Positions 1 through 64,000 of a stretch of 64,000 nucleotides of DNA are shown in pieces. The DNA comes from Chaetoceros tenuissimus (Eukaryota; Bacillariophyta; Thalassiosirophyceae; Chaetocerotales; Chaetocerotaceae). Within the stretch, counting starts at the first letter, position 1. Every line of letters starts with the position of its first letter. The translations under genes and the position numbers were made by a program. The stretch spans positions 1,054,001-1,118,000 of the forward strand of contig BLLK01000046.1 in the NCBI GenBank assembly GCA_021927905.1, in the 5' to 3' direction. Under the pieces are notes generated by a model, which saw only the letters and a list, made by a program, of their open reading frames with translations, had not been told where the DNA came from and made no database searches.

Positions 1-2
1 TG

Positions 3-2204
3 ATGCTGAGACGCATAACTCAATTACAAAAAAGAGCTCACAACAAAAGTCCAATGGCAGCGAAATCAAACAACCTTAGGCGTAGGGCGAATAAAAAGCA
101 GTCTGAAAGCGATCAAGGACCAAAGAAGGAGACTGGAAAGGCAAGCAAGCAATCTAGAAAAAGATCCAAACAGCAACAAAATGACGATGCTTCCTTTTCC
201 AACATTGGCACTTTGCAAAAGACTCTTCTTGTATCTCTGATCATTGTCTCCATGGGATCTGTACTTATTCTGACATCTTCGAAAGAACAGTCCCCCTATC
301 ACTTTGACATGACAAAGCCATCCTCTTCTGAGCCAAAAGTGAAGCAACCGAAAGAAAGTAAGGCATATGATTTTATAGCGACTGAACCAGACTGGGACAC
401 TACTGATTCAAAATTGAATCAAACATTTACGTTCCTGAAAGAATATGTATGTCAATATGACAATCCAGAGGTAGAATCGTTCTGCCATCCATTATTACAA
501 CCCGTTCCTGCTAGGAGAACACATGTAGTAGCCAAGACACATTCCCATCATTCCATTGAAAAAAATGAAGTTGTCATGGTCTTACCTCGAACATTGCAAA
601 TATGGGACTTGGACGCTTTACGTGATGAATGGATTGCCCAAAATCTATTCTCTGCCACACATGCTAAAACGAATAATCCAATTGATAGCGGTGCATTTCT
701 AGCAGCTTACTTGGTTCGAATGAAATTGATTGCATCCATGGATTGGTCCTCCATTACACAAAATGATTTGGATAGTGTTGAACGCTTCATTGACTTTTTG
801 AATATTTTACCAACCTATGATGATTATAAAAGTGATGGTCCTCATTCTCATCCTGTACTCTGGCCTGAGCAAGAGATTCATGCTTTGTTTGGGAAACTTA
901 CTCCAACGACTATCTTGATCAAGGGTTATAGAACCATGATTGATTCAGAATATATGGCATTTTGTGCTGCTTCTTCGGACTTTAAACAGCATGTTAGTAT
1001 TCAATACTATACTGCAATGCGTTTGAGTGTCATTTCAAGATCATTCGGACCTGGTGCACCGAAAAAGGAGGAAGAAATGAATGGTATTCATGGCTTCTCG
1101 TCACTTGATGAAGAATTGGATTATTACAAAAGAGCTCTTGGTATTGATTTGAGAAAAGGATGCAGAGCCATGTCCCCCATCCTTGACATGTGGAATAGTC
1201 ATGCCAAGCCAAATGTAGAATGGAAATATAGTAATCGCAAGCGCGCATTTGTAATTTCTGCAATTGATCGAAAGGGAATTCCAGAGAATCAGGAAATTAT
1301 GGTTTCATATGGGAAGTATACTGATACACATATGCTTGCCAAGTTTGGCTATGTTAACGGCGATGGAAGTGGACATACTGAATTTAGCATTGCAATCATG
1401 CATCCAATGTTAGATGTAGGAATGAATCAGCAGTTTACAAACATGATGATTGACAAAGACGGGAAAATGACGCCACCAACCTTTGACAAAGAAGCTCAGA
1501 AGAAAGCAATGACACATTATCTCAGATATGACGATGGATTTGAAAAGTGTATTAGCAAAGAAACCCCAGAGGCATACAAACTGAAACTACTAAAACTTCG
1601 TCATTTGCAAAAGATTGCTAATAGTCACGATCGTTGGACCGTGACTTTGGGTCCAAGAAACACGACATCTAAACCGGGAGAGACTTCTGATGTTCCAATA
1701 ACAATGGATGCTCCAAGATTTGATCCAAAGAAAGTCAAATTGAATGGAATGAAGCTCATTGCTACCTGTCGTCTGATTGCTCTGAATAATGACGACTTTG
1801 ATGGCAAAGCGATTGAGGTACTAGAAAGAGAGCTAAAATCAGATGATTCTTCCTTTATGGTGCCTAAGCAATCAGATGCACTTGAATTCCGTGCTCTGAT
1901 TGTTATGGCTCGACTCACTACAGGTGCACTTCGATTATATCCAAGTGATGTGCAAAAGGATATGGCAACACTTGAATCATCAACTCTTGAGTTTATGAGC
2001 AAGGAATGGCTAGCTACTCATGTACGCTTAGGAGAGATGCAATCACTAGAAGTTATGCGCTCGATTGCAACATCAGGAGCAAGGCAAATGCAATCAAGAG
2101 CAGAGGAGACACTTCCATTGGAACATCCAAGTTTGAATATTCACAAAAAAATTTGTCCTGAGGAATACAATACAGAGCTTTTAGAAGATTTAGATTACAT
2201 GTAG
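3..2204 (+). CDS. SET-domain protein, membrane-anchored (lysine methyltransferase-like)
   Basis: Probably a SET-domain protein methyltransferase of the SETD3/Rubisco-LSMT type, 733 aa. The N-terminus is very basic (rich in K, R, Q), followed by one hydrophobic segment at about residues 72-90, so the protein is probably anchored by a single helix. The SET core is recognisable at residues 386-400, where PILDMWNSHAKPNVEW resembles the family's asparagine-histidine motif, and at about 429-440 with QEIMVSYGKY, the usual conserved Tyr-Gly end of the domain. The C-terminal 250 residues look like the helical substrate-binding region of this class. The ATG at position 3 is the first possible start, but the window edge is 2 bases upstream, so an earlier start or exon cannot be excluded. 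It converges on the next gene with 44 bp between stops. The substrate cannot be told from the sequence. Confidence 0.75.
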   Translation: MLRRITQLQKRAHNKSPMAAKSNNLRRRANKKQSESDQGPKKETGKASKQSRKRSKQQQNDDASFSNIGTLQKTLLVSLIIVSMGSVLILTSSKEQSPYHFDMTKPSSSEPKVKQPKESKAYDFIATEPDWDTTDSKLNQTFTFLKEYVCQYDNPEVESFCHPLLQPVPARRTHVVAKTHSHHSIEKNEVVMVLPRTLQIWDLDALRDEWIAQNLFSATHAKTNNPIDSGAFLAAYLVRMKLIASMDWSSITQNDLDSVERFIDFLNILPTYDDYKSDGPHSHPVLWPEQEIHALFGKLTPTTILIKGYRTMIDSEYMAFCAASSDFKQHVSIQYYTAMRLSVISRSFGPGAPKKEEEMNGIHGFSSLDEELDYYKRALGIDLRKGCRAMSPILDMWNSHAKPNVEWKYSNRKRAFVISAIDRKGIPENQEIMVSYGKYTDTHMLAKFGYVNGDGSGHTEFSIAIMHPMLDVGMNQQFTNMMIDKDGKMTPPTFDKEAQKKAMTHYLRYDDGFEKCISKETPEAYKLKLLKLRHLQKIANSHDRWTVTLGPRNTTSKPGETSDVPITMDAPRFDPKKVKLNGMKLIATCRLIALNNDDFDGKAIEVLERELKSDDSSFMVPKQSDALEFRALIVMARLTTGALRLYPSDVQKDMATLESSTLEFMSKEWLATHVRLGEMQSLEVMRSIATSGARQMQSRAEETLPLEHPSLNIHKKICPEEYNTELLEDLDYM

Positions 2205-2248
2205 GAAATTTTAACTTATTACAAAATTTTGAAAGATATAGTGAATGA

Positions 2249-3310
2249 CTACTTTTGTCGAAGTAGTGGAACTCCTTGAATGGCAGCTCTTTCCACACAT
2301 GCATAATATCCAGTGTAGTCAAATTGCTTCATTCGTTTTCCGTGCAATGTAATTGCAATCACATTTCCAATGACACAGTCAGGAATTCGGTAGCATTGAA
2401 ATTTGTCCTCTATCTTTTCACTCACATCATAAATAGGTGATTCATAAACTGGAATATGATCACGAAGAATATCATCGATGCATTCTTTGTGGTGGAACCT
2501 GTCATTAGAGTCGCGAAATGATCTATGATTGAAATCGCGATTCTCTGTCCGATCTTGACAGAAGAAAAAGGGAGCGTTATCGCTACCCTCTTCAACAGAC
2601 ACTGGAATAGAAAAAATTTGAATTGACAATTTTGGCCAAGAATAAATCTTTGATTCTACACTCCATGGTCTTAGGTTGATGTCTGGGTTGTATGCCGGAT
2701 CTCTCAATGCTTGAATTGCAACTTCTGTAATGATTGATTTTCCATGGAAAGACCCAAACAGTAAAGTATCACTAGTATCATCTTTTGTAATACTAGGGGC
2801 ACTTGACCACCAAGACTTGAACGCATTCATGCTTATATCTTTTACCGCTCGACGTCCCGAGGAGATATCACTCCAATCATCCACATCTTTCGGGGACCTC
2901 AAGACATTTTCCAATATTTCTTGGTCGCGGTCCTGTGATGAGCTGAGACAAATTCTGCGTGAGCGCATCGAGTAGCCCGAACTCATTAGATTCTTTTGTG
3001 TAGGAAGTAATGGAATAGGACTTGCTATAGATATTTCTGGATTGTCATCTTGTCCTTTCCAAATCTTTGAAAACCATTTTTTACTGTCACTTCTTTTCTT
3101 GACAACTATGAAACATTGTTGTAACTGCTTCAGTGTCATTTCGTGTAAAGATGCTTTCAAAATTGGATATTTCTTGGCATAGATACTCATCCAAAAGTGA
3201 TCACCATCCAGAATCTTTTTGAATTCTTTTGATACATGTTTCAACCACATAGTCTCATTGAACTCCAAGTTGTCAAAGATATGCATGAGTATCTCTTCTG
3301 GCAGAATCAT
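2249..3310 (-). CDS. F-box protein
   Basis: An F-box protein of 353 aa, presumably a substrate adaptor of an SCF ubiquitin ligase. The F-box is at the very N-terminus (residues 1-45: MILPEEILMHIFDNL, then a Trp-rich second half including HFWMSIYAKKYP). The rest, rich in Ser, Asp and Arg, matches no repeat type I recognise; the conserved-looking C-terminal part (GNVIAITLHGKRMKQFDY onward) may bind the target. The frame stays open upstream to 3400, but no ATG occurs before 3310, and the F-box starting exactly at this Met supports the choice. The upstream 300 bp contain two ACGTCA elements (separate entry). Target unknown. Confidence 0.7.
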   Translation of the reverse strand: MILPEEILMHIFDNLEFNETMWLKHVSKEFKKILDGDHFWMSIYAKKYPILKASLHEMTLKQLQQCFIVVKKRSDSKKWFSKIWKGQDDNPEISIASPIPLLPTQKNLMSSGYSMRSRRICLSSSQDRDQEILENVLRSPKDVDDWSDISSGRRAVKDISMNAFKSWWSSAPSITKDDTSDTLLFGSFHGKSIITEVAIQALRDPAYNPDINLRPWSVESKIYSWPKLSIQIFSIPVSVEEGSDNAPFFFCQDRTENRDFNHRSFRDSNDRFHHKECIDDILRDHIPVYESPIYDVSEKIEDKFQCYRIPDCVIGNVIAITLHGKRMKQFDYTGYYACVERAAIQGVPLLRQK

Positions 3311-3539
3311 TTTGATGGGTTGATAACAAGGCCCAAAGTTCGAGTATATCTGAGGTTTATGTTGAGCTATTCGAGTGTTGATGAAATGAATGTATCGCAA
3401 AGTAATGCGTTACTATTTAGTTTAGGAACAACAAGATCATTCCAAAAAAACTTTTGAAGTCATGGATAGCTGTGTACGAGTATGAAGTATGAACGAAAAG
3501 TAGAAGAAAAAAGTTCTATTGGCCGATCCTGACACTTGA

Positions 3540-3573
3540 TGACGTCATAAACCGCTACTTAACATCTACGTCA
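3540..3573. promoter_or_regulatory. Two CRE-type ACGTCA motifs upstream of the F-box gene
   Basis: A palindromic TGACGTCA lies at 3540-3547 and a second TACGTCA at 3567-3573, about 230-263 bp upstream of the F-box start codon (minus strand). TGACGTCA is the classical bZIP/CREB site, and ACGTCA-type elements are known in diatoms as CO2/cAMP-responsive elements. A regulatory role here is inference. The stretch 3311-3624 holds nothing else recognisable. Confidence 0.35.
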
Positions 3574-3624
3574 TTTTTCTCTCCCGAAGTAAGTGAGACT
3601 ACATTTGTTTGCTTACTATTACTT

Positions 3625-5730
3625 TTAAAGTACATTTCTAAGTTCAATATTCTCTTCCAAATCATTCTGTTGAGGCTGTGATTCATTTCGCACTGGCTTC
3701 CTTTGTAATCCTTCGAGAATTGTATCTGCCTCTTTCAATTGTTCGGGTCCAGTCCAAAGAGCTTTCAATTCTTCATTCACTCTCGCATTAATTGCCACTA
3801 TTGCCAATGTCAGTGGTACAATATACATCAAAGCCGGTTGACCTTTTTTCATCAGGTATACACCAAGGTTTGCAAGAATGAGTCCCATAGCATATGCAAT
3901 GATTACTTTGTATAAATATCCATCAAATAGACGCCCTTTCCTTTTTTCACTGCTTTCATTCCTATCTGTTCGGGAGAAAGCTACAACTAAGCGCTTTGCT
4001 GTATCAAGGCGAGCACAGAAGCAGCAAATCAAGCCAGGTAAAATTATATCACCCAAGCCGAGCATGGAAAGACCACCCATGTAATCTCCAATTCTTGGGA
4101 TCGCAAAAAGCATTGGTAGCGGCACTGTATTGCAACCCTTATCAGATGGATATTTCTCGCAATGATATGGATCTTGTTCGGACGTGACGCCTCCAGTGGC
4201 AACAGTCATCATTACACTTTCTCCACCAAAGAGATAAGGAGTAATGAAGACAAAAAATATATCATAGATAAAAGCTGCAATCAAAAGAATAGTCGCCACT
4301 TTGATATTGTTCAATCGAACAACTTTCAGAAATTCTATACACATACAAGCACCCATCAAATCTTGGACAGTCCAATAAAATGTCTGCGTTTCTGGATTCA
4401 CTTTTGAAAATCTAATCCATAGCCAAATGGATCCAAGAGCAACTGCAATTGCAAAGCTGATGATATTGATCAATGTGATTGAAAACCACCCATCCTTTTG
4501 CATGATGGACTTGGTCAAAGTTGCACTTCTTTTAAAAATCCGAGAAAGAAGTGGATTAATGAGAATTGTACCCATTGAAACGCTTCCACCAATGACATAA
4601 AAGACAGTAACTACTGCATATAACTTTGTGAAGAATAGAATTAGCAACGTGGCGGAAGAAACAATGACGAATACAACTGCATGAATCGGTTTCAAAACAA
4701 GAGTTTCATCTTGATTCTCATTCTGTGGGGAATGCTGTGCCTGTGTTTCAGCAATTGGTCTTGTCACTTGTCGAGTTTCATTTTGGACATTAGAACTTGG
4801 ATTCTCCAACTTTTTAGAAAGATCTCTATAGCTTTTTGCATTTATCCAGGCGGCTAACCAAGTGACAAACGTTCCCAATATACAAATGAGAACACTGGAA
4901 GCATTCACCTTGGGATAATATCTCAAGTAAACTGTAGCTGTGATATTTTCTTGACTTTCCAATAGATCCAAAAGCTCCTTTCCTTTTTCCATAGTTAAGA
5001 ATGAAGAAGAGATATCAATATCCTCAGTAATGGAAGCATCATCGCCCAATACCATGTAAATATCCCATGCACAACATGCCTGTACTAGATTCTGAGTAGA
5101 GTCGGTATTACCAGTCAATACACATCGTTGTGACGAACAAGTTTTCTCAAATAAATCATCATTTTCAGCATCATGATAGAGCGCACATAAATTATCATCA
5201 CTACCAGATAACAATTCATTATTTTGATCGTCGTATGCGGTTGCATCCATGTATAATTCCAAAGCAGGAATGAAAGCATTGCCATTGTTACATTCATAAT
5301 CAATCGTGGCAGTGGGATATACAATTTCATTCTCTACTGAATCGTATTTCGTCGCCAATGTATCGTACACAATGACATGTATTGCTCGTAGTTGTTGTGC
5401 ATTCTGAGCCTTTTGTTTAAAAGAACATTGACCGCGTTTTACCAAAATTATTTTAGGATCTGTCGAGGACAGATTTTCTTGTACTGGTTGACACAAGTAT
5501 GGATTGTTCTCTGGTGCCAATACGATTGGTGCAGATGGTACATTCGGTTTACCAAAAGGTAAGGTTACTCCAAAGGCTGCAGTAGATGTATAAATTGAAT
5601 GTATCTTTTCTTGATTTGAGTAAAGGTCAATGACTGCCGTTGGAGTAATTGCATGAACTGTCTGAAGAAGCACCAAGAGTGTGATGATGATTTGCCGGTG
5701 CCATGAGGGCTGTACTCGTAATCGTGTCAT
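3625..5730 (-). CDS. Signal peptide peptidase-like intramembrane aspartyl protease (SPPL)
   Basis: A presenilin-family intramembrane aspartyl protease that cleaves type II membrane helices, expected in endosomal, vacuolar or ER membranes; 701 aa. Order of parts: signal peptide (residues 1-27), a lumenal protease-associated (PA)-like domain (about 40-180, with ILVKRGQCSFKQKAQNAQ), an extra lumenal stretch with several cysteines, a first helix at about 275-295, then the catalytic helices. All three family motifs are present: YD (Asp490), GLGD (Asp561) and QPAL (PAL at 632-634). The PA domain plus nine-helix plan is that of SPPL2/plant SPPL, not of ER signal peptide peptidase. The ATG at 5730 starts a normal signal peptide. 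The short acidic tail may hold sorting signals. No introns. Confidence 0.9.
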   Translation of the reverse strand: MTRLRVQPSWHRQIIITLLVLLQTVHAITPTAVIDLYSNQEKIHSIYTSTAAFGVTLPFGKPNVPSAPIVLAPENNPYLCQPVQENLSSTDPKIILVKRGQCSFKQKAQNAQQLRAIHVIVYDTLATKYDSVENEIVYPTATIDYECNNGNAFIPALELYMDATAYDDQNNELLSGSDDNLCALYHDAENDDLFEKTCSSQRCVLTGNTDSTQNLVQACCAWDIYMVLGDDASITEDIDISSSFLTMEKGKELLDLLESQENITATVYLRYYPKVNASSVLICILGTFVTWLAAWINAKSYRDLSKKLENPSSNVQNETRQVTRPIAETQAQHSPQNENQDETLVLKPIHAVVFVIVSSATLLILFFTKLYAVVTVFYVIGGSVSMGTILINPLLSRIFKRSATLTKSIMQKDGWFSITLINIISFAIAVALGSIWLWIRFSKVNPETQTFYWTVQDLMGACMCIEFLKVVRLNNIKVATILLIAAFIYDIFFVFITPYLFGGESVMMTVATGGVTSEQDPYHCEKYPSDKGCNTVPLPMLFAIPRIGDYMGGLSMLGLGDIILPGLICCFCARLDTAKRLVVAFSRTDRNESSEKRKGRLFDGYLYKVIIAYAMGLILANLGVYLMKKGQPALMYIVPLTLAIVAINARVNEELKALWTGPEQLKEADTILEGLQRKPVRNESQPQQNDLEENIELRNVL

Positions 5731-6123
5731 TTTCTATTCTTGATTTGTAATGGTGTGGGGGGAGTATTAGGTTTAAAGATGTTAATTCAATAGAGCTTCT
5801 ACTTTCCTTTTAAATCCATTCAATTTGAATTGTGTTGGATAGTTGATTGTGAGATGCCGGTTTTCGGTTTTCGGTTTCCGCCGTTTTTGTCTGGGTGAAT
5901 CAAAAAATGGCTGCAATCGTGTCAGGTAAATGCCGTTATATTGACACAAAATTGTTTTCATTTCAAAATTAGGTTGAAATATTTCATGCAGCTATCTGAA
6001 ACTGCTGTTCTATTATTGATTTACTAAAATATTAATATGTGTTCGTAGCAACAAATAAAAAGATTCTCTTCAAATTTATCTATTGAAAAAATGCCAAAGC
6101 ATCTGGGACTTTGTAGCGAATTT
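5731..6123. other. Intergenic, upstream of the SPPL gene
   Basis: 393 bp without a gene. Near 5859-5883 the unit GGTTTTC is repeated almost in tandem (GGTTTTCGGTTTTCGGTTTC), in the likely promoter of the SPPL gene. Otherwise AT-rich, and nothing else recognised. Confidence 0.4.
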
Positions 6124-7038
6124 TTAGGTGTACTTGAAATTCGTCAACGTCACTTTACCCTGCACAGAAATGTTAAAATATGTATCATAGCACGCTGCCG
6201 CGTCTGGCCTACGAATACTGAAATTACTGCGAATATCATCTGATGCAACAGTCGTTTTGCCAATGACCCACGTCCGCAAATTTTCCACACGTATAGTAGT
6301 TCCTTTCGAGACATTTATCTCCTCACGATAGTAATTTGCATAGTCTGTCTCACTAATATCAAATGAATAATCTTTCATTTCATCTCTCTCATCACGAGTT
6401 GCAATAGAAAATGATGATTCTTGATAGCATTCGTCCACCATTTCCAAGCCAACTTCACATCTGTCAACCTCTCCAAGTTTGATTTCAAACGAAGTTAGGG
6501 CATTAGACTCACCATGCTCATAAGGAGAAAGTTTAAATGCACAAAATGATTTCGTCTCAATGACAGTTGTACCATCCGCTGAAGTACTGACCATAGCGCT
6601 TTCAGGGGGATATTTTTCATGTGGATTCAACTTCAATGGATAAATAGCAAACAACATTCCATAGTAACTAAGCATTCTGTAAAAATCCTGCTTGGAAGTG
6701 CGGTCAAATTTCGGAGGTGGTACAGGATATGCTTCAGTTTCCATTTCTTTGTTGCGAAGGTAATCAACCATTGCTTTGAACAAACTATACTCCTGATTGA
6801 TGAAGATATTTCCATCTCTGTCTTTCTCTAATGAGTCTTCCCATCGACCTGAAAATTTCGTAGCGAGCATAGAATCTTCAACTGAGCATAATGTTCTTCG
6901 TAGGACATCTAGTCTCTTGCCACCAATGTTTAGATGCAAGACGTCACAGGGTTTTGTATCACCATCAATGTTAGAAGGGTCGATCTTTCCTCGTTTCTGT
7001 TGCTCGGCTGTACTATGGCCTCTCTCCCTCTTATTCAT
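6124..7038 (-). CDS. BTB/T1-domain protein (KCTD-like)
   Basis: A 304 aa cytoplasmic protein with a BTB_2/T1 (potassium-channel tetramerisation) domain at residues 32-100 (VLHLNIGGKRLDVLRRTL ... FINQEYSLFKAMVDYLR). It has no channel helices, so it is KCTD-like: such proteins oligomerise and often serve as cullin-3 adaptors. The N-terminus is basic and nuclear-signal-like (KRERG, QQKRGK). The C-terminal 150 residues form a separate domain with alternating strands (SYEIKLGEV-like segments, end TLTNFKYT) that I do not recognise. The neighbour at 7440-8349 is a diverged tandem copy sharing both domains and the same last five residues. ATG 7038 is homologous to the chosen start of that copy. Confidence 0.8.
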   Translation of the reverse strand: MNKRERGHSTAEQQKRGKIDPSNIDGDTKPCDVLHLNIGGKRLDVLRRTLCSVEDSMLATKFSGRWEDSLEKDRDGNIFINQEYSLFKAMVDYLRNKEMETEAYPVPPPKFDRTSKQDFYRMLSYYGMLFAIYPLKLNPHEKYPPESAMVSTSADGTTVIETKSFCAFKLSPYEHGESNALTSFEIKLGEVDRCEVGLEMVDECYQESSFSIATRDERDEMKDYSFDISETDYANYYREEINVSKGTTIRVENLRTWVIGKTTVASDDIRSNFSIRRPDAAACYDTYFNISVQGKVTLTNFKYT

Positions 7039-7439
7039 CGTTCAAGATATATCTATAGCTATGTCTCCTTTAACTAGATTTACTGTCTCTGGGATCTGAT
7101 ATTGCTATGGAACTTGAGAACTAGAAATAAAAAATGAAGAAAATGATCATCATTATTTATTCAACATTTCCGTTGGAAAAGTATTTGGTGGGAATGAGTA
7201 TAAATTTATAAGTTATAACAGCGCGATAACGTCTTGTACTTTCACCATTTCTAATATACTATAATTCGTAGGATTACCTACGAGTAGATTCAAAATTTAG
7301 TTTTTAGTTTTTTCTTCACGTGTGTCATGAAATATTAGCTATATTATATCCATAATTATAATTATATGCACTATTAACAATTTATGTGATGAGTCGCCTC
7401 CGAATATGCATCATACCTTCATCTAGGGCGCGTCTATAG
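7039..7439. other. Intergenic between the two BTB genes
   Basis: 401 bp, very AT-rich, between two same-strand tandem paralogues; it must hold the promoter of the 6124-7038 gene and the 3' end of the other. No recognisable element. Confidence 0.3.
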
Positions 7440-8349
7440 CTAGGTGTACTTGAAATTCATCAGTGTTACTTGGCCGTGGACATTGAGAATATAATATACA
7501 TCATCACATTTATCTTCTGGTGCATAAATGTCTACAGTTCCATCGAATTCTCTAGAAGCTAGACAACTGTCGTTTACAGACCACGTGTAAATATTTTCTA
7601 CACTTATCACAGACCCTTTCTCGAACACCGTATTACCAGGAATAAAAATTTCTCCGTGATCTAGGACCCTTCCCAATTTAGTATCAATTTTAAAACTGTT
7701 TATGACGTCGTCCCAATAGCCTTGGGTTATTTCCAAACCAACTTGGCAACTCACGACTTCGCCAAGTTTGATTTGAAACGAAGTAAGAGGATTACTCTTA
7801 CCATATTCATATGGATGAATTACAAATCTGATCAATGTGTTCGTTTTAATTCTAATGTTTGCACCACATGCTGAAGTTTCGATTTTGAGTATCTTCAGGA
7901 GAATACGCTCCACGTAGTCTCACTGGATAGATTTGAAATAACATCCCATAATAATCAAGCATTCTGTAAAAGTCATGCTTAGTAAACCCACCATCAAATT
8001 TAGAAAAAACTAGATCATCTGGAGGTTTGGCAGGGTATAGATCAGTTTCTGTTTCCTTCTTCCTAAGGTAATCAACCATAGCCTTGAATAAAGTGTACTC
8101 CTCATTGATAAAGAAGTGTCCTTTCTCGTCTTTTAGTGAGTCATCCCATCGACCAGAAAATCTAGATGCAAGCATGGAACTTTCAATGGAGCATAGTGTT
8201 CTGCGTAGCACATCTAATCTCTTCCCCCCTATGTTAAGATGCAAGACATCAATGGGTTTTATATCGTCGTGTTCGTGAGTTTCGGTAAGGTCTGTCTTTC
8301 CTCTTTTCTGTTGCTCAGCTAGGTCACGGTCTCTCTCCCTCTTTTTCAT
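7440..8349 (-). pseudogene. Frameshifted tandem copy of the BTB/T1 gene
   Basis: Second BTB/T1 gene, in two overlapping frames. The first frame (start ATG 8349, homologous to the neighbour's MNKRERG start; longer in-frame ATGs at 8397 and 8448 exist) encodes the T1 domain (VLHLNIGGKRLDVLRRTL again) up to the segment YSPEDTQN at about 7890. The homologous C-terminal domain (TSACGANIRIKT ... TLMNFKYT) then continues in another frame to 7440. Aligning to the neighbour, 16 bases stand where 15 are expected near 7880-7895, next to an AAAA run, so one extra base explains the break. No splice sites flank it. Either a recent pseudogene, a sequencing error in a homopolymer, or a truncated T1-only protein. 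Both halves remain well conserved, which argues for recent loss or an error. Confidence 0.65.
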
Positions 8350-8595
8350 GGGATCTATAGATGTGCCTCTTTGATCTAGATCTACTATCTCTGACATCTG
8401 CTTTTGTGCAATGAAACAAAAGAATTTGAATGTTATGATACCTATCATCTCTTCTCCAGGAATTTGATAGCTTATCTTTTTTCTGTCTCTCCTCCAGTGT
8501 CCACAAAATAACGAGTAGGTAACGTCATTTACAAAGTCACATCGAGAATGGAATTTTTGAATTTTGTCAATTGGAATTTGTCACTTTCCTTTCAT

Positions 8596-8615
8596 GGTAC
8601 CATGTACATGGTACC
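8596..8615. promoter_or_regulatory. Perfect 20-bp palindrome upstream of the SDR gene
   Basis: GGTACCATGT followed by its exact reverse complement ACATGGTACC, 97 bp before the start codon of the dehydrogenase at 8712. It also overlaps a second 12-bp palindrome (CATGGTACCATG, 8593-8604). It could be a dimeric factor site or a hairpin in the 5' UTR; no family is recognised. Confidence 0.4.
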
Positions 8616-8711
8616 TCCCATCCCTAATTAACTCCGTGAAGTATCTTCTCATACATTAATCATAGTAATAAACTCAATGACTGAGTTACTCTATTATCTC
8701 ATAAATTAATC

Positions 8712-9701
8712 ATGCCAACTCCTATTCGGTGCGATCATAAACTCTTCGACAAGGACCTTCAGGGTCAAGTCATCATCGTCACTGGTGCCAATAGTGGATG
8801 TGGACTTGAAACCACTCGTCAACTGTACAAACAGGGTGCAACTGTAATTCTTGCGTGTAGGAATGAGCAAAGAGCCAAAAATGCTGTGGAAGATGTAAGC
8901 ACAAGCTGCCCAGATTCCAAAGGGAAGCTCGTATATCTTCATCTGGACTTATCAGATCTTTCCTCTGTTCGTACATTTGAAAAAGACTTCACATCTCAAT
9001 ATAATCGTCTGGATGTTCTTGTTAATAATGCAGGAATAATGGCTTGTCCATATGGCAAGACCAAGGATGGATTCGAGATGCAATTTGGATGTAATCACCT
9101 TGCACATTTCCTTTTGTTTCAGCTGATGGCACCTATTCTGATCCAAACGGCAGAGGATACTGGGAAACCATCTAGATTTGTATCTCTATCTTCTTGTGCA
9201 GCGAGTGCTATGATAGGTACAGGATATGCAACAATTGATTTTGATGATCTAAATAGTGAAGAGAAGAAGTATGATAAGGGGGCTGCCTACCAGCAGTCAA
9301 AACTATGCAACTATTTGTTAGCTGTTGAGGCAAGTAAGAAATTTGCTTCTTCGAAACTGATTTCTGCAAGCGTTCATCCAGGTTGGGTTCTAAGTAACTT
9401 GGATCAACACTTGGTTCCTACCAATTTCTTTGGAGATCTCATCCGCAACTTATTTCGCAAGTTGTTTCAATTCTCTGGTGACATGATATCTGCTCAAGAT
9501 GGTGCCCAATCGACTTTATTTTGTGTCTTGAATGATGCTGAGAATATGGAAAGCGGTGGATTCTATTCGCAGTTTGGAGTTTACAAAGATAAAGAAGCAA
9601 AGGCTGGCGGATGGCCATTGAAGTTACCCAATCCTAATGTTGCTGATGACACTGCATCGAAGCTGTGGGAAGTCAGTGAGAAGTTGGTTGCTGAATCATG
9701 A
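8712..9701 (+). CDS. Short-chain dehydrogenase/reductase (retinol dehydrogenase/WWOX-like)
   Basis: NAD(P)-dependent oxidoreductase of the classical SDR superfamily, 329 aa. Visible motifs: the cofactor glycine motif TGANSGCG at residues 24-31, a DLSDLSS segment after strand 3, the NNAG motif (VLVNNAGIMACPYG), the catalytic Ser in VSLSSCAAS, and Tyr193-x3-Lys197 (YQQSK). The SVHPGWVLSNL segment after the active site is typical of the retinol-dehydrogenase/WWOX/protochlorophyllide-reductase-like branch, but the substrate cannot be assigned. No targeting peptide and no long hydrophobic helix, so probably cytosolic. Intronless; converges on the glycosyltransferase gene with 186 bp between stops. 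Confidence 0.85.
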   Translation: MPTPIRCDHKLFDKDLQGQVIIVTGANSGCGLETTRQLYKQGATVILACRNEQRAKNAVEDVSTSCPDSKGKLVYLHLDLSDLSSVRTFEKDFTSQYNRLDVLVNNAGIMACPYGKTKDGFEMQFGCNHLAHFLLFQLMAPILIQTAEDTGKPSRFVSLSSCAASAMIGTGYATIDFDDLNSEEKKYDKGAAYQQSKLCNYLLAVEASKKFASSKLISASVHPGWVLSNLDQHLVPTNFFGDLIRNLFRKLFQFSGDMISAQDGAQSTLFCVLNDAENMESGGFYSQFGVYKDKEAKAGGWPLKLPNPNVADDTASKLWEVSEKLVAES

Positions 9702-9887
9702 GCACATTTTCGTCAATCTGCTTCCTTCAATGGTCAGATAGTTTTGTTGATTTCTTTTCGAAATAAAGTGACTGTAGCCAGATGATAAATACAAATACAC
9801 AAGCAAAGTAACACGTTTGTAAAATAAAAGTAAATATTTTATGTCGATAGATATATGATAGAATATACTAGAAGTAACCTTATGTTT

Positions 9888-11303
9888 TTATTGTAACTTT
9901 CGAATGATACTTTGAAGCTCATCCCAATCTTGCAGCTTGCTCACTTTCACTTCCTTTGGCCATCGAATATTCGGAATATCATCTACACAAGTCACAGGAA
10001 GAAATTTGAACAAATTATCGTCGATAGTTCTGGAAACTTTTCGTATGAACAATGCTCCGCTATCTTTGATGGCTCCCAAATCATAGATACCAAGATAATA
10101 TGGTCCCCATGCTCTTGGAATATCGACATTGACTGCAGACTCTGGCACGTCATATCTTTGTTCCTTGACAACTTCACCAAAGGCGTTTGGCATGTTTTCA
10201 TCCATGCGCTCATATCGAGTAGACTTTATTACATGACCTTGCACTTGCACATAGCCTTCACCATTTGGTTGTGGTAGAGTATTTCTATGTTTTTCGTCAT
10301 GATAAAGTAGACTAGGTATAAACGTTTCATCCGTCATGAGAACTTTTCGATAAATCATTTCTTCTTTGAACCGTGATGCAAGACTGTTGGGATTTTGTAA
10401 CGAGGATACTACATATTTCACAAACTCTGGCTTAAGAAACATCCACTGACTTCCAAAATGAATCTCCACTTCTTCTGTCTTTTCAGCACCGTCATCATCC
10501 ATATACTTTACAATATATTCGCCACCAATCTCGTAGTGCTTTCGTTTATGCCAAACTCGAGGAAAGGTCTTGATACCTGTGGGCAGTAGACCAGTTACAC
10601 ATGGTGATGAAGTTACAAAGTTTGTACCAAACAAAGAGTCCTGTTTGTTTGGATCAAACATGTTGCTAATGATTTGCGGTGTATACACGTTCAAAGAATC
10701 TGCCGATAAATTGATGAAAACATCCCACCGATTAGCATATTTTGAAGAAACTAATTGTTCCATACACCAATGCGTAGGAGCATTCATGCTCCATTGTCCC
10801 CATTCCAAATCAAACTTTTGCTCTACGATGACAGCTGATCCGCATGCATTGCATTCCACATTTATAAATTGATATAGATCACTGTTTTCATATTCTTCTA
10901 ATGGTAATTTCATATCGATATGTATGAATATTATATTCACCGGTGCAGAAATGGACTTGAGCAGATGAACACTTTCGTCTAGAGTCCTTTGATTGTGAAG
11001 AGAAATCAAATAGGCAATCTTTCCTCCTGTTCCATCGTGACGAAAGCAACCGCAATTATCACGTCCTTGAGAACTGGAATGTGTTTTCCTTGTTTGGCTG
11101 TGTCGATATGGTCTCATGTCTAAGAAATAATATCCAATCCTGAGAAGCAGCACAATTACGATGAATTTCAACCAGGTACCAATAGTTGTGTTCTTTGAAC
11201 GTTTCAGTTTATCATATCTTTTTGACTGACTACTTGTTGAATTCACGACTACAGAAAGTTCTTGGTCATCTACATCCACTGTCCTATTTCTTTTCCGTAT
11301 CAT
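9888..11303 (-). CDS. GT14-like glycosyltransferase (core-2/I-branching or xylosyltransferase type)
   Basis: Type II Golgi membrane glycosyltransferase, 471 aa. A cytoplasmic basic N-terminus is followed by a signal anchor at about residues 42-62 (WLKFIVIVLLLRIGYYFL), then the lumenal catalytic domain. Features of the Branch family (CAZy GT14): KIAYLISLHNQ and IIFIHIDMK at the start, the ...WGQWSM... segment, DVFINLSADSLNV, GSQWMFLKPEFVKYV, and the DETFIPSLL acidic motif. The family adds GlcNAc or xylose from a UDP-sugar to glycans or proteoglycans; which sugar is used here cannot be told. Divergently transcribed from the lipase gene, sharing a 378-bp interval. Confidence 0.8.
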   Translation of the reverse strand: MIRKRNRTVDVDDQELSVVVNSTSSQSKRYDKLKRSKNTTIGTWLKFIVIVLLLRIGYYFLDMRPYRHSQTRKTHSSSQGRDNCGCFRHDGTGGKIAYLISLHNQRTLDESVHLLKSISAPVNIIFIHIDMKLPLEEYENSDLYQFINVECNACGSAVIVEQKFDLEWGQWSMNAPTHWCMEQLVSSKYANRWDVFINLSADSLNVYTPQIISNMFDPNKQDSLFGTNFVTSSPCVTGLLPTGIKTFPRVWHKRKHYEIGGEYIVKYMDDDGAEKTEEVEIHFGSQWMFLKPEFVKYVVSSLQNPNSLASRFKEEMIYRKVLMTDETFIPSLLYHDEKHRNTLPQPNGEGYVQVQGHVIKSTRYERMDENMPNAFGEVVKEQRYDVPESAVNVDIPRAWGPYYLGIYDLGAIKDSGALFIRKVSRTIDDNLFKFLPVTCVDDIPNIRWPKEVKVSKLQDWDELQSIIRKLQ

Positions 11304-11681
11304 TCTCTAGATTTATTTGGGTGCTTAGACTTTTGCATAAGCCATTCGATGATCAAGAATAGTTACTAATATTGAAGGAGAATAGGAAAGTTTCATCTAC
11401 CACCTCTGTGGTTCATTTTCCCAATGACGCATTGAGTAAAGAACTCTAAATTAGCGTTATTGACAGATTAGATTCGGAGAATCATCCTTTTTGGGACGAC
11501 ACATCATCCGACTCACATTTTCTCTTCTCATCACCACATCTTTTTTGAAGAAGCGAGACCTTCCTCTTGATGTTATTGCTGATGTACAATCCAACTCACT
11601 CTATCATTTGGGTTGTACAAAACCATATTTATATACGTCGTTGGCCCTCGCCTATTGTGAAGCTTAGCTAGACTATCGAAA
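11304..11681. promoter_or_regulatory. Divergent promoter region, GT14 gene / lipase gene
   Basis: 378 bp between two divergent start codons, so both promoters lie here. Apart from AT-rich tracts and a possible CCAAT-type CCAATGA at about 11421, no clear element was seen. Confidence 0.35.
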
Positions 11682-12932
11682 ATGCGTGCAGCCAAAAACA
11701 TTTCCATTTTATGTCGGCAAAGTCGGAGAATCTGCAACAAAGATTCCTTTTCTAAAAAGAGATGGAATTCCAATACTACAAATGCAACAGACGAGAAAGC
11801 ATCAAAGAAAACATCTAAATTCTTCATGGCTACTGCAGGAGTTGTAGGTATCGCAAGCGGTTCATCCGTCTATACACGACAAGTGAGAGATGCCAAATTA
11901 GATGAAGTACCTTTGGCAAGTGAATGCGGACGCTTTACTTTGGAAGATGAAGTGAGTCATTCTGAACAAGAAGAGGAAAGTAATCCAAAATCCATCACTA
12001 TGAGAAGTTTAAAAGAATTGGATATGAGAGTTCAAAGGACTGGTCTCATGGGAAAATCTGTGCCTGGTTCCAAGTCTGTCAAGGAAGAATTGCAAGAGAT
12101 TCGAAAATGGCATCAAGATCGCAATTTTCAAGGTGGAGTTGTTTTACGAGAACTGACTGTACCTCTGTTTGGGTCAAAGTCCAATACTGCATTTCATACA
12201 TATAAGGAAAAAGAAAAGGAAGAGGTCAAATCATTTACAAAAGATCATCTGTCACAACGAGAATGTTATTATCTTTATTATGAAATCAAGCCAAATGGAC
12301 ATAATCACTATTGTTTATTCTGCCGGGGGACAACCATGTTTGAAGATGTCAAGACATGTTTAGATTCTAAACTTGAGTATGATGATGAGTTGGGTATTCA
12401 CTTGCATAGGGGATTTAAAGATCATGCACAAAGGCTAGCGGATGATGTTGAACCTTTATTGGGAGGAACCAAGAATAATGATCGGGCGACCATTGAAGTA
12501 TCTGGGCACTCACTTGGAGGAGCAGTCGCATTTATTGTTGCTATGAAATTGATCAAGAGAGGCTACAATGTCAAATCTGTTCTTTCAGTAGCAGGTGCAC
12601 GTTATTGTGCAGAGGAAGATGTTCAAAAAGCAAAGGCATATTTACCCAAAGATTCCTTGAGGATCGAGGACGACCTTGATTGTGTTCCATTCTTACCGCC
12701 TTGGGCAGTATCTTTAGGTGATAGACTATGGATAACAAACATAGGTAATAGACCGTCTGTGAAGTTCATTGCCTTTGATGAACACGATCAACATTTGGAG
12801 TGGACTGATGATGTTTTTACAAATCTTCGATTACCGGAGGCACTAATGAAGCAAAGTGAAACTCATCGGATTCGTTCGTATCTCGATAAACTGAGTACAA
12901 TACAGAATGACTTGCAAGGTTCTGAGAATTAA
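11682..12932 (+). CDS. Class 3 (fungal-type) lipase, probably organelle-targeted
   Basis: Alpha/beta-hydrolase of the class 3 lipase family, 416 aa, hydrolysing acylglycerols or galacto/phospholipids. The nucleophile elbow is GHSLGG with Ser277; the family's upstream FCRGTT (oxyanion) motif is present; Asp333 (DLDCVPFLPP) and His368 or His371 (FDEHDQH) are good candidates for the rest of the triad. The first 45 residues are rich in Arg, Lys, Ser and Asn with no acids early, resembling a mitochondrial presequence, followed by a mildly hydrophobic stretch at about 48-62 that could be a membrane anchor. No introns. The native substrate and compartment are inference. Confidence 0.8.
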   Translation: MRAAKNISILCRQSRRICNKDSFSKKRWNSNTTNATDEKASKKTSKFFMATAGVVGIASGSSVYTRQVRDAKLDEVPLASECGRFTLEDEVSHSEQEEESNPKSITMRSLKELDMRVQRTGLMGKSVPGSKSVKEELQEIRKWHQDRNFQGGVVLRELTVPLFGSKSNTAFHTYKEKEKEEVKSFTKDHLSQRECYYLYYEIKPNGHNHYCLFCRGTTMFEDVKTCLDSKLEYDDELGIHLHRGFKDHAQRLADDVEPLLGGTKNNDRATIEVSGHSLGGAVAFIVAMKLIKRGYNVKSVLSVAGARYCAEEDVQKAKAYLPKDSLRIEDDLDCVPFLPPWAVSLGDRLWITNIGNRPSVKFIAFDEHDQHLEWTDDVFTNLRLPEALMKQSETHRIRSYLDKLSTIQNDLQGSEN

Positions 12933-13173
12933 ATAAAAAGCATTAGTGTATGCATGCCTTCACTTTTTGAAAAAGTGTCATTGGATATGAAGTAATTTGA
13001 CTTTGAATTTACTTTTACAAGTGTGACAACAATCCCATACTAAGAACAACTCTCATGATTGAAACCCCTCTAAACATCTTGATTCATTTTTTCTGTATGA
13101 AACTTGTCTGAGTGCACAATTTGGTGCGGTATGTCTCGAACAATCGTACTTTCCTCAAACACATCAGAAAGCT

Positions 13174-15077
13174 TTACATATCGGTTGAAGCATTGTATTT
13201 ATCTTCCCCTTCATTTTCTACAAGGTCTGGTGACGGTGTTCCATCCTTTTGTAGAGTCTTCGCCACGTCTGGATTATCTCTCACAGAATCATACACTTCA
13301 CCTACCCACCCCTCCATTTCGCGCACAAATTCTTGTTTCTGAAGCGATGACATGGTTTTTGTGATTTCTCTTATCTCCATATCCTCCATTGCTTTTTCAA
13401 TTGCCATCATTCTTTGATATTGGTACCCATAAGCACCCTTATATCCGATCTCTTTTGGAAATTGACAGAAACTCAACCATTGATACTCCGCAAATTTGTT
13501 CAAAACCAATACAACGTTTTGATTTGTTTTTACAGATTCTATTTCTGCATCTTTCATCGTTTTCATGATAGAAGAGCTGGCAAGAGAACCATACCTCCTG
13601 AAAAACCAGTGATTAGGATCCTACATAGTATTTATTGATACAATGAATGACGTTTGAGATTCTTTTCTGAAACATTATCAATTGAAAACATTCATACTGA
13701 CCTTATTCTCTTCTACATTCCTAAAAATACTAGCCGGTAGTATCTCAAACTCAGGTGGGTTGCGTAATGCTGGGGGCACTTGCCCGGAAATACTCGTGAA
13801 ATCTAAGTCTAGTACAAACTCGGTTGATTTAAGACCAGTCTCTAAGCATTTATTTCTCAATCTTTCGGCAACTAAGAATCGATGTTCAGCAAGAAAGTTT
13901 TCAAAAACTTCGTTCAAATTCTTGAATTTCACGGTTTGATATAGTCGACAGATCCCCTTATGCTCCTTCCAATCTGCTTTTTGACACTCATGGGAGCAAT
14001 CTGTTTGGCAATATAATGTTAGATGCAATTAGTCATTTGGTGCAGTACATTGTAACAGTTACTTTTTGTGCTTTACTTACATGCAGCAAATTTGCAGTTA
14101 CTACAAACAAGTAATTCTTTTTTAATGTTTCCCTTCCCACATTTTGTACAAAAAGTTTTTACTTTGGATACAACCGTTTCGATTGAATCGAGAGAACTCA
14201 TGTCACAGAATTTTTTGAGAGAAACCAAATGCTCCATCACAAACTCATTTTCTTTACATGGTTGTAGTCTGCCTTCAAGGATGTCTAGGAGTGCTTCGCG
14301 ATTTGACGATCCCTCTTTGAATATTTTCCGTGAACTGATGGTTCTAGTTCCCAATTGACCGAAGAAAATAAGAATCTGCTCATTCTGGATGTCTTTGTGA
14401 CTGTGATCATTATATATGACCCAAGGTAGGTGGATATGACGCAGTACCTGCTCCAAAATATTGGATTTTTCAATGATTGAAAGTGCATCGATATCATTGT
14501 AGTCCTCATGTAGGTCAAAGTTCATGAAAAACTGAACCATAGCACGACATAAGGCATACCCCACACCGCTATCTGGAGGAGGTGCCTTCTTTGCATTTTT
14601 TACTGCACTTGCCAGAGATTTCAAGAAGTCCCTGATGATATCAATGCTTCCATTTGACACAAAAGAAATAACCAACAAATCCATAGGATAAGGTAGCAAA
14701 TCATCAGTAATCTTCACGCCCCTATTATCCCTCGAGATTGACAGCTTCACTACTGACACGAGGTGGTTTAGAATTATCCGCAGCTCTATTTCAGTCACGG
14801 CTTCTTTCAGTAAATCCTTTGAAGCATTGGCACATAAGGTACACATTTCCATGTACAACCTGATCAGACTGTCCTTCCACCATTCCTTTGGATCTCGTTT
14901 ATAGCGAGCATCTTTCTTCATGAGACGTTTGTGCTCGATGAAATGTTTAGAATCATTATGAATCAGTTGATTGATGGTAACTAGAGCATTACGGCTGAAT
15001 GGAGGCTTGCCATCATCTCGCATTTGTCGGAGGAATTCGTCGGCTCCTTCTTGTGTACAATAGATACATTTGGGCAT
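13174..15077 (-). CDS. MYND zinc-finger protein, array copy A
   Basis: Exons 15077-14081, 14000-13702 and 13620-13174 (introns 80 and 81 bp) join in frame to 580 aa. An N-terminal helical domain of about 310 residues is followed by a MYND finger (CTKCGK ... VCSNCK, then after splicing YCSHECQ ... HKGIC), then a conserved Pro-rich linker (VPPALRNPPEFEI) and a C-terminal domain starting DPNHWFF. MYND fingers bind proline-rich peptides in partner proteins; the partner is unknown. The start is odd: the region homologous to copy B's N-terminus lies in another frame just upstream (from 15145), because 4 bases (TTGT) are inserted near 15057-15064. An ATG at 15077, created in the shifted frame, gives MPKCIYCTQEGADEF and rescues the gene. 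Confidence 0.8.
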
Positions 15078-15235
15078 GCCCTATCAATAGCGTTCCTAGT
15101 TTGGACTGCAGGAAATTTCATATTTTTAGGGATAGAGTTCTGCATTGTGTATTTCGTAAAGAAATCACTGGAGAGTGGAATAGTGATAGCTTGGTTGTAT
15201 TCATTTTGATGCATTTGAGAGATGTGATAGATGAT

Positions 15236-15300
15236 ATCTTTTTCTTTCAGTTCATCAAAAAAGATGAGAGGGAGAAGAAGAGATGGAAAAGAGGACCAAT
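15236..15300 (-). promoter_or_regulatory. Shared upstream module of copy A
   Basis: Plus-strand TCAAAAAAGATGAGAGGGAG followed by a purine tract and GAGGACCAAT, 160-220 bp before the copy A start. Read in the gene's direction it is ATTGGTCCTC, a pyrimidine tract, then CATCTTTTTT. The same module precedes every copy. Confidence 0.55.
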
Positions 15301-15771
15301 CATGTCATAGACATGACGTTGACTTCATTGACAGCAGTCAATTTATAAAAAATCATTTCGATTTCCTTTTTTGAAAGTTCCGAGATTAACTTTTACTTTG
15401 ATATTAGAGAGCCTCCGAATGACTTGCACAATAAATAAATAGAATGTTTCATTTTATAAAAATATTGATTGTTCTCGAAAAAGTCATTATGAAAAGGATC
15501 AGGTAATACACATAGTATTCTTGAGTTACCATACTTTTTAAAAAAATGTCATGTTGGATATCAAGTAATTTTGAATTGAATTTTACGAGTATACAATACT
15601 ATTCCCGTTCCTAATTCACTAATGCGCAGTTATTACGATGAAGACTCCTCCAAGCACCTTGGTTCATTTTTTTATGTGCGAATCCTTTCTGAACGAACTA
15701 TCTGGTATAATTCGACTCGTACTCAAACTAGACTCTCCCAAATATGTATATAGAATACGTAATGCCCATAT

Positions 15772-17698
15772 TTATCTTTCATCCTCTTGAGCTTCCATAT
15801 TCAGTTTTCCCATAAGGTCAAGCATTGCACTTAACCCATTTTCCATACTATTCAGTACAAAGCTTTTCTTCGACTGTGGGAGAGCCTTCCATTCTGTGCA
15901 GTTCTCCACCGTTTTATTGAATTCATCTGTCCTTTTTCGAATTATATTTATTTTTTTCATTTCAAATTCATCATGCAAATCAATCGGGCATCCGCTCAAA
16001 AAATGGTGTTCAGCAAAGTTGTGAAGAAGGAGTACAACGCCTTTACCCAATTTGGAATACTCTTTTTGCTTAGAATCTGCGTCTTTCCTTATTCTAACGA
16101 TATCAGAGTCCGAATATATTGTCGTGCCATTGCCCTTGTCTCTGAAGAACCAATGATTAGGAGGAGCCTAGATAACACTTTTGAGATAATTGCTTCGAAG
16201 TATGAAATGATAAAGTCAATTGTAGTTGCAAATGTGATTCTCACCTTGTCTTCTTCTCGATTCCAAAAAATACTAGCCGGTAGTACCTCAAATTCAGGAG
16301 GATTACGCAATGCTGGTGGCACCTCACCAGATATAGTTGTAAAATCCAGGTCAATTATGAGCTGGCTTGATTCAAGACCAGTCTCTAAGCACTTACTTCT
16401 TACTCTTTCGGCAAGTAGACTTTGATGTTCACAGTGAAAGTTTTGGGCAACTTCAGATAAATTCTTGAATTTGATGCTTTTATATAGTCCACACCATTCC
16501 TTGTGTACCTTCCAACCTGCCTTTTGACATTCTCGAGAACAGTCTAGACAAAGAAACGTGAGATCAACATGGTTTTACGCATGATTGCAAACGAAATAGT
16601 AAAAGGCGCAGGAGGAGCTAACTTACATTGAACACCTTTACAATCTCCGCAAGAGAGGAATTTCCTATCACTATCACTACCCATCTTACCACAATGTTCA
16701 CATCTGCCTCCCGATCTGTCATACGTATCTGAAAACTTTGCGTCAAATGTACCAAGAGAACCCATATCTCTGAATTTTTTCAATGTCTGTAATAGCTCCA
16801 ACGCATGTTCATTCTGTTGGCATGGTCGAATACGACCTTCAAGTATATCAAGAAGGACTTGACGGCAACGAGATCCTTCTCTGAATATTTTGCGCAGACT
16901 AACGGTAGAAGTCGCCAATGAACTAAGAAAAGTTCGAAGCTTTACCATGTGTTCTTTGTCATCGTAGACACCATGAGTCCAAGGTAGATGAATATGACGC
17001 AGTACTTGTTCCAATATTCCAGATTCATAGATGAATGAAAACCCTTCTGCTTCATTTCGCTTTTGTAGAGCGACATGGAAAAAACATTCCACCATATAAT
17101 AACTCAAGACGTGGCCAACACCGCTATCTAGAGAAGGCGATACCTTGTTTCTTTTCATTGTTGAAGCTACAGATTTCAAGAAGTCCTTAATCATCTCGTC
17201 ACAGGCTTTCAGGTCAAAAGCTAGGTTCAAGTAGAATTTTGTACTAATGAGTATTCCTTCAGTAATCTTCACTCCCCTATTATCCCTCGAGATTGAAAGC
17301 TTCATTAAAGACACTAGATGATTGAGAATCATGCGCAGCTCTATGTCAGTCACGGCTTCTTTCAGTAAGTCCTTTGAAGCAAAGGCACTTATGGTACTCA
17401 TGGTATGATACAATCCGATGAGACTATTCTTCCACCATCCATTTGGATCTCGTGCGTAGTCCGCATCATTTTTCATGAGACTCTTGTGATCGATAAAATC
17501 TTTAGGTTGATTATGAATCCGTTGATTGATGGTAACTAGAGCATCTCGACTGAAAGGCGGTTTACCGTCATTGCGCATCTGGCGGAGGTATTCATCGGCT
17601 CCTTCTTGTGTAGACACAGTTAGGAATTCCCTGTCAAGCGCGGTCCTAGTTTTGACTGCAGGTAGTTTCATGTTTTGAGGGATAGGAAAGTTTTGCAT
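15772..17698 (-). CDS. MYND zinc-finger protein, array copy B
   Basis: Exons 17698-16627, 16543-16245 and 16167-15772 (introns 83 and 77 bp) give 588 aa. Start: the ATG at 17698 (MQNFPIPQ) is the first in frame; the ATG at 17671 (MKLPAVKT) aligns best with the start of copies C-H. Domain order as in the other copies: helical domain with TQEGADEYLRQMRNDGKPPF and GVKITEG, MYND finger (CEHCGK ... SCGDCK | YCSRECQ ... HKEWC), linker VPPALRNPPEFEVLPASIFW, and a shorter C-terminal domain (APPNHWFFRDKG...). Closest to copy A. Its upstream DNA is not A-like but almost identical to that of copy F (separate entry). Confidence 0.82.
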
Positions 17699-17761
17699 TT
17701 TATTTCGTATGGATCTATCGTACACTATTCGAAACTAGTTTGTATTATTGTATTCAACTTC

Positions 17762-17957
17762 AAATCTTTTCTTTTCATCGAAGTATCGGAGTTGAAGTTC
17801 TACGAAAAAGATGAGAGAGGGAGAAGAAGAAGGGGAAAGAGGACCAAGATGATGTCAGCAAGAAGTTTGACTTCTTGCAAATCTATGCGTAGGTATTATA
17901 CGTACGTCATTGTTCCTTTTGGAAAAAAATTATGAAAGATTCCATGATACTGAATGT
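17762..17957 (-). promoter_or_regulatory. Upstream region of copy B, near-identical to that of copy F
   Basis: This 196 bp matches 28052-28239 upstream of copy F almost base for base: B has 5 extra bases near 17781 and a short difference around 17885-17900; the rest is identical, including the purine tract, the GAGGACCAAGATGATGTC core and the final TTCCATGATACTGAATGT. The B and F coding regions are far more diverged than this, so the upstream DNA was copied recently. Confidence 0.75.
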
Positions 17958-17980
17958 ATTTTTCGATTTTTGTTTCTTTT

Positions 17981-18034
17981 CGGATCATCGGAAAAAGGGA
18001 GAAAAAGGGAGGAAAGAGGACCAATGACTCCTTC
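17981..18034 (-). promoter_or_regulatory. Second, orphan upstream module between copies B and C
   Basis: GGATCATCGGAAAAAGGGAG, a purine tract and GAGGACCAATGACTCC: a further copy of the array's upstream module, 283 bp from the B start and beyond the F-like segment. The DNA between it and copy C's stop resembles the C-D interval. It is probably B's older promoter, now displaced. Confidence 0.5.
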
Positions 18035-18357
18035 TATTGACAATCAATCAAATATTGAAAATTTCATTTTTAAATTTCCTTTTTAGTTCTGTGATGTATC
18101 TTGATGTAATACTTAGATATTTTCAAGATGACTGTAACAAATAGATAGATTGTTTCACTTTTACATTGTTTATATTGATAGGAAGGTTTCTGAAAAAGTT
18201 ATTTTGGATATTCCGAAATGAAATGATTATACAAATATTTGTATGCAAGCTCCCGCCACTACTAATTTTCCCTCAATTGTCGAAGTTGCTCTTGATTATC
18301 TATTTCAATTGCCCAAAGGCGAGGTTAGGACAATTTTCTATATTCAAATAGTGTTTC

Positions 18358-20292
18358 CTATCCTATAACTATCTCGCTTAGCGCATCCTCATACGCATCA
18401 AATAGATTACCAAGCTTTTCTTGATAATCTCTGACCCACTCCTCCTTCTCAGATGCAGAGAGGTTTTTCAATTTTCGAAGTTCATTTACTGATAGACTCG
18501 ACAGCATTTGGTCTGAATTCTTTTGGATATACTCCTCTCTTCTTTGTTGATATGACTTGCTCTTTTTTCTCTCTTCCGATTGATTGTAATTTGCTTCCAT
18601 TGTATCCCTCAGTAAACTCGAAGTTACTATTTGTTGCACATCGCTTAGCCTCACGAAAACATATATATTGAAATAATCTGACTTTACTTTCTCAGATCTT
18701 GAGTCGGTTACTTCCCTCACGTTTTTCAAAAATTCTTCAGACCAAAGGGTCGCGCCTCCGCCCAAGTCCTTGAAGAACCAATGATCAGGTGCCTGAATAA
18801 AAGATAACAGAAACGAATCTAAATTGATATTCTTTCATTTCTAAAAATTGTAAATAATTGTAACAAGTGCTCACCTTATCCTTTTCCCGATTCCAGAAAA
18901 TTTCTGCTGGAAACACCTCAAACTCAGGAGGTTTGCGTAGTGCTGGAGGAAGCTTAGGCCAATTATCATTGCAAAAATCCAAGTCAAGTACCACATCATT
19001 TCCATTGTAGATCTTTCTCAATTTCTCGAGCATTTGAGGCTGATTTTCAAGCATGAATTTGAGTGCAATAGCTTCCAAGTTCTTGGTCTTAGCACCCGAT
19101 GTGTACTCTTTGCATCTCCCTTTATGGTCTTTCCAATGAGCAACTTGGCACTCGCGAGAACAATCTTTTCAACATTCAATGATTAGAGGAAATAGAAACA
19201 TATAGAAACGAGTACAAAAGAGTGAGACTTACATCCAAACAATTTGCAGTTTCCGCAAACTAGCAAGTTTCGAGTCTGGTCTACTTCTTTACACATTGCA
19301 CATTCGATTCTCTGTCTCGGTAAATATTTTTCATCTGGGTTGCCCGATGTGAGCCCCATATCCAGAAACTTCTTCAAAGCTTCTAGAATCTCCATCATAT
19401 GTTCATTTTCCGGACATGGCTTGATGCGTCCTTCAAGAACATCAACAAGAGCATCACGAGTAGGGGATCCTGCTTTAAAGATTTTTCCTAGACTGACGGA
19501 AGAGCTGGCAAGAGTAATGAAAAACATACGTACTAGTTCCTCCCTGTTATTGGTAGGAAGAGTCCAAGGAAGATGAATATGGCGTAGTACTTGCTCCAGT
19601 ATCCCGGTCTTGTGCATCATCATAATTGCCTTATCAACAACTTTCATCTTGTTCTTCATACTAAGATCCTTCTTCTTCATAAATATAAGAGTTACAAAGC
19701 ATTCTGTCATGGTGTGGCACAAGAAATACCCAATACCGCTATCATGAGGAAGTGCATCAGTTGATCTTTTTGCAGCACTAGCTAGAGACTTCAAATAGTC
19801 CTGAATTATATCTTGACTGGGATTGAGAGATTCAAATACTTTGATCAAGACAAGTATTGCTTCGTGAAGACATGCCTCGTCAATAATTACACCTTTATTC
19901 TCTCGTGAAATGGCATACTTCAGCAAAGATGCGAAGTGGTTGAAAATGACACGCAGCTCGGTATCGGTGACTACTTCTTGTAGCAAGTCCTTGGAAGCAT
20001 TAGTGAAAATATTTCGCATCTTGGTATAATAGCCATGCAAGGTAATTCTGTCTCTCGCGCCTGCTTCGATATCTTTGGCATGTTCTGTAATCTCAATGAA
20101 CTTGAAGCGCTCTTCTATAGTTCCTCCCGGCTTGTGAATGTACTGGTTGATGCTGATCAAGAATGTCGAGCTGAAAGGCAGCTTTCTAATATGTTTCATT
20201 TGACGGAGGAATTCATTGGCTCCTTCCTCTGTGTTCATACTTAGGCCTCTTTCGGGGGCGGGCTTTGTATCGAGTACTGATTGGTTCTTCAT
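18358..20292 (-). CDS. MYND zinc-finger protein, array copy C
   Basis: Exons 20292-19233, 19164-18875 and 18792-18358 (introns 68 and 82 bp) give 594 aa. The first intron splits a Tyr codon inside the finger: exon 1 ends GGA-T and exon 2 begins AT-TGT, producing the perfect MYND pattern C-x2-C-x10-C-x2-C-x4-YC-x3-C-x7-H-x3-C (CAMCKEVDQTRNLLVCGNCK, then YCSRECQVAHWKDHKGRC). The N-terminal domain (residues 20-320) contains ISRENKGVIIDEACLHEA, DSGIGYFLCHTM and FKAGSPTRDALVDVLEGR, all shared across the array. After the finger come LPPALRKPPEFEVFPAEIFW and the C-terminal APDHWFFKDLGGGAT domain. No signal peptide or membrane helix. Function unknown beyond probable protein-protein contacts through the finger. 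Confidence 0.85.
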
Positions 20293-20440
20293 TTTTTAGC
20301 TAGGTAGACTGATGACTTCGTCACAATAGGGATAGGTTTAGGAAGTGTGGATCGGAAGTACTTACTATGGTACATTCGTATTGCATTGCATTGTGAATCA
20401 TTGATGGACGAGCATCCCTTTTTTGTTTTGCTCTGTCTCT

Positions 20441-20526
20441 CTGTCTACTCAAAATCTTTCCTATTCATCGGAGTTCTTCGAAAAAGATAAAGATGAGAGA
20501 GAGAGGAAAGGGGACCAAAGATGTCA
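20441..20526 (-). promoter_or_regulatory. Shared upstream module of copy C
   Basis: CTGTCTACTCAAAATCTTTC, CATCGGAGTTCTTCG, AAAGATGAGAGAGAG and GGGGACCAAAGATGTC on the plus strand, 150-235 bp before the copy C start. It holds all parts of the common module: the TGTCTACTC-AAAATCTTTCC block, the purine tract and the GGACCAA core. Confidence 0.55.
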
Positions 20527-21010
20527 CATTGACAGTGAAGTTGACTTCATTGACTTTCATCAATTTTTAAATTTCATTTTTTTTAGTTCTGAGATGCAAA
20601 TAGGTATTTCAAATTCAAAGTACACTGAGAAATAAATATTCATATTTTAGGTATGCTATTTCATATATGTGCCACACAAATTCAAAGATTCCTCTAATTC
20701 CTACTAAGAAATCCTCCAAATGACTTTAAAAACAAATAAATAGATAATTCACTTTTATATTGATAGGTAGGTGTCTGAAAAAGTTATTGTGGATACTACG
20801 AACACAAACGTTTCGTAATCAAGTTCTGAATATTCCAAAATAAAATGACTATACAAATATGTGTCTGTTATTGTTGTATCATTACAAGCGCCCGCCACTA
20901 CTACGTTTTTCTCAATTTCTAGCTGTTGATCGAAGTTGCTATATTTACTATCTATTTCAACTGCCCTAAGGCATCATCGATAACAGCAAGATTAGGAAAA
21001 TTTTGTATGT

Positions 21011-22892
21011 TTAAATAGTATGTCCTATAACTTTCTTGCTTAGCGCATCCTCACACGCATCAAATAGATTACCAAGCAATTTATGACTATTTTTGAAATA
21101 CTCCTCCTTCTCAGATGAAGAGAGAGTTTTCAAATGTCGATTTACTGATGGATTCAACTGCATTTGGTCTAAATTTTTTTGGATATACTCCTGTCTTCTT
21201 TGTTGATATGACTCCTCTTCTAATTGATTGTAATTTGCTTTCATGGCATCCCTAAGTATACCCGATGCATATATATGTGGCTTATCACTGAACCTCAGAA
21301 AAGTAAATAAATTGAAATAATCTGATCTTTTTTCTGATGTTCTGCAATCGATTTCTTCCCTCATGTATTTGACATATGCGTCAGAGTAAGGGCTCCTTCC
21401 ACCACCCAAGTCCATGAAGAACCAATGATCAGGTGCCTATGAGAAAATAAAAAAGACTCAGCAAACATTCATTCATTTCTCATCATAATTGTACAAAGTG
21501 CTCACCTTATCCTCTTCTCGATTCCAGAAAATGTCAGCTGGAAACACCTCAAACTCAGGAGGATTACGAAATGCTGGAGGAAGATCAGGTGAACTTTCGT
21601 TAGAAAAGTCCAAGTCAAGTACCAGATCACCTCCATCGTAGATCTTTCTCAACTTCTCGACAATTAGGGGCTGATTTTCAGCAAAAAATTTCTGTGCAAT
21701 AGCTTCTAAGTTCTTGGTCTTGGCTTTCGAATTATAATCTTTGCATATCTGTTTATGGTCTTTCCAATGAGCAACTTGGCACTCTCGAGAACAATCTTTT
21801 CAACATTCAATGGTTAGATGAATTGGATGCATTAAGAAAGAGTACAAAAGAAGGAGACTTACATCTGAATAATTTGCAGCTTCCACAAACAAGCAACTTC
21901 TGCGTCGAGTCTTGCTTTCCACATCTTGCACATGCGATTCTCTGCATCGATGTATATTTCTCGTCTGGATTACCCGATGTAAGACCCATATCAATGAACT
22001 TCTTCAAAGCATATAGAACCTCCATCATATGCTCATTCTCAGCACATGGCTTGATCCGTCCTTGGAGAATGTCAACAAGAGCATCGCGAGTAGGCGATCC
22101 TGCTTTGAACATACTACTTAGACTGGCGGAACAGCTTGCTGCAGTGATGAAAAAGAATCGCGGCGTGTTTTTGACACAATCTTGACGCTCGTTGAGGAGA
22201 GAAGTAGTCCAAGGTAGATGAATATGGCGTAGAACTTGTTCTAGCATCCCGGTCTTGTGCATCATCATAATTGCCTTATCGACACTTTTTATCTTGTTCT
22301 TAGTATGATGTGCGAAGCATAGTATCAAGGAATGGCATAAGAAATATCCAACACCGCTATTTTCAGGAAGGGTATTGATTGCTTGTTTTGCAGCACTAGC
22401 TAGAGATTTCAAAAAGTCTTGCACGAAATCATTACTGGGAACGAGAGCTTGAAGTGCATTACCCATCAGAAGTATTGCATAGTGAAGACATGTCTCATCA
22501 ATAATTACGCCTTTGTTCTCTCTTGAAATGGCGTATTTCAGTAAAGACACGAAATGGTTGAAAAGGAAGCATAGCTCGGTATCGGTGACTACTTCTCGCA
22601 GCAAGTCATTGGAAGCATTGGCGCAAATGTTTCGCATCGCGATATAGAAATGAGGCAAGATACCTTTGCCTGTTTTGGGATCTTTCGTTTTGTCTTTGAT
22701 CTCGATGATCTTGAAGTGCTCTTCGATAGATTCTTCTGGTTTGTGAATGTACTGGTTGATACTTACCAAGAATGTCGTGCTGATTGGCGGTTTTTTCTTC
22801 TGTTGCGCTCTACGGAGGTATGCATTGGCTTCTCTCTCCGTGCTAAAATTTACGAGGCGGCCCTTTTCAAGGGCGGGTGACGGGTTCTTCAT
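21011..22892 (-). CDS. MYND zinc-finger protein, array copy D
   Basis: Exons 22892-21863, 21795-21506 and 21436-21011 (introns 67 and 69 bp) give 581 aa. Same plan as copy C: helical N-terminal domain, MYND finger (CARCGKQDSTQKLLVCGSCK | YCSRECQ ... HKQIC), linker LPPAFRNPPEFEVFPADIFW and an APDHWFFMDLGGG C-terminal domain. Exon 2 has no ATG and is easy to miss; it is open throughout. The start MKNPSPALEKGRL aligns with MKNQS/MKNPS of the sister copies. The segment after LPWT (TSLLNERQDCVKNTPRFF) is longer than in C and is the most length-variable part of the family. Confidence 0.83.
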
Positions 22893-22983
22893 TCCTGCTA
22901 GCGAGACTAGTCAGTGTTCTAATGTAGAAGAGATATGTCGGGATAGTGTTGATTAGAAGCACTATTAGTTTTGAGGAGCATCA

Positions 22984-23050
22984 CTTTCATCGGAGTTCTT
23001 GGAAAAAGATGAGAGAGGAGGAAGGGGAGTAAAGAGGACCAATGATGTCA
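22984..23050 (-). promoter_or_regulatory. Shared upstream module of copy D
   Basis: TTTCATCGGAGTTCTTGG, AAAAAGATGAGAGAGGAGG and AAAGAGGACCAATGATGTC on the plus strand, 92-158 bp before the copy D start; same order of blocks as in the other copies, without the TGTCTGTCTAC block. Confidence 0.55.
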
Positions 23051-23565
23051 CAGTTGAAGTTTGACTACATTGACATTGGACATCAAAAAAATTCCTTCGT
23101 GCTGAGTTTTTCTACTACAAAAAATTGACATAAAACATATCTATAGATATTCAATCATACTTACATTCCCTATAATAAAGATAACGTATTCCAATTATCA
23201 TACAAAGACCTTAACCTATGATGATTGATTCTTCATAAAATAGAATTTTTAGAATCATTGTGGAAGTAACCGTAGAAAATGATGTGAAGGTACGGTATAA
23301 TTCAAAGTGAAATCATTGATAAACTTTTTTATTTCTACTGTACCGCTTTCTAGTTTACGTTATGAGATGGATATTACATGTTCATATTGTAGTTATGCCA
23401 TTTCAAGCATCAGTGGAAATGACACAGCTGTGCAAAATTATTCCACTTTGAAGATACCTCCAATTTCTACCTACTTATCGAACTTGCTCGTGACTATCTA
23501 TTGTGGTACCCAAAGGCGGCATTGAATATGGCAAGACCGGGAAAATTTTGCATGTTTTCGCATGT

Positions 23566-25488
23566 TCAAAAAGTATGTCCTATAACTTTCTTGCTTCTCT
23601 CATCCTCTAACAAATCGAATAGCTCACCAATCTCTTCTTCTTGATTTTTTACCCACTTCTCCTTTTCCGATGCAGAGAGGTCTTTCACGTATGGATTTAC
23701 TAATAGACCCATTATGATTTCATCTGAATGCTGTAGGATATAATTCTGTCTTCTTTGTTGATATGACTCGCATTTCTTTCTCTCTTCTGATTGATTGTAA
23801 TTTGCTTTCATTGTATCCCTCAGTAAACTCGTTGCAACTATTTGCGGCTTATCGCTGAACCTCAGGAAAACATAAACTCCCAAATAATCTGACCTTCTAT
23901 TCTCTGCCCTGGCATCGACTTCTTCCCTAATATATTTGATATGTTCGTCAGAATAAAAGGTTTCACCTCCCCCCAAATCCTTGAAGAACCAATGACCAGC
24001 AGGTGCCTATATAAAAGCATATGGCAGACTCAGCAAAGCATTCTTTTATTTCTAAAAGTTGTAAATAGTCACAACAATCTCTCACCTTATCCTTTTCTCG
24101 ACTCCAGAAAATATCAGCTGGAAACACCTCAAACTCAGGAGGATTGCGTAGTGCTGGAGGAAGTGCAGGTGAACTTTGATTGGAAAAATCCAAGTCAAGT
24201 ACCAAATCACCTCCATCGTAGATCTTTCTCAACTTCTCGAGCATCTGGGGCTGATTTTCAAGCATGAATTTGTGTGCAATAGCTTCTTTGTTCTTGGTCT
24301 TAGCATGTGATGCATACTCTTTGCATCTCACTTTATGGTCTTTCCAATGAGCAACTTGGCACTCTCGAGAACAATCTTTTCAACATTCAATGGTTAGAGA
24401 AAATAGAAACATATAGAAATGAGTACAAAAGAGTGAGACTTACATCTGAAAAATTTGCAGTTTCCGCAAACAAGCAACTTTTGAGTCGAGTCTTGCATCC
24501 CGCATTTTGCGCATTCGATATTCTGCATCGATATGTATTTCTCGTCTGGATTCCCAGATGTAAGACCCATATCAAGAAACTTCTTCAATGCCCCTAGGAC
24601 CTCCATCATATGCTCATTCTCGGGGCATGGCTTGATCCGTCCTTCAAGAACATCAATAAGGGCATCACGAGAAGGTGACCCTGCTTTGAACATACTACTC
24701 AGACTGGCGGAACAGCTTGCTGCAGTGATGAAAAACAAACGTGCGAGATTTTTGAAATTATCTTGAAAATCATTCAGGACAGTAGGAGTCCAAGGTAGAT
24801 GAATGTAAAGTAGTACTTGCTCTAGCATCCCAGTCTTGTACATCATCATGAGTGCCTTGTCAATACCTGTTGTCTTATTCCCTCTAACATATTCGAAGCA
24901 TAGCATCATGGTTTGACACAAGAAATACCCAACGCCGCTATCTTGAGGAAGTATATGGGTTGCTTGTTTTGCAGCACTAGCGAGAGATTTCAAAAAGTCC
25001 CGAATGATAGCATGACTGGGAGAGAGAAACTTCAATACACTGCTAATCAGAAGCATTGCACTTTGAAGACATACCTCGTCAATCAGCGCACCTTTGTTTT
25101 CTCTTGAAATGGCATATTTCAGCAGAGACACGAAGTGATTGAAAAGGATGTTTAGCTCGGTATCAGTGACTACTTCTCGCAGCAAGTCCTTGGAAGCATT
25201 GGCGCAAATGCTTCCCATCGTGAAATAATAGCCATGCAAGATACCATTGCCTGTACATTCGACATCTTTCGCCTGCATTGTAATCTCGATCAACTTGAAG
25301 CGGTCTTCGATAGATTCTATCGGATTGTGAATGTACTGGTTGATACTGACCAAGAGCGTCGAGCTGAATAGCGGAAATTTCATCTGTTGCATTTGATGGA
25401 TGTAGGCATTTGCTTGTTTCTCTGTGCCCATAGTCATGAGGCCCTTTCCAGAGGCGGTCCTTGTATCGAGTAGTGACGGGTTCTTCAT
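23566..25488 (-). CDS. MYND zinc-finger protein, array copy E
   Basis: Exons 25488-24444, 24375-24086 and 24006-23566 (introns 68 and 79 bp) give 591 aa. MYND finger CAKCGMQDSTQKLLVCGNCK | YCSRECQVAHWKDHKVRC; linker LPPALRNPPEFEVFPADIFW; C-terminal APAGHWFFKDLGGGETF domain. Very close to D and C in exon 2. The C-terminal domain ends KKVIGHTF, like D (KKVIGHTI), showing D and E are recent sisters there. Start MKNPSLLDTRTA is the only sensible ATG. No intact reading-frame defect was seen. Confidence 0.84.
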
Positions 25489-25599
25489 TCCTACTAGCTA
25501 GCGAGACTGGTGAGTTCTATTGAAAGAGGAAGGTCTGTACAGTGTTGGTTAGAAGCACTTCCTAGTTTCTATTAGTATAGAGCATCCCTTTTGTTTTGC

Positions 25600-25701
25600 T
25601 GTCTGTCTATTCAAAATCTTTCCTTTTCATTGGAGTTCTGCAAAAAAGATGAGAGGGAGAAGAGGAGGAAAGAGGACCAAGAGAAGTCTTTGATTGACAT
25701 T
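25600..25701 (-). promoter_or_regulatory. Shared upstream module of copy E
   Basis: CTGTCTGTCTATTCAAAATC, TTTTCATTGGAGTTCTGC, AAAAGATGAGAGGGAGAAG and GAGGACCAAGAGAAGTC on the plus strand, 112-213 bp before the copy E start. It shares a longer match with the module of copy H (through GAGAAGTCTTTGATTGACAT). Confidence 0.55.
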
Positions 25702-26028
25702 TGATGATTGACAATGTTCAAATTACTTCTAGTCTAGCTTTATTTCAATGAATCTTACAGAGTTTGTTATAATCTTACAACTAATGGATACATTATATTT
25801 TGTAGATTGATGAGAGTATAAGCAATTGACGAAGAAATTCGTGCATGAGTAGAAGTATGAATCATTTTGCACGAGAGACTTTTGAAATAAAGAAAATCAA
25901 ATATTTCACTTTTATATCTCTGAAAGAGATAAAAATATTGTGAAAAAGATGAGGTAGCAATCTTGAGTTTACCAAGAAATGTGAATTACTTGATACGACG
26001 AACAAAAAAAGCATTCAAGTCCTTCATC

Positions 26029-27953
26029 CTAGATGATAATTTCATTTGAAATATCCTGTAGCATATCAAAAAAATTACCAAGGGAATTTTTGACGTGTTC
26101 CTGCTTCTCAGATGCAGAGAGATCTTTTCCTTCTGGATTTGTCAAGAGACTCATGAAATCTTTCACTACTGGATTTGGCAACTGACTCAACTGCGACTCA
26201 TCTGAAAATCTTTGGATAAACTTGGATCTTTCCTGTTGATACCGCTCACTCTTCCGTATCTCTTCCGATTCATTGTAGTTTTCTTTCATTGCTGCTCTTG
26301 GTATCACATTTTTATATATACCAGGGCTATCGCTGAGCTTCAGAAAAACAAATAAATTGAAATCATCTGGATCTACTTCAACGTCTTTCCTAACTTTGTT
26401 GATAAATCCATCTGAAAAACAGGTCGTCCCACCACCCAAGTCCTCGAAGAACCAATGACCGGCAGGTGCCTATCAGAATCAAAGAAGTGAGAATATCCCA
26501 GGTATAAACATAAAAAGCAGTACATATCAATGCATTCACCTTGTCCTTTTCTCTATTCCAAAAAATGTCAGCTGGAAATACCTCAAACTCAGGAGGATTA
26601 CGGAATGCTGGAGGAAGCTCAGGCGCGCAATCATTGGAAAAGTTCAAGTCAAGTACCAAATCACCTCCATCATAGCACTTTCTCATCGTTTCATAAATTG
26701 AGTTTCTATGTTCAGCGAGAAATTTCTCTGCAATAGCTTCACAATTTTCATTTTTACTTCTATTCTTCAATGACGACGTCCTCCTTTTGCAGGCATGTTT
26801 ATGGCGTTTCCAATCAGCAGCTTGGCACTCGCGAGAGCAATCTTTTTAGAGATGAGAGTTTTCACACAAAAATAATGCATACAAAAAGAAGAACAAATGA
26901 ATGAGACTTACATCTGACATATTTGCAACTCCCACAAACCAGCAACTTCTGGAGAAAGTCTTGCTTCCCACATTTCGCACATTCGATATTCTTCATTGAA
27001 ATAAACCGGTCATCTGGATTCCCAGATGTAAGACCCATGTCAAGAAACTTCTTCAAAGCCTCCAGAATCTCCATCACATGCTCATTCTCTGCACATGGCT
27101 TGATACGTCCTTCAAGAATGTCAACAAGAGCATCACGAGAAGGCGACCCTGCTTTGAAAACTTTACTAAGACTGATAGAAGAGCTTGCCATGGTAATGAA
27201 AAAGAGTCGGACACGTTCTTTACTGTCATTGTCATCGGCAATGGTCCAAGGAAGATGAATATGACGGAGTACTTGCTCCAACATACCAGTCTTGTGCATC
27301 ATCATGAATTTCTTTTCAACACTTGCTATCTTACTGGTACTGTTCTTGGTGACACTATATACGTAGCATTGTATCAAGGATTCACACAAGAAATACCCAA
27401 CACCGCTATCTTGGGCAGGTACAACAGTTGCTCGTTTAGCAGTACTAGCTAGAGATTTCAAATATTCCTGAATGATTTCATGACTGGGATTGAGAGATTC
27501 GAATAGTACGCTCACAAGAGCAACTGCTTCGTAAAGAAATTCCTCGTCAATGATTACACCTTTGTTCTCTCTTGATATGGCGTACTTCAGCATTTGTACA
27601 AAGTGGTTGAAAATGATACGCATCTCGGTATCAGTAACTGCTTCTTGCAACAATTCCTTGGAAGCTTTGGTGCAAATGTTTTTCATTGTGGAGTACAGGA
27701 CATGCAAGGTGCAACTGTCTCTTTCACCTACCTCGACATCTTTCAACTGTTCTGTAAGATCCAGCTTGAAGCGCTCTTCAACATATTCTCCTTGATTGTG
27801 AATATACTGGTTTATACTAACCAAGAGTTGCGTGCTGAAAGGCGGTTGTCCAGCCTTTTGCGTTATACGGAGGATATCATCTTCTTCGTTTCCATCTAGT
27901 ACGAGGCCCTTTTCAAGGTCAGTCTTTAGTTGGAGTGCCGTTGGATTGCTCAT
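26029..27953 (-). CDS. MYND zinc-finger protein, array copy F
   Basis: Exons 27953-26912, 26841-26540 and 26469-26029 (introns both 70 bp) give 594 aa. MYND finger CAKCGKQDFLQKLLVCGSCK | YCSRECQAADWKRHKHAC; exon 2 is 302 nt, four codons longer than in C-E, with a basic insert (KRRTSSLKNRSKNEN). Linker LPPAFRNPPEFEVFPADIFW, then APAGHWFFEDLGGG. The C-terminal domain contains a short internal near-repeat (NPVVKDFMSLLTNPEGKDLS), absent from other copies. Start MSNPTALQLKTD replaces the usual MKN. Its upstream DNA is the apparent source of (or derived from) the segment in front of copy B. Confidence 0.84.
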
Positions 27954-28051
27954 TCCTACAAGCGAGACTAATGAGGGAAAGTGGTCGGTATACTAGTAAT
28001 TTCTGTTTGAAGTTTCTTTGTGCATTGCTTTGATGTGTACAAAAAGGTACA

Positions 28052-28239
28052 AAATCTTTTCTTTTCATCATCGGAGTTGAAGTTCTACGAAAAAGATGAG
28101 AGAGGGAGAAGAAGAAGGGGAAAGAGGACCAAGATGATGTCAGCAAGAAGTTTGACTTCTTGCAAATCTATGCAAGAAGGTACGTGCGTCATTGTTCCTT
28201 TTGGAAAAAAATTATGAAAGATTCCATGATACTGAATGT
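28052..28239 (-). promoter_or_regulatory. Shared upstream module of copy F (twin of the one before B)
   Basis: 188 bp, 99-286 bp before the copy F start, holding the array module (purine tract, GAGGACCAAGATGATGTC) plus a downstream tract TTGACTTCTTGCAAATCTATG. Near-identical to 17762-17957. Confidence 0.7.
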
Positions 28240-28500
28240 TCTTACTTATATTTGATTTTTAATAGAGAGAAGAATGGAATAAAAAAATATTATCACGCAA
28301 AGGATAGAATGAGTCGACGAACCCATACGTGTGAATATGGACGTAGGAAGATTTTGAAAGTAAAAGTATTAGTAAACATTTTTGTTTTTTACTGTATCGC
28401 TGCTTTCTACTTTATATTATTGATGGATATTCCATAGCTGGTCACGATCTGCTCCCCTTCAAATATTTATAAACTATCTTCATCTATTCTTGGCGAGTAT

Positions 28501-30387
28501 TCAAGCCCAGTTTCCAATGACTGTTTTATTCAATGCATCGCATTGCAGATCATACATCATCCCTAGAAATTCTTCGAACTTTTTGGCATGTTTCTCCTTC
28601 TCGGAAGTAGAAAGATCTTTCAAGTCTGGACACTCTTTTAGAGCCATTGCGAGTTCTGAACGGATAAATTCCTGTCTTTTTTTTTGGTATGACACACTCT
28701 TCTTTCGCCAATCTGCATTACTCTTTGCTTCAAGTACATCTCTGGGAATTGCAATTACAGAGATAATTGGGTTATCGCTAAACAACATGAAAACGAATAC
28801 ATTGACAAGATTTTGATCTTTGCCTCGTCTACCAACTTCTTTTCTCATGTTTTTGATATATTCGTCGGGATAAAAGGTCTGACCTCCTCCCAAGTCCTCG
28901 AAGAACCAATGACCAGCAGGTGCCTTAATGCAAATAAAATAGACTCAGCAGATTGTTTCATTTATTAAATTCATAAATAATTGTAAAGAGCGCTCACCTT
29001 CTTCTTTTCTCGATTCCAGAAAATATCAGCTGGAAATACCTCAAACTCAGGAGGGTTGCGTAATGCTGGAGGAAGCGCAGGCGAACTTTGATTGGAAAAG
29101 TCCAGGTCAAGTACCAAATCATTACCATCGTAGATCTTTCTCGATTTCTCAACAACTTTGGACAGGTTCTCGCTAGAGAATTTCTGAGTAATGGCTTCTA
29201 AATTCTTGGTCTTGGCAGCTGATGTGTACCTTTTGCATGTCTGTTTATGGTCTTTCCAATCAGCAACTTGACACTCGCGTGAACAATCTTTTCAAGATTT
29301 AATGATTAGATAAACGAATACATACACAAATTATATACAAAAGAGTGAGACTTACATCCGAACAATTTGCATTTTCCGCAAACAAGCAAGTTTCGAGACT
29401 GGTCTACTTTTTTACACTTTGTACATTTGTGTCTCTGCATTGAAAAATATTTTTCATCTGGATTACCAGATGTAAGCCCCATATCCAGAAACTTTTTCAA
29501 AGCCTCTAAAATCTCCATCATATGCTCATTCTCTACACATGGCTTGATCCGTCCTTGGAGAATGTCAACAAGAGCATCGCGAGACGGTGACCCTGCTTTG
29601 AAAATACTGCATAGACTGGCGGAAGAGCTTGCTACAGTAATGAAGAAAAAACGCGTGATGTTTTTGAAATCATCTTGAAGAGGAGAGAAGTAGTCCAAGG
29701 TAGATGAATATGACGGAGTACTTGTTCCAGCATACCGGTCTTGTGCATCATCATGAGTGCCTTGTCATCACCTTTCTTTTTGATAGCAAAAATCAATGTG
29801 AAGCATTGTATCATGGAGTGGCATAAGAAGTACCCAACACCGCTATCATGAGGAGGTCCATCGGTTGCTTGTTTTGCAGTACTAGCTAGAGACTTCAAAA
29901 AGTCCTCAATGATATGGTGACTGGGATTGAGATCGAATACTTTCATCAAGAGAAGCATTGCTTCGTGAAGACATGCCTCGTCAATGATTACACCTTTGTT
30001 CTCTCTTGAAATGGCATACTTCAGCATTTGTACAAAGTGGTCGAAAAGGAATCGTAGCTCGGTATCGGTGACTACTTCTCGCAGCAAGTCAATGGAAGCA
30101 TTGTTGCAAATAGTTTTGATTGTGGTATACAAGCCATGCAAGATTCCTTGGCCTGCTTCGCCATCTTTCGCCTCTTCTGCAGTCTTGACCATCTGTACAG
30201 GCTCTTCAATAGATTCTTCCGGCTTATGAATGTACTGGTTGATACTGACCAGGAGCTTTGAGCTGAAAGGCGGTTGTGCATCCTTTTGCATTTGACGGAG
30301 GTATGCATTGGCTCCTTTTTGTGTTGCTACATTTACGAGCGCCCTATCAGGGGCGGTCCTTGTATAGAGTACTGATTCGTTCTTCAT
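28501..30387 (-). pseudogene. MYND zinc-finger gene, array copy G, frameshifted
   Basis: Exons 30387-29356, 29287-28998 and 28923-28501 with the usual introns (68 and 74 bp); exon 1 is broken. After LPWTTSLL (about 29680) seven bases are missing relative to copy D (CTCCTC-TT-CAAGAT where D has nine bases between the blocks), so the frame runs into a stop within about 15 codons, at 29632. Downstream the family sequence (DDFKNITRFFFITVASSS ... MYND first half CTKCKKVDQSRNLLVCGKCK) continues in the other frame, and exons 2 and 3 remain open and splice-competent. Only one lesion was found, so the loss is recent. The possible product would be the first 235 residues, lacking the finger. Confidence 0.75.
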
Positions 30388-30520
30388 TTCTATTGTCGAC
30401 ACTGATGAGCTCTATAGGTTTGGGACAGTTCAGTATAGTGATGATTAGAAGCACTACTAGTTTCCTATTGCATTGCATTATGAGTTGATAGAGCATCACC
30501 TCTCTCGTTGCTCTCGTTTG

Positions 30521-30610
30521 CTGTCTGTCTACTCAAAATCTTAATCTTTCCTTTTCATTGGAGTTCTGTAAAAAAGATGAGAGGGAGAAGAAGAGAGAAA
30601 AGGGACCAAG
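30521..30610 (-). promoter_or_regulatory. Shared upstream module of copy G
   Basis: CTGTCTGTCTACTCAAAATC, TTTCCTTTTCATTGGAGTTC, AAAAAGATGAGAGGGAGAAG and AAAAGGGACCAAG on the plus strand, 134-223 bp before the copy G start. Still intact although the gene is broken. Confidence 0.55.
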
Positions 30611-31003
30611 AAATTTCAAAATTGACATTGCAATTGACTTCATTGACATGATCAATATTTGCCTCTTTTTTTGAAAAGCTTCCACTCCATTTTCATTTTA
30701 GAAACAGAAGTAAGAAGTTTCTAAGAAATAATCTACACGAGAATGGACCAATTCGATTTAGGTTTGATCTATGAGGACCATCCTTTAAAATACGATCGCG
30801 TCTATGTGGCTATTCGTGTGCATGTGGAAAAGATGTCAAAGTTAAATTGGAAAATATATTTTTATTTCATGGCTCTAAAATGGATACTACTAGGTGATCC
30901 TAATTTATAATATTCAGTTTCTACTTGAAGTTTCTTCAACTACGTATCCTATTACAATTGGATTTCTCAATGGCATAACAGGTAGATTTATGCGTATTCA
31001 ACA

Positions 31004-32883
31004 TCAATTGTCTATAATTTTTTCGTGTAGCATATCCTGAATAGTATCATACAGCTTCCCAAACTCTTCGCGACGTTTTTTGACCCACTCCTCCTTCTCA
31101 GGTGCGGAGATATCTTTTACATCAGGATTTTCTGATAGACTCGCTGCAATTTGGTCTGAATACCGTTGGATGTAATTCAGTCTACCTTGCAGGTATGACT
31201 CACTTTTCCGTCTCTCTTCTATTTCGTTAAAATCAGGTTTCATTGCTACTTTTGAAACACTCACTGGATGTGCATATGGTACATCACTGAGCTTCATAAA
31301 GACATATAAGTCCAAATGACTCGTACGAGTAGATACATCACTTTTTGAATCTAATCCCCTCATTTTCTTGATATCTTCATCAGTAAAGTGGGTTCTACCT
31401 CCACCCAAGTCCTCGAAGAACCAATGACCAGCAGGTGCCTGAATAAAAATAAATAAGCATATTGTTTCATTTTGAAAAATACAATAATGGAACTCACCTT
31501 ATCCTTGTCTCTGTTCCAGAAAATGTCAGCTGGAAATACCTCAAACTCCGGAGGATTACGAAATGCTGGAGGAAGCGCAGGTGAGCTTTGATTGGAAAAG
31601 TTCAAGTCAAGTACCAGATCACCTCCATCATAGCACTTTCTCATTGCTTCATAAATTGAGTTTCTATGTTCAGTAACAAATTTCGTAACAATTGCTTCGC
31701 ATCTTCTACTATTTTTTGTCAACGTAGATGAGATGCTTTTGCAGGTCTGCTTATGGTCTTTCCAATCAGCAACTTGGCACTCTCGAGAACAATCTTTTCA
31801 AAGATTTACAATGTCGGATTAGAATGTTGTATATATATGTATATATTTGAAAAGGAGAAAATACTCACATCCAAAATGTTTGCAATTTCCGCAAAAAAGC
31901 AACTTTCGTGAATGGTCTACTTCTTTACACTTTGTACAGCAAAAGCTTGATCTTGAAATATATTTGTCGTCTGGATTACCTGAAGTAAGGCCCATATCAA
32001 GAAACTTCTTCAAAGCCTCTAGAATCTCTATCACATGCTCATTCTCTGCACATGGCTTGATACGTCCTTCAAGAATGTCAACAAGAGCATCACGAGAAGG
32101 CGACCCTGCTTTGAATATACTACTTAGACTGATGGTACAGCTTGCAATGGTAATGAAAAAGAATCGTATTCGGTTTTTCAACTCAGCTAAGATTTTATTG
32201 TTGTTGGCAATAGGAGTCCAAGGAAGATGAATATGACGGAGTACTTGCTCCAGTATTCCGGTCTTGTGCATCATCATGAGTGCCTTGTCGAAGTTTTTCT
32301 GATTCTTGAAGCATTCTATCATTGAGAAGCATAAAAAATACCCAACACCGCTATCGTGAGAAGGTACATCGGTTGCTTCTTTTGCAACACTAGCTAGAGA
32401 CTTCAAATAGCTCTGAATAGTACTATCTGTAATATTCTGATCTTTGATCAAATTGAATATCAAAATCATTACTTCATTTAGACACGCCTCGTCAATGATT
32501 ACACCTTTGTTCTCTCGTGAAATGGCACACTTCAGCAAAGATACCAAGTGGTTGAAAATGATGCGCAGCTCGGTATCAGTAACTACTTCGCACAGCAAGT
32601 CAATGGAAGCATTGGTGCAAATATTTCGCATCGAGAGGTACAAACCATACAAGATATTACTATCAATATTATCTCTATTCGTCTTTGAGCGCCAGCGCTC
32701 TTTGATAGATTCTTCCGGCTTGTGAATGTACTGGTTGATGGTAACCAAGAGTGTCGTGCTGAAAGGCGGTTGTCCATCTTTTCGTAGTTGACGGAGGTAT
32801 GCATTGGCTCCTTTCTGTGTTGCTACATTCACGGGGGGCCTTCCAGGGACGGTCGTTAGTTGGAGTACTGATTGGTTCTTCAT
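31004..32883 (-). CDS. MYND zinc-finger protein, array copy H
   Basis: Exons 32883-31869, 31793-31498 and 31438-31004 (introns 75 and 59 bp) give 581 aa. It is the outermost copy at the array's right edge. The frame is open to 33000 without an ATG, so MKNQSVLQLTTV at 32883, homologous to the start of C, is used. MYND finger CTKCKEVDHSRKLLFCGNCK | YCSRECQ ... HKQTC; linker LPPAFRNPPEFEVFPADIFW; C-terminal APAGHWFFEDLGGGRTHF domain. The first intron uses gtgagt instead of gtaagt. The segment after LPWT is the longest in the array (PIANNNKILAELKNRIRFFF). Confidence 0.84.
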
Positions 32884-33017
32884 TTTGCAGCTAGGTTGAC
32901 TGATGACTTCGTTACAATGGGGATAGTTTCGGTAGTGTGGATTGGAAGCACTTACTATGATATTTCCTTTTGCATTGCATTGTGAGTTGATAGAGCACAC
33001 CTCTCTCGTTCCTCGTT

Positions 33018-33110
33018 GCTGTCTGTCTACTCAAAATCTTTCCTTTTCATTGGAGTTCTTCGAAAAAGATGAGAGGGAGAAGAGGACCAAGAGAAGTCTT
33101 TGATTGACAT
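33018..33110 (-). promoter_or_regulatory. Shared upstream module of copy H; right edge of the array
   Basis: TGCTGTCTGTCTACTCAAAA, TTTTCATTGGAGTTCTTCG, AAAAGATGAGAGGGAGAAG and AGGACCAAGAGAAGTC on the plus strand. Similarity to copy E's upstream DNA continues patchily to about 33235 (CTGGATACATTATATTTT in both), beyond which array-type sequence ends. Confidence 0.55.
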
Positions 33111-33531
33111 TTCAGATGAGACAACCGTCATTGTTGTTGAACCAAAATTCAATTACTCTTTCAGCTTTTCTTTCAATGTACCTTCCAAAGTTTGATATGG
33201 TCGTGCAACTACTGGATACATTATATTTTTATATAAAAGTAAGATTTAAAGTGGGGACATACACCAAAGATGTAAAACCAAAATCATACAAAGTGGAAAC
33301 TATTCCATTCTCAAGTAATGTATTTGGCTATCGATCCGATCATACAATGGCTATCCTTTTCAGAAACATCATGATACAAACGTACGTACGTACATCATCT
33401 TGTATCTCATCCATCTCATCATCACAACAATTCAAGTTCAAGAGTTCAACTAATACAATACTACTACAACTCAATAGACTACTCGAGTAGCTTTGATTAG
33501 GGATTGTATTTAGATTTTAATATTGCTGCCT

Positions 33532-34668
33532 ATGATGCAAAAATTATTTCCCACAAGAAGGCTGTCTGTCCTTGTGTTACTTTCTCTTTCAACGAGCTCC
33601 TTGTTTGTATCTTCCTTTCTTCATCTTTCTCCAGCTCATCAAAGAAATTATTTCATGCATCACAATCAAATACGACAGCACAGTCCACTGCAAAGTACAG
33701 AAAATGCAAACTTGATTGAAAATGAAATTGAAGAAAGAAGTAGTACAGTGACAGATGTATCTACAGTCATTACTCATTTTCTATCATGTTTTCTCGTGGC
33801 GACTTTATTTATCACGTGGGAAGGAATAGACTGTACATATCTGAAACCTTTATCATCGACAATTCGAAACTTTCCTCAAATGTCCGAAAGTGCAAGCCTC
33901 ACATCGGAATCGCCTCAAAATATAGTAGAACTTATGGCTCAGTCAACACGTGGAATGGGAAGAGGAAAGGTTGATCGATCAGACGGCTGGTATCAGGATA
34001 CATATTTGACATCGAGAGAATCAATTTCAACCGATATAAATTCAGCAAGATCTATCCCATCATATAATGAAATCATGCTGGAACATCGTACTTCTAGAAT
34101 TCCATCGTGGAAACTTGGTCAAATAATAAAAGAAGACGTAGATAATGCAGTAGATACTATATTGTCATCGATCGAAACTTTGAATGAGTTGAAATTGAAA
34201 GCGACTGAATATGAGTGGGATGAAATGAAGTCGGTATTAATGTCGCCTATTCTGACATCAGATTTGCAATATAGTTGCTCGCTATTGCAACAAGCAAAAG
34301 AATTTCTATCGGATGATGCTAGACAAGAAGTTGGCTTTGATTGGGGAAGCTGTGCTTGGAGAAGGTGTGGCGCACAAGCGGATGCTCAAGAGTCCTTGGC
34401 TGAATTGTACAATTCCATTGGCCTATTTGAGCCATTTGAATGCTTATTTACGATAGATATTGTTGAAAGATCATTGCGTGATATAATAACAGTTGTCCCG
34501 AATGATTTGAAACCTGATTCTACTTCAATTATTGAAAGGATTGGTGAATATGTACCATATGAACCAAGAAATGGTGGAGTTGATGGAGAGGACGAAACTA
34601 TTGACCAAGATTACTTGGACGCACTAGCTCAGTTTCAAGTATATGACGAAGATGACGACGGTGAATAA
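33532..34668 (+). CDS. Probable plastid-targeted protein of unknown function
   Basis: 378 aa, family not recognised. The frame is open upstream, but the first ATG is 33532 (MMQKLFPTRRL). The N-terminus is a signal peptide (LSVLVLLSLSTSSLFVSS) followed at once by Phe (FLHLSP), the diatom plastid-import pattern, then a transit-like Ser/Asn/Gln-rich, acid-poor stretch. A hydrophobic helix at about residues 83-100 (FLSCFLVATLFITWEG) could be a thylakoid anchor or second targeting signal. The mature part is mostly helical with two close cysteines (GSCAWRRCGAQ) and an acidic tail (VYDEDDDGE). Lumenal or thylakoid-associated location is an inference. Converges on the TatD gene with 30 bp between stops. 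Confidence 0.6.
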   Translation: MMQKLFPTRRLSVLVLLSLSTSSLFVSSFLHLSPAHQRNYFMHHNQIRQHSPLQSTENANLIENEIEERSSTVTDVSTVITHFLSCFLVATLFITWEGIDCTYLKPLSSTIRNFPQMSESASLTSESPQNIVELMAQSTRGMGRGKVDRSDGWYQDTYLTSRESISTDINSARSIPSYNEIMLEHRTSRIPSWKLGQIIKEDVDNAVDTILSSIETLNELKLKATEYEWDEMKSVLMSPILTSDLQYSCSLLQQAKEFLSDDARQEVGFDWGSCAWRRCGAQADAQESLAELYNSIGLFEPFECLFTIDIVERSLRDIITVVPNDLKPDSTSIIERIGEYVPYEPRNGGVDGEDETIDQDYLDALAQFQVYDEDDDGE

Positions 34669-34698
34669 TAATGCTAGCTAAATAGGTTTAGGTCAATG

Positions 34699-35907
34699 TC
34701 ATCTGAAATAGATGTTCTCTGCGTTCATCATTGTTTGTTCAATGACTTCATTTTCTAGAACATCGAAGCAATTCGCTATAAATTTTACATTTTCTCGTAA
34801 ATCATGTGACACTCGCTTATAATTTTCCAAATCACTTTCAATGACAAGTCTCTTTAGGCCAATCTTTTTCATCACACTCATTGTTTTGGGCGCAGTAAAA
34901 TTGATGACTGGAGCAAAGCCAAAGTAAACATCTGGGGAAGCTTGTGGTGAAGCTTTGTCTCGTGTAATGGCGTCCAATTGATCTACCAGAGCAGTTTTGC
35001 CTCCAAACGCATGAAAATACATACACGGCGGAAACACTAGAGTATCATCTCCTAATTCTTCCAGTTGTTTCTCAATGTTCCGTAATTCGTCTTTGTTAGT
35101 CTCGAACCCAAGTTGGCGCTTCAAAGTTTTCCGTAATTGTCTTTGCTCTTTACGCAGCTTTGTCCGTTCAGTCTTGATTCTATTCAATGAATCCATAAGT
35201 TCTCCCCAGCAATGTACAGTATGAATAGAAACAGATCGTTTCAAATCAGCAGCGATATGCATTTGTGCTTCAAAAGCTTCAATTTGTAAATCCATAGGAA
35301 TAGGTACCTTTTCTTTTGTTTCCTCGTCCATCTCCCAACGTGCACTATCCAATCCAATCTCACCAACATGCGATGCTGGGTTCGATATCAAGTAATGTTT
35401 GAGAAATGGTAACCATTTTGGACCTTTGCCTTCAAATATATCATCAGGTAAATGGTCAAAATCTTGTGTGGCTTGTTGTAACATCCATGGATGTATTCCA
35501 TAGCATTCAATCACTCCTTTCTGCAATGTTAAATCACCCTCTTTGTTTTCATTATATGCTTTTAATTCTTGAGCAATGGTTTGAACAATTGGAAAATCTC
35601 GTGGCTGAGTTGACATCATTGCAATACAGCCGATAGGGTGGTATTCACCATCTTGATATGACGATGAATAGTTTTGATAAATGTTTCGAGCATGTTGTTT
35701 CGAATCTTCCATACGAGTAACGTTAGATTCATCTATGCAGCACTGATGTATTTCTTCTTTGGAAAGGGATGGGACTTCGCTGCCCATCGAGAGGTGGACA
35801 TGATTATGCGCATCAAAGATGTATGTCCTTGATCTATTTGTTGAAGACATTGCCAAGACTGTTGCTGAAATTTGACTGATTCTATGTGCACTTTTCAGCA
35901 ATCTCAT
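34699..35907 (-). CDS. TatD-like metal-dependent hydrolase
   Basis: Amidohydrolase-fold TatD-family protein, 402 aa; family members are Mg2+- or Mn2+-dependent 3'-5' exonucleases acting on DNA. Metal ligands visible: His34-Asn-His36 (FDAHNHVHL), Glu183 (HVGEIGLDSARW), His in SIHTVHCWGEL, His in MYFHAFGG, and Asp in VIESDLENY. The family's usual length is about 260-300 aa; the extra here is an N-terminal extension that looks like a short mitochondrial presequence (RLLKSAHRISQISATVLA), an insert before the third His (about residues 95-160), and a charged coiled-coil insert (KTERTKLRKEQRQLRKTLKR). No introns. The starting ATG is the first in frame. Confidence 0.82.
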   Translation of the reverse strand: MRLLKSAHRISQISATVLAMSSTNRSRTYIFDAHNHVHLSMGSEVPSLSKEEIHQCCIDESNVTRMEDSKQHARNIYQNYSSSYQDGEYHPIGCIAMMSTQPRDFPIVQTIAQELKAYNENKEGDLTLQKGVIECYGIHPWMLQQATQDFDHLPDDIFEGKGPKWLPFLKHYLISNPASHVGEIGLDSARWEMDEETKEKVPIPMDLQIEAFEAQMHIAADLKRSVSIHTVHCWGELMDSLNRIKTERTKLRKEQRQLRKTLKRQLGFETNKDELRNIEKQLEELGDDTLVFPPCMYFHAFGGKTALVDQLDAITRDKASPQASPDVYFGFAPVINFTAPKTMSVMKKIGLKRLVIESDLENYKRVSHDLRENVKFIANCFDVLENEVIEQTMMNAENIYFR

Positions 35908-36377
35908 TGCTATTCAAAGTAGCAGTCAACTTTGTGCTGTCTTACTGTATTCAATTACTTATCAAATCAATTCGCCATAGGAGGATCACTTCCATACAAT
36001 CCCTGTTATCTCATTAATTTACTTTGATAATTTAACTACACATTGACAACAACCTTGACTAGAGTAATTCAATTGAATTCAATTGCACCTAATCCATCTC
36101 TATGTACGAAGTATTCTGTGAGAAAAATGAGCATCATAACCACTTTTCTCCTTCCAATATATACACAAGAAAGAGGGGGTTGTTCTCACTTCAGGCACTA
36201 TCTCCCACCCCTCACCGTAGAATAACCGTCGACAGGTTTCATGTGGATGTTGAAGATCGGATCACCTATCAAAACGCTTCTTTTGAACAGATGGAATGGA
36301 AACGCGCACTGGCCAAAAATTGAATTAGCATCTCTCCTCTTTGACGAGCAGCACGATATCTTGTCATTATTCTCAAG
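35908..36377. promoter_or_regulatory. Divergent promoter region, TatD gene / GPI gene
   Basis: 470 bp between two divergent starts. It contains AATTCAATTGAATTCAATTG-type short repeats near 36064 and a CT-rich run near 36196, but no element I can name. Confidence 0.3.
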
Positions 36378-38978
36378 ATGCAAATGAACTCAAGTAAAAG
36401 TAAAGAGTCCAAGAGGGCCACGCTGGCTCTAGGTTTTGTCTTAGGTGCTATATCTATGTTTCCCCAACAGGCTCAATGGTACGTTGAAAAGCATTTATTT
36501 TTCTAGATTCAGTAGATTCCAGAGAGCTGTTAGAGAAAATCTTTAACGCAGCTGTCACGCACCTTGATGCTATCAAAGAAATGATATCTTGGATCGAAAT
36601 AATAGCTATTTCCAGATAGCTAGTGAATATAAAAAGGGCAAATACTATTATATATACTTTGGAATGAATTACACATGTGTTCAAGAATGCCTTTGCCTAG
36701 AAATTGAATTCTATTTTGAATCTTGGATCTAACATATAATTTCCTTCCTATATACAGCTTCGTGAGCAATCCTCAAATACAACCATTGACTACACTACAT
36801 AGAAATTCACATTTATATTCATCAAAAGCATCATCCAGAAAGAAAGGACGTCGAAGAAACGCCAGTACCAAACATAGCAGTAGCAATGAAGAATCCAATT
36901 CACATTTCGACATAGAACATGCAGCAATGTCTCGTCAACAATTAAAGATACGAAACTCGGAAAGTGGCAATTCTATCCATATTCCATCGCCACATCAAGA
37001 TGCGCATCAACATCATTCACATCATCAGAACCCAATGTCGAAGTTATTATCGCATATAATACCACCCCAAGATCAATCCAAGAAACTTATTTCATCCTCT
37101 ACTGAATGGAAAAAGTTAGTCAAACATGCCGAATATATCGAAGGAACCCATTTACGTGATCTCTTACAGGATCAAGAACGAAGTGATGAGATGTTTGCAC
37201 AGCATGATGGAGTCTACCTTGATTATTCAAGACAAAGAGTTACTCTCGAGACTATGGACTTACTTTTCGATTTGGCGGAGAAACAGAAACTAGAAGAAAA
37301 GATTGATGCAATGGTCTCTGGAAAAAAGATTAATTGGACAGAGGACAGAGCTGTACTTCATACTGCTTTGAGAGCCGAGAGAAAGAAAGAACAAACTGTA
37401 AAGAAAGAAATCATTGTTGATGGTGATGACGTTTTGGACGAGGTATGGGATGTTTTGGATCAGATTAAATACTTTACCGAAGCTGTGAGATCTGGTGAAA
37501 TTAGAGGATTCACTGGAAAGAGACTCAGAAATATCATTTCAGTTGGTATCGGTGGAAGTTACCTTGGACCTGAGTTTTTACACGAGTGCCTCAAAACTGA
37601 ACCAGAAGGTATCAACAAGAGTTTGGGATACACTTTGCGATTCTTGAGCAATGTTGATCCTGTAGATGTAGAAAGAGCTTGTGCTGATCTTGATCCTGAA
37701 GAAACACTCGTGGTTGTTGTGAGTAAAACATTTACAACCGCTGAAACAATGTTGAATGCAAGAACAACACGACAATGGCTTTGGGACTTTATGGGAGATG
37801 GTAAAGAAGTTGTTAGAAAACACATGGTTGCTGTCTCCTCTATTTCTAGCAAGGAAAGGGTAGAGGACTTTGGAATTGATACTGAAAAATACTTCTTTAG
37901 ATTCTGGGATTGGGTAGGAGGAAGATACAGTGTATGTAGTGCTGTAGGAGGTATCCCCATTAGTCTTCTCTATGGATTTGACTTGTTTGAAAAGTTTTTG
38001 TTGGTAAGTTCATCTCATATTTCATGATAAGGTTTTCTTTATATTTCTGCTAATTTGACGGTTTTTTTCGTATAGGGCGCAAGATCCATAGATAAACACT
38101 TCACTGAGGCTCCACTTCGACAGAACATCCCAGTATTGATGGGTTTATTAGGAGTTTGGAATATGTCATTTTTGGGTTATAACTCACGCACAACTCTTCC
38201 ATATGCAGAAGCATTATTAAAATTACCAGCCCATATCCAGCAACTTGACATGGAATCCAATGGAAAGAAAGCGACAATTCATGGAGTTCCAGTAGATTAT
38301 CCTGTGGGAGAAGTTGATTTTGGAGAACCAGGAACAAATGGCCAGCATTCATTCTTCCAACTTCTGCACATGGGGCAAACAGTTCCATGTGAATTCATAG
38401 GCTTTCTCAAGAGTCAACATGATTTGTGCATCGATGGTGAACCTCTTTCATCTCATGATGAACTTATGGCAAACTTCTTTGCTCAACCAGATGCACTTGC
38501 AAATGGAAAAACACCCGAAGAAGTATTGGCAGAAGGAGTTGATGAGGATCTAGTGCTTCATCGCACATTTGAAGGCAATCGCCCTAGTCTATCATTGCTA
38601 GCTCCAAAACTAACAGCTTACTCATGTGGACAACTACTGGCAATATACGAACACAGAACAGCTGTCCAAGGGTTCATATGGGATATCAATTCATTTGACC
38701 AATGGGGTGTTGAGCTTGGTAAGAAGCTTGCATGTGATGTAAAAGATCACCTACTAGATGCTAGGAAAAATGGGAGCAAAATAAAGGCTGGCAACCCTGC
38801 CACCTCCCGCATACTTAATTACTATGTCGAAAACAGCAATCAAGCCATAGGAGAGGACCTATGGGACTCTAATCCGCTGACGAGTGTCACTCGTAAAACA
38901 CACCATGAACATCATGAGAGGGAAATTCTCCCACCTGTCGGACACGATTTAAAGGGTGCTGATGGGAAATTACAATAG
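36378..38978 (+). CDS. GPI: Glucose-6-phosphate isomerase, plastid-targeted, three exons
   Basis: Interconverts glucose-6-phosphate and fructose-6-phosphate. The catalytic frame opens at 36723 with no usable ATG; a first exon at 36378-36478 joins at gtacgt...tatacag to exons 36758-38003 and 38076-38978, giving 749 aa. Exon 1 encodes a signal peptide ([19 protein letters not shown]) and the junction makes AQC-FVSNPQ, Phe after the cleavage site, the diatom plastid signal. Family signatures: [59 protein letters not shown], and [15 protein letters not shown] with the catalytic Lys. The enzyme is longer than the usual 550 aa because of a polar, His-rich linker (residues 35-140, with [12 protein letters not shown] at about 112-123) and a tail containing HHEHHE. 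It probably serves plastid carbohydrate metabolism. Confidence 0.87.
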
Positions 38979-39431
38979 CAACTTATTCACATAGAGGAAC
39001 AATAGAAATAAATATAAATGTGAAGATTTTTGACCATTTTTGACTATACTAGTGTACATAGCATTAACATCGTTATTTCGATGATTTCTTTCATCAGACA
39101 TGATATTATATTCATGTTTTATGTTTTGACTTCTTGTGAATGAATTGTCCTCTCCAATTCTATTTTTGAATTCGAAAAAGTCACAGAAGAAGCTTACAAG
39201 GCGAAGGTAAATATTGCTCGCGTCAGATTCTGCACATGACGAGAAATGACGAGACATGATGCTTTAGCCACCTGAATGCTACGTATGGCACAAAGATACC
39301 CGGTATCCCGGTATCTTTGACTGAACCAACTTCAAACCTTCAGAGCTATCATCATGTTTGTTGTTGCAAAGATACACTTTTGATCATCAGTTTGAATAAT
39401 TGAAAGTAGCGTTCATAGAAACATTAACAAA
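38979..39431. promoter_or_regulatory. Intergenic upstream of the Cys-rich gene, with inverted repeat
   Basis: A perfect inverted repeat lies at 39291-39319: CAAAGATACC, a 9-base spacer CGGTATCCC, then GGTATCTTTG. A third CAAAGATAC half-site is at 39367-39375, 57 bp before the ATG at 39432. Three half-sites in one short promoter suggest a factor-binding region, possibly metal- or stress-responsive; no known family is matched. Confidence 0.45.
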
Positions 39432-39662
39432 ATGGATACGCAAAGTATACAGCAAGCAAAGAACGATTTCGCATCTGGGCAAAATCCACCAATAAAGCCT
39501 TGTACAAATGAATTCTGTAAATTCACTGGTTGTACTTGTGAAGATAGATGCGGATGTCACATCCCTAAAGAAGAATTAGAGAGTCAACAAAAGCAACACT
39601 GTGACCCTTGTTCAGAGTTTAAAGCAAAAAAGAAGAAGGAAATGGAGGGCTGTGGAAATTGA
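39432..39662 (+). CDS. Small Cys-rich, metallothionein-like protein
   Basis: 76 aa with 10 cysteines. The central cluster is CTNEFCKFTGCTCEDRCGCH, i.e. CxxxxC, CxC and CGCH spacing like metallothioneins; a second cluster CDPC and a final CG(N) lie near the C-terminus. The remainder is hydrophilic (Lys, Gln, Glu), no signal peptide, so a cytosolic metal-binding role is likely but unproven. Both flanking intervals are gene-free. The ATG is the only in-frame Met at the front. Could also be a small redox protein or zinc-binding peptide. Confidence 0.6.
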   Translation: MDTQSIQQAKNDFASGQNPPIKPCTNEFCKFTGCTCEDRCGCHIPKEELESQQKQHCDPCSEFKAKKKKEMEGCGN

Positions 39663-40269
39663 TGAAAATAATCCGTGATGAATGTTAGAGGAGATAGCTG
39701 GTGAATATGTGAAATTTGAGCAATCTCTAAGGAATTGAATTTCAATTAGATAATTTCGATGAGAAATAATTATTCGAGATAACGTTAATTGTCCTCTCTT
39801 CTTTTACAATTAGGCCTTAGACTAGACTAGTTAGATTGATTTGATTCTTTTACTTTTTACAGTGGAACAACGTGATACCGTCTGTTTCCACACCAACCAC
39901 CAGGCAGTTTTTGTACGTACATTAAAATCAAAATGTCAATATTTGCTAAAGTGACACGTCATGCATTGCATATATGGTCGTTCAAAGTATATGTGTACAA
40001 AAATGTCGTCAAAAGCTGTTTCACATTTTAGGATATGAATATTGCACATACTACGTTGAACGTAAAGTGTCGAGGAAGAAGGGTTCCGAGGATGGAAGAT
40101 CCGAAGGAAGGAAAAATAGACGTAACTAGTTTTCACTTCCTCTTTCTTGTTTCCTTTTTCCCTTTTGCTATTTACAACATAGCCTGAACAGGACGGATAT
40201 TCACCACTCGCATTAGTCACTTTCAATATAATTCATCGCAGTGCTTAGTGAAGTGCACCTGATTCCAAC
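39663..40269. other. Intergenic, upstream of the sensor kinase gene
   Basis: 607 bp, containing the 3' end of the Cys-rich gene and the promoter of the sensor kinase. AGACTAGACTAGTTAG at about 39818 and GTACGTAC near 39914 are short repeats. No gene was found. Confidence 0.3.
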
Positions 40270-43200
40270 ATGAGTTCAGGAGAGGAACCTGTGGCACTGA
40301 GTGGATCCAAAAGAAAGGCCGAAGATGCCAAGCTTGGTGACAGTACGCTTTCAAACACTAAGAAGCAAAACAGTCAAGAAAGAGATGCTATAAACCCCAA
40401 GTCTCCACTTCTACGCATCGCATCATATGATGACAATGAGCTGCATGGAAATCCAAGAGGTTCACTCTTTTATCAATCTGGATCACCTAGTACAGCTGTA
40501 TTAGAGAGTCATAAATTGAATAACAATCCCTCCAACAAGAAGGTCACTTTTGACAAGGGGACCAATCTGGACCGAAAGGCTAAGCCACACCCCATCTCAC
40601 ACGATCCTAGTGTTGAGTTTGTGCTAAAGAGAGATGAAGATGATGACCTATCCTCGGAAGACGATATGCCTTCAGATTCCAACTATGAGAACGAGATTGT
40701 TGACGATGATGAAGGAAATCATGATGGCTCTACCATGAATATTCGTGGAAATCAAGTAAACGTTACCAATATCAAGACTCATGTCAAGAGAAACATGAAT
40801 GTCGACGCAGTTATTGAAAATGTAGATGCTGTCTATAAGAAGGTTGGGATTTGGGCTGTTGTTGTCTGGTTGAGTATGAGTGCTATCACCTATTGCCTCG
40901 CAATCTATACGGGAAACATGGAAACTTTGGTTGGTATCGAGAAAAAAGCACCGTTAGTTGCTGCTACTCTAATTGGAACTTCGGCTGTTGGGACTATTTT
41001 GCCTCTCTTTATCAAGGGGAAATTGCAGTCCGTTTCAGGGGTAATTTGCTGTGCTATTGTGGTTCATTTTATTGCCTTCTTTACAGATCTAGCCATGGGT
41101 TGCTTTCCAACTCCAGTCTTTGTTGACCCAATATGTGGTGTGAGAATATATCTCCTTCGCTGGTGTGAATGGACTCCTCTAGCGTTTGTCATGACATTTC
41201 TTACTGAAGCATGCAGAAATGAAAAGGAGGGCAAAAATGTACAGGATCATATTAGCGCCAGAAGATTGACTACTATGTTACGAGCAGTGCAAGGATTAGA
41301 AGATACCAGCCCTGCCAGAACCACCTCTGTAGGTGATTTAATGGAAGAAACAGGGCAAATGAATGCTACTCAAGAGACCTTGTATCCGGCATATGTACTT
41401 GCTATATGCCAAGGACTGTCTACTTTCTGTGGCTGGCTGTTTCCATTTTGTTATAATCTTTGGACATGGAACATCAATATGCTGATTTCTTGTCTATTAT
41501 ATTTTGTGATGTTTTACCGCCTTCATCATAGATCGAAATCTTTTGCATCAATGGTGGAGGGTGTTACAATTGCAGAGCAGGAACTTTATCATTGGTCAAG
41601 ACTTTCATTGACTTTGTTGAAATCTTGTACTGCTATGTGGACTATTTTGGTAGTTGCATACTTTATCTATACATGCGGTCCATTCTTCTACCCAGATTCT
41701 TGGATGAATTGTACAGGATTTGGAATGATTTGTGAAAGTATCATTGATGTTCTTTTCAAGTCTCTATACATGCTCATTATCGTTGATGTTCACGATAATA
41801 TATTCGATAGAAGTGCCAGAGCAGGTAAGATAGAGTTGGTGTCTTTGCTGCGGAACTTTCCTTCGAACTTTTATTTTGGTCTACTAACTTTTGATTGTAT
41901 GTCACTCGTTAGAACGCAGATTGGAGGAGCTCAGACAGATGATGGGAGTCGTGTGTAAGTGGACGATGCCGTAGAGTAGAGTAGTAGATGTTCTTGAAAT
42001 GAATATTTGTATTTTGGCTAAATCAGGTCATTTAGCCAATACTCTTATCAGAATATCTTTTCTTTTTTAATGCATCCCTCATCACTTCTTTGCACTAATT
42101 AATTGTTTACGAAATAGGGGACAATTCCAGTGATGTTATTTGTATTTCAGTAAGAGCAGCGAATGGAGATGTTACCACTATGCTCAGTCCTACATATCTT
42201 AAAATTTATTCCTCGTCAAAGAAGGCCGATGCAATTGCTTTTGAGCTTGAAAAGTCATGTTTCGATGAATATTCAAGGCTACAAGATGATTACGACGAAG
42301 TTCGTATGTCAAGTTGCTTGAAACCAAAAACTTTTTACCATGTGAAATTTGGTGACTTGGTACAACGTAAACAACATATCAGAGGACAGAATTTTATAAA
42401 AGATGAAGAGATAGGGTCAATGGCACATCTCATCTTGAGAGCGTGGAATGCGAAGGAGGATGAGACCTTACTTATGCACGAGCTACTGCGATCAAAAAAG
42501 ACTACTGATAGATTTTCTATAAGATGTGAAGCTAATATCACGAGAATGGAACAAAATGCTATCCTTGTTGTTGTAAGAGACATTTCAGAGAGGTTTCGAC
42601 GTTTCGAGGCAGAGAAAAAAGTTATCAGTGAAACAACAGCGAGACTGAAAGATGCAGCTGCGAACAGATTCACAAGACATGAGGTTAAAAATGGGCTTTT
42701 AGCTGCAATTGGTCTCTGTGATAGTCTTCGAGAGTCGATTGTACACGATGGGAAAGTACAGGCTGATCAGTTTAATCTCATCAAGAAAATCGTTGATCCA
42801 AATGATGGGTGCCCTACTGATCCGCTGAACCTATCGCGTTATTTGTTCGAACTCGACAAAACTCTTCATGAGATTTTGGACACAATCCTAGCAGAAGCAA
42901 TGGCTAGAGATGTCATTCATGAAGTTTACGAAGCAAAGCTGGAGAGAGTTGACTTGCCAAAATTGCTATACAGTACAATGAATTTAACTTCGAGAAGTCA
43001 GAGTATGAAGAGATTCCCTATCACAACCTATCCAGATCCTCTTCCTGAATACGCAATGGACATTCAGTTGTTAAAATACATTCATCGTAATGCTATCAGT
43101 AATGCATGTAAATACGGAAAGCGTGGTGGCCAAGTAAAGACAGATGTCACATGGGATAAAGAACAAGGCATTCTCAAGATGGAAGTTATTAATTTACCCG

Positions 43201-44355
43201 GACAAGGACACGAGGAAATTCTCAAACTTGGAGACATTGCAAATGAGATTGTCTTCTCTCCTCGACGACGTCTAACGATGCATTCTATGTTGGACAGCGA
43301 GACTAGAGAGAGTCCCTCACACTCATCCGGAGGTAAGTCTTGATGTTTTAGAAAAGGTTGCTTGCTTTTTATACTGTGCTTCAACTAAAGAAATCAATTT
43401 GTTAATAGATGGAGCTTGGATCATGCACAAATGCGCCAAAACTTTGGGGGGAAGTTGTGGTATTAAGTTTGAGATAGATAAGACTGTATTCTCTTTCCAG
43501 TGTCCAGTAACACCATATCATGATATGCTAGCAATGTCCAACGTATCTCATGAAGAATTTGTAATGCCAAACAATGTTTGGGGAATAGCTCTAGATGATT
43601 CAAAGATTCAAAGAAAACTATTGGTTCGTTTCTTTTTATATGCTGGAATTCCCGAGGACAGAATCCATATTAAGGGTTCTTCTGCAGAAGATGTAAAGAA
43701 CTTTGACAATTGGGCTGTGAACTTTGTCGACAACCATCCAAATGACTTTTTCCTCATGATTATCGATGAAAACTTGGATATCCAAGAGGAGCAAGATGCT
43801 ACTAGACAAGTCACTATTTCAGGTTCCCGTGCTATTTCAGAGATGAGATCAAGACTCTTACCAGATCAAGAGAGACGAGTTTTGGCACTGATTCGTTCTG
43901 CGAACGATAGTGCAAGTGATGTTGCAATTTACAACTCAAGAGCACATGGTTTCCTTCCAAAGGCTCCAATTAAAAAGGATTCTGTACGAGAGGTTCTTGT
44001 TCCAATGTGGTTCAAGCGCTTTCCTAAATTCGAAAGTGTTCGTTCGTACTCTGCAGAAGGCCCTGTCACTATCGATGATGCAGGAGTAGAAGAAGTAATC
44101 ACAATGTCTGATTTGATTCCTTGTATCAATGACATTGATAAATTGGCTGCACTTGGCCATGACGAATTACATGAAAAATGGAGTATTGTATGGGAGAAGT
44201 TACATGCACTCAAGGGAGATCTGCTAATCATGCAAAGACACAAAGCCATTGATCAAGCTATTGGGATGATTTCAAGGCTGAGGGGGCCTATTCCACCTGA
44301 GAATTTCTTCAACAAGTGGCAAAACATCAGGTCAACATTGCTAATGGTTTCATAA
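40270..44355 (+). CDS. Eight-helix sensor histidine kinase with PAS, receiver and HPt domains; rhodopsin-like helices
   Basis: Exons 40270-41954, 42131-43332 and 43409-44355 (introns 176 and 76 bp) join in frame to 1277 aa. A 190-residue acidic cytoplasmic N-terminus precedes about eight hydrophobic helices (near 192, 227, 254, 291, 371, 400, 447 and 482). Helix 4 has R297-W-C-E300-W, like helix C of microbial rhodopsins; helix 8 has D493-V-L-F-K497, like the retinal-lysine motif DxxxK of helix G. Eight helices with a long cytosolic N-terminus is the plan of enzyme-rhodopsins. A PAS-like region follows (to about 725), then the H-box RHEVKNGLLA (His745), the N-box HRNAISNACKYG, a receiver with Asp1082 (IIDENLD) and GFLPKAP, and an HPt motif LHALKGD (His1228). 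So a full His-Asp-His relay lies in one chain. The retinal-binding claim is inference; the kinase domains are clear. The second exon's acceptor at 42130 is the only one keeping frame with the canonical donor. Confidence 0.8.
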
Positions 44356-44679
44356 CTAATAAAGATAGGTAAAAGTTACATGAATGGCGTCTATATGGTA
44401 GTCAATTAAAGGTGATGATGATATTTCTAATGGTTTCACAAGATGTATGAAATAATAGAAGTTTGCATGAAGCATGAAGTAACTTTTCAATTGAAATTTT
44501 GAAAATGTAAGATTGAAATGTGACCATGTCAACCACGACTAAATTCCTCTAGTGGTGACGAAAAGGCATTGGTTACTTTGGTTTATCTAAAAAATACATA
44601 ACGTACATGAACATACTAAGGCAAGGCACCTTCAACACATCTTATAATTATTTGTAGCTAGCATAAACCATACTTAGTA
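44356..44679. other. Intergenic, kinase 3' end to surface-protein promoter
   Basis: 324 bp. The sequence CTAATGGTTTCA from the last codons of the kinase gene (44341) recurs at 44428, a small local duplication. Nothing else noted. Confidence 0.3.
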
Positions 44680-46053
44680 ATGAATATGTGGATCTTGCTT
44701 CTCCTTCTATCTCTACTCCAGCCAAGTCTTGGCAAAGTAGATTTCAACAATGAAACAAAATGGGAAAAAGTGACTGTGATGCATGGAAGCAATTTCAACG
44801 ACTACTTTGGTTCAGCTGTAGCACTGGACTCGGATGGAATGAATGTAGCCATCAGCAGCTACAATGGCTCAAGGTCACAAGGAAAAGTAGTGTTTTTCGA
44901 AGCTAGAGATGAATACTTGACCACAAAGACATGGAATCAGACAGATGTCATTGAGCATGAAATTGCATCCCTCAATGGTCAAACTCAAATTGCATTCTCA
45001 AAAGGTGGACAATACTTTGCACTGGCCCGTGATTTTCAATTACAAGTCTATCATCTCGAGAACAAAGAGTGGAACATGATGAGTGAAGTGGATAGAGGTG
45101 ATGCACTCTCCAGGACAATATTTGATCTTGACATTTCTCGACATGGTGATGTACTTGCTGTCGCAACCTATGAATTTGGAAATGGACAGGTGGAAATCTA
45201 TCAAAGAAATAACACTGTTGATGAATGGAGTCTATTAGGTAGTCATATACTCACGTCTGGTGATAATATCAAACCTATAAAGATTTCCTTGTCACAATCT
45301 GGAGATAAAGTTGCATTCAGTGAAGAATCACCGGAAGGGAGTCGAATAGTTCGTATTTTTGGTTATGACGAAATGACATTGGAATGGGTACAACTTGGAG
45401 ACACACTTACAGAAACAGCACCTTTAGATGCATTTGGAAAAGCAGTTGTACTATCAGAGGACGGATTGACATTGGCAATTTCTGCTCCATTTTCCGATGT
45501 AATGACGGAAGAAAAAGTATTGGTCAATGCTGGGTCAGTTCACATTTATCAATTTAACCAAGAAACTTCCAATTGGATCAAGCTTGAAGATGTACTCATG
45601 GGACAAGATGAATATGATTCCTTTGGTAATTCTGTAGATTTTGCATGCAATGGAACTATAATCGCAGTTGGCAATGCTCACAATTTACAAAAGGCACAAT
45701 ATGTATCCGTCTTCCAATACAGTAACTCGGAGTGGATTCAAGTAGGTCAGTCATTGACCAGTGATGTATTCAAAGATTATTTCGGCTTCGCCCTTTCTTT
45801 GTCCGAGAGTGGAAAAGTTCTTGCAGTTGGAGCTCCGGGTATTGCAAAGAATGCTCAAATGAGAAATTCTGGTTTAGTTACCATTTACAAATATGGAATA
45901 GAGAAGAAAGAAGAGGTAGTACCAGAGCCAGAAGAAGACGAAGAAATAGAGATTATAATCAAGGTCAACCCGACGAGTTCCGCAAAGTGCATAACGTACT
46001 ATCATTTGTCGTCATTGATTACTTTTATGGTAGGTTTTGCATTGTGGTTCTAG
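44680..46053 (+). CDS. Secreted or surface beta-propeller (FG-GAP-like) protein
   Basis: 457 aa. Signal peptide at residues 1-18 (NMWILLLLLSLLQPSLG). The body has repeats of one type: a Tyr/Ser/Ala-Phe-Gly start, a hydrophobic Asp/Ser/Asn-Gly turn, and a strand ending AIS or AVG (DYFGSAVALDSDG, DAFGKAVVLSEDGLTLAIS, DSFGNSVDFACNGT, DYFGFALSLSESGKVLAVG), which is the FG-GAP/integrin-alpha or kelch-like propeller pattern. An acidic spacer (VPEPEEDEEIE) precedes a short hydrophobic C-terminus without a basic tail, which may be a GPI-anchor signal, so it may sit on the cell surface. Start codons at 44680 and 44686 both fit. The ligand is unknown. Confidence 0.68.
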   Translation: MNMWILLLLLSLLQPSLGKVDFNNETKWEKVTVMHGSNFNDYFGSAVALDSDGMNVAISSYNGSRSQGKVVFFEARDEYLTTKTWNQTDVIEHEIASLNGQTQIAFSKGGQYFALARDFQLQVYHLENKEWNMMSEVDRGDALSRTIFDLDISRHGDVLAVATYEFGNGQVEIYQRNNTVDEWSLLGSHILTSGDNIKPIKISLSQSGDKVAFSEESPEGSRIVRIFGYDEMTLEWVQLGDTLTETAPLDAFGKAVVLSEDGLTLAISAPFSDVMTEEKVLVNAGSVHIYQFNQETSNWIKLEDVLMGQDEYDSFGNSVDFACNGTIIAVGNAHNLQKAQYVSVFQYSNSEWIQVGQSLTSDVFKDYFGFALSLSESGKVLAVGAPGIAKNAQMRNSGLVTIYKYGIEKKEEVVPEPEEDEEIEIIIKVNPTSSAKCITYYHLSSLITFMVGFALWF

Positions 46054-46423
46054 GATTAGACTGGTAATGCGAATGCGTAGGGGATCCATGTAAGAAACAA
46101 GGAGTAATAGTAACATATATTTATGATATTATTTTACATGTTGTGCATTTGAAATTATATTTATTCATGTATTTTTAAATCATGAAAGAACAGTTTATTT
46201 TAAAAATGAACCAATGACGAGACCACAGAATGCTTATCTACCGTCTGTCCATATGTCCTCATCAATATGGACCATTGCCTCTCATCTCTTTCCACACGTC
46301 CCATTCAAGCAACCTTACTAACTAATGTTTCATTCAAACATTACCTGCTCATTCAATTCAATAGCTCTAGCAGCATCAACTAATACAAAAGGCAACACAT
46401 ACACACAAATAGACTGACTAAAG
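46054..46423. promoter_or_regulatory. Intergenic upstream of eIF3g
   Basis: 370 bp; the only notable things are AT-rich tracts and a CACATACACACAAATAGACT run near the start codon. No gene found. Confidence 0.25.
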
Positions 46424-47419
46424 ATGGCACCAGCTTCAGAAAAGAGATGGGTCGATGAAGACGAAGACGACTTTGTAGAACAGAAAACTTCCACAGGAGT
46501 CACCATTCCACCAACACAAACACGCATCGATCAAAAGGGAATCAAAATCGTAACCTCTTACCGTGCAAACCCATCAAACCCTTCTGGACTCCTAAAGACT
46601 GTAACTAAAATTCGTGTCAACACTGTTACTGTCAAGGAACACAAGGATGTAGACAAACGTCGTCAGTGGAAGAAATTCGGTCAGGCGGAAATTGACGATA
46701 AGGAGGGGAATACCAATGTGACCATTCAATCTCGTGATGATATCTTTCTCGAAGATCCAAATGCTGATACCGATTTACAAGATGAGGACGTGGCAAAGGC
46801 TTTGGCTGGAAACTTGAATGAGTTTTGGGCGAAGCAGCAGAGAAGACAGTTGGAGCGTAAATACGATGTCGATCCTACTGGAGGGAGTGAAGAGGCTGGA
46901 GATGGCTGGCAAAAGGTTGGTGATAAAGCTGCAGATGCAGGAGGCAAGTATGTTCCTCCTTCTGCTCGTGGAGGAGCTCGTGGTGCTTCTGGAGGACTTG
47001 CTGCTATGGCAAATCGTTTGGGAGATAAGCCTGTTCAAGATAATAGAGATCAGAATACTATTCGTGTTACTAATATTTCAGAAGATACTTCTGAGGCAGA
47101 TCTTCAAGCTTTGTTTCAGCCATTTGGAAGAATTAGTAGAGTTTACCTTGCAAAGGATAAAGAGACTATGCAGTCTAGAGGGTTTGCTTTCGTTTCCTTT
47201 GTTCACAGAGAAGATGCGGCAAAGGCTATGGATAAATTGCAAGGATATGGTTATGATCACTTGATTTTGAAGCTTGAATGGGCAAGACCTAGTGCTCCAA
47301 AGAATCCAGGTAATGAAGGGACTCAATTCAGATCTGGTTATGGTAAGGCTCTTGCACAGGATACTAAAGAGAAGGTTACCTTTGCAAGTAACCTTACTAC
47401 TGGAGTTACTGGAAGGTAA
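46424..47419 (+). CDS. EIF3G: Translation initiation factor eIF3 subunit G
   Basis: 331 aa, subunit of the eIF3 complex, which recruits mRNA to the 40S ribosome. The N-terminal conserved block (RWVDEDEDDF, then KIVTSYRANPSNPSGLLKTV and WKKFGQAE) is that of eIF3g. The C-terminal RNA-recognition motif occupies residues 211-290, with RNP2 (IRVTNI) and RNP1 (RGFAFVSF). Between them is a Gly/Ala-rich linker (YVPPSARGGARGASGG). Odd: the CCHC zinc knuckle found between these parts in animal and fungal eIF3g (pattern CxxCxGxHxxxxC) is not seen here; the region is WQKVGDKAADAGGKYVP. High GC at third positions and strong codon bias suggest high expression. No introns. Confidence 0.9.
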   Translation: MAPASEKRWVDEDEDDFVEQKTSTGVTIPPTQTRIDQKGIKIVTSYRANPSNPSGLLKTVTKIRVNTVTVKEHKDVDKRRQWKKFGQAEIDDKEGNTNVTIQSRDDIFLEDPNADTDLQDEDVAKALAGNLNEFWAKQQRRQLERKYDVDPTGGSEEAGDGWQKVGDKAADAGGKYVPPSARGGARGASGGLAAMANRLGDKPVQDNRDQNTIRVTNISEDTSEADLQALFQPFGRISRVYLAKDKETMQSRGFAFVSFVHREDAAKAMDKLQGYGYDHLILKLEWARPSAPKNPGNEGTQFRSGYGKALAQDTKEKVTFASNLTTGVTGR

Positions 47420-47771
47420 ATTTTGGTGCTTTGGTTTAGTGTAACCCCTGCATAGGAAAGAAAAGAAATTAAAAAAGGAAAATTTATCATAGTGTATTGT
47501 TTTGTTTCTTATTAGGCAATTGCTTGTTTACATTAGAGTACCCTAGAAATATTCTCTGTCAAATGATTTTCCAATCCCAAAAAGAATAGTGGGATGAATA
47601 ATAGAAGGCTCTCGGCACACCATCATGCATTTTTGACCCGAATGTACCATCACATCATCAACTTCAGTGACTTCTTATAAACGCTGTTGGAGGACTTCAT
47701 CTTCAGAATCGGAATCATATCAAAGTAAATTGCCAATGTTCCTCCAATCGCTTGGTTGAGGCTGTGGGCAA
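47420..47771. other. Intergenic, convergent 3' ends of eIF3g and ankyrin gene
   Basis: 352 bp between two convergent stops; contains the AT-rich 3' tails. No gene was found. Confidence 0.25.
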
Positions 47772-49493
47772 TTATGTTTTTCGAAGATACTCTATAATTT
47801 CATTAGAACTTTTATGCTCAGTTGGTATTTCATTAAATTCACCATCGAGACCATCTCCATGGAAACAATACGCATATGTTTCCTTTGTCCATGGGCATTT
47901 GTTCTCATGTGCATACACTAGTATATCAAAGCGATTTGTCTTCACAGCCGCATTACACACTCCTTCATCCCAAGGACAATTGTGATACCTCAGCCAGCGA
48001 AGAACTTTCAATTTACCATAGATTGCAGCTTCAGTACAGACTCTTGCATTCCATTCATATCCATTGGAACGAAGAAGCTTCAATATTGGAATTGGATCTT
48101 TGCATGTAACGGCGCTCGGATACACACGTTGACCAAAAGGGCACTCATTTTCAATGCAATACTGAATGGTTGTCATATCATTGGATTCAATTGCACATTC
48201 AAAAGCGCATTCATTCCAGGGACAACCCTGAGATCTGATCCATTTCAGAGCCTCAAGGTTTCCTGAACATATAGCAACCTCGCACGTTACCTCATTCCAA
48301 GGTATATTGAATTTCCTGAGTAACTTGAGTACTTTCAAATCTTTTACATAATCTGAATTAGTCAAAGGTGATAAATCGTTGTCTACAATAGGACAATCGT
48401 TTTCAAGGCAATACTTGACAACATCAATATGGCCGTATTGTACTGCTTCTTCGATAGTACGGTGATCCCAAGGACAGCCATGTGTTCTTGCGTAGATTAA
48501 TGCGTCAAGAATGCCTCTTCTAGCAGCAAATCTACATGTCTTTTCATCCCAAGGGACGCTTTGTTGACGTAGCCACTTGAATATCTCCATTACTTTTTCT
48601 TTCTCAAGTCTTCGTACTGCTTCTTTGAAAGCGTGCGATGTAAATACGCATCCATTGTCATGAAGATATTGAAGAAGCTCCAAATTTCCGCTTCTTACGG
48701 CATAAAAGCTAGTTCTAGTATTCCAAGAAATATCTTGATTTCGAAACCATTTCACTAACTCTAGATTCCCACTAGTTGCTGCATGATTGATGTAAGTGTC
48801 TTTATTGAATGCATACTCAGCATCTATGCCCCATTTGATTATATTCAAATGACCACCTTCAGCCGCAAACTGAAACAATATATCTTCAAGTCTAAAAATA
48901 TTCTCTTTCATTTGGTGTAACCATCTTAGGATATCCAAGTGCCCATGAAGCGCGGATTCTTTAATAATATGATAAAGCCAAAGCCAAGATGAAATGTTCA
49001 ACCCCTTTTCTTTCAGAAGAACCAACATATCCAAGTCTCCCTTCTTTGTAATTTCCTCTATAACATACTGACAGATCCAGTCATTTATATCTACCCCAGA
49101 GATCTGTGCTGCCATTGTCACGATATCTTGTCTTCCATTCCTTGATGCCATTCGAAAGAGCTTCTCCTGAAACCTATCTGGTGCATTTAGAAAACAATGC
49201 TCTGCTAGCACTAAAGAAGATGAAGCAGCATCCACTGTGGTCACCTTGTTTCGATCGACTGCCAGCAAAAAATCCAACTTGTGTGCGTATTTATCTTCGA
49301 TGATATCCATTGTAACATAGTTGTAGCAAAAGTCTTTTGAAACTGGGCAAATGAAGCAGAAGTTACCTTTGCCAACGTAAGTAAAGATGGAATTCATTAC
49401 TTCAGGTGGGAGGGCATTCATCGTTGCAGATGGAACTTCTTCAACCATGGCGCTTGCGCCTTGTTCAAGTCTAATTCTTTTGTTTGAAAACAT
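47772..49493 (-). CDS. Ankyrin-repeat protein with F-box-like N-terminus (copy 1)
   Basis: 573 aa. An F-box-like motif lies at about residues 26-65 (LPPEVMNSIFTYVGKGNFCF, then PVSKDFCYNYV), so the protein may be a ubiquitin-ligase substrate adaptor. The remainder, about residues 100-560, is a run of ankyrin-type helix pairs of the diatom CPW form (for example ARTHGCPWDHRTIEEAVQYG, WIRSQGCPWNECAFECAI, LRYHNCPWDEGVCNAAV). The paralogue at 60156-61922 is the same gene in the opposite direction, with highly similar beginning and end. The intervening 12 kb has other genes. Start ATG 49493 (MFSNKRIRLEQG) is the first in frame. Target unknown. Confidence 0.8.
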   Translation of the reverse strand: MFSNKRIRLEQGASAMVEEVPSATMNALPPEVMNSIFTYVGKGNFCFICPVSKDFCYNYVTMDIIEDKYAHKLDFLLAVDRNKVTTVDAASSSLVLAEHCFLNAPDRFQEKLFRMASRNGRQDIVTMAAQISGVDINDWICQYVIEEITKKGDLDMLVLLKEKGLNISSWLWLYHIIKESALHGHLDILRWLHQMKENIFRLEDILFQFAAEGGHLNIIKWGIDAEYAFNKDTYINHAATSGNLELVKWFRNQDISWNTRTSFYAVRSGNLELLQYLHDNGCVFTSHAFKEAVRRLEKEKVMEIFKWLRQQSVPWDEKTCRFAARRGILDALIYARTHGCPWDHRTIEEAVQYGHIDVVKYCLENDCPIVDNDLSPLTNSDYVKDLKVLKLLRKFNIPWNEVTCEVAICSGNLEALKWIRSQGCPWNECAFECAIESNDMTTIQYCIENECPFGQRVYPSAVTCKDPIPILKLLRSNGYEWNARVCTEAAIYGKLKVLRWLRYHNCPWDEGVCNAAVKTNRFDILVYAHENKCPWTKETYAYCFHGDGLDGEFNEIPTEHKSSNEIIEYLRKT

Positions 49494-49807
49494 TGTGCTT
49501 ATTAATTAAAAATGAATAAGTATGAATTCTGTGTTGCTATCATCTGTATTAGAAAAATAAACAAGATTGTTATTTCGATCATTGGGAAAAGATGTCTTTT
49601 GACTGATCGAAGTGACCAATGATGACTGAATTGAACACGCTAATAGAAGCAAGATTTTAAGATGGGACTGAAAATTCAACATAAGAAATAAAAAATTTGT
49701 ATTGAAGCTTCAGTTTACAACATGCTACAATCCAGTTCACGTCAATTAGGATCATCATGCCTTCATTATAGCTTCTTCCACGCCAAAATTATGAACCAAT
49801 AAAAAAG
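49494..49807. other. Intergenic
   Basis: 314 bp between two minus-strand genes, containing the ankyrin gene's promoter. Nothing recognised. Confidence 0.2.
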
Positions 49808-51064
49808 CTAACGAGACACTTTAACTTTTCTCTCAAAAATCCTTTGCATTTGTTCATTTAACCCAGAAACCTTCTCAGGGACTGTGTCTCCATATGTAAC
49901 CACATTTATCTTCTGAGAAAGCCACTTCTCATAGATTTTTATATACTTGTAATGGGCTAAAATATCAATCTGGTAAGCAATTATTGCAGGTATAATTCCA
50001 GACAACTTTTTTTCCCCCCATGGAAAATGACTCGAAGATTCATTTGGTTCTAATAGGGGTAATATGAGGTCACACTTGGATACGTGCTCATGGTATTTGA
50101 TATAATCAATTTCACTAGATACTACGACTTTTCCTTCTATTCCTAACATGTTTATCTTCTTCACTTGACTTTCGCTTTCTCTTGAAGAAAGATGCAGAGT
50201 TGCGTTGTATAAATCATGCTTACTTTTCGAAAATATTTCACATGCAAGATTTAAATTTCTTTGTCCTCCTTGTATGCAAACTTTGATACCCGGTGTTTCA
50301 CGACGTAAAGATGCTACATTATCTTTTGCGAATGGCAGATCTGAGGCTATGAACTGACATTGTTCTTTTGGCCACATGGGTGATAAAAAGCAACTCTTCG
50401 ACAACAGAGATGGATTCTGTGAAAGATTAATATCTAGATTCGCATGATGTAAAACGCAATAGTTATTTTCGGATAATGCCCATCTTTGAAACTTAGGTGA
50501 GATATTGCAGGTGATATCAATTTGAGCATCAACAATGGAATTATCAATTTCATCCCAAGTTACCAATTTGTTAAACAATGCTCGAGAATTGTATTTATCA
50601 TTCCTAGGAAACACTTGTCCTTTCAAATGCCCTTCAAAGTATCTGTTCCATCCCCAAAACTCCGTCTGGTTCAAAAATTGCGCTTTCTTTGATAAAGAAC
50701 TTGCTGCAGCATCAATTTTCAGATGATGTCTATTTTGATATAGTGCAAAATCATAGACAATGGGATGTTTCTCCACAGAACAATTATACTTGTGAAAAGG
50801 AAGAGGATAACGTAAGACTGCACTTTCTATAACTTCGTGATGAAAATCAACTAGGTTGATAATGACTACACGACAAGCTCGCTCGTTAATGTCTTCAACA
50901 TGAACATGTTTTGAGAGTGTTGAATTTTCTTCTATCCTAGTCGTTTTATAGAAAGAATCATTTCCTCCAAAGTAAAGCAAATATCCTTTCAGATATGTTG
51001 AGGTGGCGTAGAAACTAGCACAGAGACAAGATAACCAAAAAATGAATTTGCAATAGGTATTCAT
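49808..51064 (-). CDS. Type II membrane protein of unknown function, possibly a glycosyltransferase
   Basis: 418 aa, not recognised. The N-terminus (residues 1-25) is a hydrophobic, Cys-rich signal anchor (FIFWLSCLCASFYATS). Then a lumenal-type domain with several N-glycosylation sequons (NSTL, NCSV, NQTE, NATL). The second half (KVCIQGGQRNLNLACEIF, MLGIEGKVVVSSEIDYIKYHEHVSKCDLI, LPLLEPNES, KLSGIIPAIIAYQID) has the strand-helix rhythm of a GT-B glycosyltransferase C-terminal lobe, and the acidic PLLEPNE stretch resembles a sugar-nucleotide site, but this is weak. Ends with a basic tail. It starts at the ATG 51064. Alternative: a lumenal carbohydrate-binding protein. Confidence 0.45.
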   Translation of the reverse strand: MNTYCKFIFWLSCLCASFYATSTYLKGYLLYFGGNDSFYKTTRIEENSTLSKHVHVEDINERACRVVIINLVDFHHEVIESAVLRYPLPFHKYNCSVEKHPIVYDFALYQNRHHLKIDAAASSLSKKAQFLNQTEFWGWNRYFEGHLKGQVFPRNDKYNSRALFNKLVTWDEIDNSIVDAQIDITCNISPKFQRWALSENNYCVLHHANLDINLSQNPSLLSKSCFLSPMWPKEQCQFIASDLPFAKDNVASLRRETPGIKVCIQGGQRNLNLACEIFSKSKHDLYNATLHLSSRESESQVKKINMLGIEGKVVVSSEIDYIKYHEHVSKCDLILPLLEPNESSSHFPWGEKKLSGIIPAIIAYQIDILAHYKYIKIYEKWLSQKINVVTYGDTVPEKVSGLNEQMQRIFERKVKVSR

Positions 51065-51434
51065 TTGAAAATAACAAAACCCTTTTACTACGGTATGAAC
51101 TTTTGTATTGATGGTGTTGTTGTTTTGGTTGTGCGATGTTTTTTTATCAACGTCGTCGTTGTCTAGTTGTCGGTTGCCCCAAGCCCCAAGGTAATTGTTT
51201 TTATTCTATCCATTTTCGTCTGTCCATCATAGCTTATCTACCTCATGAACACGGATAATAGAGCGCTTAGTTGTCTGTGCTGTGTGGAAGCCATCCAATC
51301 ATTCTCTTCGAAAGAAATTTCCTCTTACTCACCTCGTCACCACACTCATTTCTGTGTAATTATACATCTATCCAATTTGCATCCATTTCAAAGAGTATAT
51401 AATAACAAAGAAACTTATAATTAGTATATACACC
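51065..51434. promoter_or_regulatory. Divergent promoter region
   Basis: 370 bp between divergent starts of the type II membrane protein gene and the Mfd gene. Contains TTGTTGTTGTTTTGGTTGTG-type GT-rich runs at 51112-51135. No known element. Confidence 0.25.
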
Positions 51435-54400
51435 ATGAGATTTATAGCGGCTACATGGCTGCTGCTGACTAGCACAAATGGGTTCAATATGCCATCCATC
51501 ATTCCACGTAATGCACTTCGATCAAATACTTTCTTGTGTTCTACTGAAGTATCACTGTCTGAAATGGAAGACGATATCGAACGCAAACTGGATGCTGAAG
51601 AAAAGCTACAAAGTCTTCAGCATACTTTTCGCGCCCCATCTAAAAATCAGCAATCGTCACAAACTTTTGAAAATCAAGAAAAAACTTTTGAAGCAGAAGA
51701 TAATGAAGCTAGAGAAAGACAACGGACTATCAAGAAAATATTGGATGAAGATGATGCGAAATGGAAAGAAGAGCGTAAGAAAAAGATTCTAGGAAAGTAT
51801 GCTGACGCCAAGGATGAATCTGAAATTAAAAGGATTCGAGAGGAGGAAGATAGAAAGATTGAAGAGGAAAATGCAAAAAAGGCATCTGTGGCTCAAACTT
51901 CTGGAGTTTCGCTTGAGATTCTCGAAAAGGAGTTTGTTCCTGAAGAAGAATCGAATTTTAAACCATCGAATGTCAAGGGTAAATCTGGTCAATCATGGTT
52001 TGATGGAGATGCTGAAATAGATGAGAATCTTCTTGGAGAAGAAGGACCTAGGATAGTCAATGGAAAGTTGATTGATCGAAAAGAGCAACAAGGTGTAAGA
52101 GTTGGTAGTGCGGGAGGATGGACTTTGGAAGTATTTCCAGGCGATTTTGTAGTACATAGAAAATATGGTATTGGTAGGTTTGATAAGGCCATTCTTAAGC
52201 CGAAAAAGAAATTGACCAAAGTAGAGAAGGAAGCGAGAGCTATTCGTAGAAATGAGATTGTGAAGGGTATGATTAAGGATAGACAAAACTCTACTGCAAT
52301 TGAACAAGTCGTTGCGAACTTTGGTACTGACAAAGATGAAGATCCGATTTCAAATCCTCAGCAAACTGTATTGGAAGTTTCATATAGTGATGCGAAAGTT
52401 CATATCCCAGTCGACAAGGCATATCGTTTAAGTAGATACAGAGCTGGAGATGCTGTAGTGAAACCAAGATTGTCAAGAGTGAAGGGAGAAGCTTGGAACA
52501 AAGCAAAAAGAAAGGTAGAAGAAGATACGATACAAATGGCACAAGATGTACTTGCATTGTATGCGACTCGTGAAACTCTTTCGCGAACTCCATTCGATCC
52601 ATCAAAAGAAGGTATGTACTCGTTTATACTGAAACTATGACTTTTCTTTTTGCCATCGATATCTCACAGAGCTATGTGAAATAACCCAAAGTAAAAATGG
52701 CTGAATTTGGAAAAACATTTGCGTTTGAACCTACTCCTGACCAAAAGAAATGCTTCGAAGCGATTGAGAATGACATGGTTTGGAGAAGCCGTCCGATGGA
52801 TCGTCTAGTTTGTGGAGATGTTGGTTTTGGTAAGACAGAAGTAGCTCTCAGAGCTATTGTCCGTTGTGTGGCAAATGGGAGACAGGCTGCGCTACTCTCT
52901 CCTACAGGAGTTTTAGCAGCACAGCATATGAGGACGGTTGTAAAAAGAATGGGGGCTGATACTGACTTTAATTTTAATATTGCCATGTTGAGAGGAGGAA
53001 TGGGAAAAAATACCAAAGTCGGAAGAGAAATCCGTGAACAGATCTCAGAAGGAAAGATTGACATTATTATTGGAACACACGCTTTGCTCTCTTCTGGTAT
53101 GAACTTCAAGGATCTTGGTCTATTGGTAGTAGACGAAGAACAACGTTTTGGAGTGAAGCAAAAGGAGAGACTGAAGCTTATTTGCAATGGAATTGATGTT
53201 CTAACTTTGTCTGCAACACCTATTCCACGTACCCTACAGATGTCTCTTAGTGGGATCAGAGATACTTCTACAATTCGTTCGCCTCCACCAATGAGAAAGC
53301 CAACAATCACATATGTACAAGAATACAACAAGGATCTAATCAAGGAAGCACTACAAAGAGAATTTGACAGAGGAGGACAATGTTATTTTGTCGTTCCTCG
53401 TATTGCACAATTAGAAGAGGCAGAAAAGGTAATGAGAGAGCTGTTCCCTGACATCAGAATTATTCAGGCGCATGGAAGAATGGCTAGAGGAGGTGCAGAA
53501 GAAAATGTTGCTGCTTTTGCTGAAGGAAACTATGATGTGCTTCTCGCAACAACTGTTATTGAGAATGGAGTTGATATTCCAAGTGTGAATACCATCATTG
53601 TCAATAATGCCCAGGCCTTTGGTATGTCTACCCTCTATCAGCTCCGTGGTCGTGTTGGACGTTCCAATTTACAAGGGTATGCATACTTATTGCACAAAGA
53701 GGATGCAATCACAGAGCAGTCTGCAATGCGTCTCCAAGCGATGGCGGATCTACATGAACTAGGATCTGGTTTTGATGTTGCAAATCGTGATCTTGAAATT
53801 CGTGGTGCAGGTTCGCTACTAGGAACTGAGCAGTCGGGTATGGCAGCAAAGGTTGGATTTGATCTATACATGCGAATGTTGAAGAAATCGATCAGGCAAC
53901 TTCGTGGTTTGGATATTCCGATGGTTCCTCGAACAAACGTGTTGCTTCCAGGCGCAGAGGGAAGTTTAGAAGTTGGTGAAGACTCTGAAGGCAAGAGTGT
54001 AAATGCATTCAAGATTACAAAGAAATATATCCCTGATGACAAGGAACGATTCCAGCAAGAGGGTGCTGCTCGTCTTGCAGAGAGTACTGATCAACTTGTT
54101 GAGATTACCAACAAGTGGAAGGACACTTATGGCCCAATTCCTGCTCGTGTTCAATCTAAGTTGAAGACATTGCACCTTCATGCATGTACAAGAACATTAG
54201 GTATTGACCTCGTTGGTTTTGTAGATAATGGTGATGGAACAAAGGACTGTGTACTTAGATCACCAGGATTGAGACCAAGACACTGGGTATACATTTCCCA
54301 ATTCTTACCAAGAAAGGTGCCAACAAAGGGTATAGACGCAGTTTTTCCACCTCGATTCGCCAAGACTGATGTCGACTTTGTTTTGAAGGGTGGAAAGAAG

Positions 54401-54769
54401 GTAGATTTGACTATATTACAAGAAAGTCAAGATGACGAGGATGAAGAATGGGATGCATTGGACGAAGAAGAGGTTGAAGCAATGAAAGAAATTTCATCTG
54501 CCATGTTTGTGAAGGATATCAATGAGGTAGATATTGAGGACTATCCTCGATTTGTTGTAAGAAATATGAGTAGTATAAAGAAGGGATCTCGAGTCGATAT
54601 GCTATTGAAGTTACTGCTACCAGCATCAAAGGTTGTTCATGCGAAACAAACTGCAGATAAGGAAAAGGCAAAAGTAGCTGCAGAAATAAGGGAAAAGAGA
54701 GAAGCTATCCAGAAGCAAAAGAAAGAGCAAGAGAAACTAGCATCCAAGAGACTAGGATATAACTTTTAA
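51435..54769 (+). CDS. Transcription-repair coupling factor (Mfd-type helicase), probably plastid-targeted
   Basis: Exons 51435-52611 and 52692-54769 (80-bp intron, acceptor CAAAG) give 1084 aa. The splice restores the plant Mfd-like stretch KMAEFGKTFAFEPTPDQ. Mfd uses ATP to push stalled RNA polymerase off damaged DNA. Parts: signal peptide MRFIAATWLLLTSTNG with FNMPS, consistent with plastid targeting; a charged, coiled-coil N-terminal third; an RNA-polymerase-interacting, CarD-like domain (GDFVVHRKYGIGRF); superfamily 2 helicase motifs GDVGFGKT (Walker A), VVDEEQRFG (DEEQ), LTLSATPIPRT and YQLRGRVGR; and a TRCF-like C-terminal domain (DVFVL-type, MSSIKKGSRVDMLLKLLL). The UvrB-homology N-terminal domains of bacterial Mfd are not visible; plant plastid forms also lack them. 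The tail is Lys/Glu-rich. Function in a diatom plastid is inference. Confidence 0.85.
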
Positions 54770-55094
54770 CAAATGTATAAACTTGATAGCCTATTCAATT
54801 TTACGTGTTGCTATGAATTAATACTTTTTGATACTTATCGAGTTTCATCATTTGTCTCAGTTTCATCAAGGATGAGAAGCCGGTGCCACTTGGAGTTCTC
54901 ATTTTTTAGGTCGACGGTTGACACTGTGTGTTGATGGCGATTTGCATCTTTTTTTGTATGCTCACGATTCCGATACATTATATCCTCATATATTACAAAA
55001 AAGAATTGAAACACACTGAGCAATACTCAAACAAAACATTCAAGTAACAAAGAAAACAACCTCGAATCATCGGCTGAGCAAATTCACAAATGCA
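54770..55094. other. Intergenic
   Basis: 325 bp, AT-rich. The frame of the next (decayed) gene stays open upstream from 55020 without an ATG. No gene of its own. Confidence 0.25.
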
Positions 55095-56445
55095 GTGAAG
55101 AATGATACTACTTCATCATATCTGTTTCCTACTTTACTAATCTTTCTAAATGGGATTGAAGTGACTGCAAATTCTACATGTTATTCCACCTGGTCGTCCT
55201 TAAAAAATGATGTTGATAGTATTACATCTACCAATACAAATGAAGTATTCAATATTTGCCCTGGATCGACCTTGACAATTCCTGCGGAAGACCAAGATCT
55301 TGGTTTCTACTTTCCTTATTCTGGAACATATAAACTACAATGCGGTCAAAATGGACTAGGCCAGAATTGCACCATTGAAGGAAAAGGAAGACACCTTACT
55401 ATTGGGCCTGAATGTTGCGGCTATGGCATTCGTGTTTTTGATGTTGAAGTCGTAGGTGTTACATTTAGAAGTGCTACAATTTCTTCAGTTTATATCCGGC
55501 CAGGAGGAAGAGGTTCTTACACATTTCGACATTGTAAATGGGAGGTAAGAAAAACCACTTTGGACAAGGACAGCTTTGAACGAATAATATCCTTAACATT
55601 TTTATTGTATTTCAAATTAGGAAAATGATGGTGGTGCTGGTGCTCTTTACATCCAACCTTACAGCGTATGGGGCATCAGACGTGTTTATTGAAGACTGCG
55701 ATTTTACTGTAAGTAGACTTTCTAAAGTCATACTTTTCTACTGCTTCTCTTGAATCTCTCACTTCGGTATTCTGTATGAAGGACAATGATGCATGATGTA
55801 GACCAGTCAAATCTATAATGAATACAAATTTAAAGATTAATAGGTGTGTTTTCGAGAGAAACAATGCAAAAGTAAGTTCGTAGGTAGAACATTTCGTCGC
55901 AGTTCGAAACGACTTTATCTTGCAGTTCTAACAAAGTATATCAACATCAGGCAAAAGGTAGCATGCAATCTGATTTTTGTGTAAGTAAGAAATTCACTCT
56001 TTTCGACTATGTATCATGAATCTCTTTGTAACAAGAAGAAGTTTTTGAATCTTTCATATTATAGGGATCCGCAATCCACTCAAGAAGAGGACAGATCGAT
56101 GTGACAAACTCTTGTTTCATAGACAACACGGCTCATGGACCTGGACTCATTCACATTCGTGATAATTTTGGTTCTGTACCTAACGTAGGCAAAAGCAACT
56201 TTGCTAGTGAAAACCATGGCGCTTCAACTGAATGGCCATGGTATAACACAAACGCAGCAAAATGTCCAAATGGTTTATTCATTGAAGATTTCTATCTCAC
56301 TGATGGCACATGTACTTCTCTGGGGGATAGATGTCCTCTTGATCGCTTTGCCACTCGCGATGACGATGCTGCATACTCTTGGAAGTCTCAATTACACCTA
56401 TTATATTTGGCAGCATTGATCACATCAGCATTTTTATATCTATAA
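55095..56445 (+). pseudogene. Secreted parallel beta-helix protein, decayed
   Basis: Five exons can be traced: 55095-55544, 55621-55708, 55782-55871, 55951-55980 and 56065-56445; all the introns have GT-AG ends. They encode a signal peptide (YLFPTLLIFLNGIEVTA) and right-handed beta-helix rungs (ENDGGAGALYIQPYS, VFIEDCDFT, CVFERNNAK, GSAIHSRRGQIDVTNSCF) ending in a hydrophobic C-terminus. Three lesions: the frame has GTG where ATG is expected at 55095 and no other start; exon 2 is one base too long (a GGGG run near 55670 would fit if it were GGG); and exon 3 contains an in-frame TGA. All three could be sequencing errors, but together they favour a pseudogene. Family resembles pectin-lyase-like extracellular proteins. 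Confidence 0.6.
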
Positions 56446-56767
56446 TTTCAGCTTTGGTATAGAAGAAGAATTGTTACAATCTTCCAAAAGTTGAAATATT
56501 TTAGTGAGAGCAAATAAAGTAAAAATTAGTTTAGTGAGAAGGCACGAAATCAAATCAAAAAAAACAAACTGTCAACCGACTTCTAACGGCTGTTGATATG
56601 GTCATATTTACTTACAAAACTATGTTTTCCTCTTTGCCGTTCGTTTGCAGTTTGCAGTTGCAAGTTGCAAGATCTCTCAAATCAGTTACCAGGTACCAGT
56701 TTAGTTAAGAACTCATTTCCCGAACGACTCTCACAATATCAACAAGTCGTCCATAGAAACAAGAAGT
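56446..56767. promoter_or_regulatory. Upstream region of cyclin L
   Basis: 322 bp. A short tandem-like run GCAGTTTGCAGTTGCAAGTTGCAAG is at 56647-56671. No known motif. Confidence 0.25.
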
Positions 56768-57736
56768 ATGTCGTCATCATCTGTAATTGATCGAGAAGTG
56801 CTGCAAGTTATCCCTCAGAAATTTCTAAAAGCATACACAATAGAAACTCGACAAGTGGAACTCTTGCACAAAATTCATGGCACTTCCATTCTATACTCTA
56901 CTTCTAAATTACTATGCCTTTCTCCATCTGCCTATGCAACAAGTGCTTCCATATTCCATCGGTTCTATCAACGTCAAAATTGTACTTTGGACAAATATGA
57001 TGTGTGGAGTGTTGCCCTAGGATCCATACTTTTAGCGTCCAAAGTGGAAGAAGATGTGAGGAGAATCAGTGATATCATTTTGGTATTTATTCAAGTCTAT
57101 CGACGAATGAGGTTGGAATATGGTAAACAAGGTACATCTGATGAAACTGAGCACATAGTGACTGCAAAATCTGCTATTCTACAAAAGAAGCAGCTTTCAG
57201 AAGAAGAAAAGGAGAATTTACTCCGATATACACATCCATTACCGAGATATGGAATATTGTACAAAGAATGGGAAGAACAAATTATGGAAATGGAAAATAT
57301 AATCTTGCGGGAGCTGGGGTTCATGCTTTCTTGGATTCCAGATAGTCATCCGCATACATTCATATTGTACTTTATCAAAGTGCTTGAAATAGAAGGAAAG
57401 GACGTTGCACAACGTTCTTGGAATTACTGCAATGATTCCTATCGTCTAGATTTTTGTGTAAGATTTTCACCAGAAATTATTGCATGTGCTGCGATTCATT
57501 TAGGTTGTATCGATTGCATTGTCAGCTTGCCCTTGTCGCCAATGCCTTGGTGGCATGCGTTCTTGGGAAGCAAAGAAGATGAGAATTTAAGTACTGTATG
57601 CAATGGTCTTATGGCGCTCAAGAGTAATGATTGCATAAAAGGATACAGTGATGCATTGACAAAATACGTTGTGAGTAGAGTAGAAGGAGGGAGTTTTGTT
57701 GACCCTGGAAGTTATAGCTGGAACGCAATGGATTGA
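56768..57736 (+). CDS. Cyclin L-like transcriptional cyclin
   Basis: 322 aa cyclin of the L/T/K type, partner of a CDK (CDK11/12-like) that acts in transcription and splicing. Cyclin box 1 spans about residues 15-190 (IPQKFLKAYTIETRQVELLHKIHG; SAYATSASIFHRFYQRQNC; DVWSVALGSILLASKVEED, the last being the diagnostic Lys-Val-Glu segment), and box 2 about 195-300 (RFSPEIIACAAIHLGCIDC). Between them, a linker rich in charge (SAILQKKQLSEEEKEN). The PLSPMPWWHAF segment near the end of box 2 is typical for cyclin L. The RS-rich tail of animal cyclin L is absent; the protein ends soon after box 2. ATG 56768 is the first Met. Intronless. Confidence 0.8.
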   Translation: MSSSSVIDREVLQVIPQKFLKAYTIETRQVELLHKIHGTSILYSTSKLLCLSPSAYATSASIFHRFYQRQNCTLDKYDVWSVALGSILLASKVEEDVRRISDIILVFIQVYRRMRLEYGKQGTSDETEHIVTAKSAILQKKQLSEEEKENLLRYTHPLPRYGILYKEWEEQIMEMENIILRELGFMLSWIPDSHPHTFILYFIKVLEIEGKDVAQRSWNYCNDSYRLDFCVRFSPEIIACAAIHLGCIDCIVSLPLSPMPWWHAFLGSKEDENLSTVCNGLMALKSNDCIKGYSDALTKYVVSRVEGGSFVDPGSYSWNAMD

Positions 57737-57855
57737 AATGAACAATAGGGAGTTTCATTTCACAAAAATCTTATTTTACAAAAAACACTTTATCACGACA
57801 TCAGCTCTTTGCATCCAATCCAGCGAGGTTGTAGTCGCAATTCACTCTAATAAAT

Positions 57856-59302
57856 CTACAATTTGGAAGCTTGATTTCTCAAGTTGGCCTCGAACTGGTT
57901 GAAGAATTCATGGAAGTCCAAACCCATTTTCATTGCAGATTTGCATCTAGCCAAGAGCTTTGAAGAGAAATTAAATGATTATAATATTCAGGAAAATGAA
58001 ATGAGAATTGCAGCTCAAAAGTCTTACCTCAAGACGAATTTCCTTTTGATTTTTAGGAGAGAACCACTCAGTATTATTTTCTAGATTCAAATCTGAATCA
58101 TTTGAGAATCGGATTTCAGCTCCAACTGCAACTACTTTCTCAATCAAAGCAAAGATTTCATCGCTCCTTCCACTTTTGGACCTAGTGCGAGTTGTACCAG
58201 AAGTATTTGGTTTCTTTCCAACAGAAATCATTTTCAAAATCGCTTCTTCTTCAGAATCGGACAAGAGATGAGACTCTACTCTTGCCATCAGTTTCTTTTT
58301 GACAGGCATAATGGAATTCGTAAAGGAGGAACTATTTCTCGACTGCACACCATGCGTTTTACCTGATTGAACTGGAACAAAAACTATATCTTTACTATTA
58401 GAACTAAAGTAGCACCATTTGTAGTCTCTTCAATAAAATCAATACGTACCAGTAGACTTTTTGCGCTTTCTCTTTCCAAGAGTAGCTGTAGCTTTTGGTG
58501 CCTTTGCTTTAGGATAAACCTTGACATCACGAATTGCAAAGGTAGCTTTCTTTACAGCGTTGTTATAGTCCAACACTTGAAAATAAGAGTCTGCACCGTC
58601 GTACTTCTTGAGAAATCTTCCTCCATTAGTAGCATGAATCGTTTGAACAATCTCAGCTCCAAGTGAGAATCTGTACTCTTGATTGGTGTTCTTGTCGTAA
58701 GCTCTCTTCTTACTAGCGACTAGGTCTCTGAATAGAATATTTCCTGGATTCTGAGACGCCCCTTTGCCACGATAAGAGAGAACATCTTGTGGCTTCGGAC
58801 TTTTGATAAGTTTACCTTGATTGAGTGCATTGTAGGCTTCCTTGGAGATTCTAGTAGATACAGCAGTAGTGGTAGTAGCGGTAGATGACTCTACAGACGC
58901 TTCTAATTGACTCTCTACAGCTTCCTGTGGAAAAGTAGACTGTGTAGAGTTTGGAGCAGAAACGACAGCTATATCTGCAGTTGCGTAAGGAGAAGGCTCA
59001 GTCTTGATTGAATTTGAATTTTTGGAAAGGAGCTCATTCAAAGGAGTGGGACTGATAGAGATAACAGCACTCGTAGCTTGCTGCGGCTTCACTTCAGTAG
59101 GAGACTGAAGGTTCGCCAAGCTATTCAATAATGTAGGGCTAGAGCTAAGTTCTTCATTGGTAAAGAGGTCCAAAAGCTCAAGTTGATCGAAATCATTTTG
59201 ATTTGAAAAAGAATGCTGTGGACGAGGTGCAGAGATGGCACTTTCTGGAACACCTTGGAGCTCCATGGAGCGGAGATCGGCTGTCTTGCTAGTAATGACC
59301 AT
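57856..59302 (-). CDS. DUF6824-type protein, three exons
   Basis: Exons 59302-58450, 58362-58028 and 57957-57856 (introns 87 and 70 bp) join in frame to 429 aa. The central domain, about residues 170-245, has the order typical of the diatom DUF6824 domain: DVLSYRGKGASQNPGNILFR, DLVASKKRAYDK, then EIVQTIHATNGGRFLKKYDG. The N-terminal 170 residues are low-complexity (Ser, Thr, Gln, Ala), the region after the domain is basic (KAPKATATLGKRKRKKSTG), which suggests a nuclear protein, possibly a DNA-binding factor; this is inference. The last exon (LLARCKSAMKMGLDFHEFF, then NQFEANL) is only 34 codons and lies beyond the longest open frame, so an annotation lacking it would be truncated. Confidence 0.78.
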
Positions 59303-60155
59303 TTTGATTCTATGAGACTCTATGTTATTGCTATAAAGGTTAGAGGGTGAGTAGTAGAGATTACTTTTGCTCTATTTTGAAATTATGAGAGTGCATTGAA
59401 GTCATCATTCAACGAAGGAGAACGAAGCTATGGTGGAATGTTCAGTCCCATCTTCCCTAGAAATGGCCTGTCCTTTCAATAATATAACCGTTCGTTAACG
59501 ACACCCCCAGACAAGTTAAGAAAACTTACTTTTTGTATGAGTAGAATGCACTCACATTTTTGGCCTCATTTTGGATACCAAAAATATCCAATGGATACCT
59601 ATGTAAATATGCTTTATAATAGTGTATTTAACTCTTACCAAGCTATGTAATCATCTATAATACCATTGTAGCATCTTAGAAGTGCTCTATGCTCTAAGAT
59701 TTCTCTACAAACTTATCTCCCACAATCTATGACCTTGTCAGGACTCACTCGCTCACAAGCAGGAGGCAAATAATAGTGTTCAAGGTAATGTAGTATTGAA
59801 TTGACTATTTGTATATTCAGCACGTTTAAAATATTAATTTACTGTTTTATTAAGAGACAAGTTTCATTATCTTTCTTTTGGAGGTAAAGCTTATTTTAAT
59901 TTTTAATCTCTAACACAGATACAGTACGTAGTGTTTACGACGAGTAAATTACCAATCTTTGCCAAATTGTAGGCACAATAGATGTCGGGTAGGGTAGGGT
60001 GAGTCGGGTAGGTCGTTCAAGTAGGGTGGATACAATTTGGATAATTTATAATTTCACACCTTTGGGACTTGGGACTTGGGATGGATATGTGGTATGTGGC
60101 CGTAACACTAAATGCACTGCAATAAACTGATTCCTTGCTTTCAATATATTCAACA
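59303..60155. promoter_or_regulatory. Intergenic with two G-tract clusters upstream of ankyrin gene copy 2
   Basis: 853 bp without a gene. Four GGG runs at 59987-60008 (spacing 2, 2 and 6 bases, plus strand) meet the consensus for a G-quadruplex. A second cluster, GGGACTT repeated three times from 60064, gives three more GGG runs. Both lie within 170 bp of the start at 60156. Confidence 0.5.
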
Positions 60156-61922
60156 ATGTCTTCGAGAAAAAGAATGAGGTTTGAATGCGACAAAAGTGCC
60201 GTTGCTGAAGCTCTACAACCTTCTGCTACAATGAATGATTTACCAACCGATCTGATGAAGAACATCTTCAGTTTTGTTGGGGAAGGAAATTATTGTTTTG
60301 TTGGCCCAGTTTCAAAAGACTTTTGTTACAATTATCTTACGTTTGACTTGATTGATGACAAATTTGATCATAAGTTGGATTACATACAAGCAATTGGAAG
60401 AAACAAGGTCACCACAATTGAAGCTGCGTTATCTTCAATGGAGCTTGCAGAACATTGCTTTTTGTATGCACCGGATAAGTTTCAAAAGGAGCTATTTAGA
60501 ATCGCAGCAAGGAATGGAAGGCAAGATATTTTAGAAATGGCGATACAGATCTCTGGAGAAGATGTAAATGGCTTGATTAATACTAAAGATGTAATGGAAA
60601 TATCAAAAAAGGGAGACTTGGACATGTTGCTCTTTCTGAAAGAGAAGGGACTGGATATTTCCATTCATCGATATCATATTGTTAAAAGAGCTGCGCTTCA
60701 TGGACACTTGGATATCCTAAGATGCTTACACCAAATGAAAGAGAAAATTCCATCATATGAATTGTTTCGGTATGCGGCTGAAGGTGGTCATTTGAATATA
60801 ATCAAATGGGGCATACACGCTGGGTACGCATGCAACAAAGCCTCTTGTATCAATAATGCAGTGACTAGTGGGAATCTAGAGTTAGTGAAATGGTTTCGGA
60901 GTCAAAGTACTCCATGGGATACTAACACAAACTATTTTGGTGTTGAAAGCGGAAATATGGAGCTACTTCAGTATCTTCTTGATAACGGATGTGTATTTGA
61001 ATCTGATGCTTACGAATGTATAGCACAGGAAGATAAGGAAAGAAAACAATTAGAGGTATACAAGTGGCTACATCAGAATAACGTCCCTTGGGATGAAGAG
61101 GATACATGTTCGGATATAGCAAGTAAAGGAAATCTTGACGCATTAATCTACGCAAGAACGCATGGTTGTCCCTGGAATCAATGGGTTATTTATTCAGCAG
61201 TAGGGAACGCTGATTTCGAAATGGTCAAGTATTGTCTTGAAAACGATTGCCCTATTGGAGACAATGATCTTTGTTGTGAATCATTGTGTAATTCCGATGT
61301 AGACTATGAGAAATCTTTGAAAGTACTCAAATTACTTCGGAAGTTCAATATACCCTGGAATGAGAAAACATGCGAGTCAGCTGCCCAATTTGGAAATATT
61401 GAAGCTCTGAAATGGGCCAGAAATGAAGGATGCCCTTGGGATGAGCGTACTTTTGGAATTGCAATTAAATTCAATGAAATGAAAATTGTTCAATATTGTA
61501 TTGACAATGGGTGTCCTTCCAGTCAAGGTTTGTATCAGAGCGCTGTTAGATGTGAAGATCCGATTCCAATGCTGAAGCTTCTCCACTGCAATGAGTATGA
61601 ATGGGATGAAAGAGCCTGCACTGAAGCTGCAATCAAAGATAAATTGAAAGTTCTACGATGGCTGAGATATCACAATTGTCCTTGGGATGAAGGAGTGTGT
61701 AATGAAGCTGTGAAGAATGATCATTATGATATACTAGTGTATGCACATGAGAACAAATGCCCATGGACAAAGGAAACATATGCGTATTGTTTTGATGAAG
61801 ATGGTCTCGATGGGGAATATGGAGAAGTACCAACTCGTCATCAATGTTCTGATGAAATTATTGAGTATCTTCGAGAACATAATTGTCCACAACCTCAACT
61901 AAGTGACTGGATATTGTATTGA
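60156..61922 (+). CDS. Ankyrin-repeat protein with F-box-like N-terminus (copy 2)
   Basis: 588 aa, paralogue of the gene at 47772-49493 in opposite orientation. The frame is open from 60135 but the first ATG is 60156 (MSSRKRMRFECDKS). F-box-like start LPTDLMKNIFSFVGEGNYCF, then PVSKDFCYNYL, and about a dozen ankyrin-type CPW repeats (ARTHGCPWNQWVIYSAVG; LRYHNCPWDEGVCNEAV). Compared with copy 1, most repeats align with few indels; the C-terminus here is longer by LREHNCPQPQLSDWILY, while copy 1 ends earlier at LRKT. Target unknown. Two G-tract clusters lie in the upstream 170 bp. Confidence 0.8.
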   Translation: MSSRKRMRFECDKSAVAEALQPSATMNDLPTDLMKNIFSFVGEGNYCFVGPVSKDFCYNYLTFDLIDDKFDHKLDYIQAIGRNKVTTIEAALSSMELAEHCFLYAPDKFQKELFRIAARNGRQDILEMAIQISGEDVNGLINTKDVMEISKKGDLDMLLFLKEKGLDISIHRYHIVKRAALHGHLDILRCLHQMKEKIPSYELFRYAAEGGHLNIIKWGIHAGYACNKASCINNAVTSGNLELVKWFRSQSTPWDTNTNYFGVESGNMELLQYLLDNGCVFESDAYECIAQEDKERKQLEVYKWLHQNNVPWDEEDTCSDIASKGNLDALIYARTHGCPWNQWVIYSAVGNADFEMVKYCLENDCPIGDNDLCCESLCNSDVDYEKSLKVLKLLRKFNIPWNEKTCESAAQFGNIEALKWARNEGCPWDERTFGIAIKFNEMKIVQYCIDNGCPSSQGLYQSAVRCEDPIPMLKLLHCNEYEWDERACTEAAIKDKLKVLRWLRYHNCPWDEGVCNEAVKNDHYDILVYAHENKCPWTKETYAYCFDEDGLDGEYGEVPTRHQCSDEIIEYLREHNCPQPQLSDWILY

Positions 61923-62193
61923 TCAAAATTGTATAATGATATAAGTAAGTATAAAGAATAGAAAAATTGAATATCAAAAATGAATGCGAGTAGATATTAT
62001 CTAGTATCTTCGTAATTATGGAGACAAGGTTTCATTTTTCAGTCCCATTTTCATCTTCCCAACCAGATATGGACAACACCTGTGGCTTGGAAGCTGTGTT
62101 GAAACGCAACACGCAACACCCTGAACTATTTCACTATTTCAAGTGAATTAACCCTCCTTCTTTACATTAATTCACTTAAGATATAAATCAGCC

Positions 62194-64000
62194 ATGCATC
62201 AAACAGCAGCCCTTCACAAGATGGCGTCCACTCATGGTGGAATGAGAAACATTCTCAAGCAAAAGCCATCTGCAGTTCAATTTCTAAAATGGTCCGTCGA
62301 AACTGGAATCCACAAAGACTTGCCACAGAATCAACCTCAGAAATTCAACAGATACAATAACAACAATAATAACAGACGCAACAAGGGCATCAGATACCCT
62401 ATCGAGTACGAACTCTTGACTTTGAATCCACCTATACCCGAAGCACCACGTATCCCTAAAAAGATGCAACGAAAAGAACAATCTTCTCTACCAACCGATC
62501 ACCTTGTCAAATCTTACATGAGACGCTACGATGCGAGAATGAAAGCCATGACCAATTTGACTGATGCAGAAAAGGAACAATATTATTACCGTAAAACTCT
62601 TGGAATGGATCAGAAAAGTGATGCTTCCATGGCTATGGGACGAAAGTCAGCTGTACTTTCTCATGCGTATGAGTTTGCACTGAGACAGTTTCAAGTTATG
62701 CAACAAGATCCTAATTTGTCAGAAGAAGATAGTATTGATGTTGTTGAAGAATTATTGAGAGAAGAAGAAAAGTTGGAGCGTCTTACGTCTCGTGAAAAGG
62801 TTACTTCTTTGAAGAAAGAGAAGGAGGCACAGAAACAGACTGCAAAAGGAGGAAAGGTTGAACAGGATGATGATGTCGAAGCTATTCCTACTCCTTCTTC
62901 TACCATTCCTTCAATTTTACATTCCAAGCCAAGAACTATTCAGGCACTTAATATTTGGGGTAAGAGATTGCAAGCTGTTCCTTATAGTCAATGGACTTTG
63001 GGAGCTTCGACTGCTTTGGATCACTGGATTGCAGTTGATGTTCTTGGTATGTCAGAAGAGACTTGGAATAGACTTTTGGATGGTGAATTTGAAGCTGATG
63101 TGGAGGCTAGTCGGGGTTCTGAAGATTTGAATATTGGAGATTTGGCAAGACATAAAGATATCATTACTGTTAGATCGACCTTGTTCCCTGAAACTATTAT
63201 GAATATGATGGATGATGATGAAGCTGATGTCATGGATATGGATGGCGATGAGGCAGTCGATGAACAGGATGATACCGATAGAAGCATTGAAGAACTGTTG
63301 GCGAGTTTAGGTGGACTTGATGAAGAGGAATCAGATGCTCCTCTTTCTGCTGAAGATAAGGATGATCGTATCACTGTCATGATTCATAGTCTTCAAGATT
63401 GGCGTGCAAAGAATATGGAGAAGGACTTTGCTGACTGGGAGTCTAGTGAAAAGGATGAGTTCAATGTAAGTATTCTTATCTGGACATATTATTTTGCGCT
63501 TTGATCTGTCTGTCTTCGGGATTTTGTGTTCTATCCATTTCTAGTTTTCGTTGATACTGACAAAATTATTACTTTCCTTTCTTTTCAGAAATGGCTTGCA
63601 GATTACATCAATACTGTAGCACCTGGATCCGAGGGATCAATTGATGTTGCTGCAACACGCGAAGCACTTCTTTCTGAACCACCTAAATATCACGATGAGG
63701 CTGATGCATTCTGGTCAAGAGTATCCGATGAAACCGATGCAGAAATTCTATTGCACAATATTACCAAGGATGGAGCTCCAGCAGCAAGTGAAAACGAAAC
63801 ATCTGTTCAAAAGAGTGCAAGAGAATCACTTGAGTCATTCCTCAGTTTACCATATTCAAAGCAATTGAAGCAACTTATCAGTCTTGGAGCTCTTCGTCCA
63901 ATTCTTGACGAATACTCTAGCGAAGATGATCGTACTGCTTTCTTTGAGCGTTATGGAGAAACACTATTGGAGGGTATGTCCATGGAGCATCTCGTATCTG
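62194..64000 (+). CDS. Unrecognised protein, runs off the right edge
   Basis: Exon 1 is 62194-63465; a GTAAGT donor and a pyrimidine-rich cttttcag acceptor give exon 2 from 63589, open to the window end at 64000, so at least 561 aa are encoded. No family recognised. The N-terminus is basic (GGMRNILKQKPSAVQFLKWS), with an asparagine run (NNNNNNRRN), so a mitochondrial presequence is possible. Most of the rest is helical and acidic: EELLREEEKLERL, two Asp/Glu/Met-rich segments (MDDDEADVMDMDGDEA), and a tryptophan-bearing helix (QALNIWGKRLQAVPYSQWTL). The exon joining keeps phase 0. Could be a mitochondrial ribosome or RNA-processing factor, but this is a guess. Confidence 0.6.

Follow-up and report, generated by a model that had tools for sequence, protein, structure and literature searches.

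HKR1/Cop5 and 2c-Cyclop of green algae are described in PMC6284317 as proteins in which an eight-transmembrane opsin is directly followed by a histidine kinase and then a receiver. In RhPDE, according to PMC7644710, E164 is protonated and forms a hydrogen bond to the counter-ion D292, while the bestrhodopsin tandem rhodopsin is described in PMC12291454. Diatoms possess xanthorhodopsin pumps, as stated in PMC10627834, and the diatom light sensors named in the literature include phytochromes, aureochromes, and a cryptochrome; in the literature listings that we searched, we found no description of a rhodopsin histidine kinase for diatoms. Here we analyze a gene of the diatom Chaetoceros tenuissimus that lies in a 64-kb window (the whole stretch of DNA analyzed, to which all positions refer) and encodes a probable rhodopsin histidine kinase.

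The gene at 40270-44355 on the + strand is real, but its preliminary model needs correction. Splice signals indicate that four exons encode a protein of 1252 aa, whereas the three-exon chain of 1277 aa proposed in the preliminary description runs through an 88-nt intron at 41825-41912. The coding structure is as follows:

40270..41824, + strand: exon 1, residues 1-518, the polar N-terminus and the entire eight-helix membrane domain (ATG, open frame, donor GTAAGA)
41825..41912, + strand: intron 1, 88 nt, GTAAGA...TTAG, previously overlooked
41913..41954, + strand: exon 2, the linker helix from TM8 to the PAS-like region
42118..43332, + strand: exon 3, the PAS-like region, H-box (H720), N-box, and G1 box VINLPGQG
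43409..44355, + strand: exon 4, the G2 box, receiver-like stretch (D1057), HPt-like motif (H1203), and stop

Once intron 1 is removed, the chain reads DRSARAERRLEELRQMMGVVWDN..., with a helix-like linker, RSARAERRLEELRQMM, that leads into the kinase. Because of this removal, the residues previously numbered His745, Asp1082, and His1228 become H720, D1057, and H1203, while K497 and E300 keep their numbers. No paralogue of the gene is present within the 64-kb window. In viral contigs, we found no homologue of the membrane part of exon 1 or of exons 3 or 4, and searches of these contigs with an alignment of the protein and 7pl9 or with rhodopsin queries gave none either. The genome-contig scan served to gather rhodopsins, not homologues of this gene.

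The long N-terminus described before is confirmed as a polar stretch of about 185 aa; it is followed by eight hydrophobic segments, the fourth of which is weak (peak mean hydropathy 1.14). The motifs R297-W-C-E300-W in the fourth segment and D493-V-L-F-K497 in the eighth are both present. The following elements of the membrane domain are proposed:

40837..40908, + strand: TM1, residues 190-213, proposed TM0, from hydropathy and alignment to TM0 of RhPDE 7cj3
41029..41214, + strand: TM3-TM4, residues 254-315, proposed helices B-C with R297, E300, and W301, from 7pl9 and RhPDE matches
41167..41169, + strand: E300, proposed helix-C acid adjoining the Schiff base, aligned with RhPDE E164
41215..41376, + strand: C-D loop of about 54 residues
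41596..41682, + strand: TM7, proposed helix F with W457
41722..41799, + strand: TM8, residues 485-510, proposed helix G with D493 and K497
41758..41760, + strand: K497, proposed retinal Schiff-base Lys, from its register in HMM and MAFFT alignments, alone not significant

When the residues of helix 4 and helix 8 were shuffled 200000 times, R[WY]x[DE]W arose by chance in 0.1%, DxxxK in 10%, and both jointly in 0.008% of the shuffles, this test being post hoc. The prokaryotic rhodopsins used for comparison have a much shorter C-D loop. In helix C, a Pro follows W301 by two residues. The bestrhodopsin pieces likewise lack the helix-C Pro whose displacement had been raised as a concern.

Sequence comparison gives good support for homology between helices B-C of the membrane domain and rhodopsins. 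A phmmer search of 177635 PDB sequences with residues 262-319 returned as top match 7pl9, annotated "Rhodopsin," with an E-value of 1.1e-4 for the whole chain and an i-E of 0.028 for the best domain; both tandem copies aligned, and the remaining two matches had E-values of 0.53 and 1.8. The 7pl9 protein is bestrhodopsin, which also has a bestrophin part. The helix B-C segment is identical to it at 22 of 64 positions without gaps, and RWCEWT pairs with RYMEWT. The Smith-Waterman score of 88 (shuffle mean 27.8) was reached by none of 3000 segment-preserving shuffles and by none of 109 decoys, i.e., multi-TM open reading frames. The second 7pl9 copy scored 58 (0/3000 shuffles as high; one of the 109 decoys tied) and RhPDE 57 (8/3000; again one decoy tied, itself a rhodopsin fragment by its motif), while 38 other rhodopsins (37 prokaryotic plus ChR2) reached at best 53 against the same segment. 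With a profile of the protein and 7pl9, the next PDB matches, at E 0.058 and 0.092, were a pair of RhPDE constructs; the RhPDE alignment spans TM0 to the helix-C R-Y-A-E-W, with TM0 in register and the pocket residues E164/W165 opposite E300/W301. Among solved structures, helices B-C are nearest to those of the bestrhodopsin tandem rhodopsins. An unrelated eight-helix sensor domain with coincidental rhodopsin motifs is very improbable, given an ungapped identity that falls exactly at the predicted helices and a next match that is another eight-TM rhodopsin, even if the domain lacks a Pfam family, a significant whole-domain match, and a usable unbiased structure.

Similarity to solved microbial (type 1) rhodopsins is significant for helices B-C only. 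The preliminary description had named a missing match to the bacteriorhodopsin profile PF01036 as a result that would refute the rhodopsin assignment, and this search indeed yielded no match at E-values up to 10. Pfam searched with the B-C segment alone returned a single entry, an antenna-complex family at E 0.052, and a PDB search with the full membrane domain found no rhodopsin. In a control with two pieces of solved bestrhodopsin, of 64 and 69 residues, PF01036 gave E 0.035 for one and no match for the other, although whole domains could score higher; since the profile barely detects these short pieces, its silence here means little. The N-terminal piece of RhPDE is a clear PF01036 member (7.7e-22). 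A rhodopsin HMM built from prokaryotic sequences and ChR2 scored the full domain at -1.6 bits, equalled or exceeded by 1005 of 2000 shuffles, and its best part was equalled by 18 of 2000. A profile from alignment A4 gave 88 PDB matches, the best 60 of which are named rhodopsins, save 6gyh ("GPCR-like"), presumably an algal rhodopsin, and two phosphodiesterase constructs; this search is circular because A4 includes an RhPDE piece that Pfam recognizes alone. The final alignment excludes TM0 because MAFFT otherwise places TM0 on helix A. In this alignment, helix D lands on the C-D loop. Separate A/C and D/G fragment alignments were dropped, as the A-C rows were misplaced.

The similarity of helices F-G is not significant: the corresponding part of the rhodopsin HMM scored -3.8 bits, ChR2 and bacteriorhodopsin F-G aligned with this protein no better than with shuffles, and PDB searches with helix G alone and with helices F-G alone returned no rhodopsin. 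In the same HMM, RWCEW, W457, and D493...K497 fall on their counterparts in collinear order. Position-specific matrices ranked E300 first, K497 second, and W457 second among 331-339 positions, with all scores negative. With the key residues fixed, the remainder contributes little for helix C (P 0.27) and helix G (P 0.12); for helix F, P was 0.028. Helix F had been said to match poorly; two alignments do place W457 at the Trp of helix F, but a three-sequence alignment does not. A Lys with an Asp four residues upstream in helix G is found at the residue level (D493/K497, HMM and MAFFT register), and motif, order, and register together lead us to propose K497 as the helix-G Lys. The restriction of strong similarity to helices B-C, the statistics for F-G, the long C-D loop, and the displaced helix-C Pro would also suit an opsin-derived sensor kinase that has kept the fold of an eight-TM rhodopsin but has given up retinal, its pocket re-used for another ligand or membrane signals and its Lys incidental. 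We regard this as unlikely: the Lys with the Asp four residues before it, the Arg and Glu of helix C, and both Trp residues are retained in order, and helix F of RhPDE, a solved rhodopsin, also scores only -0.5 bits with ChR2.

The single-sequence AlphaFold model was poor, and its Foldseek list held no rhodopsin. For a model built from an alignment with 35 rhodopsins, 10 of the top 12 Foldseek entries were microbial rhodopsins, with a best E-value of 0.012 and none at 0.001 or better; this model is biased by that alignment and carries little weight.

Support for kinase homology is fair. HATPase_c matched across the splice junction (E 4.3e-4; 21.1 bits vs. a gathering cut-off of 26.4), and NCBIfam histidine kinase models matched down to 8.3e-7, short of their curated cut-offs. 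The PAS-like region is touched by one PAS-histidine kinase model (0.0012), far under its cut-off. The H-box, N-box, receiver-like stretch, and HPt-like motif noted earlier are all there, at shifted residue numbers, and we propose three phosphorylation sites:

42678..42680, + strand: H720, proposed autophosphorylated His (RHEVKNGLL)
43765..43767, + strand: D1057, proposed receiver phospho-acceptor (MIIDENL, with D1000/D1001, S1101, and K1122)
44203..44205, + strand: H1203, proposed HPt His (LHALKGD)

The receiver and HPt assignments rest mainly on motifs. A REC profile match was equalled by 7 of 2000 shuffles and covers only the portion past D1057; an HPt profile of 16 rows, including two identical pairs, which superseded a two-sequence profile, scored 1.5 bits (51/2000 shuffles). 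Pfam found neither REC nor Hpt in the protein. Canonical G1 boxes carry an Asp where VINLPGQG has Leu892, so that the relay, previously called complete, has its motifs but not this residue. Together with the sub-threshold HATPase_c match and the Pfam result for REC and HPt, this leaves some room, though we doubt it, for a rhodopsin whose kinase module is degenerate and non-catalytic and acts as a light-dependent scaffold or as a phosphatase/REC-HPt hub. Such a protein would be compatible with the rhodopsin assignment; the H-box His, the N-box Asn residues, the G2-like Gly-rich stretch, and the receiver-like residues D1000/D1001, D1057, S1101, and K1122 are nonetheless retained.

The protein is likely a histidine-kinase rhodopsin, an enzyme rhodopsin with eight transmembrane helices, in which retinal binding and light gating are presumed. 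It has eight segments, a TM0 alignment (E 0.058), and a kinase after TM8, with its orientation predicted; the helix order and both signature sites fit enzyme rhodopsins, and an opsin-like domain, a histidine kinase, and a receiver occur in one chain, as in the HKR class. TM1 would be the extra helix TM0 and TM2-TM8 the rhodopsin helices A-G. K497 in helix G would bind retinal as a Schiff base, surrounded by the acid pair D493 and E300, with W301 and W457 lining the chromophore. Photoisomerization would shift the helix bundle; the PAS-like region and the kinase dimer would receive this motion through a continuous linker helix of about residues 511-530. This would alter autophosphorylation of H720, followed by transfer to D1057 and H1203, from which phosphate may pass to soluble response regulators. 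These relay steps and the sign of the light effect are conjectural; green-algal 2c-Cyclops, which is inhibited by light, is a precedent for the sign. The bestrhodopsin-like non-canonical helix C hints at long-wavelength, bistable photochemistry, and a bolder reading, less likely than not, is a diatom (stramenopile) histidine-kinase rhodopsin of the bestrhodopsin branch, possibly of that kind, that feeds a His-Asp-His relay.

If this assignment is correct, a major marine phytoplankton group would have a retinal-based signaling receptor distinct from its xanthorhodopsin pumps, and the bestrhodopsin branch would be tied to an enzyme output. As the standard rhodopsin profile seems able to miss this branch, further such receptors may remain unannotated. 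The protein could also give optogenetics a new scaffold, with a light-controlled phosphorelay contained in a single chain.

Compared with bestrhodopsin, the protein shares Y-x-x-R-[YW]-x-E-W-T, and neither has a Pro five residues past the Trp. Bestrhodopsin combines two rhodopsins with a channel, whereas here one rhodopsin-like domain precedes a kinase relay, the remainder of the protein yielding kinase matches and no channel family, and helices D-G lack a significant match. With SrRhPDE (7cj3, 7d7q) it shares eight helices including TM0, E164/W165 aligning with E300/W301, and cytoplasmic N- and C-termini, known from structure in SrRhPDE and predicted here; SrRhPDE differs in its PDE effector and in being a clear PF01036 member. 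HKR1/Cop5 and 2c-Cyclop, compared by description, have the same order of opsin, histidine kinase, and response regulator, but there a guanylyl cyclase follows, whereas in the diatom protein a PAS-like stretch precedes the kinase and the end is HPt-like.

The locus at 40270-44355 (+) carries open frames of 568, 414, and 359 aa. Enumeration of GT-AG combinations showed that a three-exon chain of 1277 aa, like that of the preliminary description, is one among many open solutions, with 41955-42130 spliced out and 41825-41912 kept as coding. That chain reads through an 88-nt stretch with a consensus intron donor (GTAAGA) and acceptor (TTAG). Because of its length, splicing of 41825-41912 shifts the downstream frame, in which TM8 runs on into RSARAERRLEELRQMMGVVWDNSSDVICISV. 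Given this consensus and the extension of TM8, we adopted a predicted model of four exons and 1252 aa. Joining exons 3 and 4 improved the HATPase_c E-value to 4.3e-4, compared with 0.062 for exon 3 alone, which supports intron 3.

Exons of the model, each inferred from splice signals and protein sense
40270-41824, + strand, exon 1
41913-41954, + strand, exon 2
42118-43332, + strand, exon 3
43409-44355, + strand, exon 4

Several other genes lie in the window. A phosphoglucose isomerase whose N-terminus is extended over a long stretch is encoded at 36720-38978 (+); the first of its ORFs was the one scanned, and the gene continues into a second, apparently over an intron. Eight successive ORFs of 259-403 aa at 14073-33030 (-), alike by eye and with starts 2.2-2.8 kb apart, mostly have Cys-rich ends (e.g., CAKCGKQDxxxKLLVCGxCK) that recall a MYND-type zinc finger; the two of the eight that were scanned had no Pfam match at 0.01. 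Two similar-looking ankyrin-repeat proteins are encoded on opposite strands at 47772-49505 (-) and 60126-61922 (+), with about 10.6 kb between them, and 3625-5733 (-) encodes a PA-domain-containing signal peptide peptidase (Peptidase_A22B, 9.5e-68). In this eukaryotic window, the DEAD/DEAH helicase at 52685-54769 (+) has a TRCF domain (2.1e-5) and is like bacterial transcription-repair coupling factor; it is possibly organelle-targeted.

Hydropathy analysis of the product of the four-exon gene (the window protein) gave eight hydrophobic segments after residue 189, the fourth barely over the threshold used. As previously proposed, RWCEW belongs to segment four and DVLFK to segment eight. Should the first segment correspond to TM0 of enzyme rhodopsins, these two segments would be helix C and helix G, the sites of R-x-x-[DE]-W and D-x-x-x-K, respectively, in type-1 rhodopsins. 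The proposed C-D loop (41215-41376, +), of about 54 residues, is much longer than in the aligned prokaryotic rhodopsins. With E of 10 or less, Pfam listed no family for exon 1, and no rhodopsin was found in the PDB with the 335-residue membrane domain.

Three sub-segments, helix G, B-C (TM3-TM4), and F-G (TM7-TM8), were each searched against 177635 PDB sequences. The top of three matches for B-C was 7pl9, entry name Rhodopsin (whole-chain E 1.1e-4, two copies being aligned; best single-domain i-E 0.028); the other two had E 0.53 and 1.8. We take 7pl9 to be bestrhodopsin. The tandem rhodopsin of bestrhodopsin is described in passages of PMC12291454. Over B-C, 22 of 64 residues are identical without gaps, and the local alignment score of 88 exceeds all 3000 shuffles that preserved the residues of each helix and loop (mean 27.8, sd 4.3, highest 63). 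The second 7pl9 copy scored 58 (matched by 0/3000 shuffles), rhodopsin phosphodiesterase (RhPDE) 57 (8/3000), ChR2 helix C 41 (77/3000), and BR helix C 32 (760/3000); helices F-G of ChR2 and BR stayed at chance level by shuffling. None of 109 decoys, multi-TM ORFs from fetched loci and the window, attained 88, the top one (46) being a rhodopsin fragment by motif. One decoy without a rhodopsin motif (L036) attained the second-copy score, and one rhodopsin fragment (L072) the RhPDE score. Because the best of 38 other rhodopsins scored 53 against the bestrhodopsin B-C segment, the window protein is, as judged by alignment, closer to bestrhodopsin in B-C than these 38. The earlier caveat that helix C lacks a Pro five residues past the Trp is answered by bestrhodopsin, whose helix C (RYMEWTIDACGL) shares this feature.

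A second-step profile of the window protein and two 7pl9 pieces, for which recovery of 7pl9 is circular, next retrieved the RhPDE constructs 7cj3 (E 0.058) and 7d7q (E 0.092) from the PDB, with alignments spanning TM0 to helix C; the only two other matches (E 0.24 and 1.5) were unrelated. Each RhPDE match is below significance by itself, yet both are to 8-TM enzyme rhodopsins. E300/W301 align with RhPDE E164/W165 (PMC7644710 numbering, by deduction chain position + 31). Passages of PMC7644710 describe a hydrogen bond between protonated E164 and the counter-ion D292 and list W165 among residues around retinal.

PF01036, the profile proposed earlier for recognizing the domain, left the window protein unmatched (E up to 10), and it hardly matched control pieces of bestrhodopsin either: 0.035 for a 64-residue piece and nothing for a 69-residue piece, compared with 7.7e-22 for a 127-residue RhPDE piece. 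Because of these scores, its silence probably says little about the bestrhodopsin branch, the controls being short pieces of the domains.

Helix G alone and helices F-G retrieved no rhodopsin from the 177635 sequences (top matches a ribosomal protein, 1.6, and a PQQ-synthesis protein, 0.21). Over the full domain, an HMM of 38 rhodopsins gave -1.6 bits, a score that 1005/2000 shuffles equalled or beat; its best part reached 5.1 bits (18/2000). The two stretches aligned by this HMM are collinear and pair RWCEW with RYADW, W457 with the Trp of helix F, and D493/K497 with Asp/Lys. The poor helix-F match noted earlier persists in the F-G score of -3.8, but W457 meets the helix-F Trp both here and in a MAFFT alignment with 35 prokaryotic rhodopsins, where K497, W457, and W301 fall in invariant columns. 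With BR and ChR2 only, R297, W301, D493, and K497 stay in register and W457 does not. Since RhPDE helix F scores -0.5 bits against ChR2, weak F-G similarity also occurs between solved rhodopsins. Anchored matrices ranked E300 1st, K497 2nd, and W457 2nd among 331-339 positions, all with negative scores; 0.2-0.7% of shuffles of each stretch matched, rising to 27% (C), 12% (G), and 2.8% (F) with key residues fixed. K497 is thus well placed as the Schiff-base Lys by HMM, matrices, and MAFFT register but not statistically proven.

AlphaFold without an alignment gave pLDDT 43.9, and the 12 Foldseek matches to that model included no rhodopsin. Guided, and hence biased, by the 35-rhodopsin alignment, it reached pLDDT 70.4 and pTM 0.63; microbial rhodopsins made up 10 of the first 12 matches to this biased model (the other two were GPCRs). 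The best match was sensory rhodopsin II (E 0.012), and none reached 0.001.

The motifs of the complete phosphorelay proposed in the preliminary description are present: H720 within RHEVKNGLL (H-box), NAISNACKYG (N-box), D1057, and LHALKGD (HPt-like); a G2-like stretch reads SSGDGAWIMHK. A caveat is the G1 box, VINLPGQG at 43185-43208 (+), where Leu892 replaces the usual Asp of canonical D-x-G-x-G. The HPt profile match is weak (51/2000 shuffles as good). With its altered G1 box, the protein may be a pseudokinase or may have an ATP-binding site of an unusual kind. HATPase_c scored 21.1 bits on joined exons 3 and 4, under its 26.4 cut-off; NCBIfam histidine kinase models (down to 8.3e-7) and a PAS-HK model (0.0012) were all far under curated cut-offs. 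The receiver-like stretch has D1000/D1001, D1057, S1101, and K1122; a 42-sequence receiver profile aligned only beyond D1057 (3.5 bits, 7/2000 shuffles as good). In PDB sequence searches, neither exon 3 by itself (E up to 1) nor the receiver by itself (E up to 10) gave a match.

Passages of PMC6944256, a 2019 review on kinases in eukaryotes, mention that diatoms have ethylene-receptor, CHASE, and phytochrome homologues. Judged by title and opening of the abstract, no diatom histidine-kinase rhodopsin was among the literature matches listed, which cover few subscription journals, and an earlier description is possible. Passages of PMC6284317 describe the green-algal 2c-Cyclops, where kinase, receiver, and cyclase come in that order after an 8-TM opsin. 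There, dark phosphorylation maintains cyclase activity, which is inhibited by light; this inhibition was abolished when the opsin Lys was mutated, and activity was low in mutants in which the use of ATP or phosphotransfer was blocked. The window protein shares the domain order of 2c-Cyclops but ends differently. By analogy, light would act, with either sign, on H720, D1057, and H1203.
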